A stretch of DNA of 45,104 nucleotides, taken from positions 1 to 45,104 of the forward strand of contig JAFRTL010000011.1 in NCBI GenBank assembly GCA_017427065.1, written 5' to 3'. The notes below the pieces were generated by a model that did no database searches, was not told where the DNA came from, and worked only from the letters and a program-made list of their open reading frames with translations. Positions 1-45,104 of the stretch are shown here, one piece after another. The stretch is from Bacteroidaceae bacterium (GTDB taxonomy: Bacteria; Bacteroidota; Bacteroidia; Bacteroidales; Bacteroidaceae). Made by a program: the position numbers and the translations under genes. The stretch's first letter is position 1. Each line of letters starts with the position of its first letter.

Positions 1-330
1 ATGTTCTGGAAAAACATCGTAGGATGCTTCACCATCATAACCAAAAGACATCTGCCTTTTATTGTCTGGATCCAGAACCACAAAAGACCATCCCATCATC
101 GTATCTTCAGGATGGATGTAAGACTTAAAATAGCTCATGGTGTGGCCGTCTGGTTCCTTCGCACCCCATAAATAATTGTAACTCTCCAGCGTATAACTTG
201 CAGTTTTTATTTGCTCCAGATTACCCTTTACCTGTTTCAGATAAGCGTTAGCATCTATCGGCCTTTCAGCACAGCCAATAAATGAGACGAGTACAGACAG
301 AAGCAAAAACTTTTTTTTTATCGTAACCAT
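1..330 (-). CDS. Putative lipoprotein, N-terminal part (runs off window)
   Basis: The frame is open from an ATG at 330 to the window edge, giving 110 codons with no stop, so the gene is cut at its 3' end. The N-terminus (MVTIKKKFLLLSVLVSFIGC) has a basic start, a hydrophobic stretch and a lipobox-like FIGC, which indicates a lipid-anchored envelope protein. The rest (for example LKQVKGNLEQIKTASYTLES and SYFKSYIHPEDTMMGW) resembles the N-terminal region found in Bacteroidetes envelope lipoproteins related to LolA-like or TlpA-like proteins, but no catalytic motif lies in the visible part. I do not assign a function. The upstream region 399-460 resembles the region upstream of the next minus-strand gene. 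Confidence 0.7.
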   Translation of the reverse strand, partial: MVTIKKKFLLLSVLVSFIGCAERPIDANAYLKQVKGNLEQIKTASYTLESYNYLWGAKEPDGHTMSYFKSYIHPEDTMMGWSFVVLDPDNKRQMSFGYDGEASYDVFPEH

Positions 331-398
331 AATATCTTAATTTTTATTGTTTATTTGTGAACAAAAAAACTCATTGCGCAAACGTATTATTTGTTTGC

Positions 399-460
399 TG
401 CAAATATAAGTACAAAAGTGGAGAAGTGGTGCATTTTCAGTTAAGCCCACGGTTCAATGG
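399..460 (-). promoter_or_regulatory. Upstream element shared by two genes, copy 1
   Basis: This 62-nt stretch upstream of the partial lipoprotein gene resembles 2275-2336 upstream of the TPR gene. The 32 nt at 429-460 match 2305-2336 at 27 of 32 positions, and the remaining 30 nt at about 21 of 30. Both copies hold a TATATTTG -7-like box on the minus strand (here 401-408). A shared promoter/operator or a remnant of an old duplication would both fit. Confidence 0.5.
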
Positions 461-463
461 ACC

Positions 464-2233
464 TCAAAGGGAAGCGATGAAGTCGTCCCAATCTGAAGGA
501 GCACCCTTGATGCCAAAGGCTTTGGCGTAGAGTGAACGACGAACGCCTGAGATATGCGCCTTGCTGTAGTCGGTCAGTGAGGCGATGTCGTTAGGAGAGA
601 CACCCATGCGACGCAGAAGGCTGATCTCAATCTCCAAGTCGCTCATTTCGCAAAGCTCCAGCAGACGTTTCATGAAATCGGGATAAAGGGTATCGAACGT
701 ATCGCGCAGCTGTTCGAAGTCTTTCTGCAACAACAGGTGCTTGCGATTTATCAGGTAGATGATGCGACGATAGATGTCTGTATGCTTCAGTTCGCTATCC
801 GCATTTTCACGCACCTTTATTTGTTTCATCTCCTTGGCTACCTGCTGATTGAGTTCCTGTTGCATCTCTTCTACATGCTGGCGAAGGGTACTGTTCTCAT
901 TGCCCGACTGCTGCAGCAGGTCTTCCAAATTTCGGATGTGCTCCATCTTCTCTGTAATAGAACGCTCTGCCAAACGTTTCTGTTCCTGCTGGTCGCTCTC
1001 CAGTTCTTGCAGCTTGGAGCACATGGCTTCACGTTTGCGCAGATAGTACATATAGGCGATAAGTGCCAGGAGTGCAAGAACGGCTATGATGCCAACCAAG
1101 AGGGCGATGGTCTGGCTCTTGCGTTCTCCTTTCTGAGCTAATGAGGCATTCTCCTTCAAGGCCTGCTGGTAGTTGTAGAGCGAGTTCATCTCTGCCATCA
1201 CAGCTACAACATCGCCGTCAAAGCTACGTGTCTTGAAGTCAGAATATCGAGACATGTAGTTCCCATATTCTTTGTAATCCTTGCGTCTATAGGCTATATC
1301 TGCCATGATTCGGCAGAGTTCGCTTTTCTCTTCGTAGTTGCCATAGGTCATCACTTCTGATAAGTAATGAGGCACTTTCTCATACTCATATTTATGCCAG
1401 AGTATCTGTGCGGCTATCAGGTTGGCCTTGCTACGATTTTCACTGTTAAGCTTGGCCAATACAGGCTGCAAGGTTTTCCAGGCATTATCATAGTCGTGCC
1501 TAATGAGCTGAAACTCGGCAATCTCCAAGGCAGCCACATTACGTAGAGTCAAGTCGCCCTGTGCTGTGGCTAGGTTTTCCGCACGACGGAAATAGTAATA
1601 CACACTGTCGTACGCCTGTCGCTGACGAAATATGAGGCCAATGTCACGCAACGTATAAACCATACCAGAGACATCATGCTGCAAGCTGTCGCATAGAAAT
1701 GCCTGACGATAAGTGAACAAAGCATTGTCATAGAGTTCCTGCTTAGTGAGCAGGGAAGCAATCTCACGATAGAGGTCACTTTTCAAAGAGAGGTCATCAG
1801 ACTCAGCGACAAAATCCAAGGCTTTCTGGAAGTTATCCAATGCCCAAGAATAAACTTTCAGGTCGCGATAGGTGCATCCCATGCAATAATAGGCCTCAGA
1901 CAAGAGGGTGGGGTCTCCCTGCTGCTCATAATAATCCAGCACTGAGCGCATCATGGCGCTGGATGAGTGACGAATCTTCTGCTTTTCCTGCACTTTCACA
2001 GTGAGTAGCTTGTAATACATCTGCACAGGTTCTGATGCGTGAGCCATTTCTATCCCAATGCTGTCTATCATCTGCATGGCGTGGTCGGCATCCACCTCTG
2101 TCATTTGGTCTATCTTCTCTAATACGGGGGGATAATTCATGTGTTGATGAACGCCATGCAAACTTACTTCCTGTTTGCAAGAAAACAGGAAGAACAACAG
2201 GAGCCAGTATGTCAGATAAAAGCTTTTTCTCAT
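464..2233 (-). CDS. Membrane-anchored TPR regulator-like lipoprotein
   Basis: A 589-residue protein. It begins with a lipoprotein-type signal (LLLFFLFSC, Cys19), followed by about 300 residues of TPR-like helical repeats (for example YYCMGCTYRDLKVYSWALDN and TYRQAFLCDSLQHDVSGM). One transmembrane helix lies at about residues 376-398, then a charged coiled coil at about 400-475. The last 100 residues (EIEISLLRRMGVSPNDIASL, followed by a YSKAHISGVRRSLYAK segment) look like a helix-turn-helix region. This TPR-TM-coiled coil-HTH layout is a recurrent Bacteroidetes family often found beside SusC/SusD systems. DNA binding by a membrane-tethered C-terminus is an inference. It lies divergent to the SusC gene, so it may sense or control that system. 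Alternative: a purely structural TPR protein. Confidence 0.75.
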   Translation of the reverse strand: MRKSFYLTYWLLLFFLFSCKQEVSLHGVHQHMNYPPVLEKIDQMTEVDADHAMQMIDSIGIEMAHASEPVQMYYKLLTVKVQEKQKIRHSSSAMMRSVLDYYEQQGDPTLLSEAYYCMGCTYRDLKVYSWALDNFQKALDFVAESDDLSLKSDLYREIASLLTKQELYDNALFTYRQAFLCDSLQHDVSGMVYTLRDIGLIFRQRQAYDSVYYYFRRAENLATAQGDLTLRNVAALEIAEFQLIRHDYDNAWKTLQPVLAKLNSENRSKANLIAAQILWHKYEYEKVPHYLSEVMTYGNYEEKSELCRIMADIAYRRKDYKEYGNYMSRYSDFKTRSFDGDVVAVMAEMNSLYNYQQALKENASLAQKGERKSQTIALLVGIIAVLALLALIAYMYYLRKREAMCSKLQELESDQQEQKRLAERSITEKMEHIRNLEDLLQQSGNENSTLRQHVEEMQQELNQQVAKEMKQIKVRENADSELKHTDIYRRIIYLINRKHLLLQKDFEQLRDTFDTLYPDFMKRLLELCEMSDLEIEISLLRRMGVSPNDIASLTDYSKAHISGVRRSLYAKAFGIKGAPSDWDDFIASL

Positions 2234-2274
2234 AGTGCTTTAGATAAACTAAACAAAGTTAGAAATTAGTTTAG

Positions 2275-2336
2275 TGCAAATATATGACCAAAATATGAAA
2301 AATGGTGCACTTTTAGTTAAGTCCACAGTTCAGTGG
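2275..2336 (-). promoter_or_regulatory. Upstream element shared by two genes, copy 2
   Basis: Upstream of the TPR gene start at 2233. It contains TATATTTG on the minus strand (2277-2284), matching TAnnTTTG, and the 32-nt block 2305-2336 shared with 429-460. A second -7-like box, TAACTTTG, lies at 2254-2261. I see no convincing -33 box at the usual spacing for either. Confidence 0.45.
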
Positions 2337-2548
2337 TGGCAAAATAGACCTTCCTGATAAGATAACGGCAAGGGGACTCATACCTCCTTTTCGCTGAAAA
2401 AGTGCTATCCACAGAGCCTCATAAGGCGAGTGGGGGGTTACTATTTCAAAAAATAGAGGCGTTGAAAATCAAGGAGTTATTTTCGGAATGACTTACTAAA
2501 TCGCCTTGGAGCGTGTTACTATACCAATGCCACCTGCTCTTTTCATCC

Positions 2549-2742
2549 TACTTTTGCAACAGGCAATAAATGTGTGAGAATACATTTAGGATTGTTAGTG
2601 TTTAAGTAGGCTTATTTTCAATTCGTGCAACACTTGAGAAACTGATGCAGCGGGGACTCGGGTGTTGCCGAAAAGAAAGTAAGGAAACTGGGATAACAAC
2701 AAAAGCGGACATCTATTACATTAATCTTTTATAATATAAAGT
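2549..2742 (+). promoter_or_regulatory. Candidate SusC promoter and long leader
   Basis: TACTTTTG at 2549-2556 fits the Bacteroidetes -7 box TAnnTTTG, without a clear -33 TTTG. If used, it gives a leader of about 180 nt. The leader holds an inverted repeat GCAACAC (2627-2633) / GTGTTGC (2662-2668) around a 28-nt loop, so it may fold. The stretch 2337-2548 shows no coding gene; it contains a small palindrome (CTATTT/AAATAG near 2450) and nothing else I can name. Confidence 0.4.
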
Positions 2743-5700
2743 ATGAGAAACAATCTTTTGACGAAACGTTTGAGACTCTGTGCGCTGCCTCTGTTCCTGG
2801 CTGTCGGTATGCCTATGGGAACTATGGCTGGTGTGACAGAGACAACTGGAGTGCAAGGCATCCAGCAGAACGGTCGAAACGTGACCGTGACGGTGATGGA
2901 TGCACTTGGTGAAGTGATTGGAGCCAACGTGCAGGTGAAGGGCACTACCATAGGTGCGGTGACCAACATGGACGGTGTGGCTGTGGTGCAGGGTGTGCCT
3001 AACGGTGCTACGCTGGTGATCTCTTTCGTGGGCTATGTGTCACAGGAGATCGTGCTGCAAGACGGACAGACCTCGCTGGAGGTGACGCTGCGTGAGGACA
3101 GCGAGATGCTGGACGAGGTGGTGGTAGTGGGCTACGGTACTACGAAGCGTAAGAACTTCACGGGTTCGGTATCTACCATGAATGTGGCAGATGGGGCTGT
3201 GGCCAACATGGCGCCTGTGAACTCTGCAGACATGCTGCGTGGCTTGGTTCCTGGCCTGACAATGACACAGGAAAGCGTGGCTGGTACGGCTTCAAGCATC
3301 CAGATTCGTGGTCAGAAGTCTGTGAATGGTGGTTCGGACCCTCTGATAGTGGTGAACGGTGTGATCTACAAGGGTACCATCAACGATATTGATCCTAACA
3401 TCGTGGAGAGCATGAGCGTGCTGAAGGATGCCACCTCTCTGGCTGCCTATGGTTCGCAGGCTGCCAACGGTGTGATTATGATCACTACCAAGAAGGGTGC
3501 GCAGGGCAAGCCTATGATCAACTTCCGCAGCTCTGTATCGCTCTCACAGGCTGCCTACAAGCCTCAGGTGCGCGACGGTAAGGGATTCATCGAGCTGATC
3601 AACGCCCGCCAGGGTCTGCCAGAGGGCAGCACCAACTGGATGACCTATCTGGAGAAGGAGAACTACGAGAAGGGTGAGGAGACCGACTGGGTGGACTATG
3701 TGACACATACGGGTGTGAACCAGAACTACTCGCTGAGTATCTCTGGTGCCAACGAGTACATGGACTATATGTTTGGTGCCTCTCTTTCTAACAACGACAA
3801 CTTCATTCGTGGCAACGTTTTCAAGCGCAACACAGTGAACGGACGCATAAACACAAAGGTAAACAAATATATCAAGGTGGGCATGAACTTCAACTATGCC
3901 AACATGTCGCAAGACGGTCTGCGTCCATCTACCAACCGCTACTTCTCTCCTTGGGGTGAGCCTTATCTGGCAGATGGTAAGACCTATCGACGCTTTATCA
4001 CTGAGCACACGGCTGACGATGTGAACCCTATGTGGAACGTGGTAGGTGGTGTGGATCGCCAGAACAGAAACAACAATCTGTCGCTGGGTGGCGAGATCGA
4101 GATCCTGATTCCTGGCATCGAGGGTCTGAGCTATAAGCTGACTGGCAACTATAACATCCGCCAGACACTGAACCGCGAGTTCAGACACGAGCAGTACTAT
4201 GTGGCCATAGGTGACGGACAGGAATATACGACGGATGTATTCGACAGACACTTGAACCAGGCTCAAGGCTGGATAGAGAACAGCAAGACAAAGTCTTATG
4301 TGATGGACCACATCCTGACATATACCCGTGAATTCGGCGATCACTTCGTGAGTGCAACGGCTGTATATACCCGCGACTCTGACAAGTTGGACGGCAGCCG
4401 TGTAGATGGTATCGACTTCTCTGGTCTGGGAAACACTACGTTGGGCTTCTACGGACTGGGCAATGCGGCTACGCACAACATCACAGATATTACCTATCGT
4501 CTGCATAACAACATAGGTTATCTGGGACGTGTGAACTACTCTTACAAGGATACTTACCACTTCAACGCCTCTGTGCGTCGTGACGGTTCTTCTGTATTCG
4601 GTTCGGACAAGAAATGGGGTACCTTCCCTGCAGTAGGTGTGGCTTGGACCATCTCTAACGAGGGCTTCTTCCAGGATGCACTGCCTTGGGCCACCAATAC
4701 TAAGCTGAAGGCTTCTTGGGGTAAGAACGGTAACCAGTCACTGATGCCTTACCAGACGCTGTCGCAGATGGCTATGGGAAAGAGCGGTGGCTACACAGCC
4801 TACTTTGGCGGACAGCCTCTCTTCGCTCAGGCACTGACTACGCTGGGTAACCCGAACCTGGGTTGGGAGACTACCACTTCTTGGAACTTCGGTATCGAGA
4901 CCGACTTGCTGAAGGGTGGACGCATCCACTTCGAGCTGGATACTTACTTTGCCAATACGACAGACCAGATCTTCAACAGTACCATCCCTGTGATGGGTGC
5001 AGGTCTGAGCCATCAATACGCTACGATGGGTAAGGTGAAGAACTGGGGTATCGAGGCTGTGCTCTCTACGATGAACGTCCGCAAGAAGGATTTCACCTGG
5101 ACTACCAACTTCCAGTTCAACCTGAACCGCTCTATCCTGAAGGAACTCGATGGCTCGGGTAAGGACAACATAGAAGACCAACTTTTCCTAAACAAGTCGC
5201 TGGGTGCAATTTACGGCTATGATTTCGACCGTGTAGTACAGGTAGAAGATGCCCAGTATATGGAGGCCAACGGTGCCAAGCCTGGCGACCCAATGTATGT
5301 GGACCATGATGGTGACGGTGTGATCACTCCTGCCGATCGTGTGATCTTGGGTTACAACAAGCCAAGTTTCCAGCTGAACATGGGCAACACCATCACGTGG
5401 AAGAACTTCTCACTCTACTTCCTCTTCGCAGGTACCTTCAGTGGTGGCAAGTATGGTATTGCTCCTAACAGCTTCGCCTTTGCTACCAACATGGAGAGTA
5501 TGGCATATATCAATGCGGAAGATCACCCATTCTGGACAGAACAAAACCGCGACACGAAGCACGTGGGTGCCACTGCCGATGTGTCTAAGTTCACAGGTGT
5601 GCAGAAGTATGGTTTCATTCGCCTGCAGGACGTGAACCTCGCTTACAACCTGAAGGGTGCCTGGATGAACAAGATAGGTCTGAGCAGTGCGCAGGTCTAT

Positions 5701-5823
5701 GTATCAGGTCAGAACCTGTTCTTCATAGCTCCAGATTGGGAGTTCAGCGATCCTGAGATCCGTAACAGTCGTGCCACCCAGTTGTCTCGCACAGTTACCT
5801 TTGGTTTAAATGTTAGATTCTAA
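2743..5823 (+). CDS. SusC/RagA-family TonB-linked outer-membrane transporter
   Basis: A 1026-residue TonB-dependent receptor that would import an oligosaccharide or other ligand across the outer membrane. A signal peptide (about 1-30) precedes a carboxypeptidase-regulatory-like domain (about 45-120, including VTNMDGVAVVQGVPNGATLV). Then comes the SusC signature DEVVVVGYGTTKR (near 125-140), the plug (IQIRGQKSVNGGSDPLIVVN; LKDATSLAAYGSQAANGVIM) and a long beta-barrel ending in an aromatic residue (LNVRF), as outer-membrane barrels do. It is on the short side but within the family range. It is followed after 18 nt by the SusD partner, so the two are surely co-transcribed. The substrate cannot be read from the sequence. 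Confidence 0.95.
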   Translation: MRNNLLTKRLRLCALPLFLAVGMPMGTMAGVTETTGVQGIQQNGRNVTVTVMDALGEVIGANVQVKGTTIGAVTNMDGVAVVQGVPNGATLVISFVGYVSQEIVLQDGQTSLEVTLREDSEMLDEVVVVGYGTTKRKNFTGSVSTMNVADGAVANMAPVNSADMLRGLVPGLTMTQESVAGTASSIQIRGQKSVNGGSDPLIVVNGVIYKGTINDIDPNIVESMSVLKDATSLAAYGSQAANGVIMITTKKGAQGKPMINFRSSVSLSQAAYKPQVRDGKGFIELINARQGLPEGSTNWMTYLEKENYEKGEETDWVDYVTHTGVNQNYSLSISGANEYMDYMFGASLSNNDNFIRGNVFKRNTVNGRINTKVNKYIKVGMNFNYANMSQDGLRPSTNRYFSPWGEPYLADGKTYRRFITEHTADDVNPMWNVVGGVDRQNRNNNLSLGGEIEILIPGIEGLSYKLTGNYNIRQTLNREFRHEQYYVAIGDGQEYTTDVFDRHLNQAQGWIENSKTKSYVMDHILTYTREFGDHFVSATAVYTRDSDKLDGSRVDGIDFSGLGNTTLGFYGLGNAATHNITDITYRLHNNIGYLGRVNYSYKDTYHFNASVRRDGSSVFGSDKKWGTFPAVGVAWTISNEGFFQDALPWATNTKLKASWGKNGNQSLMPYQTLSQMAMGKSGGYTAYFGGQPLFAQALTTLGNPNLGWETTTSWNFGIETDLLKGGRIHFELDTYFANTTDQIFNSTIPVMGAGLSHQYATMGKVKNWGIEAVLSTMNVRKKDFTWTTNFQFNLNRSILKELDGSGKDNIEDQLFLNKSLGAIYGYDFDRVVQVEDAQYMEANGAKPGDPMYVDHDGDGVITPADRVILGYNKPSFQLNMGNTITWKNFSLYFLFAGTFSGGKYGIAPNSFAFATNMESMAYINAEDHPFWTEQNRDTKHVGATADVSKFTGVQKYGFIRLQDVNLAYNLKGAWMNKIGLSSAQVYVSGQNLFFIAPDWEFSDPEIRNSRATQLSRTVTFGLNVRF

Positions 5824-5841
5824 TAAAAAGACACTATAAAT

Positions 5842-7650
5842 ATGAAAGCATATAATTATCTTTTGGCAGGTTTGATGGCTGCATGTGCCCTTACTTCCTG
5901 CAACGACGATGAATTCTTGGAGGAACAGCCAAGAACCATCTACACCGTGGACACTGCTTTTGAGAAGAGTAGCCAGGTGGATGCTGCCATAGCTCGTGCC
6001 TACATTGGCTTCAACTACATGTTTGGTTTCCACAATATGTATGTGGAAGGTGCTGCAGCCAGCAACCTGCTTGCAGGTAATGGCGCCGATGTGATAGGTG
6101 GCGGACAGGCTTACCCACACATGGCAGCTGGCCAGTTCTCTAACTTTATGAGCCTGAACTCTAATACAGGCGATTTCAATACGCTGTGGAACGAACTCTA
6201 TCAGTTGGCAGCAGAGGCTAACCTGGTGCTCTATGGTGCTGAATTGGTGAACTGGAACAATGAGGCAGAAAAGGCCTATGCCATCGCCCAGGCTCGCTTC
6301 TTCCGCGGTTGGGCTTACCTGCGTCTGGGTGAATGCTTTGGTGGTGTGCCTATCGTAGAGGAGTTCAGCGAGCAGCTGAAATTCGACTATGGTCGCAACA
6401 CCCGTCAGGAGGTTTATCAGTTTGCCATCGACGACCTGAAGGCAGCTGCCGCTGGTCTTCCAGAATATCCACGTCAGGCGGGCCGTGCGGCTCAGGGCGT
6501 AGCCAACCATTTTTTGGCAGAGGCTTATCTGGCTCAGGGTGTAGAGACTGGTAATAACGGACTCTATAACGATGCTATCGCAGCTGCACAGAAAGTGATC
6601 GCTGCCCATCCGCTGATGACTCAGCGCTTTGGCGTGCGCGCCAATCCGATGGATACAGGCACAAGCGGTTTCTTGGGTGTGCCTAACTACAAAGAAGACG
6701 GCAACGTGTATTATGATCTCTTCCAAATGGGCAACTATGACTATGATGAGGGTAACACGGAGAGCCTGATGGCTGTACAGGCACCTACCTACAACCAGTG
6801 GGTGGCTGATGGCGGTAATGTGTATATGTATGGTGTCACTGTAGGTGCTCCTTATCGTGACTTCGTATGGAATGCTACGGAGACTCAGCCAGACTCTGCT
6901 GGTCCTTGGCACGACAATCCAAACATCGACATGAACCAGTTCGTGGGTGGTAACCAAGGTGCTTACCTGGGTGGTACCTCTTGGGGTCTGATAGGTTCTA
7001 CCGACTACTCTGATGAGGTGGTTTGGGAAGGCCAGTTCAGCGACGATATCCGCAACTCACAGATCGTGCGTTGTGACCCTGTGGTGATGGAGCGCACTTC
7101 CAAACACTATGGTGAAATCTGTAAGAAAGAGTGGCTGCTTTTCCCATCTGCCCTGATGCGTGTATCTTGCAAGATCGCTATGCAGGACGGTTGGGGCTGG
7201 GACTCTCACCACGCTTTCGCAGGTGTGCAGACCTTCTGCTACCAGTATGGACGCGACATGTATGTGGCTCGTTCTGCTGAGACCTATCTGTTACTGGCAG
7301 AGGCTTATCTGCGTGCAGGCGACCAAGCTAATGCTACGGCTGCCCTGAACACAGTGCGTCAGCGTGCACAGGCATCCTATATGTATAGCAGCATCACGAT
7401 GCGCGACATTCTGGATGAGCGTGCACGTGAGCTGGCATTCGAGGAGCATCGTTGGCCTACCTTGCTGCGCCTGGACAAGACAGGTGGTCAGAACCCTGAC
7501 ATGAAGTATCAGTTGGAAAACTACACCATGTTCACCAATGATCTGGCACAGGATGGCATCGTGCCACAGTGGACTTTGTTCCCAATTCCTCTGACTGTGA
7601 TCAACCTGAACAAGGAGGCTCAGTTGGAGCAGAATCCAGGATGGAATTGA
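5842..7650 (+). CDS. SusD/RagB-family surface glycan-binding lipoprotein
   Basis: A 602-residue partner of the upstream SusC; SusD proteins form the lid over the SusC barrel and bind the ligand. The lipobox is ACALTSC (Cys20), followed by acidic residues (NDDEF), the pattern linked to surface export of Bacteroidetes lipoproteins. SusD hallmarks are the helical FFRGWAYLRLGECFGGVPIV segment (about 153-172), YLLLAEAYLRAG (TPR-like, about 477-488) and the C-terminal LDERARELAFEEHRWPTLLR block, ending near LFPIPLTVINLN. The gene starts 18 nt after the SusC stop. Ligand unknown. Confidence 0.95.
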   Translation: MKAYNYLLAGLMAACALTSCNDDEFLEEQPRTIYTVDTAFEKSSQVDAAIARAYIGFNYMFGFHNMYVEGAAASNLLAGNGADVIGGGQAYPHMAAGQFSNFMSLNSNTGDFNTLWNELYQLAAEANLVLYGAELVNWNNEAEKAYAIAQARFFRGWAYLRLGECFGGVPIVEEFSEQLKFDYGRNTRQEVYQFAIDDLKAAAAGLPEYPRQAGRAAQGVANHFLAEAYLAQGVETGNNGLYNDAIAAAQKVIAAHPLMTQRFGVRANPMDTGTSGFLGVPNYKEDGNVYYDLFQMGNYDYDEGNTESLMAVQAPTYNQWVADGGNVYMYGVTVGAPYRDFVWNATETQPDSAGPWHDNPNIDMNQFVGGNQGAYLGGTSWGLIGSTDYSDEVVWEGQFSDDIRNSQIVRCDPVVMERTSKHYGEICKKEWLLFPSALMRVSCKIAMQDGWGWDSHHAFAGVQTFCYQYGRDMYVARSAETYLLLAEAYLRAGDQANATAALNTVRQRAQASYMYSSITMRDILDERARELAFEEHRWPTLLRLDKTGGQNPDMKYQLENYTMFTNDLAQDGIVPQWTLFPIPLTVINLNKEAQLEQNPGWN

Positions 7651-7673
7651 AAAATAAGTTAATGTGAGCTTAT

Positions 7674-7723
7674 GCGGATTATGCAGATTTTACGAGTCAC
7701 TTCGTAGAATCCGTATAGTCCGC
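7674..7723 (+). repeat. 22-bp imperfect hairpin downstream of SusD
   Basis: Arms 7674-7695 and 7702-7723 are complementary at 18 of 22 positions, and three of the four differences are G-U compatible in RNA. The loop is 6 nt (7696-7701), and a short TTTATCTTT run follows. It could end or attenuate the SusCD transcript, or be a copy of an intergenic repeat. The gap 7651-7820 holds nothing else clear. Confidence 0.55.
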
Positions 7724-7820
7724 TTTATCTTTAACAAGTTCTTTTTAAACCACATTGTTTCATTATTTGTCGTATTTTTTTAGTAACTTGCAACCAATTT
7801 GAAATAAACATTTAAGCATT

Positions 7821-8735
7821 ATGAGAAAAGATAGAAGAAACACCCTGAAAATAATGGGCTTGGGAACAGCGGGCATCGCCTTTTCCTCCTTTGTGAAAGC
7901 AGCTGACGTGCTGGACGAAGCGACGATGAATCTGCTTCGCGTAAGGCAGACACCTCAGGGGATGCCACAACCTACCTACAGCGAGCCTGTGGTGTATGAA
8001 GGTCCGGATGTGATTATCCGCCGCATAGACGAACACACCTGGGAGGGCAACGGCCACCTGATGGCGAACGAGACCATCTACATCATAGAGGGCAACGAGC
8101 GCACCATCCTGCTGGATGCAGGCACTAAGATAGACGGCCTACGCAAGATAGTGGAGGGCATCACCTCGAAGCCTATCACGCTGATAGCTACACACGTGCA
8201 TCCTGACCATACGGGCAGCGCTATTCATGACTTCGCAGAGATCTGGATCAACGCGGGCGATGAGGTGAACGTGCCTCAGTTCATGGCCGACTATAAGGGC
8301 AAGGTGAACTATCTGGCAGACGGACAGGTGTTCGACTTGGGTGGTCGCCACATCGAGGTGATCTTCACCCCTGGACATACGCCTGGCAGCGCTACCTTCT
8401 TCGAGATGGAGGACCGAAAGTGGGGCTATAGCGGCGATGCTTTCGGATCGGGCAACCTGCTGCTGACGACCAACTTCTCTACATTGCTGGCGACGACCAC
8501 TCGCATAGAGAGCTACATGAAGCGTCATGGTATAGAGAAGATGTATCCTGGTCACTACATGGGCCTCAATCCTGAGACGCTGCAACGCATCAGCGACCTG
8601 AAGAAGATGTCGGAGGAGATGATTGCTGGCACACGCAAGGGTGAGAGCGCAGGACAGGCGATGATGGGTCTGAATGGCCGTATCCGCGACTTTGGAGTGA
8701 ATATCAGCTATCGCGATCCGGAAGGGCTTAAATAA
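7821..8735 (+). CDS. Tat-exported metallo-beta-lactamase-fold hydrolase
   Basis: A 304-residue protein with a twin-arginine-type N-terminus (DRRNTLKIMGLGTAG), so it is probably exported folded with its metals. The metal-binding motif HVHPDH is complete (H125, H127, D129, H130), followed by H186 in TPGHTPG, D206 in YSGDAFG and H245 in YPGHYMG. This is the full ligand set of a dinuclear-metal MBL hydrolase of the glyoxalase-II/lactonase-like branch. The substrate is unknown. Its position between SusCD and a carboxylesterase suggests it hydrolyses an ester, lactone or related bond in the compound taken up, which is inference from context only. Confidence 0.88.
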   Translation: MRKDRRNTLKIMGLGTAGIAFSSFVKAADVLDEATMNLLRVRQTPQGMPQPTYSEPVVYEGPDVIIRRIDEHTWEGNGHLMANETIYIIEGNERTILLDAGTKIDGLRKIVEGITSKPITLIATHVHPDHTGSAIHDFAEIWINAGDEVNVPQFMADYKGKVNYLADGQVFDLGGRHIEVIFTPGHTPGSATFFEMEDRKWGYSGDAFGSGNLLLTTNFSTLLATTTRIESYMKRHGIEKMYPGHYMGLNPETLQRISDLKKMSEEMIAGTRKGESAGQAMMGLNGRIRDFGVNISYRDPEGLK

Positions 8736-8736
8736 G

Positions 8737-8792
8737 GTTTAGAGTTTAGGGTATAGAGTTAAGAGTTTAGAGTTTAGAGTTTAGAGTTTAGA
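8737..8792 (+). repeat. Heptanucleotide tandem array (GTTTAGA, 8 units)
   Basis: Eight contiguous 7-nt units fill the 62-nt gap between the MBL and esterase genes. Five are exactly GTTTAGA and three differ by one base (GTTTAGG, GTATAGA, GTTAAGA). The array stops 5 nt before the esterase ATG at 8798, so it occupies the ribosome-binding region; copy-number slippage would change the intergenic distance. Confidence 0.85.
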
Positions 8793-8797
8793 GTTTT

Positions 8798-10429
8798 ATG
8801 AGAAAAGCAATATTATCTTTAGCGCTGCTGATGCTGGCGCTGACAGTGAATGCTCAGCTGCTGCGTACGACGGTGGCACAGGGTGAAGTGGAAGGTGTGG
8901 AGCAGAATGGATTGGCTCACTATAAGGGTATCCCGTTTGCTACGCCTCCTGTGGGCGACTTGCGTTGGAAGGCACCGTTGCCTGCCCAGAAGTGGGAAGG
9001 GGTGTATAAGGCTGATACCTTCAAGGATAAGCCTTACCAGCAGAGTCAGGGTCCAGCGCGTCCTGGTCAGCCTGGCGTGAGTGAGGACTGCCTCTACCTG
9101 AATGTGCTGACGCCTGCCAAGCGGGCAGGAGAGGGGCTCCCCGTGCTGGTGTGGATTCACGGTGGTGGATTCAATACGGGGGCGTCTTGGGAGAACAACG
9201 GTGAGAAATTCGCACAGGCTGGCATCGTGTATGCAGCGATCACCTATCGTACGAATGTCTTCGGCTTCCTGTCATTGCCTGAGCTGAGCAAGGAGAGCGA
9301 GAAGGAGACGGGACGCGCCATCAGCGGCAACTACGGACTGATGGACCAGATAGCTGCCCTGCAGTGGATTCATGATAACATCGCGGCTTTCGGAGGCGAT
9401 CCTGAGAAGGTGACCATCATGGGTGAGAGTGCTGGTGCTATCTCTGTGGCGATGCTCTGCCAGAGTCCGCTGGCGAAGGGACTGTTCCGTGGGGCGATCT
9501 CCGAGAGTGGTGGCAACATGGCTCCTGAGGACAATGTGCGCATAGACAACAATTCCATCCGCAACGTGGTGGGTAGTGAGAAATATGGGTCCGACTTCCT
9601 GGGGCGTATAGGTTTCGGAAAGCTGAAGCTGAAGGACCTGCGCAAGGTGGATCCTGAGAAGTATATGGGCGACCCTATCGCCTTCGGAGCAGGTGGTGCG
9701 CTGTGGCCAACCTACGACGGCTACGTGCTGAAGGGCGATCCTTACAAGCTCTATGAGCAGGGCGACTATAACGATGTGAATGTGCTGATAGGTACCAATA
9801 GCGACGAGGGCAGTATGTTTACTGGCTTCTTGGGCGGCTTCACGCCTGAGCAGTATGAGCAGGAGATGAAGGAGAGCTTCCCTGACCCAGTGTGGCAGCA
9901 GCGTTTCCGCGAGATGTATCCAGGGGCTACGCCACAGCAGGCATTCGATGCCCACAGCGACATCTTCCGTGAGGCAGCGTTTGCTTGGCCTACCTATGCG
10001 TGGGGCAACCTGCAGAGCAAGAATACGGCAGAAGGCAAAGGGAAGGGCAAGGTGTATATGTTCTTCTTCAACCACGCTAAGGAGAACATGTTCCGTCGCG
10101 GGCAGGAGGGCAATCGTGAGTACCTCACCATGCATGCAGGCGAGCTGGGCTTGACCTTCGGACAGCTGGGTGGCTTTGGTGGACGCGCCAATCCTTCAGA
10201 CGAAGCGCTTTCTCGCCTGGTGATGCAGTATTGGATCAACTTCATCAAGACAGGTGATCCTAACGGTGGCTACCTGCCTCTGTGGCCTGAGTACAGCAAG
10301 GATACGGAGACGGTGATGAACTTCCGCGATGGTGCCTACCTGACACCTATCCACAACAAGCCCCAGCTGGAGCTTTGGGAAGAGTACTTCAAGTGGCGTA
10401 GGGAGCACCTAACGCCACTTGACAATTGA
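8798..10429 (+). CDS. Type B carboxylesterase, secreted
   Basis: A 543-residue alpha/beta hydrolase of the carboxylesterase type B (COesterase) family. The signal peptide is about residues 1-20 (ending TVNAQ). It shows the family marks EDCLYLNV (97-104), oxyanion motif HGGG (121-124) and nucleophile elbow GESAG with Ser211. The acidic residue probably lies in NSDEGS and the His in MHAGELG. It would hydrolyse a carboxylic ester in the envelope, for example acyl or aromatic decorations of a plant compound. Its final codons and stop lie inside a TTGACAA heptanucleotide array, so repeat slippage could alter the C-terminus. Its neighbours suggest one operon with SusCD and the MBL protein, although the hairpin at 7674 lies between. 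Confidence 0.9.
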   Translation: MRKAILSLALLMLALTVNAQLLRTTVAQGEVEGVEQNGLAHYKGIPFATPPVGDLRWKAPLPAQKWEGVYKADTFKDKPYQQSQGPARPGQPGVSEDCLYLNVLTPAKRAGEGLPVLVWIHGGGFNTGASWENNGEKFAQAGIVYAAITYRTNVFGFLSLPELSKESEKETGRAISGNYGLMDQIAALQWIHDNIAAFGGDPEKVTIMGESAGAISVAMLCQSPLAKGLFRGAISESGGNMAPEDNVRIDNNSIRNVVGSEKYGSDFLGRIGFGKLKLKDLRKVDPEKYMGDPIAFGAGGALWPTYDGYVLKGDPYKLYEQGDYNDVNVLIGTNSDEGSMFTGFLGGFTPEQYEQEMKESFPDPVWQQRFREMYPGATPQQAFDAHSDIFREAAFAWPTYAWGNLQSKNTAEGKGKGKVYMFFFNHAKENMFRRGQEGNREYLTMHAGELGLTFGQLGGFGGRANPSDEALSRLVMQYWINFIKTGDPNGGYLPLWPEYSKDTETVMNFRDGAYLTPIHNKPQLELWEEYFKWRREHLTPLDN

Positions 10430-10481
10430 CAATTGACAATTGACAATTGACAATTGACAATTGACAATTGACAATTCACAA
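10419..10481 (+). repeat. Heptanucleotide tandem array (TTGACAA, 8 units plus 1 variant)
   Basis: Eight perfect TTGACAA units run from 10419 to 10474, then one TTCACAA variant. The esterase stop codon (10427-10429) is inside the second unit. Confidence 0.9.
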
Positions 10482-10627
10482 TTATCGTGCAAACCGAATG
10501 CAAATAAAGCTTGCTTTAATTTGCTGAGGTGCAGCCGATAATCAGCGAAGTTAATTATCCATCCGGATGGCAATAATCAAAGCGCAGCCTTAATTGTGAA
10601 TTGTGAATTATGAATTGTGAATTGATA
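10482..10627 (+). repeat. MITE-like intergenic element with inverted heptad ends
   Basis: A core of about 105 nt (10483-10591, including a small AAAGC/GCTTT hairpin) is followed by about four AATTGTG heptads (10592-10619). These are the reverse complement of the TTCACAATT that ends the left array. Inverted heptad ends around a non-coding core suggest a small dispersed repeat. No transposase is present, and a mobile origin is unproven. Confidence 0.5.
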
Positions 10628-10628
10628 T

Positions 10629-10650
10629 ATGAGGTTCCGACCTCATTTTT
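10629..10650 (+). terminator. Probable intrinsic terminator
   Basis: Stem ATGAGGT (10629-10635) / ACCTCAT (10640-10646) with a TCCG tetraloop, followed directly by a T run. It would end transcription arriving from the carboxylesterase gene. Confidence 0.55.
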
Positions 10651-10674
10651 GGAGCGTGAAGAAAATCGGGAAAG

Positions 10675-10817
10675 TTTTCCGTTAAAAAGCGCGGGCTGTT
10701 TGAGCAAGCGTAGCTTGCGAGTTTTCGCGCTTTAGGAAAACGTGAGCGATTTTTAGCGGAAAAAATGCAGTCGGCGTGTTTTCTTTGATTCTGTTTCTTT
10801 TGCACGAGCAAAAGAAA
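10675..10817 (+). repeat. Nested inverted-repeat region upstream of the GH78 gene
   Basis: The outer arms 10675-10688 and 10750-10763 can pair over 14 positions with one G-U. Inside lie AAAGCGCG/CGCGCTTT (10686-10693 / 10726-10733) and GCAAGC/GCTTGC (10704-10709 / 10713-10718). A separate perfect 10-bp hairpin with an ACGA loop sits at 10794-10817, 25 nt before the GH78 ATG. It looks like a dispersed Bacteroidetes intergenic repeat or a structured mRNA leader; the sequence alone does not decide. Confidence 0.55.
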
Positions 10818-10842
10818 TGAATAAAACAATAAAAAAAGAAAT

Positions 10843-13266
10843 ATGAAGAAACTAGTATTATCTATTGTGTTAGCAGTAATGGCACTGATGCCTGCTGCAG
10901 AGGCATTAGCCCAATTCAACATGGGCGCCCAACTCCCTAGATTGCAGCGTCGAGAATCATTCGACATGGTGAAGGAGTCCTGGAGCGCAGGGTGGATAGC
11001 TGTGCCAGAAACCAGCCCTAACGACTATGGCATCTACTACTTCCGTAAGGACGTAGATCTGGCTGCCAAACCCGCTAAGTTCGTAGTGTATGTGACAGGC
11101 GACACACGCTATAAGCTCTATGTGAACGGACAGTTGGCCTCACTGGGTCCTGCTCGTAACGACTCCAAGCATTGGAACTACGAGACGGTGGATCTGGCAT
11201 CCTACCTCAAGGCAGGCAAGAACGTCTTCGCTGCGCAGGTGTGGAACGAGGGCAGCTTTACCCCTGTGCCTAACGCCACCATCCGCACGGGCTTCCTGAT
11301 GATGGGTGAGGGCGATGCGAAGATGATCAATACAGACACCTCGTGGAAAGCGATCCAAGATCCTGCCTACAGTCCGATCCCTCAGCGGGTGCCTGGCTAC
11401 TATGCGCTGGGAGCTGGTGAGCAGATAGACATGAGTAAGACCATCGCTGGCTGGATGGACGCTGATGCCGACCTCAGTCAGTGGAAAGAGGCGCAGGTGT
11501 TCGATGTGGGTACGCCTCACGACACCAGTACGGGAACGGGTGTGTACAGCACCCACCTGTTGGTTCCAAGCACACTTCCACAGGTGGAGCGCTTCGAGAA
11601 GCGACTGGCTGTGGTGCGTCAAGACGGTGGCTTGAAGCTGCCTAACGGATGGCCTACACAGCAAGCAGCGGTGACGATTCCTGCAAATCAGACGGTGGAG
11701 CTACTCCTTGACCAACAGGAACTTACCAATGGTTTCTTCAAGCTGAACTTCAGCAAGGGAAAGGACGCTGAAATCAATATCGGCTATGCAGAATCCCTCT
11801 ATACGGATGAGCGGGGCAACAAGAAAGGTAATCGCAACGAGGTGGAAGGGAAGTTCTTCGTGGGGCGTTGGGACAAGCTGCTCTCCAGCGGTAAGGATGG
11901 TCAGCAGTTCACCTCACTCGACTGGCGCACGTTCCGCTACATCAAGCTGAACATCGTGACGAAGGGTGAGGCATTGGTCCTCAACGATATTGGCAGCACA
12001 TTCACGGGCTATCCATTTGTGCTGAATGCCCACCTCGATACAGACAATCAGGAACTGCAGAAGATGATGGAGATAGGTTGGCGTACAGCCCGTCTGTGTG
12101 CCATAGAGACCTATACCGACTGCCCATTCTATGAGCAGTTGCAATACCTGGGCGATACGCGCATTCAGGCGCTGGTGTCACTCTATAACAGTGGGGACGA
12201 CCGTCTGGTGAAGAACTTCCTGCGCCAGAGTGACATGAGTCGCAACGCTGAGGGCATCACGATGGGGCGAGCACCTTCGGAGTTGGCTCAGTACATCACC
12301 CCATACGCTCTGAGCTATATCTACGCCATCCACGACTATATGCGCTACGGAGCCGATCAAGACTTGGTGCTCGACCTGATTCCTGGGGCTGAGCAGATAT
12401 TGCACTATTTTGGCAAGTACCAGCAGGCTGATGGGCGCATCAAGGGATTGCCAGGATGGAACTTCTCCGACTGGGTGACTGCCATTGGTTGGAACACGGG
12501 TGTGGCACAGGCAGGCAGTGATGGAGGGGCTATCCTTATGGATCTGCAGTTGCTCTTAGGCTACCAGATGATGAGTGACCTGGAGAACTATCAGGGCAAC
12601 ACCTTCATGGCGAAGAAGTACGACGAGAAGGCTGCCCAGCTGAAGGCCAGCATCCAACGCGCCTATTGGAGCCCTGAGAAGGGACTCTATGCGCAGACCA
12701 TCGAGAAGGATGCTTTCTCTCAGCACGCCAACTCACTGGCTATCCTCACAGGATTGGTGGAAGGCGAGCAAGCCCGTCAGGTGGCACAGAAGATGCTGAC
12801 TGACAAAGAACTGGATCCTTGCTCTGTGTATTATAAGTATTATCTGCACGAGGCGCTGGTGAAGGCAGGCTTGGGCAACGACTATCTGAAGTGGCTCGAC
12901 ATCTGGCGTGAGAACATCGCCTTGGGACTCACTACTTGGGGCGAGACCAGCGATGTGGATGGCACACGCAGCGATTGCCACGCTTGGGGCGCCAGTCCTA
13001 ACATCGAGTTCTTCCGTACCCTGCTGGGTATCGACAGCGCAGCGCCAGCCTTCGCGCAAGTGAAGATAGAGCCTCGCTTGGGTGATATCCAGAAGATCGG
13101 TGGTACGATGCCACATCCGAAGGGTAACATCAAGGTGAGTTATCAGCGCAACGGCTCCACCCTGAAGGCTGACATCGAGCTGCCTACAGGTGTATCTGGC
13201 ACGCTGGTTTGGGCAGGTAAGACCTACCAGCTGCAAGGCGGAAAGAATACCATTGAGGCACGCTAA
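10843..13266 (+). CDS. GH78-type alpha-L-rhamnosidase, secreted
   Basis: An 807-residue protein with a signal peptide (about 1-23, ending ALAQ). N-terminal beta-sandwich segments (YYFRKDVDLAAKPAKFVVYV; LYVNGQLASLGPARND) are followed by an (alpha/alpha)6-barrel. That barrel contains ETYTDCPFYEQLQYLGDTR, where D426, C427, P428, E431 and G437-D438 match the GH78 signature dCP.RErlgw.GD. Later barrel segments (GWNFSDWV; TWGETSD.DGTRSDCHAWGA) and a C-terminal beta domain also fit. It would release terminal alpha-L-rhamnose from pectic or other plant glycans, or from rhamnosides, in the periplasm. The RE pair of the signature reads YE here, so activity or specificity may differ from typical members. 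The acetyltransferase gene follows after 12 nt. Confidence 0.85.
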   Translation: MKKLVLSIVLAVMALMPAAEALAQFNMGAQLPRLQRRESFDMVKESWSAGWIAVPETSPNDYGIYYFRKDVDLAAKPAKFVVYVTGDTRYKLYVNGQLASLGPARNDSKHWNYETVDLASYLKAGKNVFAAQVWNEGSFTPVPNATIRTGFLMMGEGDAKMINTDTSWKAIQDPAYSPIPQRVPGYYALGAGEQIDMSKTIAGWMDADADLSQWKEAQVFDVGTPHDTSTGTGVYSTHLLVPSTLPQVERFEKRLAVVRQDGGLKLPNGWPTQQAAVTIPANQTVELLLDQQELTNGFFKLNFSKGKDAEINIGYAESLYTDERGNKKGNRNEVEGKFFVGRWDKLLSSGKDGQQFTSLDWRTFRYIKLNIVTKGEALVLNDIGSTFTGYPFVLNAHLDTDNQELQKMMEIGWRTARLCAIETYTDCPFYEQLQYLGDTRIQALVSLYNSGDDRLVKNFLRQSDMSRNAEGITMGRAPSELAQYITPYALSYIYAIHDYMRYGADQDLVLDLIPGAEQILHYFGKYQQADGRIKGLPGWNFSDWVTAIGWNTGVAQAGSDGGAILMDLQLLLGYQMMSDLENYQGNTFMAKKYDEKAAQLKASIQRAYWSPEKGLYAQTIEKDAFSQHANSLAILTGLVEGEQARQVAQKMLTDKELDPCSVYYKYYLHEALVKAGLGNDYLKWLDIWRENIALGLTTWGETSDVDGTRSDCHAWGASPNIEFFRTLLGIDSAAPAFAQVKIEPRLGDIQKIGGTMPHPKGNIKVSYQRNGSTLKADIELPTGVSGTLVWAGKTYQLQGGKNTIEAR

Positions 13267-13278
13267 ACAGAACAAGTT

Positions 13279-13863
13279 ATGACAGAGGAAGAAAAGATGC
13301 TCGCAGGGCAGGAGTATTCTGCTATAGATCCTGACCTTATACGCGAACTGAATGAGACGAAGGAGGTGCTTCAGCGCTACAATGCGCTGAAGCCTACCGA
13401 CTATGAGGGCTTGCATGCTATGCTGAAAGATCTGCTGGGAAGTATGGGCGATGAGAAGGCCAAGATTATCCAACCTTTCTATTGCGACTATGGCAAGCAC
13501 ATCAGGGTGGGGAAGCGCTTCTTTGCCAACTTCAACTTCACGGTGCTTGACGAGGCGCTGGTGACCATTGGCGATGACTGCTTCATCGGTCCCAACGTGA
13601 GCATCTACACAGCCTGCCATAGCACAGACCCTGTGGAGCGAAACTCCAGACGCGAGTGGGCAGAGCCTGTGACCATAGGCCACAATGTGTGGATAGGGGG
13701 CAGTGTGACCATCCTGCCAGGAGTGACTATAGGAAACAACGTGACCATCGGCGCTGGGTCGGTGGTCACGAAAGATATTCCAGATAATGTCATTGCTGTG
13801 GGCAATCCTTGCAGAGTGTTGAGAAGTATTTCCAAAGCGGAGCCACCATCAACGCCTGCATAA
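13279..13863 (+). CDS. Hexapeptide-repeat O-acetyltransferase (maltose/galactoside type)
   Basis: A 194-residue left-handed beta-helix acetyltransferase. The N-terminus (EKMLAGQEYSAIDPDL) matches the maltose/galactoside acetyltransferase leader. The catalytic His is H114 in YTACHSTDP. Hexapeptide repeats run from about 95 to 170 (VTIGHNVWIGGSVTILPGVT, then IGNNVTIGAGSVV), ending with the usual VIAVGNPCRVLR. It transfers acetyl from acetyl-CoA to sugars or similar acceptors in the cytoplasm. It starts 12 nt after GH78, so the two are probably co-transcribed. The last 24 codons overlap the convergent Nudix gene by 74 nt, and the tail after LR (SISKAEPPSTPA) looks non-conserved. Confidence 0.9.
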   Translation: MTEEEKMLAGQEYSAIDPDLIRELNETKEVLQRYNALKPTDYEGLHAMLKDLLGSMGDEKAKIIQPFYCDYGKHIRVGKRFFANFNFTVLDEALVTIGDDCFIGPNVSIYTACHSTDPVERNSRREWAEPVTIGHNVWIGGSVTILPGVTIGNNVTIGAGSVVTKDIPDNVIAVGNPCRVLRSISKAEPPSTPA

Positions 13864-14350
13864 ACTCGCCCCGTTCCAACATCTGGCGCACCTCGTCCTG
13901 TGAGAAGAGATACACCTCGATGTCTTCTGTGGCATCTAGGTGCTGTGTGCCCATGTGCTCCACACCCGTTGCCAGGAAGCAATGCGTGAGGTTGGTACTG
14001 GTACTAGGGTTCTGGCTTATCACCATAATCTCCTGCCATTCGCCCCCACCAAAACCTGTTTCCTCCATCAGTTCACGCTTAGCAGCATCGATGGGTTGTT
14101 CACCCTCTTCCATACATCCCGCTACAATCTCAAAGTTGGTACGCTGAAGGCCGTGACGATACTGACGCACCAGCAACATCTGTCCGTCCTTAGTGATGGC
14201 AGTCACATTGATCCACGTGGGATATTCCAGCACATAGTATTCAGGGTTTATCCGTCCGTCGGGCAGTTGCACCTTGTCGCGTCTGGCAGTCAGCCAAGGG
14301 CGCTTAAATAGGTATTCGCTGCTCAGTATTTTGTAGGTCATGTCTTTCAT
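13790..14350 (-). CDS. Nudix hydrolase (ADP-ribose pyrophosphatase-like)
   Basis: A 186-residue protein with a perfect Nudix box: G78, E84, then R92-E93-L94-M95-E96-E97-T98-G99-F100, spaced as in G-x5-E-x7-REUxEExGU. The upstream strand NFEIVAGCMEEGE and the N-terminal part (LEYPTWINVTAITKDG, VRQYRHG) fit ADP-ribose/NDP-sugar pyrophosphatases, which hydrolyse nucleoside diphosphate-X to NMP plus phosphate-X. An alternative ATG lies 3 codons in (14341). The 3' end overlaps the acetyltransferase gene. A weak -7-like box (TACTTTAG, 14375-14382) lies upstream. Confidence 0.9.
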   Translation of the reverse strand: MKDMTYKILSSEYLFKRPWLTARRDKVQLPDGRINPEYYVLEYPTWINVTAITKDGQMLLVRQYRHGLQRTNFEIVAGCMEEGEQPIDAAKRELMEETGFGGGEWQEIMVISQNPSTSTNLTHCFLATGVEHMGTQHLDATEDIEVYLFSQDEVRQMLERGEFMQALMVAPLWKYFSTLCKDCPQQ

Positions 14351-14437
14351 CGTTGTATGCTTTAAATGACGATGCTAAAGTACAACATTTTTCTAATAAG
14401 ATACTCTGTCTCGGCATAAAAAAATATGCAAGCATAT

Positions 14438-14468
14438 TTTGTTCTGCTCTCAACTATTCGTATCTTTG
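14438..14468 (+). promoter_or_regulatory. Bacteroidetes-type promoter of the CDF gene
   Basis: TTTG at 14438-14441 and TATCTTTG at 14461-14468 are separated by exactly 19 nt, the canonical -33/-7 layout. The ATG at 14484 follows within about 15 nt. This rules out the in-frame upstream start at 14439. Confidence 0.75.
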
Positions 14469-14483
14469 AAAAAAAAAAAGGAT

Positions 14484-15587
14484 ATGAATAGAAGTCAGGA
14501 AATTATACGCACCAGTTGGATAGGCATATTGACCAATGTCCTTTTGGCTGGATTCAAGGCTGCTGTGGGCATTTTGGCCAGTAGTGTGGCCATTGTGATG
14601 GATGCTGTAAACAACCTCAGTGATGCGCTTTCGAGCGTCATCACCATCGTGGGAACCAAACTCTCACAACGACCAGCTGATCGCAAGCATCCCTTTGGCT
14701 TTGGACGCATCGAGTACTTCAGTGCCATTCTCATTGCTGTCATCGTATTGTCTGCAGGTATCACCTCGCTTATCGAGTCGGTGAAGAAAATTTTCTACCC
14801 TACGGTGCCAAGTTATACAACGGTGACGTTGGTAGTTATCGTGGTGGCTATCATTGTGAAGCTGGTGTTGGGACAGTACGTCAAGCGTAAGGGAGAGCAG
14901 TTGAGTAGCGACGCGTTGATTGCCTCTGGCTCCGATGCGCTGTTCGATGCCATTATTACCCTTGCTACACTCGTTTCTGCAGGTGTGATGTTGCTGTGGA
15001 ACGTGTCGCTCGACGGCATCCTTGGCGCTTTAATTTCTGTGGTCATCATCAAGGCTGGTATCGAGATGTTGGCTTCACCCATTAACGAACTGTTGGGCAC
15101 AAGCATCCCAGCTGAACTCACCAAACAAATCATGAAAGAGGTGACTGATTTTGAGGGTGTTCATGGGGTATTCGACCTGATATTGCATAATTATGGTCCT
15201 GATGTAAAGATTGGTTCGCTGCATATCAATGTGTATGATACGATGACGGCCTATGATATTCACGGACTGACACGCAAGATTACTACGCAGATGTTTGAGA
15301 AGCATGGCATCATCATGACGGTTGGTGTCTATGCTATGGCTACGGGAGATAACAGACGGGCCGAATTGCAATCGACAGTCATGCAGAAACTGGCTGCCCA
15401 TAAGGACATCGTGCAAGTGCATGGCTTCTACTATTCAGAAAAAGACCAGATGCTCTCTGTCGATGTTGTTCCTGATATCTCAGTTCACGACGATGCTGCC
15501 CTCATTCAGCAACTGACCAACGAGATTCAGCCCATAGTGCCCGATATGCAAGTAGTCATCGTGGTGGATCATAACTATAGCGATTAA
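14484..15587 (+). CDS. Cation diffusion facilitator (CDF) family metal exporter
   Basis: A 367-residue protein that exports divalent metal in exchange for protons. Transmembrane helices cover about residues 10-205. They include MDAVNNLSDALSS in TM2 (N43xxxD47), HPFGFGRIEYFSA (69-81) and GSDALFDAIITL in TM5 (D151xxxD155), followed by a cytoplasmic CDF dimerisation domain. TM2 has Asn where zinc transporters usually carry His or Asp, a change linked in some CDFs to manganese, so zinc should not be assumed. ATG 14484 is chosen because the promoter lies just upstream. The gene converges with the response-regulator gene with a 4-nt overlap. Confidence 0.92.
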   Translation: MNRSQEIIRTSWIGILTNVLLAGFKAAVGILASSVAIVMDAVNNLSDALSSVITIVGTKLSQRPADRKHPFGFGRIEYFSAILIAVIVLSAGITSLIESVKKIFYPTVPSYTTVTLVVIVVAIIVKLVLGQYVKRKGEQLSSDALIASGSDALFDAIITLATLVSAGVMLLWNVSLDGILGALISVVIIKAGIEMLASPINELLGTSIPAELTKQIMKEVTDFEGVHGVFDLILHNYGPDVKIGSLHINVYDTMTAYDIHGLTRKITTQMFEKHGIIMTVGVYAMATGDNRRAELQSTVMQKLAAHKDIVQVHGFYYSEKDQMLSVDVVPDISVHDDAALIQQLTNEIQPIVPDMQVVIVVDHNYSD

Positions 15588-16354
15588 GAATCGAGCCATT
15601 TTTTGACAGAGGTCACTTTTTCCCTGCTGACAATAATTTCTTCTGCAGGATAGCCAGTCATGTGTATGCGAATCTTTCCTAGAAAATAAGTAGAGAGTTT
15701 TTCAACGGCTGTAGCGCTGATGATGTACTGACGATTGGCGCGCAAGAATCGTTTGGGATCGAGTTGGCTCTCCACCTCATCGAGCGTCAGGTTGAGTACA
15801 TGACTCGTTCCTGATTTGGTGCAGAGGCGCACCACACCGTCTTTGATGGTAATATGGCTCACCTCATTGGTAGGGACGATCAGAAATTCATCACTATGAT
15901 GAGGTATGAGGAAGCGCTCCCGATAGTGTATGGACGAGCTATTGATGGATGCAAGCAGTTGGGCGATGGCATCGGTAGTGGATGCTGTGGTTTCCGGATG
16001 TAGATGTGCCACATTATCCAGTGCATTTTTCAGTTCCTCTATCTCGATGGGCTTCAAGAGATAATCGATACTGTTGAACTTGAAGGCTTGTAAGGCATAA
16101 TGATCATAAGCCGTGGTGAATATCACAGGGATGTCTCCTGAAATGCTGCGTAATGATTCGAAACTCAACCCGTCACCCAGTTGGATGTCAGAGAGGATAA
16201 GGTCTATCCTTTCGTCAGTGTTGGCAAAAAAAGCCTTTGTCTCAGCATTGCTGGTCATTGTACCAACAATCCTGTATTGGTCACCAAGTGCTCCAAGCAT
16301 ACGCTTCAGACGGTCGGCACTGTTTAGCTCATCTTCTAAGATTATAATATTCAT
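15584..16354 (-). CDS. LytTR-family response regulator
   Basis: A 256-residue two-component regulator. The receiver domain (about 1-118) has the acidic pocket E7-D8-E9, phosphoacceptor D56 in LILSDIQLGDG, T80/T81 and K101 in LLKPIE. A linker leads to a C-terminal LytTR DNA-binding domain (about 150-255: HSDEFLIVPTNEVSHITIKD; RFLRANRQYIISATAVEKL). The start at 16354 (MNIIILEDE) lies 5 nt after the kinase stop and is preferred over the upstream in-frame ATG at 16387, which would overlap the kinase gene. It surely forms an operon and a signalling pair with the kinase. The regulated genes are not known. Confidence 0.93.
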   Translation of the reverse strand: MNIIILEDELNSADRLKRMLGALGDQYRIVGTMTSNAETKAFFANTDERIDLILSDIQLGDGLSFESLRSISGDIPVIFTTAYDHYALQAFKFNSIDYLLKPIEIEELKNALDNVAHLHPETTASTTDAIAQLLASINSSSIHYRERFLIPHHSDEFLIVPTNEVSHITIKDGVVRLCTKSGTSHVLNLTLDEVESQLDPKRFLRANRQYIISATAVEKLSTYFLGKIRIHMTGYPAEEIIVSREKVTSVKKWLDS

Positions 16355-16359
16355 AGTTT

Positions 16360-17172
16360 CTAATGAATGAGGGGAATGGATACACAATACTCTTTCTCTG
16401 TCTCACGGATGATGACCTTCTTACGGGTAAGCAGTCGATAACGCTCTTCGATGTTGTGCTGCCCGATATGGGTAGAATCTGTTGAGGGTACAGGCTGTTT
16501 ACAGTTGCATACATTGATGTACTGGTCATCGCCAGTCACTACGATGGTAAGCGGGTGCGACTGAGTATGCTCGTTATGCTTGATGGCATTCTCGATAAGC
16601 ATTTGTAGCACGACTGGTGGCACTGACCCTTGCAGTGCTGATACCTGGGGAGCTATGTTTACCTGAATGCACTCGCCAAATCTTTCCTCCAAGAGTGAAA
16701 TGAAATTGTCAGTAAACCCCAACTCATCTTGCAGATCCACAAGATCATGTTCTATATGTGTGAGCGTATAGCGATAGCCTTTGGTGAGGATCATCAGGAA
16801 TTTTGATGCCTTCTTGGGATCTACTTCTATCAAATTGGCTAATAAGTTGAAATTATTGAAGACAAAATGGGGAGTCAGTTGGTTCCTTAATGCAGAAAGA
16901 CGGTATTTGTCACGCTCCTTCTCTACACGATGAACGAAGTACCAGTAAGTGGTAGCAAACAGGGCTGTGACGACAAAAGCTGCCAAGAAATCGGTGAGCA
17001 ATTCCCATAAACTGAACCCCCATCCGAATGAGGTCTCTCCATGTATTTCTGCGCCAGTGAGAAACGATAGTAGCTCCTCAAAGACTTCCCACGCCAGATA
17101 GTAGATGAGAAGTCCGATAAAAGCAAGCCCTATCACAGTAAGTATTCTGCGAGCTCTTAAATTCAACGTCAT
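16360..17172 (-). CDS. LytS/YehU-type sensor histidine kinase
   Basis: A 270-residue membrane kinase. Two transmembrane helices (about 11-27 and 61-83) surround a short extracytoplasmic loop. The His_kinase motif follows in LRNQLTPHFVFNNFNLLANL with H102 as phospho-acceptor, then an N-box MLIENAIKHNE. The G-box is degenerate (THIGQHNIEERY), as in many small kinases of this family. The ATG at 17172 is chosen because an in-frame TTG farther upstream (17202) falls inside a TATCTTTG -7 box. It should phosphorylate the downstream LytTR regulator; the signal is unknown. Confidence 0.92.
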   Translation of the reverse strand: MTLNLRARRILTVIGLAFIGLLIYYLAWEVFEELLSFLTGAEIHGETSFGWGFSLWELLTDFLAAFVVTALFATTYWYFVHRVEKERDKYRLSALRNQLTPHFVFNNFNLLANLIEVDPKKASKFLMILTKGYRYTLTHIEHDLVDLQDELGFTDNFISLLEERFGECIQVNIAPQVSALQGSVPPVVLQMLIENAIKHNEHTQSHPLTIVVTGDDQYINVCNCKQPVPSTDSTHIGQHNIEERYRLLTRKKVIIRETEKEYCVSIPLIH

Positions 17173-17199
17173 TTTCTCAAAAGACTTGGTTAGTGTGAG

Positions 17200-17207
17200 C
17201 AAAGATA
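17200..17207 (-). promoter_or_regulatory. -7 box of the kinase/regulator operon
   Basis: TATCTTTG on the minus strand, 28 nt upstream of the kinase ATG. No TTTG at -33. Confidence 0.5.
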
Positions 17208-17292
17208 CAAATAACTATCTGATTTTTTCTTAAAAACCCTATAAAATTCCTATTGCTGCCTGTATGGAGTGTCCGAAAATATATAAAAAGTA

Positions 17293-17327
17293 AAGCACCA
17301 CAGAGTATGAATACCCGTGTGGTGCTT
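17293..17327 (+). terminator. Terminator-like hairpin between divergent genes
   Basis: Perfect 10-bp stem AAGCACCACA (17293-17302) / TGTGGTGCTT (17318-17327) with a 15-nt loop, followed by CGTTTTC. It lies between two divergent genes and so terminates neither; it might end a small RNA. The rest of 17208-17580 shows no gene. Confidence 0.4.
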
Positions 17328-17580
17328 CGTTTTCAACCTGGAATTTCGCAAACTCAAGTCGATTTTTTTAATATGATGAAATGCGCCTTATTAAACTTTT
17401 CACTTTTTTCTGAGTACAAAATTATACTTCTTCCCCTTTTCAAAAAAGTGTAAGAAGTGCGAAACGGATGAAAAAAGTGGTGAACTGACAAAAATGGCTA
17501 GTGAAATGGTATGAAGAGAAAATATTTGCTATTCTCAGATTAAATACCGAACTTTGACTATTATTTAAAATGGGAATCTT

Positions 17581-19143
17581 ATGAAAAAGACAATGCTTCT
17601 TCTATTGGCTTTGATGATGACACTCACGATGAGTGCCGACAGAGTGGTGGACATTTGTATCTATGGGGGAACCTCCTCAGGTGTGATGGCTGCCTATACA
17701 GCACGTAAGGCTGGTAAGACGGTGTTGCTGGTGGAACCAACGGATCGTATTGGCGGACTTACCACAGGTGGCTTGGGAGCTACGGATATTGGCAACCCCT
17801 ACATCATGAAAGGCTACACGTACGACTTCTATCGTCGTATTGGTCAGTATTATGGCACCAACTCCATGAAGTTCGCTTTCGAGCCAAAGGTGGCGCTGGG
17901 CATCTATCAGCAGTATGTGGATGAGGCAGGTGTGGACATCCTCTATAACCATCGCCTGTTCAGCGTACAGATGGAGAACAACAAGATAAAATACATAGTG
18001 GTGGAAGACAGCAAGCATCCGTCGGAAAATACCAACATTACGATACAGGCTAAGGAGTATATCGACTGCTCGTATGAAGGCGACCTTATGGCCAACAGTA
18101 ATGTGACTTTTACAACAGGACGTGAGGGCAATGAGGTGTATGGCGAGACGTGGAACGGTGCATTCTGGTCTCTTCATCACCAGTTTCCTGACTATATAGA
18201 TCCCTACGTGGTGAAGGGCGATCCAAAGAGCGGACTGCTTTATGGCATCCTTCCTGGTGAGCCTCCTTTGCCTGGACAGGGCGACAAGAACATCCAGGCG
18301 TACAATTTCCGCATCACATTGACGGACGATCCTGACAATCTGATTCCCATTACTGAGCCAGATAACTACGACCCTTCAAAGTACGAGCTGCTCATTCGCC
18401 TGAAAGAGCGAATGCCATTCACAGAAAGAGGACTCAGTGATATCTTTATCTGGAGTGAGATGCCTAACCATAAGACTGACATCAACAATCGAGGGGGCTT
18501 CTCTACGGATATGATAGGGGAGAACTGGGATTATCCAGAGGCCAGCTATGAGCGTCGTGCAGAGATCACGAAGGCGCATCTGGATTATACCAAGGGTTTG
18601 CTTTATTTCATTGGGCATGATGAGCGCATTCCTGAATGGGTGCGAAAAGAAATGCTGCGTTGGGGGTATCCTAAAGATGAGTTCCTCACCAGCGACCATT
18701 TCACACCACAGCTCTATATTCGCGAGAGTCGTCGCATGGTGGGACGCTACGTGATGACACAGGCCGACTGTGAGAGCAGGGTGCAAGTGGATGATTACAT
18801 TGGATGGGCAGCCTACACGATGGATTCACACAACTGTGGGCGCTACGTCATTCAGGGGATGGTGAAGAACGAGGGTAATGTGGAGATAGGCATCAAGGAG
18901 CCTTATCGTGTGTCCTACCGCTCCATCACGCCTCGTGAGGAGGAATGCAGCAATCTGTTGGTGCCTGTCTGTCTCTCAGCTTCACACATTGCCTATGGCA
19001 GCATCCGTATGGAGCCTGTCTTCATGGTGCTGGGACAGAGCGCTGCCCTCGCTGCTTGTCAGGCTATCGACCAGTGTGGAGGCATTGTGCAAAGCGTAGA
19101 TGCAGAGAAAGTGTATCGACTGATGGAAGAGTCGGGGAATTAA
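17581..19143 (+). CDS. Secreted FAD-dependent oxidoreductase (FAD_oxidored family)
   Basis: A 520-residue protein with a Sec signal peptide (about 1-19). An ADP-binding Rossmann motif follows in VDICIYGGTSSGVMAAYTAR (residues 23-42, glycines 29, 30 and 34), with E52 and RIGGLTTGGLGATD (56-69) typical of flavoproteins of the FAD_oxidored group. In Bacteroidetes this group is often annotated as xanthan lyase-like, although that activity is not implied. A C-terminal FAD-contact segment is visible (ASHIAYGSIRMEPVFMVLGQ). The substrate is unknown; an exported sugar or polyol oxidation is possible. It stands alone, convergent with the HD gene, which ends 1 nt after it. Confidence 0.85.
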   Translation: MKKTMLLLLALMMTLTMSADRVVDICIYGGTSSGVMAAYTARKAGKTVLLVEPTDRIGGLTTGGLGATDIGNPYIMKGYTYDFYRRIGQYYGTNSMKFAFEPKVALGIYQQYVDEAGVDILYNHRLFSVQMENNKIKYIVVEDSKHPSENTNITIQAKEYIDCSYEGDLMANSNVTFTTGREGNEVYGETWNGAFWSLHHQFPDYIDPYVVKGDPKSGLLYGILPGEPPLPGQGDKNIQAYNFRITLTDDPDNLIPITEPDNYDPSKYELLIRLKERMPFTERGLSDIFIWSEMPNHKTDINNRGGFSTDMIGENWDYPEASYERRAEITKAHLDYTKGLLYFIGHDERIPEWVRKEMLRWGYPKDEFLTSDHFTPQLYIRESRRMVGRYVMTQADCESRVQVDDYIGWAAYTMDSHNCGRYVIQGMVKNEGNVEIGIKEPYRVSYRSITPREEECSNLLVPVCLSASHIAYGSIRMEPVFMVLGQSAALAACQAIDQCGGIVQSVDAEKVYRLMEESGN

Positions 19144-19144
19144 T

Positions 19145-19756
19145 TTACACCAATTCCTCTAATTTACGATGTGCTTTCAGGTATCTGTTCAGACGAAGCC
19201 TGTCTTCTTCTGTGATTTCCTGTAGGCGGAAGATGTTCATGTTGTCTTCAAGATCGGAGAGTTTTACTTCGGTGGCCAATTTGTTTTGTGCCACTCTGTC
19301 GATAAAGTCCTCATAGGTTTCATCCTCCTTACGACTGATGGCCACCACTGCGTCCACGATTTCTTGGGGGAATCCTTGTTGCAGCAGAAACTCTGGTGTC
19401 ACGTCTGTATCTTCCACAATGTCGTGCAGCAGCGCTACAATCTTCCTTTTTCCTGTAAAGACATCTTGCGACACACGGATAAGATGTCCGTAGTAGGGCT
19501 TGCCTGACTTGTCCACCTGTCCGCAATGCTTCTCCAGCATGAGGTTTGCTGCTTTCTCATAAAGTGCCTGATACTCCTCTTCCACATAGGGGAAACGGAA
19601 ACTGACGTGGCACCCCTTGCCATGCTTCTTTTCCATCTCTTCTATAGCTTTCTGCTTTACCTCAGCGATAGAAGGTCCCGCAGCATAATCACGCTCATCA
19701 TCATAGACTTCGAAGGTGGCGTTTTCACGTAGTACAATGTGAAGATGTATTTCCAT
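19145..19756 (-). CDS. SpoT/MESH1-like HD-domain hydrolase
   Basis: A 203-residue cytoplasmic protein. After about 60 residues of unassigned N-terminus comes an HD domain with H91 (YYGHLIRVS), H111-D112 in ALLHDIVEDTD with the E115-D116 pair, and D168 in VKLSDLEDNMN. This is the metal and catalytic set of the (p)ppGpp pyrophosphohydrolase half of RelA/SpoT proteins. No synthetase or regulatory domain is present, so it is a stand-alone hydrolase-like protein. It could be a small alarmone hydrolase, or hydrolyse other nucleotides. The ATG at 19756 is used; an in-frame TTG upstream (19777) lies within a TACCTTTG -7 box (19775-19782). Confidence 0.8.
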   Translation of the reverse strand: MEIHLHIVLRENATFEVYDDERDYAAGPSIAEVKQKAIEEMEKKHGKGCHVSFRFPYVEEEYQALYEKAANLMLEKHCGQVDKSGKPYYGHLIRVSQDVFTGKRKIVALLHDIVEDTDVTPEFLLQQGFPQEIVDAVVAISRKEDETYEDFIDRVAQNKLATEVKLSDLEDNMNIFRLQEITEEDRLRLNRYLKAHRKLEELV

Positions 19757-19774
19757 GACTCTCTTGTTTGCTTG

Positions 19775-19782
19775 CAAAGGTA
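19775..19782 (-). promoter_or_regulatory. -7 box of the HD hydrolase gene
   Basis: TACCTTTG on the minus strand, 19 nt upstream of the ATG at 19756. Confidence 0.5.
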
Positions 19783-19827
19783 AGCATTTTTTTTATCTCT
19801 TCTTATGATTATGTCAGTTATTATATG

Positions 19828-19835
19828 TATCTTCG
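19828..19835 (+). promoter_or_regulatory. Weak -7 box of the DUF3943 gene
   Basis: TATCTTCG, one mismatch from TAnnTTTG, 7 nt before the ATG at 19843; this would give a very short leader. Confidence 0.3.
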
Positions 19836-19842
19836 CATTGTT

Positions 19843-22167
19843 ATGAAAACCTATTTCAGACAAATATCCCTCCTTCTATTGGCGCTGTTTATGTTTACAG
19901 TTGCCCATGCACAGCGTTTCCCCATAGGTATAGTGAGTTCCCAGGACACTGTGAAGCACGTGCAGGTGGGACTTGTCTCTTCCATCGCTACAGGAGCTTC
20001 TAAGGGCGTACAGCTTTCGACTTTCACCAACATGTCTGCTGGTCCTTTGAAAGGCCTCCAATTGAGTGGCATCAGCAACATCACCCGTGGTATGGAAAAG
20101 GGCATCCAGCTCTCTTCGTTGCTCAATGTCTCTTCTGACTATATGCGTGGCTTGCAGCTGAGTGCTGCCAACTATGCTGATTCCCTGAATGGTACACAGA
20201 TAGGACTGATCAATGTGGCACTGAGCCATCCTAAAGGTTGGCAAGTGGGCGTGGTGAACATCACGCGTGATACCATTGCCCATAAGTTGGGCTTGGTGAA
20301 TGTGAACCCTAATACCACCATCGACTATCTGTTTTATGCAGGTACGGCCTCAAAGGGTAATGTGGGCATTCGCTATCGCAATCGCAGTACTTACAGCATC
20401 ATTGGTGTGGGTACGCACTATATGGGCCTCGACAAGAAATTCTCTGGGGCTCTGACCTATCGCATCGGACAGTACTTCAACCTTTCACCACGTTTCTCGC
20501 TCAGTGGCGATGTGGGCTTTCAGCACATAGAGACCTTCGAGCATGAGAGTGCTGGGAAACCAGAACGACTGTATTCGTTGCAGGTGCGCCTCAATGCGGA
20601 TTACCAACTGACGAGGCGTTTAGGTATATTTGCCTCAGTGGGTTATGGTGATACCCGTTACTACCATCATTCCAAGCGTTACCGTCATCGCATGATCTTG
20701 GAAGGCGGACTATCTATGCGTATGGAGCGTGGTACCAATAACTTATTGAACAAGTGGCAAGACAATGAAGGAGGAGTTACTGACGAGGCGCTGTTGGCTC
20801 CCTCTCCACGCAAGCGTTATTGGGTGGCTGCTGCAGAGGCTACTGGTATAAATGTGTTGGTGCATAGCTTCGATCGCTTCGTGATGGGAGAGGAGTTTGC
20901 CAAGACTACGCTGAATAGTTGGGGGCGCAACTTGCGCGATGGTTTCGTGTGGGACAATGACCAGTTCTCTACCAATCTGTTTGCACATCCTTATCATGGC
21001 AACCTTTATTATAATTCGGCTCGTAGTAACGGACTGACGTTCTGGGAGTCGGCTCCTTATGCGTTGGGAGGCTCTCTGATGTGGGAGTTCTTCGGAGAAC
21101 GTGAGCCTGCAGCTATCAACGACCTGATGGCTACCACAATCGGAGGCATCGCCATCGGAGAAATCACGCATCGCATCAGTAATGTGGTGCTCGATGATCA
21201 TGCCAAGGGTTTCCCGCGTTTCCTACGTGAGGCTGCAGCTACTATCATCGACCCCATGAAGGGATTCAATCGTATCATCAGTGGTAAAGCATGGAAAGTA
21301 AAGCACAGCAACTATCTGTATCATGATCGCAACCAGTTCCCCATCGACTTCTCCTTCACCTTTGGTAATCGTTATCTGGCGGATAATGGAGCGATGTTTC
21401 GTGGCGAACATAATCCTTATGTCAACTTCTACTTGGAATATGGCGATGTGCTGAATCGAGGGAACCAGAACAAGCCTTATGACTTCTTCGATGCGGAGTT
21501 CAACTTCGGATTGAGCAAGAACCAACCTTTTATTAACAGCCTTCATCTGTTGGGACGCTTGTGGAGTTTCCAGATGGTAGATCGGGACGAAATTAAGGCG
21601 GAGTTTGGTTTCTATCAGCATTTCAACTACTATGATTCCAAACCCGTGAAAGAAGGTTCTTCACTCACGCCTTATCGCATCAGTGAGGCAGCATCAGTTG
21701 GTCCGGGTGTGGTGCTTTCCTTGCCTCAAGTAGGAGCGTTGGCACACATCGAGCAGCGTGTGTTCCTCAGTGGCATCCTTTTAGGTGGTACTAAGAGCGA
21801 CTATTACAACGTGATAGATCGTGATTACAACATGGGGAGTGGCTTTAGCATCAAGACCAAGACGCACTTGGAGATGAACCATTTTGGGCGCTTCATCCTG
21901 CATGCCAAGTATTTCCATCTGTTCACTTGGAAGGGCTATGAGCAGAAAGACCTCAGTAATGTCGACCTTTTGCATCTGAATGCACAAGGCGACAAGGGAG
22001 ATGCACGTCTCTTAGTTATCAGTCCGATGGCGGAGATCGACCTCCGTCAAGGCTGGAGCTTATCCCTTGCCTCCTCGTTATTCTATCGTCGTACTCACTA
22101 CAAGTACTATCCCAATGTGAAAGCCAATACTTTCGAGATTCGGGGTGGGTTTACTTATCACCTGTAA
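19843..22167 (+). CDS. DUF3943 envelope protein with surface-type repeats
   Basis: A 774-residue protein starting with a clear signal peptide (MKTYFRQISLLLLALFMFTV, then AHAQ). Residues about 35-150 form short degenerate repeats of about 22 residues built on KGxQLSxxxN (KGVQLSTFTNMS, KGLQLSGISNIT, KGIQLSSLLNVS, RGLQLSAANY), as in LA_2272-type surface repeats. The centre holds the DUF3943 region (DGFVWDNDQFSTNLFAHPYH; FWESAPYALGGSLMWEFFGE). The remainder is rich in alternating hydrophobic strands and ends in an outer-membrane-like YHL, so a beta-barrel location is likely. Function is unknown. Its 3' end overlaps the convergent GH2 gene by 17 nt. Confidence 0.8.
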   Translation: MKTYFRQISLLLLALFMFTVAHAQRFPIGIVSSQDTVKHVQVGLVSSIATGASKGVQLSTFTNMSAGPLKGLQLSGISNITRGMEKGIQLSSLLNVSSDYMRGLQLSAANYADSLNGTQIGLINVALSHPKGWQVGVVNITRDTIAHKLGLVNVNPNTTIDYLFYAGTASKGNVGIRYRNRSTYSIIGVGTHYMGLDKKFSGALTYRIGQYFNLSPRFSLSGDVGFQHIETFEHESAGKPERLYSLQVRLNADYQLTRRLGIFASVGYGDTRYYHHSKRYRHRMILEGGLSMRMERGTNNLLNKWQDNEGGVTDEALLAPSPRKRYWVAAAEATGINVLVHSFDRFVMGEEFAKTTLNSWGRNLRDGFVWDNDQFSTNLFAHPYHGNLYYNSARSNGLTFWESAPYALGGSLMWEFFGEREPAAINDLMATTIGGIAIGEITHRISNVVLDDHAKGFPRFLREAAATIIDPMKGFNRIISGKAWKVKHSNYLYHDRNQFPIDFSFTFGNRYLADNGAMFRGEHNPYVNFYLEYGDVLNRGNQNKPYDFFDAEFNFGLSKNQPFINSLHLLGRLWSFQMVDRDEIKAEFGFYQHFNYYDSKPVKEGSSLTPYRISEAASVGPGVVLSLPQVGALAHIEQRVFLSGILLGGTKSDYYNVIDRDYNMGSGFSIKTKTHLEMNHFGRFILHAKYFHLFTWKGYEQKDLSNVDLLHLNAQGDKGDARLLVISPMAEIDLRQGWSLSLASSLFYRRTHYKYYPNVKANTFEIRGGFTYHL

Positions 22168-24544
22168 TGCTCAAAGTAGCCACTTCTGTTTCCAGACCTT
22201 CTCCACTGACAGTCACTTTCACTGTGCCTGCTTGCTTCGCTTTCAGCACTGCCAATGAGCGCCCATAGGCCGTGGGGTAGGTACCACTCTGGAAGGTGTT
22301 GGTAGTGATGAGGGTCTGACTGCCAAAGCCCAGCAGCTCGCCACATTCTACCTGTACGTTCAGTTCACGGTCTGCCTTTGATTCTACCTCACCATTCTCA
22401 CCCGTCAGGTTGATGTCCAGATAGATGAGTTCGCCAGCCTTATAATTGTCTTTTTCAGGAGCGATGGTGATGCCCACTTTACCAGTAGCTGAAGTCAAAG
22501 TCTGCTCGCCACCACTGGTGACAGCCTTCAGCGTACCAGCCTCGTAAGGCACCTCGAAGGTTGCCACATAGTCAGTCACTTCTTTTTCACCAATCAGTTT
22601 ATCGTTCAGATACAGCTTTACGGAAGGAGCACTGGTGAATACCTCTACAGTGGCCATCATACCCTCGCAATCTTGCCAGCTCCATGAAGGAATGCCGTTG
22701 AAACCACGCCACATAGACTTGATCAGTGGCTCCTTATGCAGTGGTTGTACACCCATATAAGGCTTGTTGTCTTTGGTGAAGATCGCTTTCGCCAGCAGCG
22801 CTTCACTCGTTGGATTGCCGTTGATGTCCAGTGCACCGCCACCATTCAGGTGCCAAGGGAACTCCTTGTTGGCAAAATTCTCATCGTCAGAATAGTACCA
22901 GGCACCCAAACCTATCTCACCAATATAATCCCAAGCAGTCCACATGAAATCGCCAATGAGGTAGGGGAGCTCTTCCACCATCTTCCAGTTTTCAGCCAAC
23001 TGGAATGGGAAGGTCTCGCTGCCCATGATGACACGTTCTGGGTGCAGGTTACCTTCCAGAGGATAGCGTTTGCTGGCATAGTTGTATCCAGCTATGTCAA
23101 GGGCATCCAATACAGGAGAAGCCACTTGGTCCATCATAGGCATCATCACGGCATTCATCATCCCCTCGCTGGAGGCCACCATCATCTGGTTATACTGTTC
23201 GCTGGTCATAGGACCTTGTCCGCCCATCTGTGCAGAGTTAGCAGTCGCGAAGAGGTTCTGTCCCATACTGGTGAGACCCACGATCATGATGTTGATGCCA
23301 GCGGTTACAGGACGTGAGGCATCTTCCTGATGCAGGCGTGCGATCAAGTCCTTTGCCAGAGCCAAACCCTCTTCCTGAGCAGGTTCGCCCACCTCGTTGC
23401 CAATGCTGTACATGATCACGCTGGGGTGATTGAAATCGTGCTTCACAAAGCGACGGATATCCTCCTGATAGTTGGCACGGAAGTAGTTGCTATAGTCATA
23501 CTTAGTCTTGGTGATGTACCACATGTCCCACAGTTCATCCATCACATACATACCCAGTTCGTCGCAAGCCTCCAGCAGTGCCTCCGAAGCAGGGTTGTGA
23601 GAGATACGGATGGCGTTGAAACCATACTGCTTCATGATGGCCACCTTGCGAAGGTCGGCATCCTTATACTCCGCAGCACCCAGAATGCCATTATCGTGGT
23701 GGATGCAGCCACCCTTCAGCAGTACCTTCTCCCCATTCACCAAGAGGCCATCTTGGGCATTCCAGCTGATCTGACGAATACCAAAACGTTTTTCCTGTAC
23801 CTCGATGGTCTTGCCATCCTTCTTCAGCTCCACCACAGCGGTGTAGAGATTTGGATGCTCAGCACTCCAAAGCTTAGCACCTTCTACAGAGAGCTCCACC
23901 TTGTCGCCCTCAGCTTCAGCCACTTTCGTGTTTCCCTCAAAGAGGCTCACGCTGATTTCACCCCCTTGATGAGAGGTCTGCACAGCCACCTTTGCAGGAG
24001 CGATGGAAAGCGTACTGATGCGCACGTCTTCGATATAGTCTTTCTCCTGTACGCAGAGCACCACAGGACGATAGATACCCGCGCCACTGTACCAGCGACT
24101 GTTGGGCATCTCAGAGTTGTCCACATCCACGCGGATCACGTTCTCACCAGCTTTCAGCAAGCCATCCAGACACACTTCGAAAGGCATGTAGCCATATTGG
24201 TAGCCCCCAGCATCCTGTCCGTTCACCAGCACCTTGCTGTTGCGATACACGCCATCGAACTTCAGCGTGACGTGCTTCTGCAGCATATCCGCAGAGGCGT
24301 TGAATGTCTTTTCATAGTGATACACGTTGCCAGGATAGAATCCGTTATGACGGCCTTCAGGCACATCCGCACTACGTGTCTCTGTCTGCATGGCATCATG
24401 AGGCAGATCCACCACCTGACGATCTGGCTGACTGTCGCTCCAGAACTCCCAGCCTTCATTGAAATCCTGCTGACCAGTAGAACAGGCAGTCAGTCCTGCT
24501 GCCAGCACTCCAGTAAGAAGGTTTAAGTTTGTTTTCTTCATCAT
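22151..24544 (-). CDS. GH2 beta-galactosidase-like lipoprotein
   Basis: A 797-residue glycoside hydrolase family 2 enzyme. The lipobox is GLTAC (Cys21). The jelly-roll domain (NEGWEFWSDS, LPHDAM, YHYEKTF, LKFDGVYRNSKVLVNG) and an immunoglobulin-like domain precede a TIM barrel (GCIHHDNGILGA; AIRISHNPAS). The acid/base E384 lies in SIGNEVGE and the nucleophile is probably E510 in MGSETFPF. C-terminal Ig-like domains follow. It would remove terminal beta-galactose or a related sugar in the periplasm or at the outer membrane. A methionine-rich insertion (about residues 430-470, MMVASSEGMMNAVMMPMMDQ) precedes the nucleophile strand. An alternative start is one codon downstream. Confidence 0.9.
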   Translation of the reverse strand: MMKKTNLNLLTGVLAAGLTACSTGQQDFNEGWEFWSDSQPDRQVVDLPHDAMQTETRSADVPEGRHNGFYPGNVYHYEKTFNASADMLQKHVTLKFDGVYRNSKVLVNGQDAGGYQYGYMPFEVCLDGLLKAGENVIRVDVDNSEMPNSRWYSGAGIYRPVVLCVQEKDYIEDVRISTLSIAPAKVAVQTSHQGGEISVSLFEGNTKVAEAEGDKVELSVEGAKLWSAEHPNLYTAVVELKKDGKTIEVQEKRFGIRQISWNAQDGLLVNGEKVLLKGGCIHHDNGILGAAEYKDADLRKVAIMKQYGFNAIRISHNPASEALLEACDELGMYVMDELWDMWYITKTKYDYSNYFRANYQEDIRRFVKHDFNHPSVIMYSIGNEVGEPAQEEGLALAKDLIARLHQEDASRPVTAGINIMIVGLTSMGQNLFATANSAQMGGQGPMTSEQYNQMMVASSEGMMNAVMMPMMDQVASPVLDALDIAGYNYASKRYPLEGNLHPERVIMGSETFPFQLAENWKMVEELPYLIGDFMWTAWDYIGEIGLGAWYYSDDENFANKEFPWHLNGGGALDINGNPTSEALLAKAIFTKDNKPYMGVQPLHKEPLIKSMWRGFNGIPSWSWQDCEGMMATVEVFTSAPSVKLYLNDKLIGEKEVTDYVATFEVPYEAGTLKAVTSGGEQTLTSATGKVGITIAPEKDNYKAGELIYLDINLTGENGEVESKADRELNVQVECGELLGFGSQTLITTNTFQSGTYPTAYGRSLAVLKAKQAGTVKVTVSGEGLETEVATLSITGDK

Positions 24545-24578
24545 TATTCAGTTATTAAGTATACATTTTTCATTGCTG

Positions 24579-24586
24579 CAAAGATA
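24579..24586 (-). promoter_or_regulatory. -7 box of the GH2 gene
   Basis: TATCTTTG on the minus strand, 35 nt upstream of the GH2 start. Confidence 0.5.
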
Positions 24587-24659
24587 AAGTGATTTTTTGG
24601 ATCTTCGTTGCTCTTTTTCCCCGATAAGTTGGTCATCTGCTATCTATATAAAAGAATTC

Positions 24660-24686
24660 AGGCTCCAAACGCTGAGTATGGAGCCT
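24660..24686 (-). terminator. Possible terminator of the mannose-6-phosphate isomerase gene
   Basis: Perfect 8-bp stem AGGCTCCA/TGGAGCCT with an 11-nt loop, about 50 nt past the isomerase stop. On the minus strand it is followed by GAATTCTTTTATATA, only a partial U tract. A direct repeat GCAAGTTGCAAACT-like lies just beside it (24706-24737). Confidence 0.4.
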
Positions 24687-24736
24687 GTAAACTCATTGTA
24701 TGTAAGTTGCAAACTAGATGGATGCAAGTTGCAAAC

Positions 24737-25714
24737 TTATTCCATCGTAGCTGTAAGAAATGTGGCGTTACCAAAGATGTAGAGGATATTCTCACTGGCA
24801 GGCACCAGTAAGGTCTCACCTTGGCGCACCTTGATACCGTTGATGTTGGCTTCACCCCAAAGGCATACCACCACCACGAAGGAGTCAGTATGCAGATCCA
24901 CCTGCTGTGCCACCTGTACCACTACACGATTCACGTTGAAGTAAGGACAGTTGATCAGTTGGGAAATCGGGCGCGTAGAGTCGTAGCTGGTACGATACTC
25001 CGGCCAAACCTGATAGTCGATGGCTTCCTTCGCCTGTTCGATGTGCAACGCACGCGGATTTCCTTGTGCGTCTTTACGCCCATAGTCGTACACACGATAA
25101 GTGATGTCACTCGTCTGCTGGATCTCTGCCAAGAAAGTACCTGCACCAATGGCATGCAGACGTCCTGCAGGCAGGAAGAAGAGGTCGCCCTGATGCGCCT
25201 CGTGACAAGCGATCACATCCATCATCTGCGAACGCCCATTGATAGGCTCCGCTGTGGCCATCTGCTCGTATTGGTCAGGTGTGATGCTTTCCTTCAGACC
25301 AGAATAGATCTTGGAGCCCACGTCGCTCTTGATTACGTACCACATCTCTGTCTTTCCGTTGCATCCATGACGCTTCTGCGCCAGTTCGTCGTTAGGGTGC
25401 ACCTGGATGGAAAGATCCTGACGGGAGTCGATGAATTTCACCAACAGAGGGAAGCTGTTGCCAAACTTCTTATAGATCCGTTCCCCCACGAGCAAGCCTT
25501 TGTACTTGTCGATCAGTTGGGTAAGATTCAGACCAAGGTCCACGTCGTTGATCACGCCACGATCGATGGCAACACTTTCATGGCCAGGTACGCCACTGAT
25601 TTCCCAGCTCTCACCGATGTTGGGCTGGGCTGTATAGATGCCTTTGAAAGGAGCTATCTGGTAACCACCCCAGATGGTGGTCTTTAGGTATGGTGCAAAC
25701 TTATAGGGTTTCAT
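24737..25714 (-). CDS. manA: Mannose-6-phosphate isomerase, class I
   Basis: A 325-residue cytoplasmic enzyme interconverting mannose-6-phosphate and fructose-6-phosphate. The N-terminus (LKTTIWGGYQI, GESWEIS) and the cupin metal ligands are intact: H106 in LSIQVHPND, E123 in GKTEMWYV, and H187 in LPAGRLHAIGAGT. It is of the compact bacterial type. The ATG at 25714 (MKPYKFAP) is used because a -7 box and a heptad repeat occupy the region upstream, although the frame stays open farther. It feeds mannose into glycolysis or supplies GDP-mannose synthesis. Confidence 0.95.
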   Translation of the reverse strand: MKPYKFAPYLKTTIWGGYQIAPFKGIYTAQPNIGESWEISGVPGHESVAIDRGVINDVDLGLNLTQLIDKYKGLLVGERIYKKFGNSFPLLVKFIDSRQDLSIQVHPNDELAQKRHGCNGKTEMWYVIKSDVGSKIYSGLKESITPDQYEQMATAEPINGRSQMMDVIACHEAHQGDLFFLPAGRLHAIGAGTFLAEIQQTSDITYRVYDYGRKDAQGNPRALHIEQAKEAIDYQVWPEYRTSYDSTRPISQLINCPYFNVNRVVVQVAQQVDLHTDSFVVVVCLWGEANINGIKVRQGETLLVPASENILYIFGNATFLTATME

Positions 25715-25723
25715 GTTTAATAA

Positions 25724-25747
25724 ATTGAACATTGAACATTGAACATT
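25724..25747 (-). repeat. Heptanucleotide triplet (ATTGAAC) in the isomerase leader
   Basis: Three perfect ATTGAAC units plus ATT lie between the -7 box and the start codon of the mannose-6-phosphate isomerase gene. This is a third heptad locus with its own sequence. Confidence 0.7.
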
Positions 25748-25755
25748 TTCGGATG

Positions 25756-25763
25756 CAAAGATA
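25756..25763 (-). promoter_or_regulatory. -7 box of the mannose-6-phosphate isomerase gene
   Basis: TATCTTTG on the minus strand, about 42 nt before the ATG. Confidence 0.5.
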
Positions 25764-25800
25764 ACAATTACAGTAATATGGTGATGCACTTTTGGAATTA

Positions 25801-27861
25801 TTATTCACTCAGTGCCCGTAAGCTCTGTGCCAACCACACATCCATATTGCCAGCTCCCCGATGGTTCCAAGCGTAGTAAGGGATGAGTGTCAGCTGTCGC
25901 TCCTGCGTATTGAGTTTTCCCAGCGCATCGATGGACGCTTCCTGTACGGTGGTGGTGAGCTTCGTCACATAGAACGTGCTTCCATCGCCTTCTGTGTTCA
26001 GGATAGGCGCCTGAGGAGCCACCGCAAATTGCGGATGGGTAGGCATCAGCACAGCACGTGTGTTCAGTCCACCATTCTCTATCCCTTCTGCACAATACAC
26101 CAGCGGACCACGTTCCACTGCCACACGCCCCCGATCGTCAGTGACTTTGGCATTGGCCATCACGGTGCGAGGTTTCATGTCGAAGTGGATGCGCACCACA
26201 TCGCCCTTCTTCCACTTACGAGTGATAGGCACATACCCTTGGGCATTCACAGGGGTAGTGAGTGTCTCACCATTCACTGAGATGGAGTAGGAGAGCTTCT
26301 CTGCATCGTTGTAGCTATAGAGGTCGCTTGGAACCACGTTACCACGTACCCATCCAGGGATGCGCACCATCAGCGTGAAATCAGAAGCACGGTTCTGGGC
26401 GATGCGTAGCGCGATGTCACCCTCCCAAGGATACTCCGTAGTTTCCTCCAACGTCACATCCTTGCCCCCTATCTGCAGGGTTGCCGTATTGGCCGTGAAG
26501 AGATTCACGTACAGATTCCTATCCTTCACAGCGTAGATATAGCCAGGCACGGAAGGAATGAAGCGACAGAGGTTGCTGGGACAACAGGCACAGCCAAACC
26601 AGTCCTGACGGGTAGTGGTGCCCTCGGAGTTGAACTTGTACACCCCATCAGAGCACAGCGGATTAGGGTAGAAGAACTTGCCACCATCTACGCTCATGCC
26701 ACTGATGACTCCATTATAAAGGGTGCGTTCCAGACAGTCGATGTATTTCGCATCGCCATGCAGCAGAAACATGCGCTGATTGAGGTAAACCTGCGCAATA
26801 GCCGCACAAGTTTCATTGTACGCAGTAAGATTAGGCAGTTCATAATCCGCCCCGAAAGCCTCCCCAGAATGACGCGCTCCCACGCCACCAGTGAGGTAGT
26901 ATTTACGTTCCACGATATTCTTCCAGATGGCATCAATGGCTTTGATATACCCCTCATCGCCAGTCAGCGCCGCCACATCAGCCATGCCTGCATACATATA
27001 CCCAGCACGCACCGCATGCCCCCAAGCCTCTGCCTGATCCACCACGGGTTGGTGACTCTGATTATAGACATCATGATGGTTGGTCTTTCCACGATAATCA
27101 AGGAAGAACTTCGCTTCGTCCAGGTATTTCTTTTCGCCCGTGAGCACATAGAGCCGTGCCAAGGCCATCTCCGCGATTTGGTGTCCAGGCACCACACATG
27201 CCTGATCTGCGCGAGGCCCTACCTCCCGTACCACACAGTCGGCAAACTTCATGGCGATGTCCAGAAACTTGCGTGAGCCAGTGGCCTGATAGTGCGCACA
27301 CGCTGCATCCACCATGTGCCCCAGGTTGTAAAGCTCATGACTCAGTTCCTCGTCCTTCTCCCAGCGTTTGGAGCCTGACCATCCGTGAGGTTTCTGCGGA
27401 TTGATGGTACGCGCCGTGTAAAGGTAGCCATCAGGCTCTTGGGCAGCCGCCACGATGTCGAGGATGCTGTCGATGTAAGCCTCCAGCTGCTTGTCTGGAT
27501 AAGTCTGCAGCACGTAGCTGGCCCCTTCGATGGTCTTGTAAACGTCAGTATCATCGAAAGAGAAACCCATGAACTTGCTCACATCCCATTCATCCGTTTG
27601 TAGGCCCGCATGTCCAGGATGCTGCAGCGTATAAGCAGCCATCTGGAAATTCTTGTAGCGCCCTTCGCTCTCGCACTTGCTGAAGGCCAATGGGATGGTC
27701 ACCTCACGCGCAGCCTTGATGCGCTGTCCCCAGAACGACTCTGGTGCCACCTTCACCGCAGTAAACGGTACTTGAGTATAAGGATAGCCGTTGTTAGACA
27801 CACTTTGACTCTTAACGGTCAACGTTATCAACAGGGAGATGAACAGCAGGATAGTTCTCAT
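25801..27861 (-). CDS. GH127 beta-L-arabinofuranosidase-like enzyme, secreted
   Basis: A 686-residue protein of the DUF1680/GH127 family with a signal peptide (about 1-19). The zinc/nucleophile set of GH127 is present: E350 and C352 in AYNETCAA, and C426-C427 in FGCACCPSN, where one cysteine acts as nucleophile. The (alpha/alpha)6-barrel segments (LYNLGHMVDAACAHYQATG; YLTGGVGARHSGEAFG) and C-terminal beta-domains fit. Known members hydrolyse beta-L-arabinofuranosides, and some act on other pectin side-chain sugars such as aceric acid in rhamnogalacturonan II, so the exact substrate is open. It starts 25 nt after the radical SAM gene and is probably transcribed with it. Confidence 0.9.
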   Translation of the reverse strand: MRTILLFISLLITLTVKSQSVSNNGYPYTQVPFTAVKVAPESFWGQRIKAAREVTIPLAFSKCESEGRYKNFQMAAYTLQHPGHAGLQTDEWDVSKFMGFSFDDTDVYKTIEGASYVLQTYPDKQLEAYIDSILDIVAAAQEPDGYLYTARTINPQKPHGWSGSKRWEKDEELSHELYNLGHMVDAACAHYQATGSRKFLDIAMKFADCVVREVGPRADQACVVPGHQIAEMALARLYVLTGEKKYLDEAKFFLDYRGKTNHHDVYNQSHQPVVDQAEAWGHAVRAGYMYAGMADVAALTGDEGYIKAIDAIWKNIVERKYYLTGGVGARHSGEAFGADYELPNLTAYNETCAAIAQVYLNQRMFLLHGDAKYIDCLERTLYNGVISGMSVDGGKFFYPNPLCSDGVYKFNSEGTTTRQDWFGCACCPSNLCRFIPSVPGYIYAVKDRNLYVNLFTANTATLQIGGKDVTLEETTEYPWEGDIALRIAQNRASDFTLMVRIPGWVRGNVVPSDLYSYNDAEKLSYSISVNGETLTTPVNAQGYVPITRKWKKGDVVRIHFDMKPRTVMANAKVTDDRGRVAVERGPLVYCAEGIENGGLNTRAVLMPTHPQFAVAPQAPILNTEGDGSTFYVTKLTTTVQEASIDALGKLNTQERQLTLIPYYAWNHRGAGNMDVWLAQSLRALSE

Positions 27862-27886
27862 AACGATATTTCTTTTAAATAAGTAA

Positions 27887-28846
27887 TCACATCCTCAGCT
27901 TCAAGCCACTGAACAGCGTATCGGGCTTGAAGTGGCGTACAGCATACATCTCACCACCCATGGAGAATCCACAGCGATCACATACGTGGTGCGTGTATCC
28001 CATACACTTCGGAGAGCGACTGCCATCCGAGAAAATGAAGTTGGTTATCCAACAATGCTCATCTGTGCAGATGGTCTTGCCATTCACCATCTTCATGGCT
28101 TTCAGTCCTGAATAGGAGTTCATGATAGGATAGCCCTTCTGCTTATATTTGATAAGCTTGTCTATCAGCGCATTGCGGATGTCAGGATCCAGGAACAGCT
28201 CCTCCGTCTCAGCGAATGGCGTATGGAAATTCACGGAGATCTGGTCGATGTTCGGATTGCTTCTCACGAACTCCAACGCACCCTCCAGATTCTTGTAGTT
28301 CAGACAGTTCACCACCATGTTCACGCAGAGCGGAGCCTTGCGTCCCATCACCTTTTTCTGCTGCGCACCATACTCTCCGATGTGCTTCGCTAGACGTTCG
28401 AAAGCCCCCTTTCCGCGTATCTGATCGTGCCATTCACCCACACCGTCCATCGATACCCACACCTGATCGGCATGCGTACCCACGAAAGGAAGTTGCGCAT
28501 TCGTCGTGATGGTCACGTTCCAGAAACCTATTTCGTGCGCCATGTCTATCACATCGTTGATGTCGAGCGTTCTGCCATCCTCCGTGTGGTCCTTCCACAA
28601 GTACAGCTCTCCGCCCTCGAAATCCACGAAGCGAGAGCCCATCTTGTAGCAGTCCTCCAACTCCTCACGAATCTCCTGCATCGTCTTGATGCGAGGCTTG
28701 GCGATGGCATATACGGAGCAGTGCTTGCAGCGCAGATTACACTGATCCAAGATGAAGATGACCGATTGCAGAGGCGTACGCCTGCCCATCATGGCACGCA
28801 GTTGCCAACCAGCCAAGTACGATAGTTGCTTAAGCGCTTGTATCAT
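27887..28846 (-). CDS. Radical SAM enzyme of unknown substrate
   Basis: A 319-residue protein with the canonical cluster motif CNLRCKHC (C36, C40, C43) on the first strand (SVIFILDQ). Next comes VDFEGGELYLW, which is the GGE motif binding the SAM amino group, and a TIM-barrel-like core (VTITTNAQLPF; VSMDGVGEWHDQIRGKG). The C-terminal 70 residues carry further cysteines (ICTDEHCW, SPKCMGY, HVCDRCGF) that may hold an auxiliary Fe-S cluster as in SPASM-like proteins. No substrate can be assigned. It starts 1 nt after the UbiA-family gene stop and precedes GH127 by 25 nt, so the three form one minus-strand operon. Confidence 0.85.
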   Translation of the reverse strand: MIQALKQLSYLAGWQLRAMMGRRTPLQSVIFILDQCNLRCKHCSVYAIAKPRIKTMQEIREELEDCYKMGSRFVDFEGGELYLWKDHTEDGRTLDINDVIDMAHEIGFWNVTITTNAQLPFVGTHADQVWVSMDGVGEWHDQIRGKGAFERLAKHIGEYGAQQKKVMGRKAPLCVNMVVNCLNYKNLEGALEFVRSNPNIDQISVNFHTPFAETEELFLDPDIRNALIDKLIKYKQKGYPIMNSYSGLKAMKMVNGKTICTDEHCWITNFIFSDGSRSPKCMGYTHHVCDRCGFSMGGEMYAVRHFKPDTLFSGLKLRM

Positions 28847-28847
28847 A

Positions 28848-29870
28848 TCAGATAAAGAATAAAACCAGTTTCACAATCGCCAGAATAAAGCAGAATCCCG
28901 TGTTGATGTTGCGCATGGTGTACCAGCGTAGCAAGTAGTAACGGTTCTCAGGCTCCACATTCTCCCAGTTGTCCATCGGGCCCAGCCATCTATGCGGATG
29001 CTCCGTGTCCACTTCCTTCTTCTTGGCAAACTGTATCATCGCCCACATCAGCCAGAAAGCCTGCGGAAGCATCAGGCATACCAAAGCATACGCCCAGTGG
29101 ATATAGCCCATCGCTACACAGAGCAGCACCAAGATGAAAGGCACGAAGAGGAAGATGGCATAAGCCGTCAGTCCGGCAGCATCGGTCTTCAGCAGCACGG
29201 CGAGCGTCTTCTTGTGCGACACCTCATCCACATGGCGCTCCACGAAAGAGTGCGTGTAGAGGATATTAGTTACAAACATACCTATGGCGCATCCCAGTGC
29301 CAGTATATGCCATGCGAAGCCCGTCTCAAGCGTATAGAGACCGCCACAAGCCGATTGGTAAACACCACAAATCAGACAGGGACCGAAGCAGATGCCTATC
29401 ACCAGCTCTCCGAGACCGTGGAAGCCCAACTTCAAAGGAGAGCCTGAATAGAAGTAGCAGAGGAATACCGCCACCAATCCTATGCCCAGAATCCAACTGT
29501 CGAAACCGCGTGCCCACCAGATGATCAGTCCGCAGAGCGCTGCCAGTCCGAAGAACACGCCGATTGCCTTGCGTAGCTGTGGGATGGTGGTAGAGCCGTC
29601 GCGCAGATAGGGATACTTGTCCGTAAACGCCTTCTCGCCTTCCTTGCGGAGGTCTTCACGGTAGGAGAGCAGTTCATCCTGCCAGTCGAAATAGTCGTCC
29701 AGCAGATTGCCTCCCAGATGCACCAGACAAACGCCCAGCACGGCCAGAATGCCCAGCCAAATATTGAATCCCGGCACTCCCACGGCCAGCACTACTGCCA
29801 AGATACTCGGCATCAGATTTTGAGGCGCCGCGAAAGAGCGCGCATTGTAAAGCCAACGTTTAATAAGCAT
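28848..29870 (-). CDS. UbiA-family (MenA-like) prenyltransferase
   Basis: A 340-residue polytopic membrane protein (about 8-9 helices). It transfers a polyprenyl chain from prenyl diphosphate to an aromatic or other acceptor. The first Mg/diphosphate motif is HLGGNLLDDYFDWQDE (N55, D58, D59, D62). The second lies in ERHVDEVSHKKTLAVLL, similar to the MenA motif ending KRTLAV. It resembles 1,4-dihydroxy-2-naphthoate prenyltransferases of menaquinone synthesis, but no other men gene is nearby. Its direct partner is a radical SAM gene 1 nt downstream, so a role in making a different prenylated compound is possible. Confidence 0.85.
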   Translation of the reverse strand: MLIKRWLYNARSFAAPQNLMPSILAVVLAVGVPGFNIWLGILAVLGVCLVHLGGNLLDDYFDWQDELLSYREDLRKEGEKAFTDKYPYLRDGSTTIPQLRKAIGVFFGLAALCGLIIWWARGFDSWILGIGLVAVFLCYFYSGSPLKLGFHGLGELVIGICFGPCLICGVYQSACGGLYTLETGFAWHILALGCAIGMFVTNILYTHSFVERHVDEVSHKKTLAVLLKTDAAGLTAYAIFLFVPFILVLLCVAMGYIHWAYALVCLMLPQAFWLMWAMIQFAKKKEVDTEHPHRWLGPMDNWENVEPENRYYLLRWYTMRNINTGFCFILAIVKLVLFFI

Positions 29871-29901
29871 CGCGATAAAAGAATTTATTCATAATATTCT
29901 G

Positions 29902-29909
29902 CGAAGATA
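29902..29909 (-). promoter_or_regulatory. Weak -7 box of the UbiA/radical SAM/GH127 operon
   Basis: TATCTTCG on the minus strand, one mismatch from consensus, 31 nt upstream of the UbiA-family start. Confidence 0.35.
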
Positions 29910-29990
29910 AGAAAAAAAACGATTACTCGGATAGATTTCAGCCATAGTTGTTCTATAATTTAGATATTGTGTCCTTTTCGATGATTTGAT

Positions 29991-30021
29991 TTTGAGAAGT
30001 ATCAAATAGTTTGCATATTTG
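29991..30021 (+). promoter_or_regulatory. Bacteroidetes-type promoter of the GH3 gene
   Basis: TTTG at 29991-29994, a 19-nt spacer, then CATATTTG at 30014-30021 (one mismatch from TAnnTTTG). The upstream in-frame ATG at 30011 lies inside this promoter, so the start at 30044 is preferred. Confidence 0.6.
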
Positions 30022-30043
30022 TAGAGGAATAATAGAGACTACT

Positions 30044-32113
30044 ATGGATTTCAATCAAGCCGTAAAACAATACCAGGCCCATCCTTCTAAAGAATGCCTG
30101 AAGACACAAGTCGATGGACTGATCCGCGAGATGACGCTCGATGAGAAAATCTACATGCTCTCCGGACACACCATCTGGCAGTCACTCAAAGACTGGCTGC
30201 GTACCCGTCGCATCTATAATGTGCATGCCTTGCCAGCTGGTGGATGCAAGCGTTTGGGAGTGCCTCCCGTACTCTTCAGCGACGGGCCGCGTGGTGTAGT
30301 GATGGAGCATTCCACCTGTTTCCCCGTGTCTATGCTGAGGGCTTCTTCGTTCGATACCGATTTGGAGTACCGCATCGGCAAGGCCATCGCCTCCGAGATG
30401 ATAGCGCAAGGAGCCAATTTCTTCGGTGGCGTATGCATCAATCTGGTGCGAAATCCTCGTTGGGGCCGCACGCAGGAGAACTATGGCGAAGACCAATATG
30501 TGTTGGGAGAGTTCGGTGCCGCTCTCACGCGCAGTGTGCAGGAAGAAGGCGTGATAGCTTGTCCTAAACACTATGCCTTGAATAGCATCGAAGATCTGCG
30601 CTTCTATGTCGATGTGAAGTGCGATGACCGCACCTTGCACGAGGTCTATCTCCCTCATTTCAAGCGTTGTATAGACGAAGGGGCACTCGCCGTGATGGGC
30701 GCTTACAATAGGTATGAGCAGTTCCACTGCTGCGAGAACAAGAAGCTGCTGACGGACATCCTGCGCACGGAATGGGGCTTCGACGGATTCGTGATGAGCG
30801 ACTTCTTCTGGGGGGTGTATGATGCCGAGCATAGTCTGCGTGCCGGACTCGATATAGAGATGATGTTCACCACGCACTATTCTAAGCGCAAGCTCAAGAA
30901 ACTGCTGAAGAACGGTGCCATACACGAAGGGCTCATAGATCGCGCAGTGGCTAATATCCTCGGCGTGCTCATCAGACTCATCCCTCTCACGAAGCCGCGT
31001 AAGCGTGAGGTGGTGGGCTGTCCAGAACACCGTGCTTTGGCTTTGGAAGCGGCAGAGAAGGGCATGGTGCTGCTGCAGAACAATGGGGTGCTTCCTCTCT
31101 CACCAGATGTGCCCGTGATGGTGACTGGTCCGTATGCCGATGTGGCCAATGTTGGCGACTATGGATCCAGCCGTGTGTTCGACGAGCAGGTGGTCACTCC
31201 TTATCAGGGCATCAGCCGCACATTCGCGCAGGCATCACTCACACAAGGCAATGTAGCTGTGGTCTGCGTAGGAAGCAACAATAAGAAAGAAGGCGAATAC
31301 TTCATCAACTCCAAATATAGCCTCAATGAGAAGCCCAAAGATGGCGGCGGCGATCGTGCCAGCCTTCGTCTGGAGCCCGAAGAGGTGGCTCTCATCAAAT
31401 CGCTCAAGGAGCAAGGCAAGAAAGTCGTGGTGGTGCTCTATTCCGGCTGTGCCATCATCACCGAGGAGTGGAAAGACTATGCCGATGCCATCATCATGAA
31501 CTACTACGCTGGATGTGAGGGCGGCACGGCATTGGCAAACCTGCTCTGTGGGCGTAAGAACTTCACCGGACACCTGCCATTCACGGTGGCGCGCCGCGAA
31601 GAAGACTATCCGCCATTCCTTGAAATGGGACAGAAACCCTACGAAATCACCTATGGCTACTATCACGGCTATGCGCTGTTCGACAAAGAAGAACGTGAGG
31701 CGGCCTATCCGTTTGGCTTCGGTCTGAGCTACTCCGACTATGCCATAGAAGAGGTGCAGGTAGATAGAGTGGGAGAGCAGCTGCACGTCAGTGCCTTGAT
31801 GACCAACAAGGGCCCTATGGATGGCGCCGATGTGCTTCAAGTGTATGTGGGAAGCTGTGGGGCTTCCGATGGTTCCGACCGACCAGTGAAACAGCTGAAG
31901 GGCTTCAAGCGTGTGGAACTGAAAGCTGGTGAGAGCCAGCGCGTAGAGCTGGAGATACCGCTTCAGAATCTTCGCTTCTGGACGCCTGGCGGCTGGGTGC
32001 TCGATAGCAGCTACCGCGTCTTCGTGGGCGATGATAGCCAAAAAGCCATGCATTCTGTGCATCAGATAGATTTTTTTCATAAATTTGCAGCATTGAAACG
32101 ATTAGTGACTTAA
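30044..32113 (+). CDS. GH3 beta-glycosidase without signal peptide
   Basis: A 689-residue glycoside hydrolase family 3 enzyme. The N-terminal TIM barrel contains LREMTLDEKIYMLSG-like sequence (IREMTLDEKIYML), NLVRNPRWGRTQENYGEDQY, CPKHYALNS and the nucleophile D253 in GFVMSDFFWG. The (alpha/beta)6 sandwich (MVLLQNNGVLPLSPDVPVMV) and a fibronectin III-like C-terminus (VLQVYVGS; LKGFKRVELKAGES) complete the usual layout. The N-terminus MDFNQAVKQYQAHPSKE has no signal, so it should be cytoplasmic and act on imported short oligosaccharides or glycosides. The exported isomerase-like gene follows after 14 nt. Confidence 0.92.
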   Translation: MDFNQAVKQYQAHPSKECLKTQVDGLIREMTLDEKIYMLSGHTIWQSLKDWLRTRRIYNVHALPAGGCKRLGVPPVLFSDGPRGVVMEHSTCFPVSMLRASSFDTDLEYRIGKAIASEMIAQGANFFGGVCINLVRNPRWGRTQENYGEDQYVLGEFGAALTRSVQEEGVIACPKHYALNSIEDLRFYVDVKCDDRTLHEVYLPHFKRCIDEGALAVMGAYNRYEQFHCCENKKLLTDILRTEWGFDGFVMSDFFWGVYDAEHSLRAGLDIEMMFTTHYSKRKLKKLLKNGAIHEGLIDRAVANILGVLIRLIPLTKPRKREVVGCPEHRALALEAAEKGMVLLQNNGVLPLSPDVPVMVTGPYADVANVGDYGSSRVFDEQVVTPYQGISRTFAQASLTQGNVAVVCVGSNNKKEGEYFINSKYSLNEKPKDGGGDRASLRLEPEEVALIKSLKEQGKKVVVVLYSGCAIITEEWKDYADAIIMNYYAGCEGGTALANLLCGRKNFTGHLPFTVARREEDYPPFLEMGQKPYEITYGYYHGYALFDKEEREAAYPFGFGLSYSDYAIEEVQVDRVGEQLHVSALMTNKGPMDGADVLQVYVGSCGASDGSDRPVKQLKGFKRVELKAGESQRVELEIPLQNLRFWTPGGWVLDSSYRVFVGDDSQKAMHSVHQIDFFHKFAALKRLVT

Positions 32114-32127
32114 TTAATAATTAAAAA

Positions 32128-33195
32128 ATGAACAGAAGAAAATTCTTTGGAATGGGTGCCGCTGCCCTCACAGGTATGGCACTGATGCCTTCACTGGCCT
32201 CTTGTGCCGGTGAGACTGCTAAGCCAGCAGCTAAGCCTGCTGACGGTAAAGTGAACTCAGATTTCGGTGGCGTACACATTGGTACCATCACTTACAGCTG
32301 GCGTGACATGCCAGGTGGTCTGGAGAACCTTTTGGACTACTGCCGCCGTGCAGGAGTGAGCAATCTGGAACTGATGGGCAACGATCTTGAAACGGCCCTC
32401 GGTGCACCTGAAAGCCCTATGATGAGCATCTACGCAGCCGTATTCGCACGCCTCACAGAGGAGCAGCGCAACAAGGCCATGTCCAGCGGTGCTGGTGTCA
32501 TGGATGCCATGACAGACGAGGAAAAGCAGAAACTTGCCGATTATCAAAAAGCTTACGCAGATTTCCGTAAAAATCTGGATATGAACAAGGTAGATGAAGT
32601 ACGCAAGCGCTTCGAGGCCGAGGGTATCGACATCCATATCGTGAAGACTCAGCCTACTGCTGCTTCTTCTGATGAGGACATCGACTATGCCTTCAAGTTG
32701 GCCAAGGCCATGGGTGCCAAGGGTGTCACCTCAGAGATGTCCCTGGAGAACGCTCAGCGTTGCGCTCCATTCGCAGAGAAGTATGACATGTACTACTGCA
32801 TGCACAATCACTTCCAGTATGCCACTCCAGAGTTCGCTGCTGGTCCAGATCAGGTATTGGCCGTTTCTCCAAACGTGATGCTCAACTTCGACTTTGCACA
32901 CTATTTCGGCTCTACGGGCAAGAATCCTTGCGACTTCATCGAGAAGTACCACGATCGCATCTTCTCTATGCACACCAAGGATAAGACTGGTCCAGATGCC
33001 GCTACACCAAACGAGAATCAGGTTTGGGGCCAGGGACAGACGCCACTGGAGGAAGTGCTGAAGCTCGTGCAGAGCAAGTACCCACAGATCTACTGCGACA
33101 TCGAGCTGGAGTATGCCGTAGCTCCTTGGAGCAACTCCGTAAAGGAGGTAGGCACCTGCGTGAAGTTCGCTCGCCGCGTGCTGGAACTGGGATAA
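32128..33195 (+). CDS. Tat-exported xylose-isomerase-like TIM-barrel protein
   Basis: A 355-residue sugar phosphate isomerase/epimerase-family protein. It begins with a twin-arginine signal (MNRRKFFGMGAAALTGMAL) and ends that region with lipobox LASC (Cys26), suggesting a folded, metal-loaded lipoprotein. AP-endonuclease-2-like metal-site regions are visible in YYCMHNHF, NFDFAHYF, SMHTKDK and CDIELEYA. Exported members of this fold in Bacteroidetes are known to act in 3-keto-sugar and related non-hydrolytic glycoside breakdown, a possible role here (inference). It is 14 nt after GH3 and ends before a strong terminator. Part of it (32975-32997) is repeated at 41884-41906. Confidence 0.85.
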   Translation: MNRRKFFGMGAAALTGMALMPSLASCAGETAKPAAKPADGKVNSDFGGVHIGTITYSWRDMPGGLENLLDYCRRAGVSNLELMGNDLETALGAPESPMMSIYAAVFARLTEEQRNKAMSSGAGVMDAMTDEEKQKLADYQKAYADFRKNLDMNKVDEVRKRFEAEGIDIHIVKTQPTAASSDEDIDYAFKLAKAMGAKGVTSEMSLENAQRCAPFAEKYDMYYCMHNHFQYATPEFAAGPDQVLAVSPNVMLNFDFAHYFGSTGKNPCDFIEKYHDRIFSMHTKDKTGPDAATPNENQVWGQGQTPLEEVLKLVQSKYPQIYCDIELEYAVAPWSNSVKEVGTCVKFARRVLELG

Positions 33196-33218
33196 TCACT
33201 CACAGAGTTGCCAAAATA

Positions 33219-33257
33219 AAAGAGGATATGTCGCTTAGGCATATCCTCTTTATTTTT
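33219..33257 (+). terminator. Strong intrinsic terminator after the isomerase gene
   Basis: Perfect 12-bp stem AAAGAGGATATG (33219-33230) / CATATCCTCTTT (33240-33251), 9-nt loop, then ATTTTTA. It ends the GH3-isomerase transcript. Confidence 0.85.
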
Positions 33258-33311
33258 ATCCTTCTGCGTTTTTGGTAGGGATTATTTGCCCAGGAAATCC
33301 GTAGGAGAAAC
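33258..33311 (+). repeat. 54-bp direct repeat, left copy (AraC 3'-end fragment)
   Basis: Identical over 54 nt to 41905-41958. In the right copy the minus strand encodes the natural C-terminus (GVSPTDFLGK, stop) of the AraC gene; here it is an orphan fragment between the isomerase terminator and the end of an aldo/keto reductase gene. Confidence 0.95.
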
Positions 33312-33314
33312 GTT

Positions 33315-34160
33315 TTATCCGTAAGTCTCAATGAGGCGCTTAACGAACTGCATATCAGAGAAGTTGATGAAGCCCGTGTCACTCTGATTGAGGGTGGCTA
33401 TCTGCTTCATATCCTCGGCAGTGAGACTGAAGTCGAAAATATCCAGATTCTGCGCCATGCGCTCCTTATGACTGCTCTTTGGAATGGCCACGATGCCCCG
33501 CTGTGTCAGCCAACGGAGAGCCACTTGTGCAGCATTCTTGCCATACTTAGCTCCAATGCTTGCCAGTAACTCGCTCTTAATTACGCCCTCTGCGCCTTGA
33601 CCTCCCAGAGGACCCCATGCCATCATACGGGTGCCAAAATCGTTCAGCACACCCTGAATGCCATTCTGCTGCGCTAGTGTGTTGCATTGCAACTGGTTCA
33701 CCATAGGTTTCACGTCCACATAGTGTGCAAAGTCGAAGAAGCGAGCCTCCTGAAAGTTGCTCACGCCAATGGCTCTTACCTTACCAGCACGATAAGCCTT
33801 CTCCATGGCACGCCAACTGCCAAACACATCGCCATACGCCTGATGGATAAGCAGTAGGTCTATGTAGTCCGTCTTCAGCTTTCTGAGGCTCTCGTCAATA
33901 GACTTGGCCGCCTTCTCTTCGCCAGCATTGCTGATCCACACTTTGGTAGTGAGGAAGATATCCTCACGCTTGATGCCACTCTTAGCGATAGCTTCACCCA
34001 CGCCCTCCTCATTGGCGTATGCCTGAGCAGTGTCTATCAGTCTGTAGCCAACGCTCAAAGCATCGCTCACGCAGCGTTCACACTCCTGGGGGCTTACCAG
34101 AAATACCCCATATCCCAGCAATGGCATTTCTACGCCATTCGATAATTTGATTGTCTCCAT
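33315..34160 (-). CDS. Aldo/keto reductase, cytoplasmic
   Basis: A 281-residue NAD(P)H-dependent aldehyde/ketone reductase of the 2,5-diketogluconate reductase-like branch. The catalytic tetrad D43, Y48, K73 and H106 is visible in RLIDTAQAYANE, LTTKVW and LLLIHQAYG, and cofactor-binding segments GVSNF and IPKSSHKERM are present. There is no signal peptide. The stop codon lies 3 nt from the orphan AraC fragment, so the downstream flank of this gene coincides with the rearrangement boundary. Nearby reductase, esterase and flavin genes on the same strand suggest a detoxification or reductive role. Confidence 0.93.
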   Translation of the reverse strand: METIKLSNGVEMPLLGYGVFLVSPQECERCVSDALSVGYRLIDTAQAYANEEGVGEAIAKSGIKREDIFLTTKVWISNAGEEKAAKSIDESLRKLKTDYIDLLLIHQAYGDVFGSWRAMEKAYRAGKVRAIGVSNFQEARFFDFAHYVDVKPMVNQLQCNTLAQQNGIQGVLNDFGTRMMAWGPLGGQGAEGVIKSELLASIGAKYGKNAAQVALRWLTQRGIVAIPKSSHKERMAQNLDIFDFSLTAEDMKQIATLNQSDTGFINFSDMQFVKRLIETYG

Positions 34161-34203
34161 GACCCTTTATTTCATTATATTATTTGTCATTCATTTACGC
34201 AGA

Positions 34204-34211
34204 CAAAATTA
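34204..34211 (-). promoter_or_regulatory. -7 box of the aldo/keto reductase gene
   Basis: TAATTTTG on the minus strand, 44 nt upstream of the start at 34160. Confidence 0.4.
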
Positions 34212-34274
34212 CTACGTTTGCTTCAAACAGCATTTATACTTATTACTGATAATCTTATAGAAAAGTCCGATTCC

Positions 34275-35297
34275 TTACTTCTTTGGGAAAAAGAAGGGGA
34301 GTGCATGGTAACAGAATTCCCATACAGCATTGAAGTCATGGTGTCCGCCTTTCTTTTGGTGATAGGAAAAATTAGTACTATTGAATGTGTCCGTGAGGGC
34401 ACCCATAGCCAATGCTTGATTATGCGTCTGAGCCAGTCGGACATCCTCATCTCCAACGGCATACCACACGTAGAACCCATTACCCTTATAAGGAGAAGCA
34501 TTCACATGCTCACGTAGGAAAGCAGCCGTTTCCTGAGGGTGAGAAGCACCGCCAAACATTGTAATGTGCCAGTTGTCACCACTCATGGGGAGGTAGTATT
34601 TCTGCACTTCTAAAGCTTGCTCGAAGATGTACCACGTGGTGATGCTTCCAAGGGAGAAGCCGCCAAACGCCCGATGGTCACGACTGGCAATGATGCCTGC
34701 CATATCTGTGCTTTCAGCGTAGGTGCTATACTTGCCTTCCACTGCAGGAATCAAGTCGTTCTTCAGTTCTTGAGAGAATACGGCTGCCTCAGCACAAGAT
34801 TCTCCCCATGCTTTACTACGATTGTCCTTGTCCCACGTGGGAGAAACAGCGATGAATGGCTTGCTCAGTCCTTGCTCTATCAAATTATCAAAAATGTTTA
34901 CCAGAGGAGTACGACCGTTTCCACCACGTCCTAAAAAATACTCTTGCGCAGTGCCTCCCCATCCATGCACCAGGTAGATGATGTCATATTTCTGATCTGG
35001 ATCGTAACCGTATGGCAGATAGACGTATGCTGGCTTATGCGTAGTCTGCATGGAACCTGTGTAGTCTTTAGACTCATACTCCACCAACTCTATCTTTCCT
35101 TGCTGATTTGCAGCACGTAAGAAAGCCGATGGTACATCTGTGGTATATTGGATGCTGAAGTCAGGAGCTGGCTTCGTAGTGGTGCTCTGCTCCATTGGAG
35201 TACTCTCTATTTCAGTCATGGCACTCACTTTCTCAGAGCAAGCCGTCCATCCTATGGCTGCTAATGCCAATGTTCCAAATATGTATGATCTTTTCAT
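34275..35297 (-). CDS. Esterase D/feruloyl-esterase-like lipoprotein
   Basis: A 340-residue alpha/beta hydrolase of the putative esterase (Esterase_D) family. The N-terminus MKRSYIFGTLALAAIGWTAC ends in a lipobox-like Cys20. The oxyanion region (IYLVHGWGGTAQEYF) precedes the nucleophile elbow GGFSLGS with S215, and the catalytic His is probably in KKGGHHDFNAV. This family includes feruloyl and acetyl-xylan esterases of plant-cell-wall degradation. The ATG at 35297 is preferred to an in-frame upstream start (35327) that overlaps the preceding gene. It follows the flavin-reductase-fold gene by 29 nt, probably in one operon. Confidence 0.85.
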   Translation of the reverse strand: MKRSYIFGTLALAAIGWTACSEKVSAMTEIESTPMEQSTTTKPAPDFSIQYTTDVPSAFLRAANQQGKIELVEYESKDYTGSMQTTHKPAYVYLPYGYDPDQKYDIIYLVHGWGGTAQEYFLGRGGNGRTPLVNIFDNLIEQGLSKPFIAVSPTWDKDNRSKAWGESCAEAAVFSQELKNDLIPAVEGKYSTYAESTDMAGIIASRDHRAFGGFSLGSITTWYIFEQALEVQKYYLPMSGDNWHITMFGGASHPQETAAFLREHVNASPYKGNGFYVWYAVGDEDVRLAQTHNQALAMGALTDTFNSTNFSYHQKKGGHHDFNAVWEFCYHALPFFFPKK

Positions 35298-35326
35298 CTC
35301 TATTGTATTATTATCTATTGAAATCA

Positions 35327-36046
35327 TTATCTCTGCTGAATAATTCTACCAGAACCCCAAGCCTGACCAACACTGTCTGTCACCATGCGATAGATGTAGG
35401 CAGAAGAATCATAAACCACCGGCTGCAGTTTCTCCAAATCTACACGACCATTCTCACCCAGAATGCTCTCATCAGCACTCATGTTCACCACTTCACCCAC
35501 GATGGTAGCCCCACCATCGCCAGTCTCTGTGAAAGAATAGAGACGGCACTCCAACGTCAGTGGATATTGGTCTATGATAGGAGCATCTACATTCGGACTT
35601 GGGGTTGCTGTGAATCCTGCACGAGCCACTTTGTCAGGAACATCGTTTCCGCTTACCAATCCGAAGTAGTCGCTTTCATTCAATGTCTTCACGGTAGCGA
35701 AGCTGATAGTAAATGCCTGCTTCAGTCGGATGTTGTCTGTGGTCTTGTGGGATGAAAGATTGAGCACCACCTTATTATAATCACTCTGCACCGCCCAAGC
35801 AGCCATCATCACATCAGGGTTCTGATTGGCATCATAGGTAGCTATCATGACGGCTGGCAGTGGGGTGAATACCATGCCTCTGCTGCCGAAATTCTTTCGT
35901 CCAGCCACTTGCTCCGCTCTTGCCTGCTGATTGGTGGCAGGGGCAGCATTCTTTTCCTGACTACATGCCATGAATGTCAGCAGCAACATAACTGCTGACA
36001 TCTGGCTCCATCTACATACCATTTCTCCAAAAACAATCATTTTCAT
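35327..36046 (-). CDS. Exported flavin reductase-fold (split-barrel FMN-binding) lipoprotein
   Basis: A 239-residue protein with a lipobox (LLLTFMAC, Cys28; the exact start is uncertain, with Met9 and Met16 possible). The mature part matches flavin reductase-like FMN-binding split barrels: PLPAVMIATYDANQNPDVMM, then AAWAVQSDY, VVLNLSSHKTTDNIRLKQAF, SDYFGLVSG and LTLECRL. Relatives such as flavoredoxins bind FMN and pass electrons; a lipid-anchored, extracytoplasmic form is unusual. It shares a likely transcript with the downstream esterase. Its electron donor outside the cytoplasm is not evident. Confidence 0.8.
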   Translation of the reverse strand: MKMIVFGEMVCRWSQMSAVMLLLTFMACSQEKNAAPATNQQARAEQVAGRKNFGSRGMVFTPLPAVMIATYDANQNPDVMMAAWAVQSDYNKVVLNLSSHKTTDNIRLKQAFTISFATVKTLNESDYFGLVSGNDVPDKVARAGFTATPSPNVDAPIIDQYPLTLECRLYSFTETGDGGATIVGEVVNMSADESILGENGRVDLEKLQPVVYDSSAYIYRMVTDSVGQAWGSGRIIQQR

Positions 36047-36079
36047 AAACTTAAAAACAACTAATTATTTATCCTGTTG

Positions 36080-36087
36080 CAAAGATA
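36080..36087 (-). promoter_or_regulatory. -7 box of the flavin reductase-esterase operon
   Basis: TATCTTTG on the minus strand, 34 nt upstream of the start at 36046. Confidence 0.5.
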
Positions 36088-36149
36088 AGGCAAACAACTG
36101 AGGTGAGCGTTTCCTATTTTTCTTGGTTTTGTCACACTATTTCGGTTAT

Positions 36150-37145
36150 TCATTGATTTTCCCAGAATCGGATCGCGTCATTGATCCATCCTTCTGCCAC
36201 AGTGCCAGTGCCTAACCCGAAACCATGCCCTAATCCTGGATAGACATGAAACTCTGTGGGAATGCCCAGCGCTGCCATACCTTGCAGTCGGCGTTGCATA
36301 GTACGCCAGTTGGCAATGCCGTCACTGTCGCCAACACAGACATAGGTAGGGGCATCATCAGCAGAGAATTCGCTCAAGCCTGTATATTGCATCACCACCG
36401 TCCCTGCTTTCTGGGAAGTAGCTCCTCCAAAGGCCATAGGCCCATAACCGCCTACCCATGCTGCCATACGGGCACCTGCAGAGCCACCCCAGAGGGAGTA
36501 ACCATCAGTGTTGATGCCCCATTCCTCGGCATGGGCAAAGACGAAGTCGATGGCACGTGCCAAATCTTCACAAGCCGTCTGTGCTCCAGGGCGATAAATC
36601 AAGGCAAAGGCGTGATAGCCTTGCTTTGACAATTCCAATGCATGTGGAAAACTATCGTGCATGGCACCCACATAAGAGAAGCCGCCTCCTGCATTGCAAA
36701 TGGCAAAACGTGCGCCAGGTTCTCCTTGGAAGAAAAACAACCCCGTGTCTCGTTTACGAGGATCGGCGAGCTTCTCTGCCTCCGTGTAGATATCGAAGAA
36801 GATGGTTTCTCCCCGTTCAGCACGTGTCTTCAGCGAATTGACTATCTCTACCGTCTTATCAGGGTCAATGTGTGTGTACCACGTCAGACGCAGTTGTTCC
36901 AGCTTTTCTCCGCTCCAATAGCTTGTATTGACAGGGAAAAGCAGACGTCCCGCTTCTCCGAAAGCAGGATCGGCAATCACCTCACGGATGCTACTATTAC
37001 GAGTAAAGTAAGAAGCAGTCGCAGTGCCCTCTTTTTCTGTATGTGATACAATAGGCTCTGAAGGCGTATTTGCCTGCACGTGTTCATTGCTACATCCTGT
37101 CAGGATAGTCATAGACAGCATACTTATCATCAGCATTTTCGTCAT
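36150..37145 (-). CDS. Alpha/beta hydrolase lipoprotein (BD-FAE/acetyl-esterase-like)
   Basis: A 331-residue lipoprotein (lipobox TILTGC, Cys18). An N-terminal region of about 130 residues (REVIADPAFGEAGRLLFPVN) precedes an alpha/beta hydrolase domain. That domain has oxyanion motif NAGGGFSY (151-158), nucleophile S222 in LWGGSAGARMA, an acidic residue near VCVGDSDGI and His in YPGLGHGFG. This layout is common in Bacteroidetes and is often labelled xylanase-associated or acetyl esterase; the natural ester is unknown. It is divergent to the Tat-exported aldo/keto reductase. Confidence 0.85.
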   Translation of the reverse strand: MTKMLMISMLSMTILTGCSNEHVQANTPSEPIVSHTEKEGTATASYFTRNSSIREVIADPAFGEAGRLLFPVNTSYWSGEKLEQLRLTWYTHIDPDKTVEIVNSLKTRAERGETIFFDIYTEAEKLADPRKRDTGLFFFQGEPGARFAICNAGGGFSYVGAMHDSFPHALELSKQGYHAFALIYRPGAQTACEDLARAIDFVFAHAEEWGINTDGYSLWGGSAGARMAAWVGGYGPMAFGGATSQKAGTVVMQYTGLSEFSADDAPTYVCVGDSDGIANWRTMQRRLQGMAALGIPTEFHVYPGLGHGFGLGTGTVAEGWINDAIRFWENQ

Positions 37146-37177
37146 ACCTTATTTATTATATATTATTTTGATTGGGA

Positions 37178-37185
37178 CAAAGGTA
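37178..37185 (-). promoter_or_regulatory. -7 box of the alpha/beta hydrolase gene
   Basis: TACCTTTG on the minus strand, 33 nt upstream of the start at 37145. Confidence 0.5.
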
Positions 37186-37327
37186 AGGCTTATTTTGAGA
37201 AGCATTGTTTTCATTTTTCCAGTGGATTATCACCTTTTCCCCGTTTATCTGAAAGCCATAAATCACTTACCGAATTTTCAGCATTTTCTACGGAAAAAAT
37301 CGTAACATCTGCTACATTCAGATGCTC

Positions 37328-37335
37328 TATCTTTG
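37328..37335 (+). promoter_or_regulatory. -7 box of the tandem aldo/keto reductase operon
   Basis: TATCTTTG, 49 nt upstream of the ATG at 37385. No TTTG at -33. An in-frame ATG at 37322 lies before this box and is rejected. Confidence 0.5.
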
Positions 37336-37384
37336 CATCATGGAAATTAGTCCGATTATTATTAAATTAAACCAAGGTATAGTT

Positions 37385-38365
37385 ATGAAAAGAAGAGATT
37401 TTATCAGGACATTGTCTATGGCACTGGCTGCCACGGCAACAGGAAGAATGAGTGCCCAAGTGCTGAACCTAAAGAATGCTTCAGAGGCAGGTGTGCCTAT
37501 CGCTACGCTGAACAACGGTGTGATGATGCCACGTCTGGGTATAGGTACTTTCCTTCAGCCTAACAATGACGTTTGTCGTGCGTCTGTATTGGCTGCTTTG
37601 CAGAATGGCTTCCGCCATATTGATACCGCACATGCCTATAATGATGAGGAAGGTTGTGGACTGGCAGTGAAAGACAGCGGACTGAAGCGTGAAGACGTAT
37701 GGGTGACCAGCAAACTGTGGGTGAACGACTATGGTACTGACATCACTCCACGCGCTATTGATGAGATGCTGGGACGCTTGCAGGTAGATTATATCGATTT
37801 ACTCTATGTGCATCAGCCAGTGGGTAGGGTAGTAGAAGCCTATCGTGCCATGGAAGATGCCTATAAGGCTGGCAAGATCCGTGCCATTGGTATCAGCAAC
37901 TTCGACTATCCTGATGAGCGCTGCGAAGCCATCTTCAATGAGATCATGACTACTTCTGAGATCAAGCCTCAGGTACTTCAAGTAGAGTGCCATCCATACG
38001 CTCAGCGCTTGGATGTGGTGGAGAAGAAGATTAAGCCTTACAACCTGCAATTGGAATGCTGGTATCCACTGGGAGGTCAGTGGAGCAACGGTGCCTTGCT
38101 GAAAGATGAAACACTCATCCGTATCGGTCAGGCCCATGGCAAGAGCGCTGCGCAGGTCATCCTCCGTTGGCACATGCAGGAGGGCCACTCTGCCATACCA
38201 GGCTCCAAGAATCCTGATCACATCAAGGAGAACATAAGCATCTTCGACTTTGAGCTTTCCGATCAAGAGATGGCTACTATCCGTGGCTTGAACAAGGAGG
38301 AGCGTTTCTACAATGCTACTTATGAGCAGACCATGGGCTTTGCAAATGGGGGACCAAGACGATGA
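37385..38365 (+). CDS. Tat-exported aldo/keto reductase
   Basis: A 326-residue aldo/keto reductase with a twin-arginine signal (MKRRDFIRTLSMALAATATG) followed by a typical cleavage region (MSAQ). The catalytic tetrad is intact: D80 and Y85 in FRHIDTAHAYND, K110 in VTSKLW, H143 in LLYVHQPVG. Cofactor-binding segments are also visible (AIGISNF; IPGSKNPDHIKEN). Tat export implies that it crosses the membrane folded, perhaps with bound nicotinamide cofactor, which is odd for an enzyme that normally exchanges NAD(P)H. It overlaps the next reductase gene by 4 nt (ATGA), which suggests translational coupling. Confidence 0.9.
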   Translation: MKRRDFIRTLSMALAATATGRMSAQVLNLKNASEAGVPIATLNNGVMMPRLGIGTFLQPNNDVCRASVLAALQNGFRHIDTAHAYNDEEGCGLAVKDSGLKREDVWVTSKLWVNDYGTDITPRAIDEMLGRLQVDYIDLLYVHQPVGRVVEAYRAMEDAYKAGKIRAIGISNFDYPDERCEAIFNEIMTTSEIKPQVLQVECHPYAQRLDVVEKKIKPYNLQLECWYPLGGQWSNGALLKDETLIRIGQAHGKSAAQVILRWHMQEGHSAIPGSKNPDHIKENISIFDFELSDQEMATIRGLNKEERFYNATYEQTMGFANGGPRR

Positions 38366-39360
38366 AAAAGGTAGCGTTAGGCAATAGTGGATTAGAGGTC
38401 TCTGCCTTAGGCTTGGGCTGCATGGGACTGAGTCATGCCTATGGCAAGGCCATGAACCTCACTGAAATCAGGGAGGTGATCATGGCGGCTGTAGATCTGG
38501 GTTACACGTTCTTCGACACGGCAGAGGTCTATGGCTCCGAGCACGATCCTCACCACAACGAGCGCATGCTGGGAGAGATCATAGGCCCTATTCGCGACAA
38601 GATAGTATTGGCCACTAAGTTTGGCGTACACTTTGAAGACACGGATGATGGCAATGCTACCCATCCGCTCATCACAGACTCCAGTCCTGAGACCATCCGT
38701 CGTTCAGTAGAAGACTCGCTCCGACGCTTGCAGACAGACCGTATCGACCTCTACTACCAGCATCGCATCGACCCTAAAGTAGAGCCTGAAGTGGTGGCAG
38801 AGGTGATGGCGGACCTTATTCGCGAAGGAAAAATATTGCATTGGGGCATTTCAGAGGCCAATGAAGACTATCTGCGTTGTGCGCATGCTGTGTGTCCTGT
38901 GGCAGCCATCGAAAACCGCTACTCCATGATGGCTCGCTGGCATGAAGCCTTGTTCCCTGTGCTCGAGGAACTTGGTGTGGGTTTCGTAGCATTCTCACCC
39001 ATGGCCAACGGACTGCTTACGGGCTGTTACAACACCCAGTCGCACTTTGATCGCAAGACGGACTTCCGCGCTGCCATGCCACAATACAGTGAGGAGAGCT
39101 TCGCCAAGAATCAAGCCCTCTTCGACCTTATTAATGGTTTGGCAGCGAAACACCAAGCCACTCCTGCGCAGATTTCATTGGCTTGGATGATCAATAAGGG
39201 CATCGTACCTATTCCTGGTACCCGTAAGATCTCCCGACTGGAAGAGAACGCTGGCGCTGCAAAGATAGAGATGTCTGCCGAGGAACTGAAGCGCATTGAC
39301 ACAGCCCTTGATGGCATGGAGATGAGCGCCGTCTTCGGAGGCTCGAAGATTTCGAAATAG
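38362..39360 (+). CDS. Aldo/keto reductase, cytoplasmic (AKR13-like)
   Basis: A 332-residue aldo/keto reductase resembling the bacterial AKR11/13 group. The tetrad is D52 and Y57 in FFDTAEVYGSE, K86 in LATKFG and H134 in LYYQHRIDP. It also has the motifs GLGCMGLSHAYG (18-29), WGISEANEDYLRCA, FSPMANGLLTG and IPGTRKISRLEENAG typical of NADPH-binding members. No signal peptide, so it works in the cytoplasm although its coupled upstream partner is exported. The start codon overlaps the upstream stop. The secreted NTF2-like gene follows after 32 nt. Confidence 0.93.
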   Translation: MKKVALGNSGLEVSALGLGCMGLSHAYGKAMNLTEIREVIMAAVDLGYTFFDTAEVYGSEHDPHHNERMLGEIIGPIRDKIVLATKFGVHFEDTDDGNATHPLITDSSPETIRRSVEDSLRRLQTDRIDLYYQHRIDPKVEPEVVAEVMADLIREGKILHWGISEANEDYLRCAHAVCPVAAIENRYSMMARWHEALFPVLEELGVGFVAFSPMANGLLTGCYNTQSHFDRKTDFRAAMPQYSEESFAKNQALFDLINGLAAKHQATPAQISLAWMINKGIVPIPGTRKISRLEENAGAAKIEMSAEELKRIDTALDGMEMSAVFGGSKISK

Positions 39361-39392
39361 TTTAAAGTAAAACAAATTAATTAGTCAAGAAT

Positions 39393-39896
39393 ATGAAAAA
39401 AAGATTGTTAAAGTCGCTGCTCGTTGCAGCCGTTATGCTGGTGGCTATGGCTACCCCAAGTTTTGCACAGTTCCAGAACTTTGAGAACAAGACCCACACT
39501 CCAGAGGAACAGCCATTTGCTGACCTCAGCCAGAAGATTTGGGATTTGATGGCTCAGAAAGACGCCACCTCCCTGAAAGACATCTTCCATCCCAATGCCA
39601 TGTTCGTACACATGGGTGGCTATTGGGGCACAGAGCAGGAACTCGCTACTATCGGTGGCGGTTTCATCTACTACAAGCAGGCCGATGTCTATGGTGTGGA
39701 TGTGAAGCAGATCAATGAAGACAACTGGGCAGTCTATAGCACCATCGTCCTCACTGCAGAGCTGGGCGGCAATGACGTGATCACACCGTTCTTTGTGACG
39801 CAGACCTTCACACGCGAGAATGGCAAGTGGCTGCTCACGGCCTTTGTATTCACCACTCGCATGGGTGGTCCTGGTGCCGACCGTGCCAATCATTAA
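39393..39896 (+). CDS. Secreted NTF2-like (SnoaL/DUF4440-type) protein
   Basis: A 167-residue protein with a strong signal peptide (MKKRLLKSLLVAAVMLVAMA, cleaved after SFAQ). The mature part has the cone-shaped NTF2-like pattern of nuclear transport factor 2/SnoaL proteins: DLSQKIWDLMAQKDATSLKD, then IFHPNAMFVHMGG, and the late strands WAVYSTIVLTAE and FTRENGKWLLTAFVF. Such proteins act as small isomerases, dehydratases or ligand-binding folds. A specific reaction cannot be assigned. It is the last gene of the tandem reductase operon, which ends at the terminator 23 nt downstream. Confidence 0.85.
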   Translation: MKKRLLKSLLVAAVMLVAMATPSFAQFQNFENKTHTPEEQPFADLSQKIWDLMAQKDATSLKDIFHPNAMFVHMGGYWGTEQELATIGGGFIYYKQADVYGVDVKQINEDNWAVYSTIVLTAELGGNDVITPFFVTQTFTRENGKWLLTAFVFTTRMGGPGADRANH

Positions 39897-39918
39897 TATA
39901 AAGTTAGTGTATTGAAGA

Positions 39919-39955
39919 AGGGCTTCGCTGTGAAAGCGAAGCCCTTTATTTTATC
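39919..39955 (+). terminator. Intrinsic terminator of the reductase operon
   Basis: Perfect 11-bp stem AAGGGCTTCGC (39919-39929) / GCGAAGCCCTT (39937-39947), 7-nt loop, then TATTTTAT. Confidence 0.85.
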
Positions 39956-39970
39956 CCTCTGAATCAGGCG

Positions 39971-40876
39971 TTAACCACGCTGGTGGTTAGCCCTGACAAT
40001 CTCCTGCAGTGTGATCTTCGGATGGCGATAGCGGGCATTCGGATTGGCCTCACGCACCAGCTTGATGGCCTTCTGCGGACAGTTGTTGGCACATGCCAGG
40101 CAGTAGGCGCAGTCACCATTGTTGGTGATACCGTTATTGCCAAAACTATAGCACTTTTTAGGACAAATATCCACACACGTTCCGCAGCCTACACAGAGGT
40201 CTCTGTCCACGCGCAACAGTGCCTGACTGGTGATAGGATAGATTGGATTGCGTGACACCATGTTCATCAGCATCTCGCCACGCTGGTGCTGCTCAGGCGT
40301 AAACTCATAGATCCACTTACGCTGGGTGTTGATGTCTTCCACCACCTGGGCTATTTGCCCCTCTTCGTTCTTCTGCTCATAGAGCGCACGTTGTTGGTCT
40401 TGATCGAACATCGTGAGATACACATCCTGCATCAGCACCACGTTGATGTAGTCGAACTTGATGTCATACTGGGCAGCTTACTGCTCCCAAAGTTCCGTCA
40501 CCAGACAGTTGTCCTAACCATAGGTGATAACCGTAAACATATAGTTGGCTTTCAACTTAACTTTCTGTGCGAATTCCTGCACGATGGAAGGAGCTCTGCC
40601 TTGATAGTCTGGGAACACGAAGCCTATCTCGTCGGCCTCAAACTCAAACTGGTCGCCCTGCAGCACCTGTGGGATGCTGAGAGGTTTTTCGCTGAGGTGC
40701 TTGGCCACATAGAGGCTGTTGCCCGATCCCGTGAAATAAAAAACGATGCGCTTCTTGCCATTGTCACTGGAGCATGAAGTCAGCACATTACTGCTTCCCA
40801 AGAGGAAAGCCCCCGTTGCCAGTAAGCCCAGATTCTTCAAGGCTTCACGGCGTGTCATTCGCTTGATGGTAGTCAT
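39971..40876 (-). pseudogene. Exported flavodoxin/4Fe-4S ferredoxin-type protein, two in-frame stops
   Basis: One reading frame runs from ATG 40876 to 39971 but is broken by TAG (40514-40516) and TAA (40478-40480), 12 codons apart. The N-terminal part has a Tat-like signal (MTRREALKNLGLLATGAF) with lipobox LTSC, then a flavodoxin phosphate loop (VFYFTGSGNSLYVAKHLSE). After the stops the frame continues sensibly (KFDYINVVLMQDVYLTMFDQ) into two 4Fe-4S motifs (CVGCGTCVDICP, CAYCLACANNCP). Together they form an EFR1-type flavodoxin-ferredoxin electron carrier of about 300 residues. The stops lie in the flavodoxin half, so no full product is expected unless they are read through or are sequencing errors. 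Confidence 0.85.
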
Positions 40877-40904
40877 AATCTTTACGTTTATAGTTCGTTT
40901 TCTG

Positions 40905-40912
40905 CAAAGATA
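40905..40912 (-). promoter_or_regulatory. -7 box of the broken flavodoxin-ferredoxin gene
   Basis: TATCTTTG on the minus strand, 29 nt upstream of the start at 40876; the promoter looks intact although the gene is broken. Confidence 0.5.
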
Positions 40913-40989
40913 CGCATCAGTGAGTGTTTAAACTTTATGAATAATTCTGCAAAATAACTCATTTTTTCCTTTCATTCCGAAAAAATGCT

Positions 40990-40997
40990 TATCTTCG
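40990..40997 (+). promoter_or_regulatory. Weak -7 box of the first AraC gene
   Basis: TATCTTCG, one mismatch from consensus, 19 nt before the ATG at 41017. Confidence 0.35.
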
Positions 40998-41016
40998 CTA
41001 CAAAAAGGAAAGATTT

Positions 41017-41823
41017 ATGGAATTTGATGCCACCAATGTCATTATCGAGAAGGGAGTCAGTGGATTAGCCACAGACTCCATGATGGACTATGTAGCCCAT
41101 GTGTATGTCTATCAAGGCAGTTGCCAGATGAAGTACCACGGAGAGCCACAGACCCTTGAGTCAGGACAGTGCATGATTGTCCGTGTGCAGCGCCTCCTTA
41201 GCGATGTGCAGCCATCGGCAGATTTCATTGGCACCACCATCTTCATCCGTCCCAGCTTCATAGAGATGTCCACCCCTCGAAACAACTATGGCATTCGTGG
41301 CTCCCTCATGCTTTTCATCAACCCCGTGATGAAGCTCGATGCGCAAGAGCAGCAGCGCTGTCGTCGCAATTTCGAAGAGGTGGAAGAACGTCTCACCAGC
41401 GACCATCCATTCAAGCACGATGCCGTGAGCTGCGCCTGTCAGCTCATGTTCCTCGACTTCTTCCAGTTCCACAAGCGCCTCTATCCAGGCGACGATGTGC
41501 CGTTCCAGAGCGCTCAACTCATGTCAGATTTCTTCCAGATGCTCTTTAGGGGAGACTACAGGCAGAGTAGGGAAGTGGGCTACTATGCCGATAAGCTTTG
41601 TGTCACGCCCAAATACCTCTCCGAAGTATGTAAGAAAGTGAGTGGGCATGGCGCCAACTATTGGATCAATCGCTTCACCATCATTGAGATTCAGCGATTG
41701 CTGCGAAACCGCACCGTCTCACTGGTTCAGATGGCCGATGACTTCAACTTCTCATCCCAAGCCTATTTCAGCCGCTTCGTGCAGAACTATCTTGGCACCA
41801 GCCCCAGTGCCTACAGAGATTAG
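41017..41823 (+). CDS. AraC-family transcriptional regulator
   Basis: A 268-residue regulator. The N-terminal half (about 1-150) is cupin-like (VYVYQGSCQMKYHGEPQTLE) and may sense a ligand. The C-terminal part (about 165-268) has the double helix-turn-helix of AraC proteins: YYADKLCVTPKYLSEVCKKV for the first, and SLVQMADDFNFSSQAYFSRF then VQNYLGTSPSAYRD for the second. It is divergent from the flavodoxin-ferredoxin pseudogene, the usual arrangement for an activator controlling its neighbour. It may also control the reductase genes to the left. Confidence 0.93.
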   Translation: MEFDATNVIIEKGVSGLATDSMMDYVAHVYVYQGSCQMKYHGEPQTLESGQCMIVRVQRLLSDVQPSADFIGTTIFIRPSFIEMSTPRNNYGIRGSLMLFINPVMKLDAQEQQRCRRNFEEVEERLTSDHPFKHDAVSCACQLMFLDFFQFHKRLYPGDDVPFQSAQLMSDFFQMLFRGDYRQSREVGYYADKLCVTPKYLSEVCKKVSGHGANYWINRFTIIEIQRLLRNRTVSLVQMADDFNFSSQAYFSRFVQNYLGTSPSAYRD

Positions 41824-41883
41824 GCTGCATTTATCATTTATTGGTGTCTATTATCCTCTATCAAGGCAGAGCTTTCGCCCTGC

Positions 41884-41906
41884 CCAAGGATAAGACTGGT
41901 CCAGAT
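41884..41906 (+). repeat. 23-bp copy of an internal piece of the isomerase gene
   Basis: Identical to 32975-32997 inside the Tat-exported isomerase gene. It is fused directly, sharing two bases (AT), to the 54-bp repeat that follows. Confidence 0.9.
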
Positions 41907-41958
41907 CCTTCTGCGTTTTTGGTAGGGATTATTTGCCCAGGAAATCCGTAGGAGAAAC
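41905..41958 (+). repeat. 54-bp direct repeat, right copy (3' end of second AraC gene)
   Basis: Identical to 33258-33311. Here the sequence forms the natural 3' end of the AraC gene on the minus strand. Confidence 0.95.
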
Positions 41959-42861
41959 TCCCGCCAACCGCTTGAACAGACGCGTGAAGTGCTGCGAATA
42001 GTCGAAACCTAGGAGGTGAGCCGTCTCACTCACATTATACCCGTTCATAAGCAGGCTCTTAGCCTTATTGAGGATGAACGTATGGATGTAGTTGATGGCC
42101 GTGCCGCCCGTTGCCTGATGCACCAAGTCGCCAAAGTAGTGAGGCGAGTAAGCCAGCTCCGTAGCCAGATAGCGCACCGAGGGCAGTCCGTTGTCATACT
42201 GCTTCCCCTCCAGGAAATACTGTTCCAGCAGTCTGTGCATGCGCTTCAGCAGATCATCGCCCCCTCTGTCCTCCTGCGAGAGCTGGCGCAGATAGCTACG
42301 CTGGCAATACTCCAGAATCAAGTGCAGATAGCCCAGCAGAATGTCGCGCAGCGCAGGAGAATCCGCATGCCCCTGCAGCTCCTCCCGCATCAGTGTCAGC
42401 AGGCGCTCTATGCTGTCCCATTCAGCAGGCTCCAGAAGCAGAGACTCCGTGGCAAAGTAAGAGAAGTACTGATAGCTGCCCATCTTGGCCTCCAACTCCG
42501 TGCCATGCAGCAAATCAGGGCTCCACAGCAGCACCCATCCACTCAGGCGGAGCTCTTCCCCTGTATCCTCCATGCCACCTATCTGTCCAGGCGCCACCGC
42601 TATGACAGACGCATCGCTCGCTTGGATGGTCTTCATGCCATACGAGAGGTTCTTTGGAAACTCCTTCTGGATGAAAAGCCCATACACGCCATAGTTGTTC
42701 AGGCTGCTGTGTATAGGCGGCAGCTCATCAAAGTGGATGATGCTCACCAGCGGATGCAGTTCGGGCGCAAGCACCTGGCGGGCAAACACATTGGGGGTGT
42801 CAACTTTCAGAATCTTCTTCATAACTGCGTCAAAGTTAGGCATTTCTTTTGGAATAACCAT
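41929..42861 (-). CDS. AraC-family transcriptional regulator (second)
   Basis: A 310-residue regulator with a cupin-like sensor region (HPLVSIIHFDELPPIHSSLN; VIAVAPGQIGGMEDTGEELR, as in AraC-type ligand domains). A C-terminal double helix-turn-helix follows at about 205-310 (VRYLATELAYSPHYFGDLVH; NVSETAHLLGFDYSQHFTRL, then FKRLAGVSPTDFLGK). The start may instead be Met14 (42822, MKKILKVDTPNVF), the more usual beginning of such proteins; a TAACTTTG -7-like box at 42831-42838 would leave almost no leader for that start. It is divergent from the Cys-type hydrolase gene and probably regulates it. Its last 10 codons are duplicated at 33258-33311. Confidence 0.9.
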   Translation of the reverse strand: MVIPKEMPNFDAVMKKILKVDTPNVFARQVLAPELHPLVSIIHFDELPPIHSSLNNYGVYGLFIQKEFPKNLSYGMKTIQASDASVIAVAPGQIGGMEDTGEELRLSGWVLLWSPDLLHGTELEAKMGSYQYFSYFATESLLLEPAEWDSIERLLTLMREELQGHADSPALRDILLGYLHLILEYCQRSYLRQLSQEDRGGDDLLKRMHRLLEQYFLEGKQYDNGLPSVRYLATELAYSPHYFGDLVHQATGGTAINYIHTFILNKAKSLLMNGYNVSETAHLLGFDYSQHFTRLFKRLAGVSPTDFLGK

Positions 42862-42927
42862 ACCATTTTTTGCAAAATTGGTAGATATTCACCCCAAATT
42901 TCTACATCCCACCATCCATATTCTCCC

Positions 42928-42935
42928 TACCTTTG
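42928..42935 (+). promoter_or_regulatory. -7 box of the Cys-type hydrolase operon
   Basis: TACCTTTG, 34 nt upstream of the ATG at 42970. No TTTG at -33; activator control by the divergent AraC protein would fit. Confidence 0.5.
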
Positions 42936-42969
42936 CACCAGATTAAATGATTAAATATAACATACCCTT

Positions 42970-44070
42970 ATGAACAAAGCTATTTTCGCCGCCTGCCTTA
43001 TGGCTGGCACACTGACCGCCTGCAGCATGCAGCAAGACGTAAAACCTGTAAATGAGAACGATATGAATCAAGAATTGAGTTTAGTGACAGAGTGGGACAA
43101 GACCTTCCCATTGAGTGACAAGGTAGAGCACCGCAAGGTGACCTTCCACAACCGTTATGGCATCACTTTGGCTGCCGATATGTACACCCCAAAGAACGCC
43201 ACTGGCAAACTGCCAGCCCTGGCCGTCAGCGGACCTTTCGGAGCCGTGAAGGAGCAGAGCAGCGGCCTCTATGCCCAGCACATGGCAGAGCGTGGTTTTC
43301 TGACCATCGCCTTCGACCCATCATTTACGGGCGAGAGTGGGGGTGAACCTCGTCGCATGGCGTCACCAGATATCAATACAGAAGACTTCCTCGCAGCTGT
43401 CGATTTCCTCTCCGTGCAAGATAACGTCGATGCAGAGCGCATTGGCATCATCGGCATCTGTGGTTTTGGTGGTTTCAGTGTGAACGCTGCCGCCCTCGAT
43501 CCTCGCATCAAGGCTACCGTTGCCATGACCATGTATGATATGAGCAAGGTCAACGTAGAGGGTTATTTCGAGAGTGAGAATACGCCAGAGCAACGCATAG
43601 AGAAACGTCGCGTCCTGGCAGCACAGCGCACAGCCGACTACAAGTCAGGCACTTACCAGCGTGCAGGTGGTGTGGTAGATCCTCTCCCAGAAGATGCCCC
43701 ATACTTCGTAAAAGACTACTACGCCTACTATAAGACTCCACGTGGCTACCACGCACGCAGTGGCAACTCCAATGATGGTTGGAACGTGATAGGTACGCAG
43801 TCGTTCCTCAACCAGCCATTGCTGGCATGGGCACACGAGATAGAAACCCCAGTGCTCCTCATCCACGGTGAGCGCGCCCATAGCCGCTACTTCAGCGAAT
43901 ACGCTTTCGAGAAGATGACAGGTGTACACGTAGAGAATGAAAGCAAGGTGGTAGGCAATAAGGAAATCATGATCATCCCAGGCGCCTCACACGTAGATCT
44001 CTACGACGATGTGGCAGGAGTCATCCCTTACGATAAGATCACCGCTTTCTTCACAGAAAATCTGAAATAA
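42970..44070 (+). CDS. Alpha/beta hydrolase lipoprotein with probable Cys nucleophile (YcjY-like)
   Basis: A 366-residue alpha/beta hydrolase with a lipobox (TLTAC, Cys18). It resembles the YcjY/dienelactone-hydrolase-like group: ADMYTPKNATGKLPALAVSG, FDPSFTGESGGEPRR, and an acidic/His pair near LLIHGERAHS and IPGASHVDLYD. The nucleophile elbow reads GICGFGG, placing C164 where most esterases have Ser, as in dienelactone hydrolases. The substrate is unknown. The divergent AraC gene probably controls it. A cyclophilin-like lipoprotein gene follows after 6 nt, so the two form an operon. Confidence 0.88.
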   Translation: MNKAIFAACLMAGTLTACSMQQDVKPVNENDMNQELSLVTEWDKTFPLSDKVEHRKVTFHNRYGITLAADMYTPKNATGKLPALAVSGPFGAVKEQSSGLYAQHMAERGFLTIAFDPSFTGESGGEPRRMASPDINTEDFLAAVDFLSVQDNVDAERIGIIGICGFGGFSVNAAALDPRIKATVAMTMYDMSKVNVEGYFESENTPEQRIEKRRVLAAQRTADYKSGTYQRAGGVVDPLPEDAPYFVKDYYAYYKTPRGYHARSGNSNDGWNVIGTQSFLNQPLLAWAHEIETPVLLIHGERAHSRYFSEYAFEKMTGVHVENESKVVGNKEIMIIPGASHVDLYDDVAGVIPYDKITAFFTENLK

Positions 44071-44076
44071 AAAGGC

Positions 44077-44607
44077 ATGAAGATACTCAGACACATTCCC
44101 CTGATGCTGGCCCTGCTGCTCTGCTGCAGTTGGGTGTCGTGTGGCGACGATGACCCCGTGTCAACCATCAATCCGCAGCCCGAACAGACGCCTGTCAAGG
44201 AGCAGCCCACCAATGACAATGATAATGACAATAATCCCATGAATCGTCAGATCAAATTCACCATCGACGGTGAAACCTCCTTCACCGCCACATTGGCCGA
44301 TAACTCGTCAGCCAAAGCCTTGCTCGAAGCCCTGAAAGAAGCCCCCATCACCTACGAGGCACACGACTATGGCAATTTCGAGAAAGTAGGGGAGCTGGGA
44401 CGCTCTTTCCCTCGCAACGACCAGTCCATCACCACGCAGCCAGGCGACCTTATCCTCTATCAAGGCAGCAGCCTCTGCATCTACTACGACAAGAACCAGT
44501 GGACGTTCACACGCCTTGGCAAGGTAGATGGCCTTTCACAATCGGAACTGAAGAAAGCCGTAAAAGCAGGACAAGGCAACGTAAAAGTGACCCTCTCATT
44601 GCCTTGA
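44077..44607 (+). CDS. Cyclophilin-like fold lipoprotein
   Basis: A 176-residue protein with a lipobox-like SWVSC (Cys22) followed by acidic residues, then a flexible Asn/Asp-rich linker (NDNDNDNN, about 48-55). The C-terminal 120 residues (IKFTIDGETSFTATLADNSS; ALLEALKEAPITYEAHDYGN; GDLILYQGSSLCIYYDKNQW; FTRLGKVDG) match the small bacterial cyclophilin-like domain often found beside flavodoxins, aldo/keto reductases and AraC regulators. Its role is unknown; the catalytic residues of true prolyl isomerases are not evident. It is co-transcribed with the upstream hydrolase and ends before a strong terminator. Confidence 0.85.
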   Translation: MKILRHIPLMLALLLCCSWVSCGDDDPVSTINPQPEQTPVKEQPTNDNDNDNNPMNRQIKFTIDGETSFTATLADNSSAKALLEALKEAPITYEAHDYGNFEKVGELGRSFPRNDQSITTQPGDLILYQGSSLCIYYDKNQWTFTRLGKVDGLSQSELKKAVKAGQGNVKVTLSLP

Positions 44608-44638
44608 CTGTAAAAAAGCATATTACGTAGGACAAACA

Positions 44639-44672
44639 GCAAAGGCAGGAATTCACCCTGCCTTTGCATTTT
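44639..44672 (+). terminator. Intrinsic terminator after the cyclophilin-like gene
   Basis: Perfect 11-bp stem GCAAAGGCAGG (44639-44649) / CCTGCCTTTGC (44657-44667), 7-nt loop, then ATTTTT. Confidence 0.85.
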
Positions 44673-44709
44673 TGCATATTATCCGAAAGCCATTATCCGT
44701 AGGTCCGAA

Positions 44710-44883
44710 TCATTTAGCAGGTTCCCATTTGCAGCGCACAGGAGACACGATGGCCCCCTCTTTCTTCAACTCGGCAAATGCCTTATCCACTTCCTTTCTG
44801 TCGGCACCCAGTGCCTTCGTCACGTCACCCGCAGAAACTGGTTTGCCAGCCTCACGCATCGCTTGTAAAACTTTCTCTTTCAT
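44710..44883 (-). CDS. Small winged-helix-like DNA-binding protein
   Basis: A 57-residue protein (MKEKVLQAMREAGKPVSAGD, VTKALGADRKEVDKAFAELK, KEGAIVSPVRCKWEPAK). It has the helix-turn-helix plus wing pattern of minimal transcriptional regulators, with a recognition helix around DRKEVDKAFAEL. The ATG at 44883 is used because the upstream in-frame TTG at 44916 lies in a TATCTTTG -7 box. Targets unknown. Confidence 0.75.
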   Translation of the reverse strand: MKEKVLQAMREAGKPVSAGDVTKALGADRKEVDKAFAELKKEGAIVSPVRCKWEPAK

Positions 44884-44913
44884 GATAATTAGTATAAAGG
44901 TTATATGTTTTTG

Positions 44914-44921
44914 CAAAGATA
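44914..44921 (-). promoter_or_regulatory. -7 box of the small winged-helix gene
   Basis: TATCTTTG on the minus strand, 31 nt upstream of the start. The remaining 44922-45104 is A+T-rich with short TGACAG repeats (about 45001-45030) and no gene that I can see. Confidence 0.5.
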
Positions 44922-45104
44922 TATTAAAGCCCCAAATTTACAAAATCTCAAACCGAAAATGTTATCTCAAACGAGAAACGTATTGAACAATGAAGTACAC
45001 TGAGCTGACAGAACTGACAGTTGACAGTTATTTTTTGCGGTATTATTTTGTTCGTTAATAGGTTACTATTTATTACTATTATATTTATATTATATATTTA
45101 TATA

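Follow-up and report, generated by a model that had tools for sequence, protein, structure and literature searches.

Gene Content of the Locus

The window analyzed here is a stretch of 45,104 nt from the draft genome (27 contigs, 83% complete) of a Bacteroidaceae bacterium (GCA_017427065.1, contig JAFRTL010000011.1, positions 1-45,104, forward strand). The left neighbor of the block under study is an isomerase-like gene (32128-33195, plus strand), which encodes a xylose-isomerase-like TIM barrel (Pfam PF01261) and is 91% identical at the amino acid level to the gene of G023, the nearest relative found (12-16% nucleotide divergence). It is followed by a terminator hairpin at 33213-33257. A GH3 gene stands between ubiA and the isomerase gene and is absent in G023; no long repeat is seen there by eye. 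The right neighbor, AraC2 (41929-42861, minus strand), is an AraC-type regulator (PF12833) with homologues of 61-66% amino acid identity in G006, G124, G027, G137, and G008. Both flanking genes remain whole.

Between these convergent genes lies a block at 33312-41884, delimited from its open reading frames, Pfam matches, and the like block in G137 and G013. Its left half comprises the aldo/keto reductase AKR1 (33315-34160, minus; assigned by Pfam), an esterase (minus), a flavin reductase (minus), a hydrolase (minus), and AKR2 (plus). The right half continues with AKR3 (plus), a DUF4440 gene (plus), a flavodoxin/ferredoxin-type gene (39971-40876, minus), the AraC-type regulator AraC1 (41017-41823, plus; PF12833), and a hairpin. 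The flavodoxin/ferredoxin-type gene, whose flavodoxin name is our assumption by recognition, carries two in-frame stops; its counterparts in G114 and G137 are open (301 aa). Pfam recognizes only the second part of the gene, as Fer4, and gives no match to the first. The initial annotation described a three-reductase/flavodoxin/AraC block. These genes are indeed present, but the description was incomplete, since two esterase/hydrolase genes, a flavin reductase, and the DUF4440 gene also belong to it.

A Pfam scan of 35 window proteins, including all ten block open reading frames, returned no integrase or transposase, and the window contains no tRNA gene. Furthermore, a search for inverted repeats of at least 18 nt (11-nt seed) linking the block ends found none. 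Terminal inverted repeats of that length and a transposase domain, the hallmarks of a DDE transposon, are thus both missing from the block.

Direct Repeat and Isomerase Scrap at the Block Edges

The block is framed by a 54-nt direct repeat, exact and maximal (54/54), whose left copy occupies 33258-33311 and whose right copy occupies 41905-41958, correct to the base as initially annotated. The right copy is the true AraC2 3' end: 30 of its 54 nt, stop codon included, lie inside the gene, and the other 24 lie downstream of it. The left copy is an orphan AraC2 3' end that begins directly after the isomerase terminator hairpin, which thus sits at a breakpoint. In front of the right copy stands a 23-bp scrap (41884-41906) identical (23/23) to 32975-32997 in the isomerase gene, and this 23-mer overlaps the 54-mer by 2 nt (AT), again as first described. 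All of these scars share one strand (plus) and one direction. Taking into account that the two exact matches overlap by 2 nt, the right junction reads as a copy of 32975-33311 from which 262 bp are missing.

The longest direct repeat in order-1 Markov simulations of the window (60 runs) measured 13-18 nt, and therefore neither the 54-mer nor the 23-mer is a chance match. The 54-mer has only two copies in its own genome. The 23-mer occurs only one other time within the window, at the scrap, and the local isomerase gene is the only full match of the scrap in the genome. The 54-mer search covered 149 of the 158 genomes of the genus (its own included) at E values up to 0.001; matches in nine other genomes all start at 41945 or later, and the repeat is consequently found in none of these nine.

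The hairpin after AraC1 (GGCAGAGC-TTTC-GCCCTGCC, 41865-41884, plus strand) agrees in 21 of 22 bases with a full hairpin at G000:C19:60896 and is perhaps a remnant of the AraC1 terminator. It has no T run and is not listed by the terminator scan, and in its context it folds no better than shuffled sequences. It is overlapped by a 19-mer match (41851-41869 = 44450-44468), which may be due to chance; among 741 stretches of 60 bp, a count that omits two tandem-repeat areas of the window, only three stretches, all belonging to the 54/23 repeats, have longer matches. The 19-mer had been considered as a second templated scrap, giving a mosaic, and was rejected because its 3' part falls within the hairpin known in near-identical full form elsewhere. 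The number of certain templated scraps at the junctions is thus one.

Related Blocks and a Second Insertion Site

The block boundaries coincide with the loss of homology to relatives. On the left, the AKR1 stop codon (33315) is where homology to G137 and G013 starts; on the right, homology to G137 and G023 ends at about 41804-41822, near the AraC1 stop. AKR1 DNA has no match in the G023 genome, which is 76% complete. In four genomes of the genus (G137, G013, G008, and G155), a like block separates a symporter gene from dnaG, with only parts visible where contigs end. The same site is empty, with the symporter gene and dnaG adjacent, in G027, G029, and G065. In the three genomes where both edges are readable, approximately 38-43 bp of target are present on both sides of the block: in G137 the copies agree at 36 of 38 positions (C6:27241-27278 and 37842-37879), and both copies are also read in G013 and G155. 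One copy in empty sites and two in filled ones is the pattern of a target duplication. This repeat and the 54-mer of the window are different sequences. Long target repeats thus accompany a block without a recombinase gene at two unrelated sites. A degenerate dnaG-start copy seen by eye in the right flank of G137 was dropped, as other species give it no support, and so was TATTTGC as a common core of the two repeats, because a shared 7-mer is expected in about 1 of 7 such comparisons (hand estimate).

Between species, the dnaG-site block is mobile: the G137 and G013 blocks share 93.6% nucleotide identity over 6.7 kb, versus 77.6% and 79.5% for their flanks. The dnaG tree shows at least two changes between an occupied and an empty site.

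For the window copy, a foreign origin had been proposed from a two-gene comparison in which the block was closer to G114 than the host genes were. This claim was withdrawn, because block identity to G114 (84.3% and 89.0%) falls within the spread of five further host values (four stretches and one gene: 94.1, 75.2, 83.7, 80.8, and 71.5%, the 75.2% and 83.7% stretches overlapping two genes of the first comparison), above four of them (71.5-83.7%) and below the fifth (94.1%). Block identity to G137 (72-81%) is similar to that of the isomerase gene (76.7%). G114 itself holds a partial block in which AKR1 adjoins the DUF4440 gene, beside a RhuM/Fic-domain gene, and its contig ends before AraC1.

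Megablast gave no match of the block on plasmids. Only matches below 60% identity were obtained for AraC1 against plasmids (122 records) and for one block hydrolase against phages (4 records), and viral contigs gave no match to 41 bases of the 54-mer. Searching the family with AKR1 and the esterase gave matches in 104 of 399 genomes, among them the genome of the window and seven of its genus. In 12 neighborhoods fetched from other genera, AKR1 (81-92% amino acid identity) lies in reshuffled clusters, and none of the 12 provides a third site of the same block.

Proposed Insertion and Alternative Explanations

With a probability of roughly 55%, the AraC-regulated oxidoreductase cluster at 33312-41884 was recently inserted between the convergent isomerase gene and AraC2 by illegitimate, non-site-specific recombination with duplication of the target. 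Insertion with local duplication, as put forward in the initial annotation, is well supported by the like block elsewhere in the genus and by the orphan AraC2 3' end. That annotation also assumed a plain ancestor in which the two flanking genes were neighbors. The orphan end suggests that AraC2 once abutted the isomerase terminator, but no relative shows the junction: the 8 isomerase homologues and 5 AraC2 homologues with mapped contexts all stand elsewhere, and the polarity of the insertion is consequently read from the scars only. Judging from the sequences, the event would be recent, since the duplicated bases have zero differences against the 12-16% divergence from G023.

The insertion probably proceeded by template switching. 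Repair synthesis would have run through the isomerase terminator and 54 bp into the AraC2 side, and then switched to the block, present in a relative or elsewhere in the genome, copying it up to the hairpin after AraC1, for which we infer a role at this switch. It would next have returned to the isomerase gene, about 337 bp behind the point of departure, and taken 23 bp there. A jump over 262 bp, helped by AT as a 2-nt microhomology, would have brought it to the base of the isomerase hairpin, from where it would have continued through AraC2. Microhomology at the switch points amounts to 2 nt at the 23/54 join and, by hand, about 1 nt at the hairpin/23 join. The right side is accounted for just as well if 337 bp of target were duplicated and 262 bp were later deleted.

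An unlikely explanation is the joining of two alleles. In a donor strain, the block would have lain directly next to an isomerase-AraC2 junction that had lost a part (block-23-54-AraC2). After transfer of this segment, homologous recombination within AraC2 on the right and an illegitimate join on the left would leave the recipient with its isomerase-54 junction and add the 23-54 junction of the donor, which accounts for a right copy that equals the left flank minus a deleted segment. The repeated changes of occupancy at the dnaG site, and a G137-G013 block closer than its flanks, suggest that blocks are exchanged through recombination in the flanks. In addition, the variants in the left dnaG-site repeat of G137 are those of G027, its sister with an empty site, and those in the right repeat are the variants of G008, common to several other relatives, like a mix of two sources. 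The required donor intermediate, however, appears in none of the genus searches (149 and 158 genomes).

Rather doubtful is a staggered break whose long single-stranded ends were filled in around the block, duplicating the target, after which a deletion of 262 bp spanning the isomerase hairpin would have shortened the right copy. Target repeats at both known sites agree with it, as does a deletion endpoint that falls, with 2 nt of microhomology, right at the base of the hairpin; on the other hand, two events are required, and the stagger would be 337 nt in the window as opposed to about 40 at the dnaG site.

The initial annotation regarded a chimeric assembly join at the 54-bp overlap as a real alternative. 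The assembly is a draft and 54 is near common k-mer sizes, but a k-mer join would not fuse a 23-bp scrap to the second 54-mer. The block, moreover, has relatives in the genus, and other assemblies show long target repeats around the related block at a second site, for which empty counterparts are known. This explanation is thereby weakened and very improbable. Integrase elements typically leave a repeat that covers the 3' end of a gene. A tyrosine recombinase supplied in trans might likewise have integrated the block site-specifically, with the 54 bp at the AraC2 3' end as attL/attR, but this is hardly credible given the absence of an integrase among the 35 scanned proteins, the different repeat sequences at the two sites, a second target between two divergent genes, and the unexplained 23-bp scrap.

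Comparison with Known Systems and Significance

Like integrative elements and genomic islands, the block is cargo at variable chromosomal sites with direct repeats of about 40-55 bp, target-derived at both ends, one of which restores the end of a neighboring gene. Unlike them, it has no recombinase gene and no tRNA, its repeat sequence changes with the site, and an extra scrap is present. In a control comparison, two of eight clean insertions had such repeats, namely the block, for which the genome pair had been picked, and an ordinary integrase-carrying element beside tRNA-Glu.

The right junction resembles FoSTeS/MMBIR in its short nearby copy in the same direction (a templated scrap), its 2 nt of putative microhomology, and its return behind the departure point; the literature surveyed on it is mostly eukaryotic, whereas the present case is bacterial, borders an entire gene cluster, and has a single certain scrap. 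In homology-facilitated illegitimate recombination, found in naturally transforming bacteria, foreign DNA joins through homology at one end and illegitimately at the other; the window block differs by its long duplicated target and scrap. AraC-regulated clusters of aldo/keto reductases and flavodoxin contain the same gene families in similar neighborhoods. Among the neighborhoods examined, the closest gene order occurs only in G137 and G013, with an extra esterase gene; at the flavin reductase position they have another gene, presumably a flavodoxin by eye. The literature surveyed gave no earlier bacterial example of an integrase-free cluster edged by long target repeats.

To our knowledge, the entry of integrase-free metabolic gene clusters into chromosomes is poorly understood. 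The duplicated edges at two sites hint at gene movement without a dedicated mobility enzyme. It is improbable that the cluster belongs to a wider group of passenger blocks that lack a recombinase and, as they spread, regularly duplicate 40-55 bp, or more, of the target, as a general enzyme-free mobility of clusters; if so, neighboring genes would stay intact and the block could be removed cleanly by recombination between the repeats. Such clean loss, which the long repeats would permit, would fit the scattered presence at the dnaG site. With legible scars of like clusters at two unrelated sites, one of which is also known in its empty state, the question of cluster entry becomes testable by strain comparison and in laboratory Bacteroides.

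Duplications flanking the block

The 54-nt direct repeat described in the initial annotation (33258-33311 and 41905-41958) is exact, and so is the identity of the 23-nt scrap at 41884-41906 with 32975-32997 of the isomerase gene (32128-33195, + strand); the scrap shares two bases with the right 54-mer. In 60 simulated windows, the longest repeat was 13-18 nt. The segment 41884-41958 is thus a copy of 32975-33311 minus 262 bp. The left 54-mer begins directly 3' of the isomerase terminator hairpin (33213-33257) and contains the 3' end of the right-hand neighbour AraC2 (41929-42861, - strand), namely its last 30 nt, stop codon included, plus a further 24 nt past the gene. Because this AraC2 end lies directly after the hairpin, AraC2 seems formerly to have abutted it. 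The window is an entire contig (G000:C8) of a draft genome of 27 contigs, 83% complete; it also holds two arrays of 7-bp tandem repeats (8762-8800 and 10419-10480).

Homology of the block (33312-41884) to those of the related genomes G137 and G013 ends on the left at 33315, the AKR1 stop codon, and that to G114 starts further inside. On the right, homology to G137 and G023 stops where AraC1 ends, within 41804-41822. The hairpin that follows (41865-41884), at whose base the isomerase scrap begins, matches 21 of 22 bases of a full hairpin at G000:C19:60896, and we take it for a remnant of the AraC1 terminator; its stretch does not fold above shuffles (z -0.17), and it is not among the hairpins listed by the terminator scan. 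An exact 19-bp direct repeat, perhaps due to chance, joins the spacer 3' of AraC1 (41851-41869, overlapping the hairpin) to the cyclophilin-like gene (44450-44468); a 16-bp match on the opposite strand was noted alongside it in the flavodoxin/ferredoxin-type gene. The window copy of the latter (39971-40876, - strand) has two stop codons in frame; in G114 and G137 the gene is open (301 aa). No integrase or transposase was detected among the 35 window proteins scanned, which cover the ten block ORFs.

A single left-to-right copying path, that is, template switching, fits this arrangement. Copying would start along the isomerase gene, its hairpin and then 54 bp, switch to the block and copy it, return to the isomerase for 23 bp, jump forward across 262 bp to the hairpin base and continue through AraC2. 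The main rivals are a join of alleles and a staggered break with a later deletion. The duplicated bases are identical, yet host DNA of G023 differs by 12-16%, which makes the event recent.

Search for the uninterrupted junction

Genus searches covered 149 genomes for 41850-42050 and 32900-33420, and 158 for 41929-43100, 33312-34400 and 39393-41900, the own genome counted in each. With 41850-42050, no other genome matched the 54-mer. The isomerase-AraC2 junction lacking the block, which the initial annotation proposed to look for, was not found, as all mapped homologues lie in other contexts: the isomerase was followed by AraC2 or the block in none of the eight other genomes with a match (at least 79% DNA identity), and AraC2 adjoined such an isomerase or the block in none of the five with long matches (about 61-66% aa; partial, at a contig end, in G008). 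The 41929-43100 query gave 21 further genomes with short matches only, outside this mapping.

G023 DNA is 84-88% identical to the window over the isomerase neighbourhood; there the genes 3' of the isomerase encode, in turn, another TIM-barrel protein, a PD40 protein, a homologue of AraC1 (76% aa) and a flavodoxin. Since this locus (L046:6540-10227) holds a different set with AraC1 homologue, flavodoxin and aldo/keto reductase, it may attract such clusters. A GH3 glycosidase gene (30011-32113) separates ubiA from the isomerase in the window; the two are adjacent in G023, which therefore points to a second insertion or a loss, and no long repeats were seen around the GH3 gene in this comparison. 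The AraC2, hydrolase and cyclophilin-like genes (41929-44607) form a module recurring in relatives in varied order and places.

A like block at a second site

In G137, a block of like order lies between what we take to be a symporter gene and dnaG: AKR1, esterase, a gene that by eye looks like a flavodoxin gene, hydrolase, AKR2, AKR3, an additional esterase, DUF4440 gene, flavodoxin/ferredoxin-type gene and AraC1. The G013 block is divided between two contig ends, G008 and G155 hold parts at the same place, and symporter and dnaG are adjacent in G027, G029 and G065. In G137, 38 bp of this empty-site sequence flank both sides of the block (36/38 identical). Both target copies are also visible in G013 and G155 (about 43 bp by eye in G155), whereas in G008 just the right copy was read. 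On the dnaG protein tree, where 4 of 6 inner branches are weak, G137, which holds the block, is sister to G027, whose site is empty (99/98); the best tree requires at least three changes of occupancy, two of them forced by well-supported branches.

As a control, 281,578 aligned bases of G137 and G027 gave eight clean insertions (at least 500 bp, other side at most 60 bp), two with overlapping flanks. One is the dnaG-site block (overlap of 72 by BLAST extension and of 38 when compared directly). The other (L269:9500-16000, G137:C9; 53 by BLAST), 6.5 kb long, lies next to tRNA-Glu and encodes a phage-type integrase; it has direct repeats of about 50 bp, hairpin included, and is an ordinary integrative element. 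At the remaining six, the flanks are separated by gaps of 1-30 bp. Overlaps of 5-14 bp occur at three smaller differences that do not reach the size rule, and short repeats would escape detection. Because the pair and some contigs were picked for holding the block and homologues of its neighbours, the block was bound to be one of the eight; the information in the control is that long repeats are missing from the other insertions.

The G137 and G013 blocks are 93.6% identical over 6.7 kb, and their flanks 77.6% and 79.5%; this excess of block over flank identity shows exchange of the dnaG-site block between species. A 3.1-kb stretch spanning symporter, AKR1 and esterase gives 89.3%. The window block matches G114 at 84.3% (974 bp) and 89.0% (1631 bp), with host stretches at 94.1, 75.2, 83.7, 80.8 and 71.5% and single genes at 73.7% (dnaG) and 78.1% (symporter); against G137, the block reaches 72-81% and the isomerase 76.7%. 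The 94.1% value belongs to a 2.5-kb stretch at an isomerase paralogue (L201, G114:C27, vs L034, G000:C27), the others being 71.5-83.7%, and this stretch was possibly itself exchanged.

The structure in the window is probably real, a recently inserted gene cluster. What is new is that, there too with no recombinase seen, a like cluster with long target repeats occupies a second, unrelated site.
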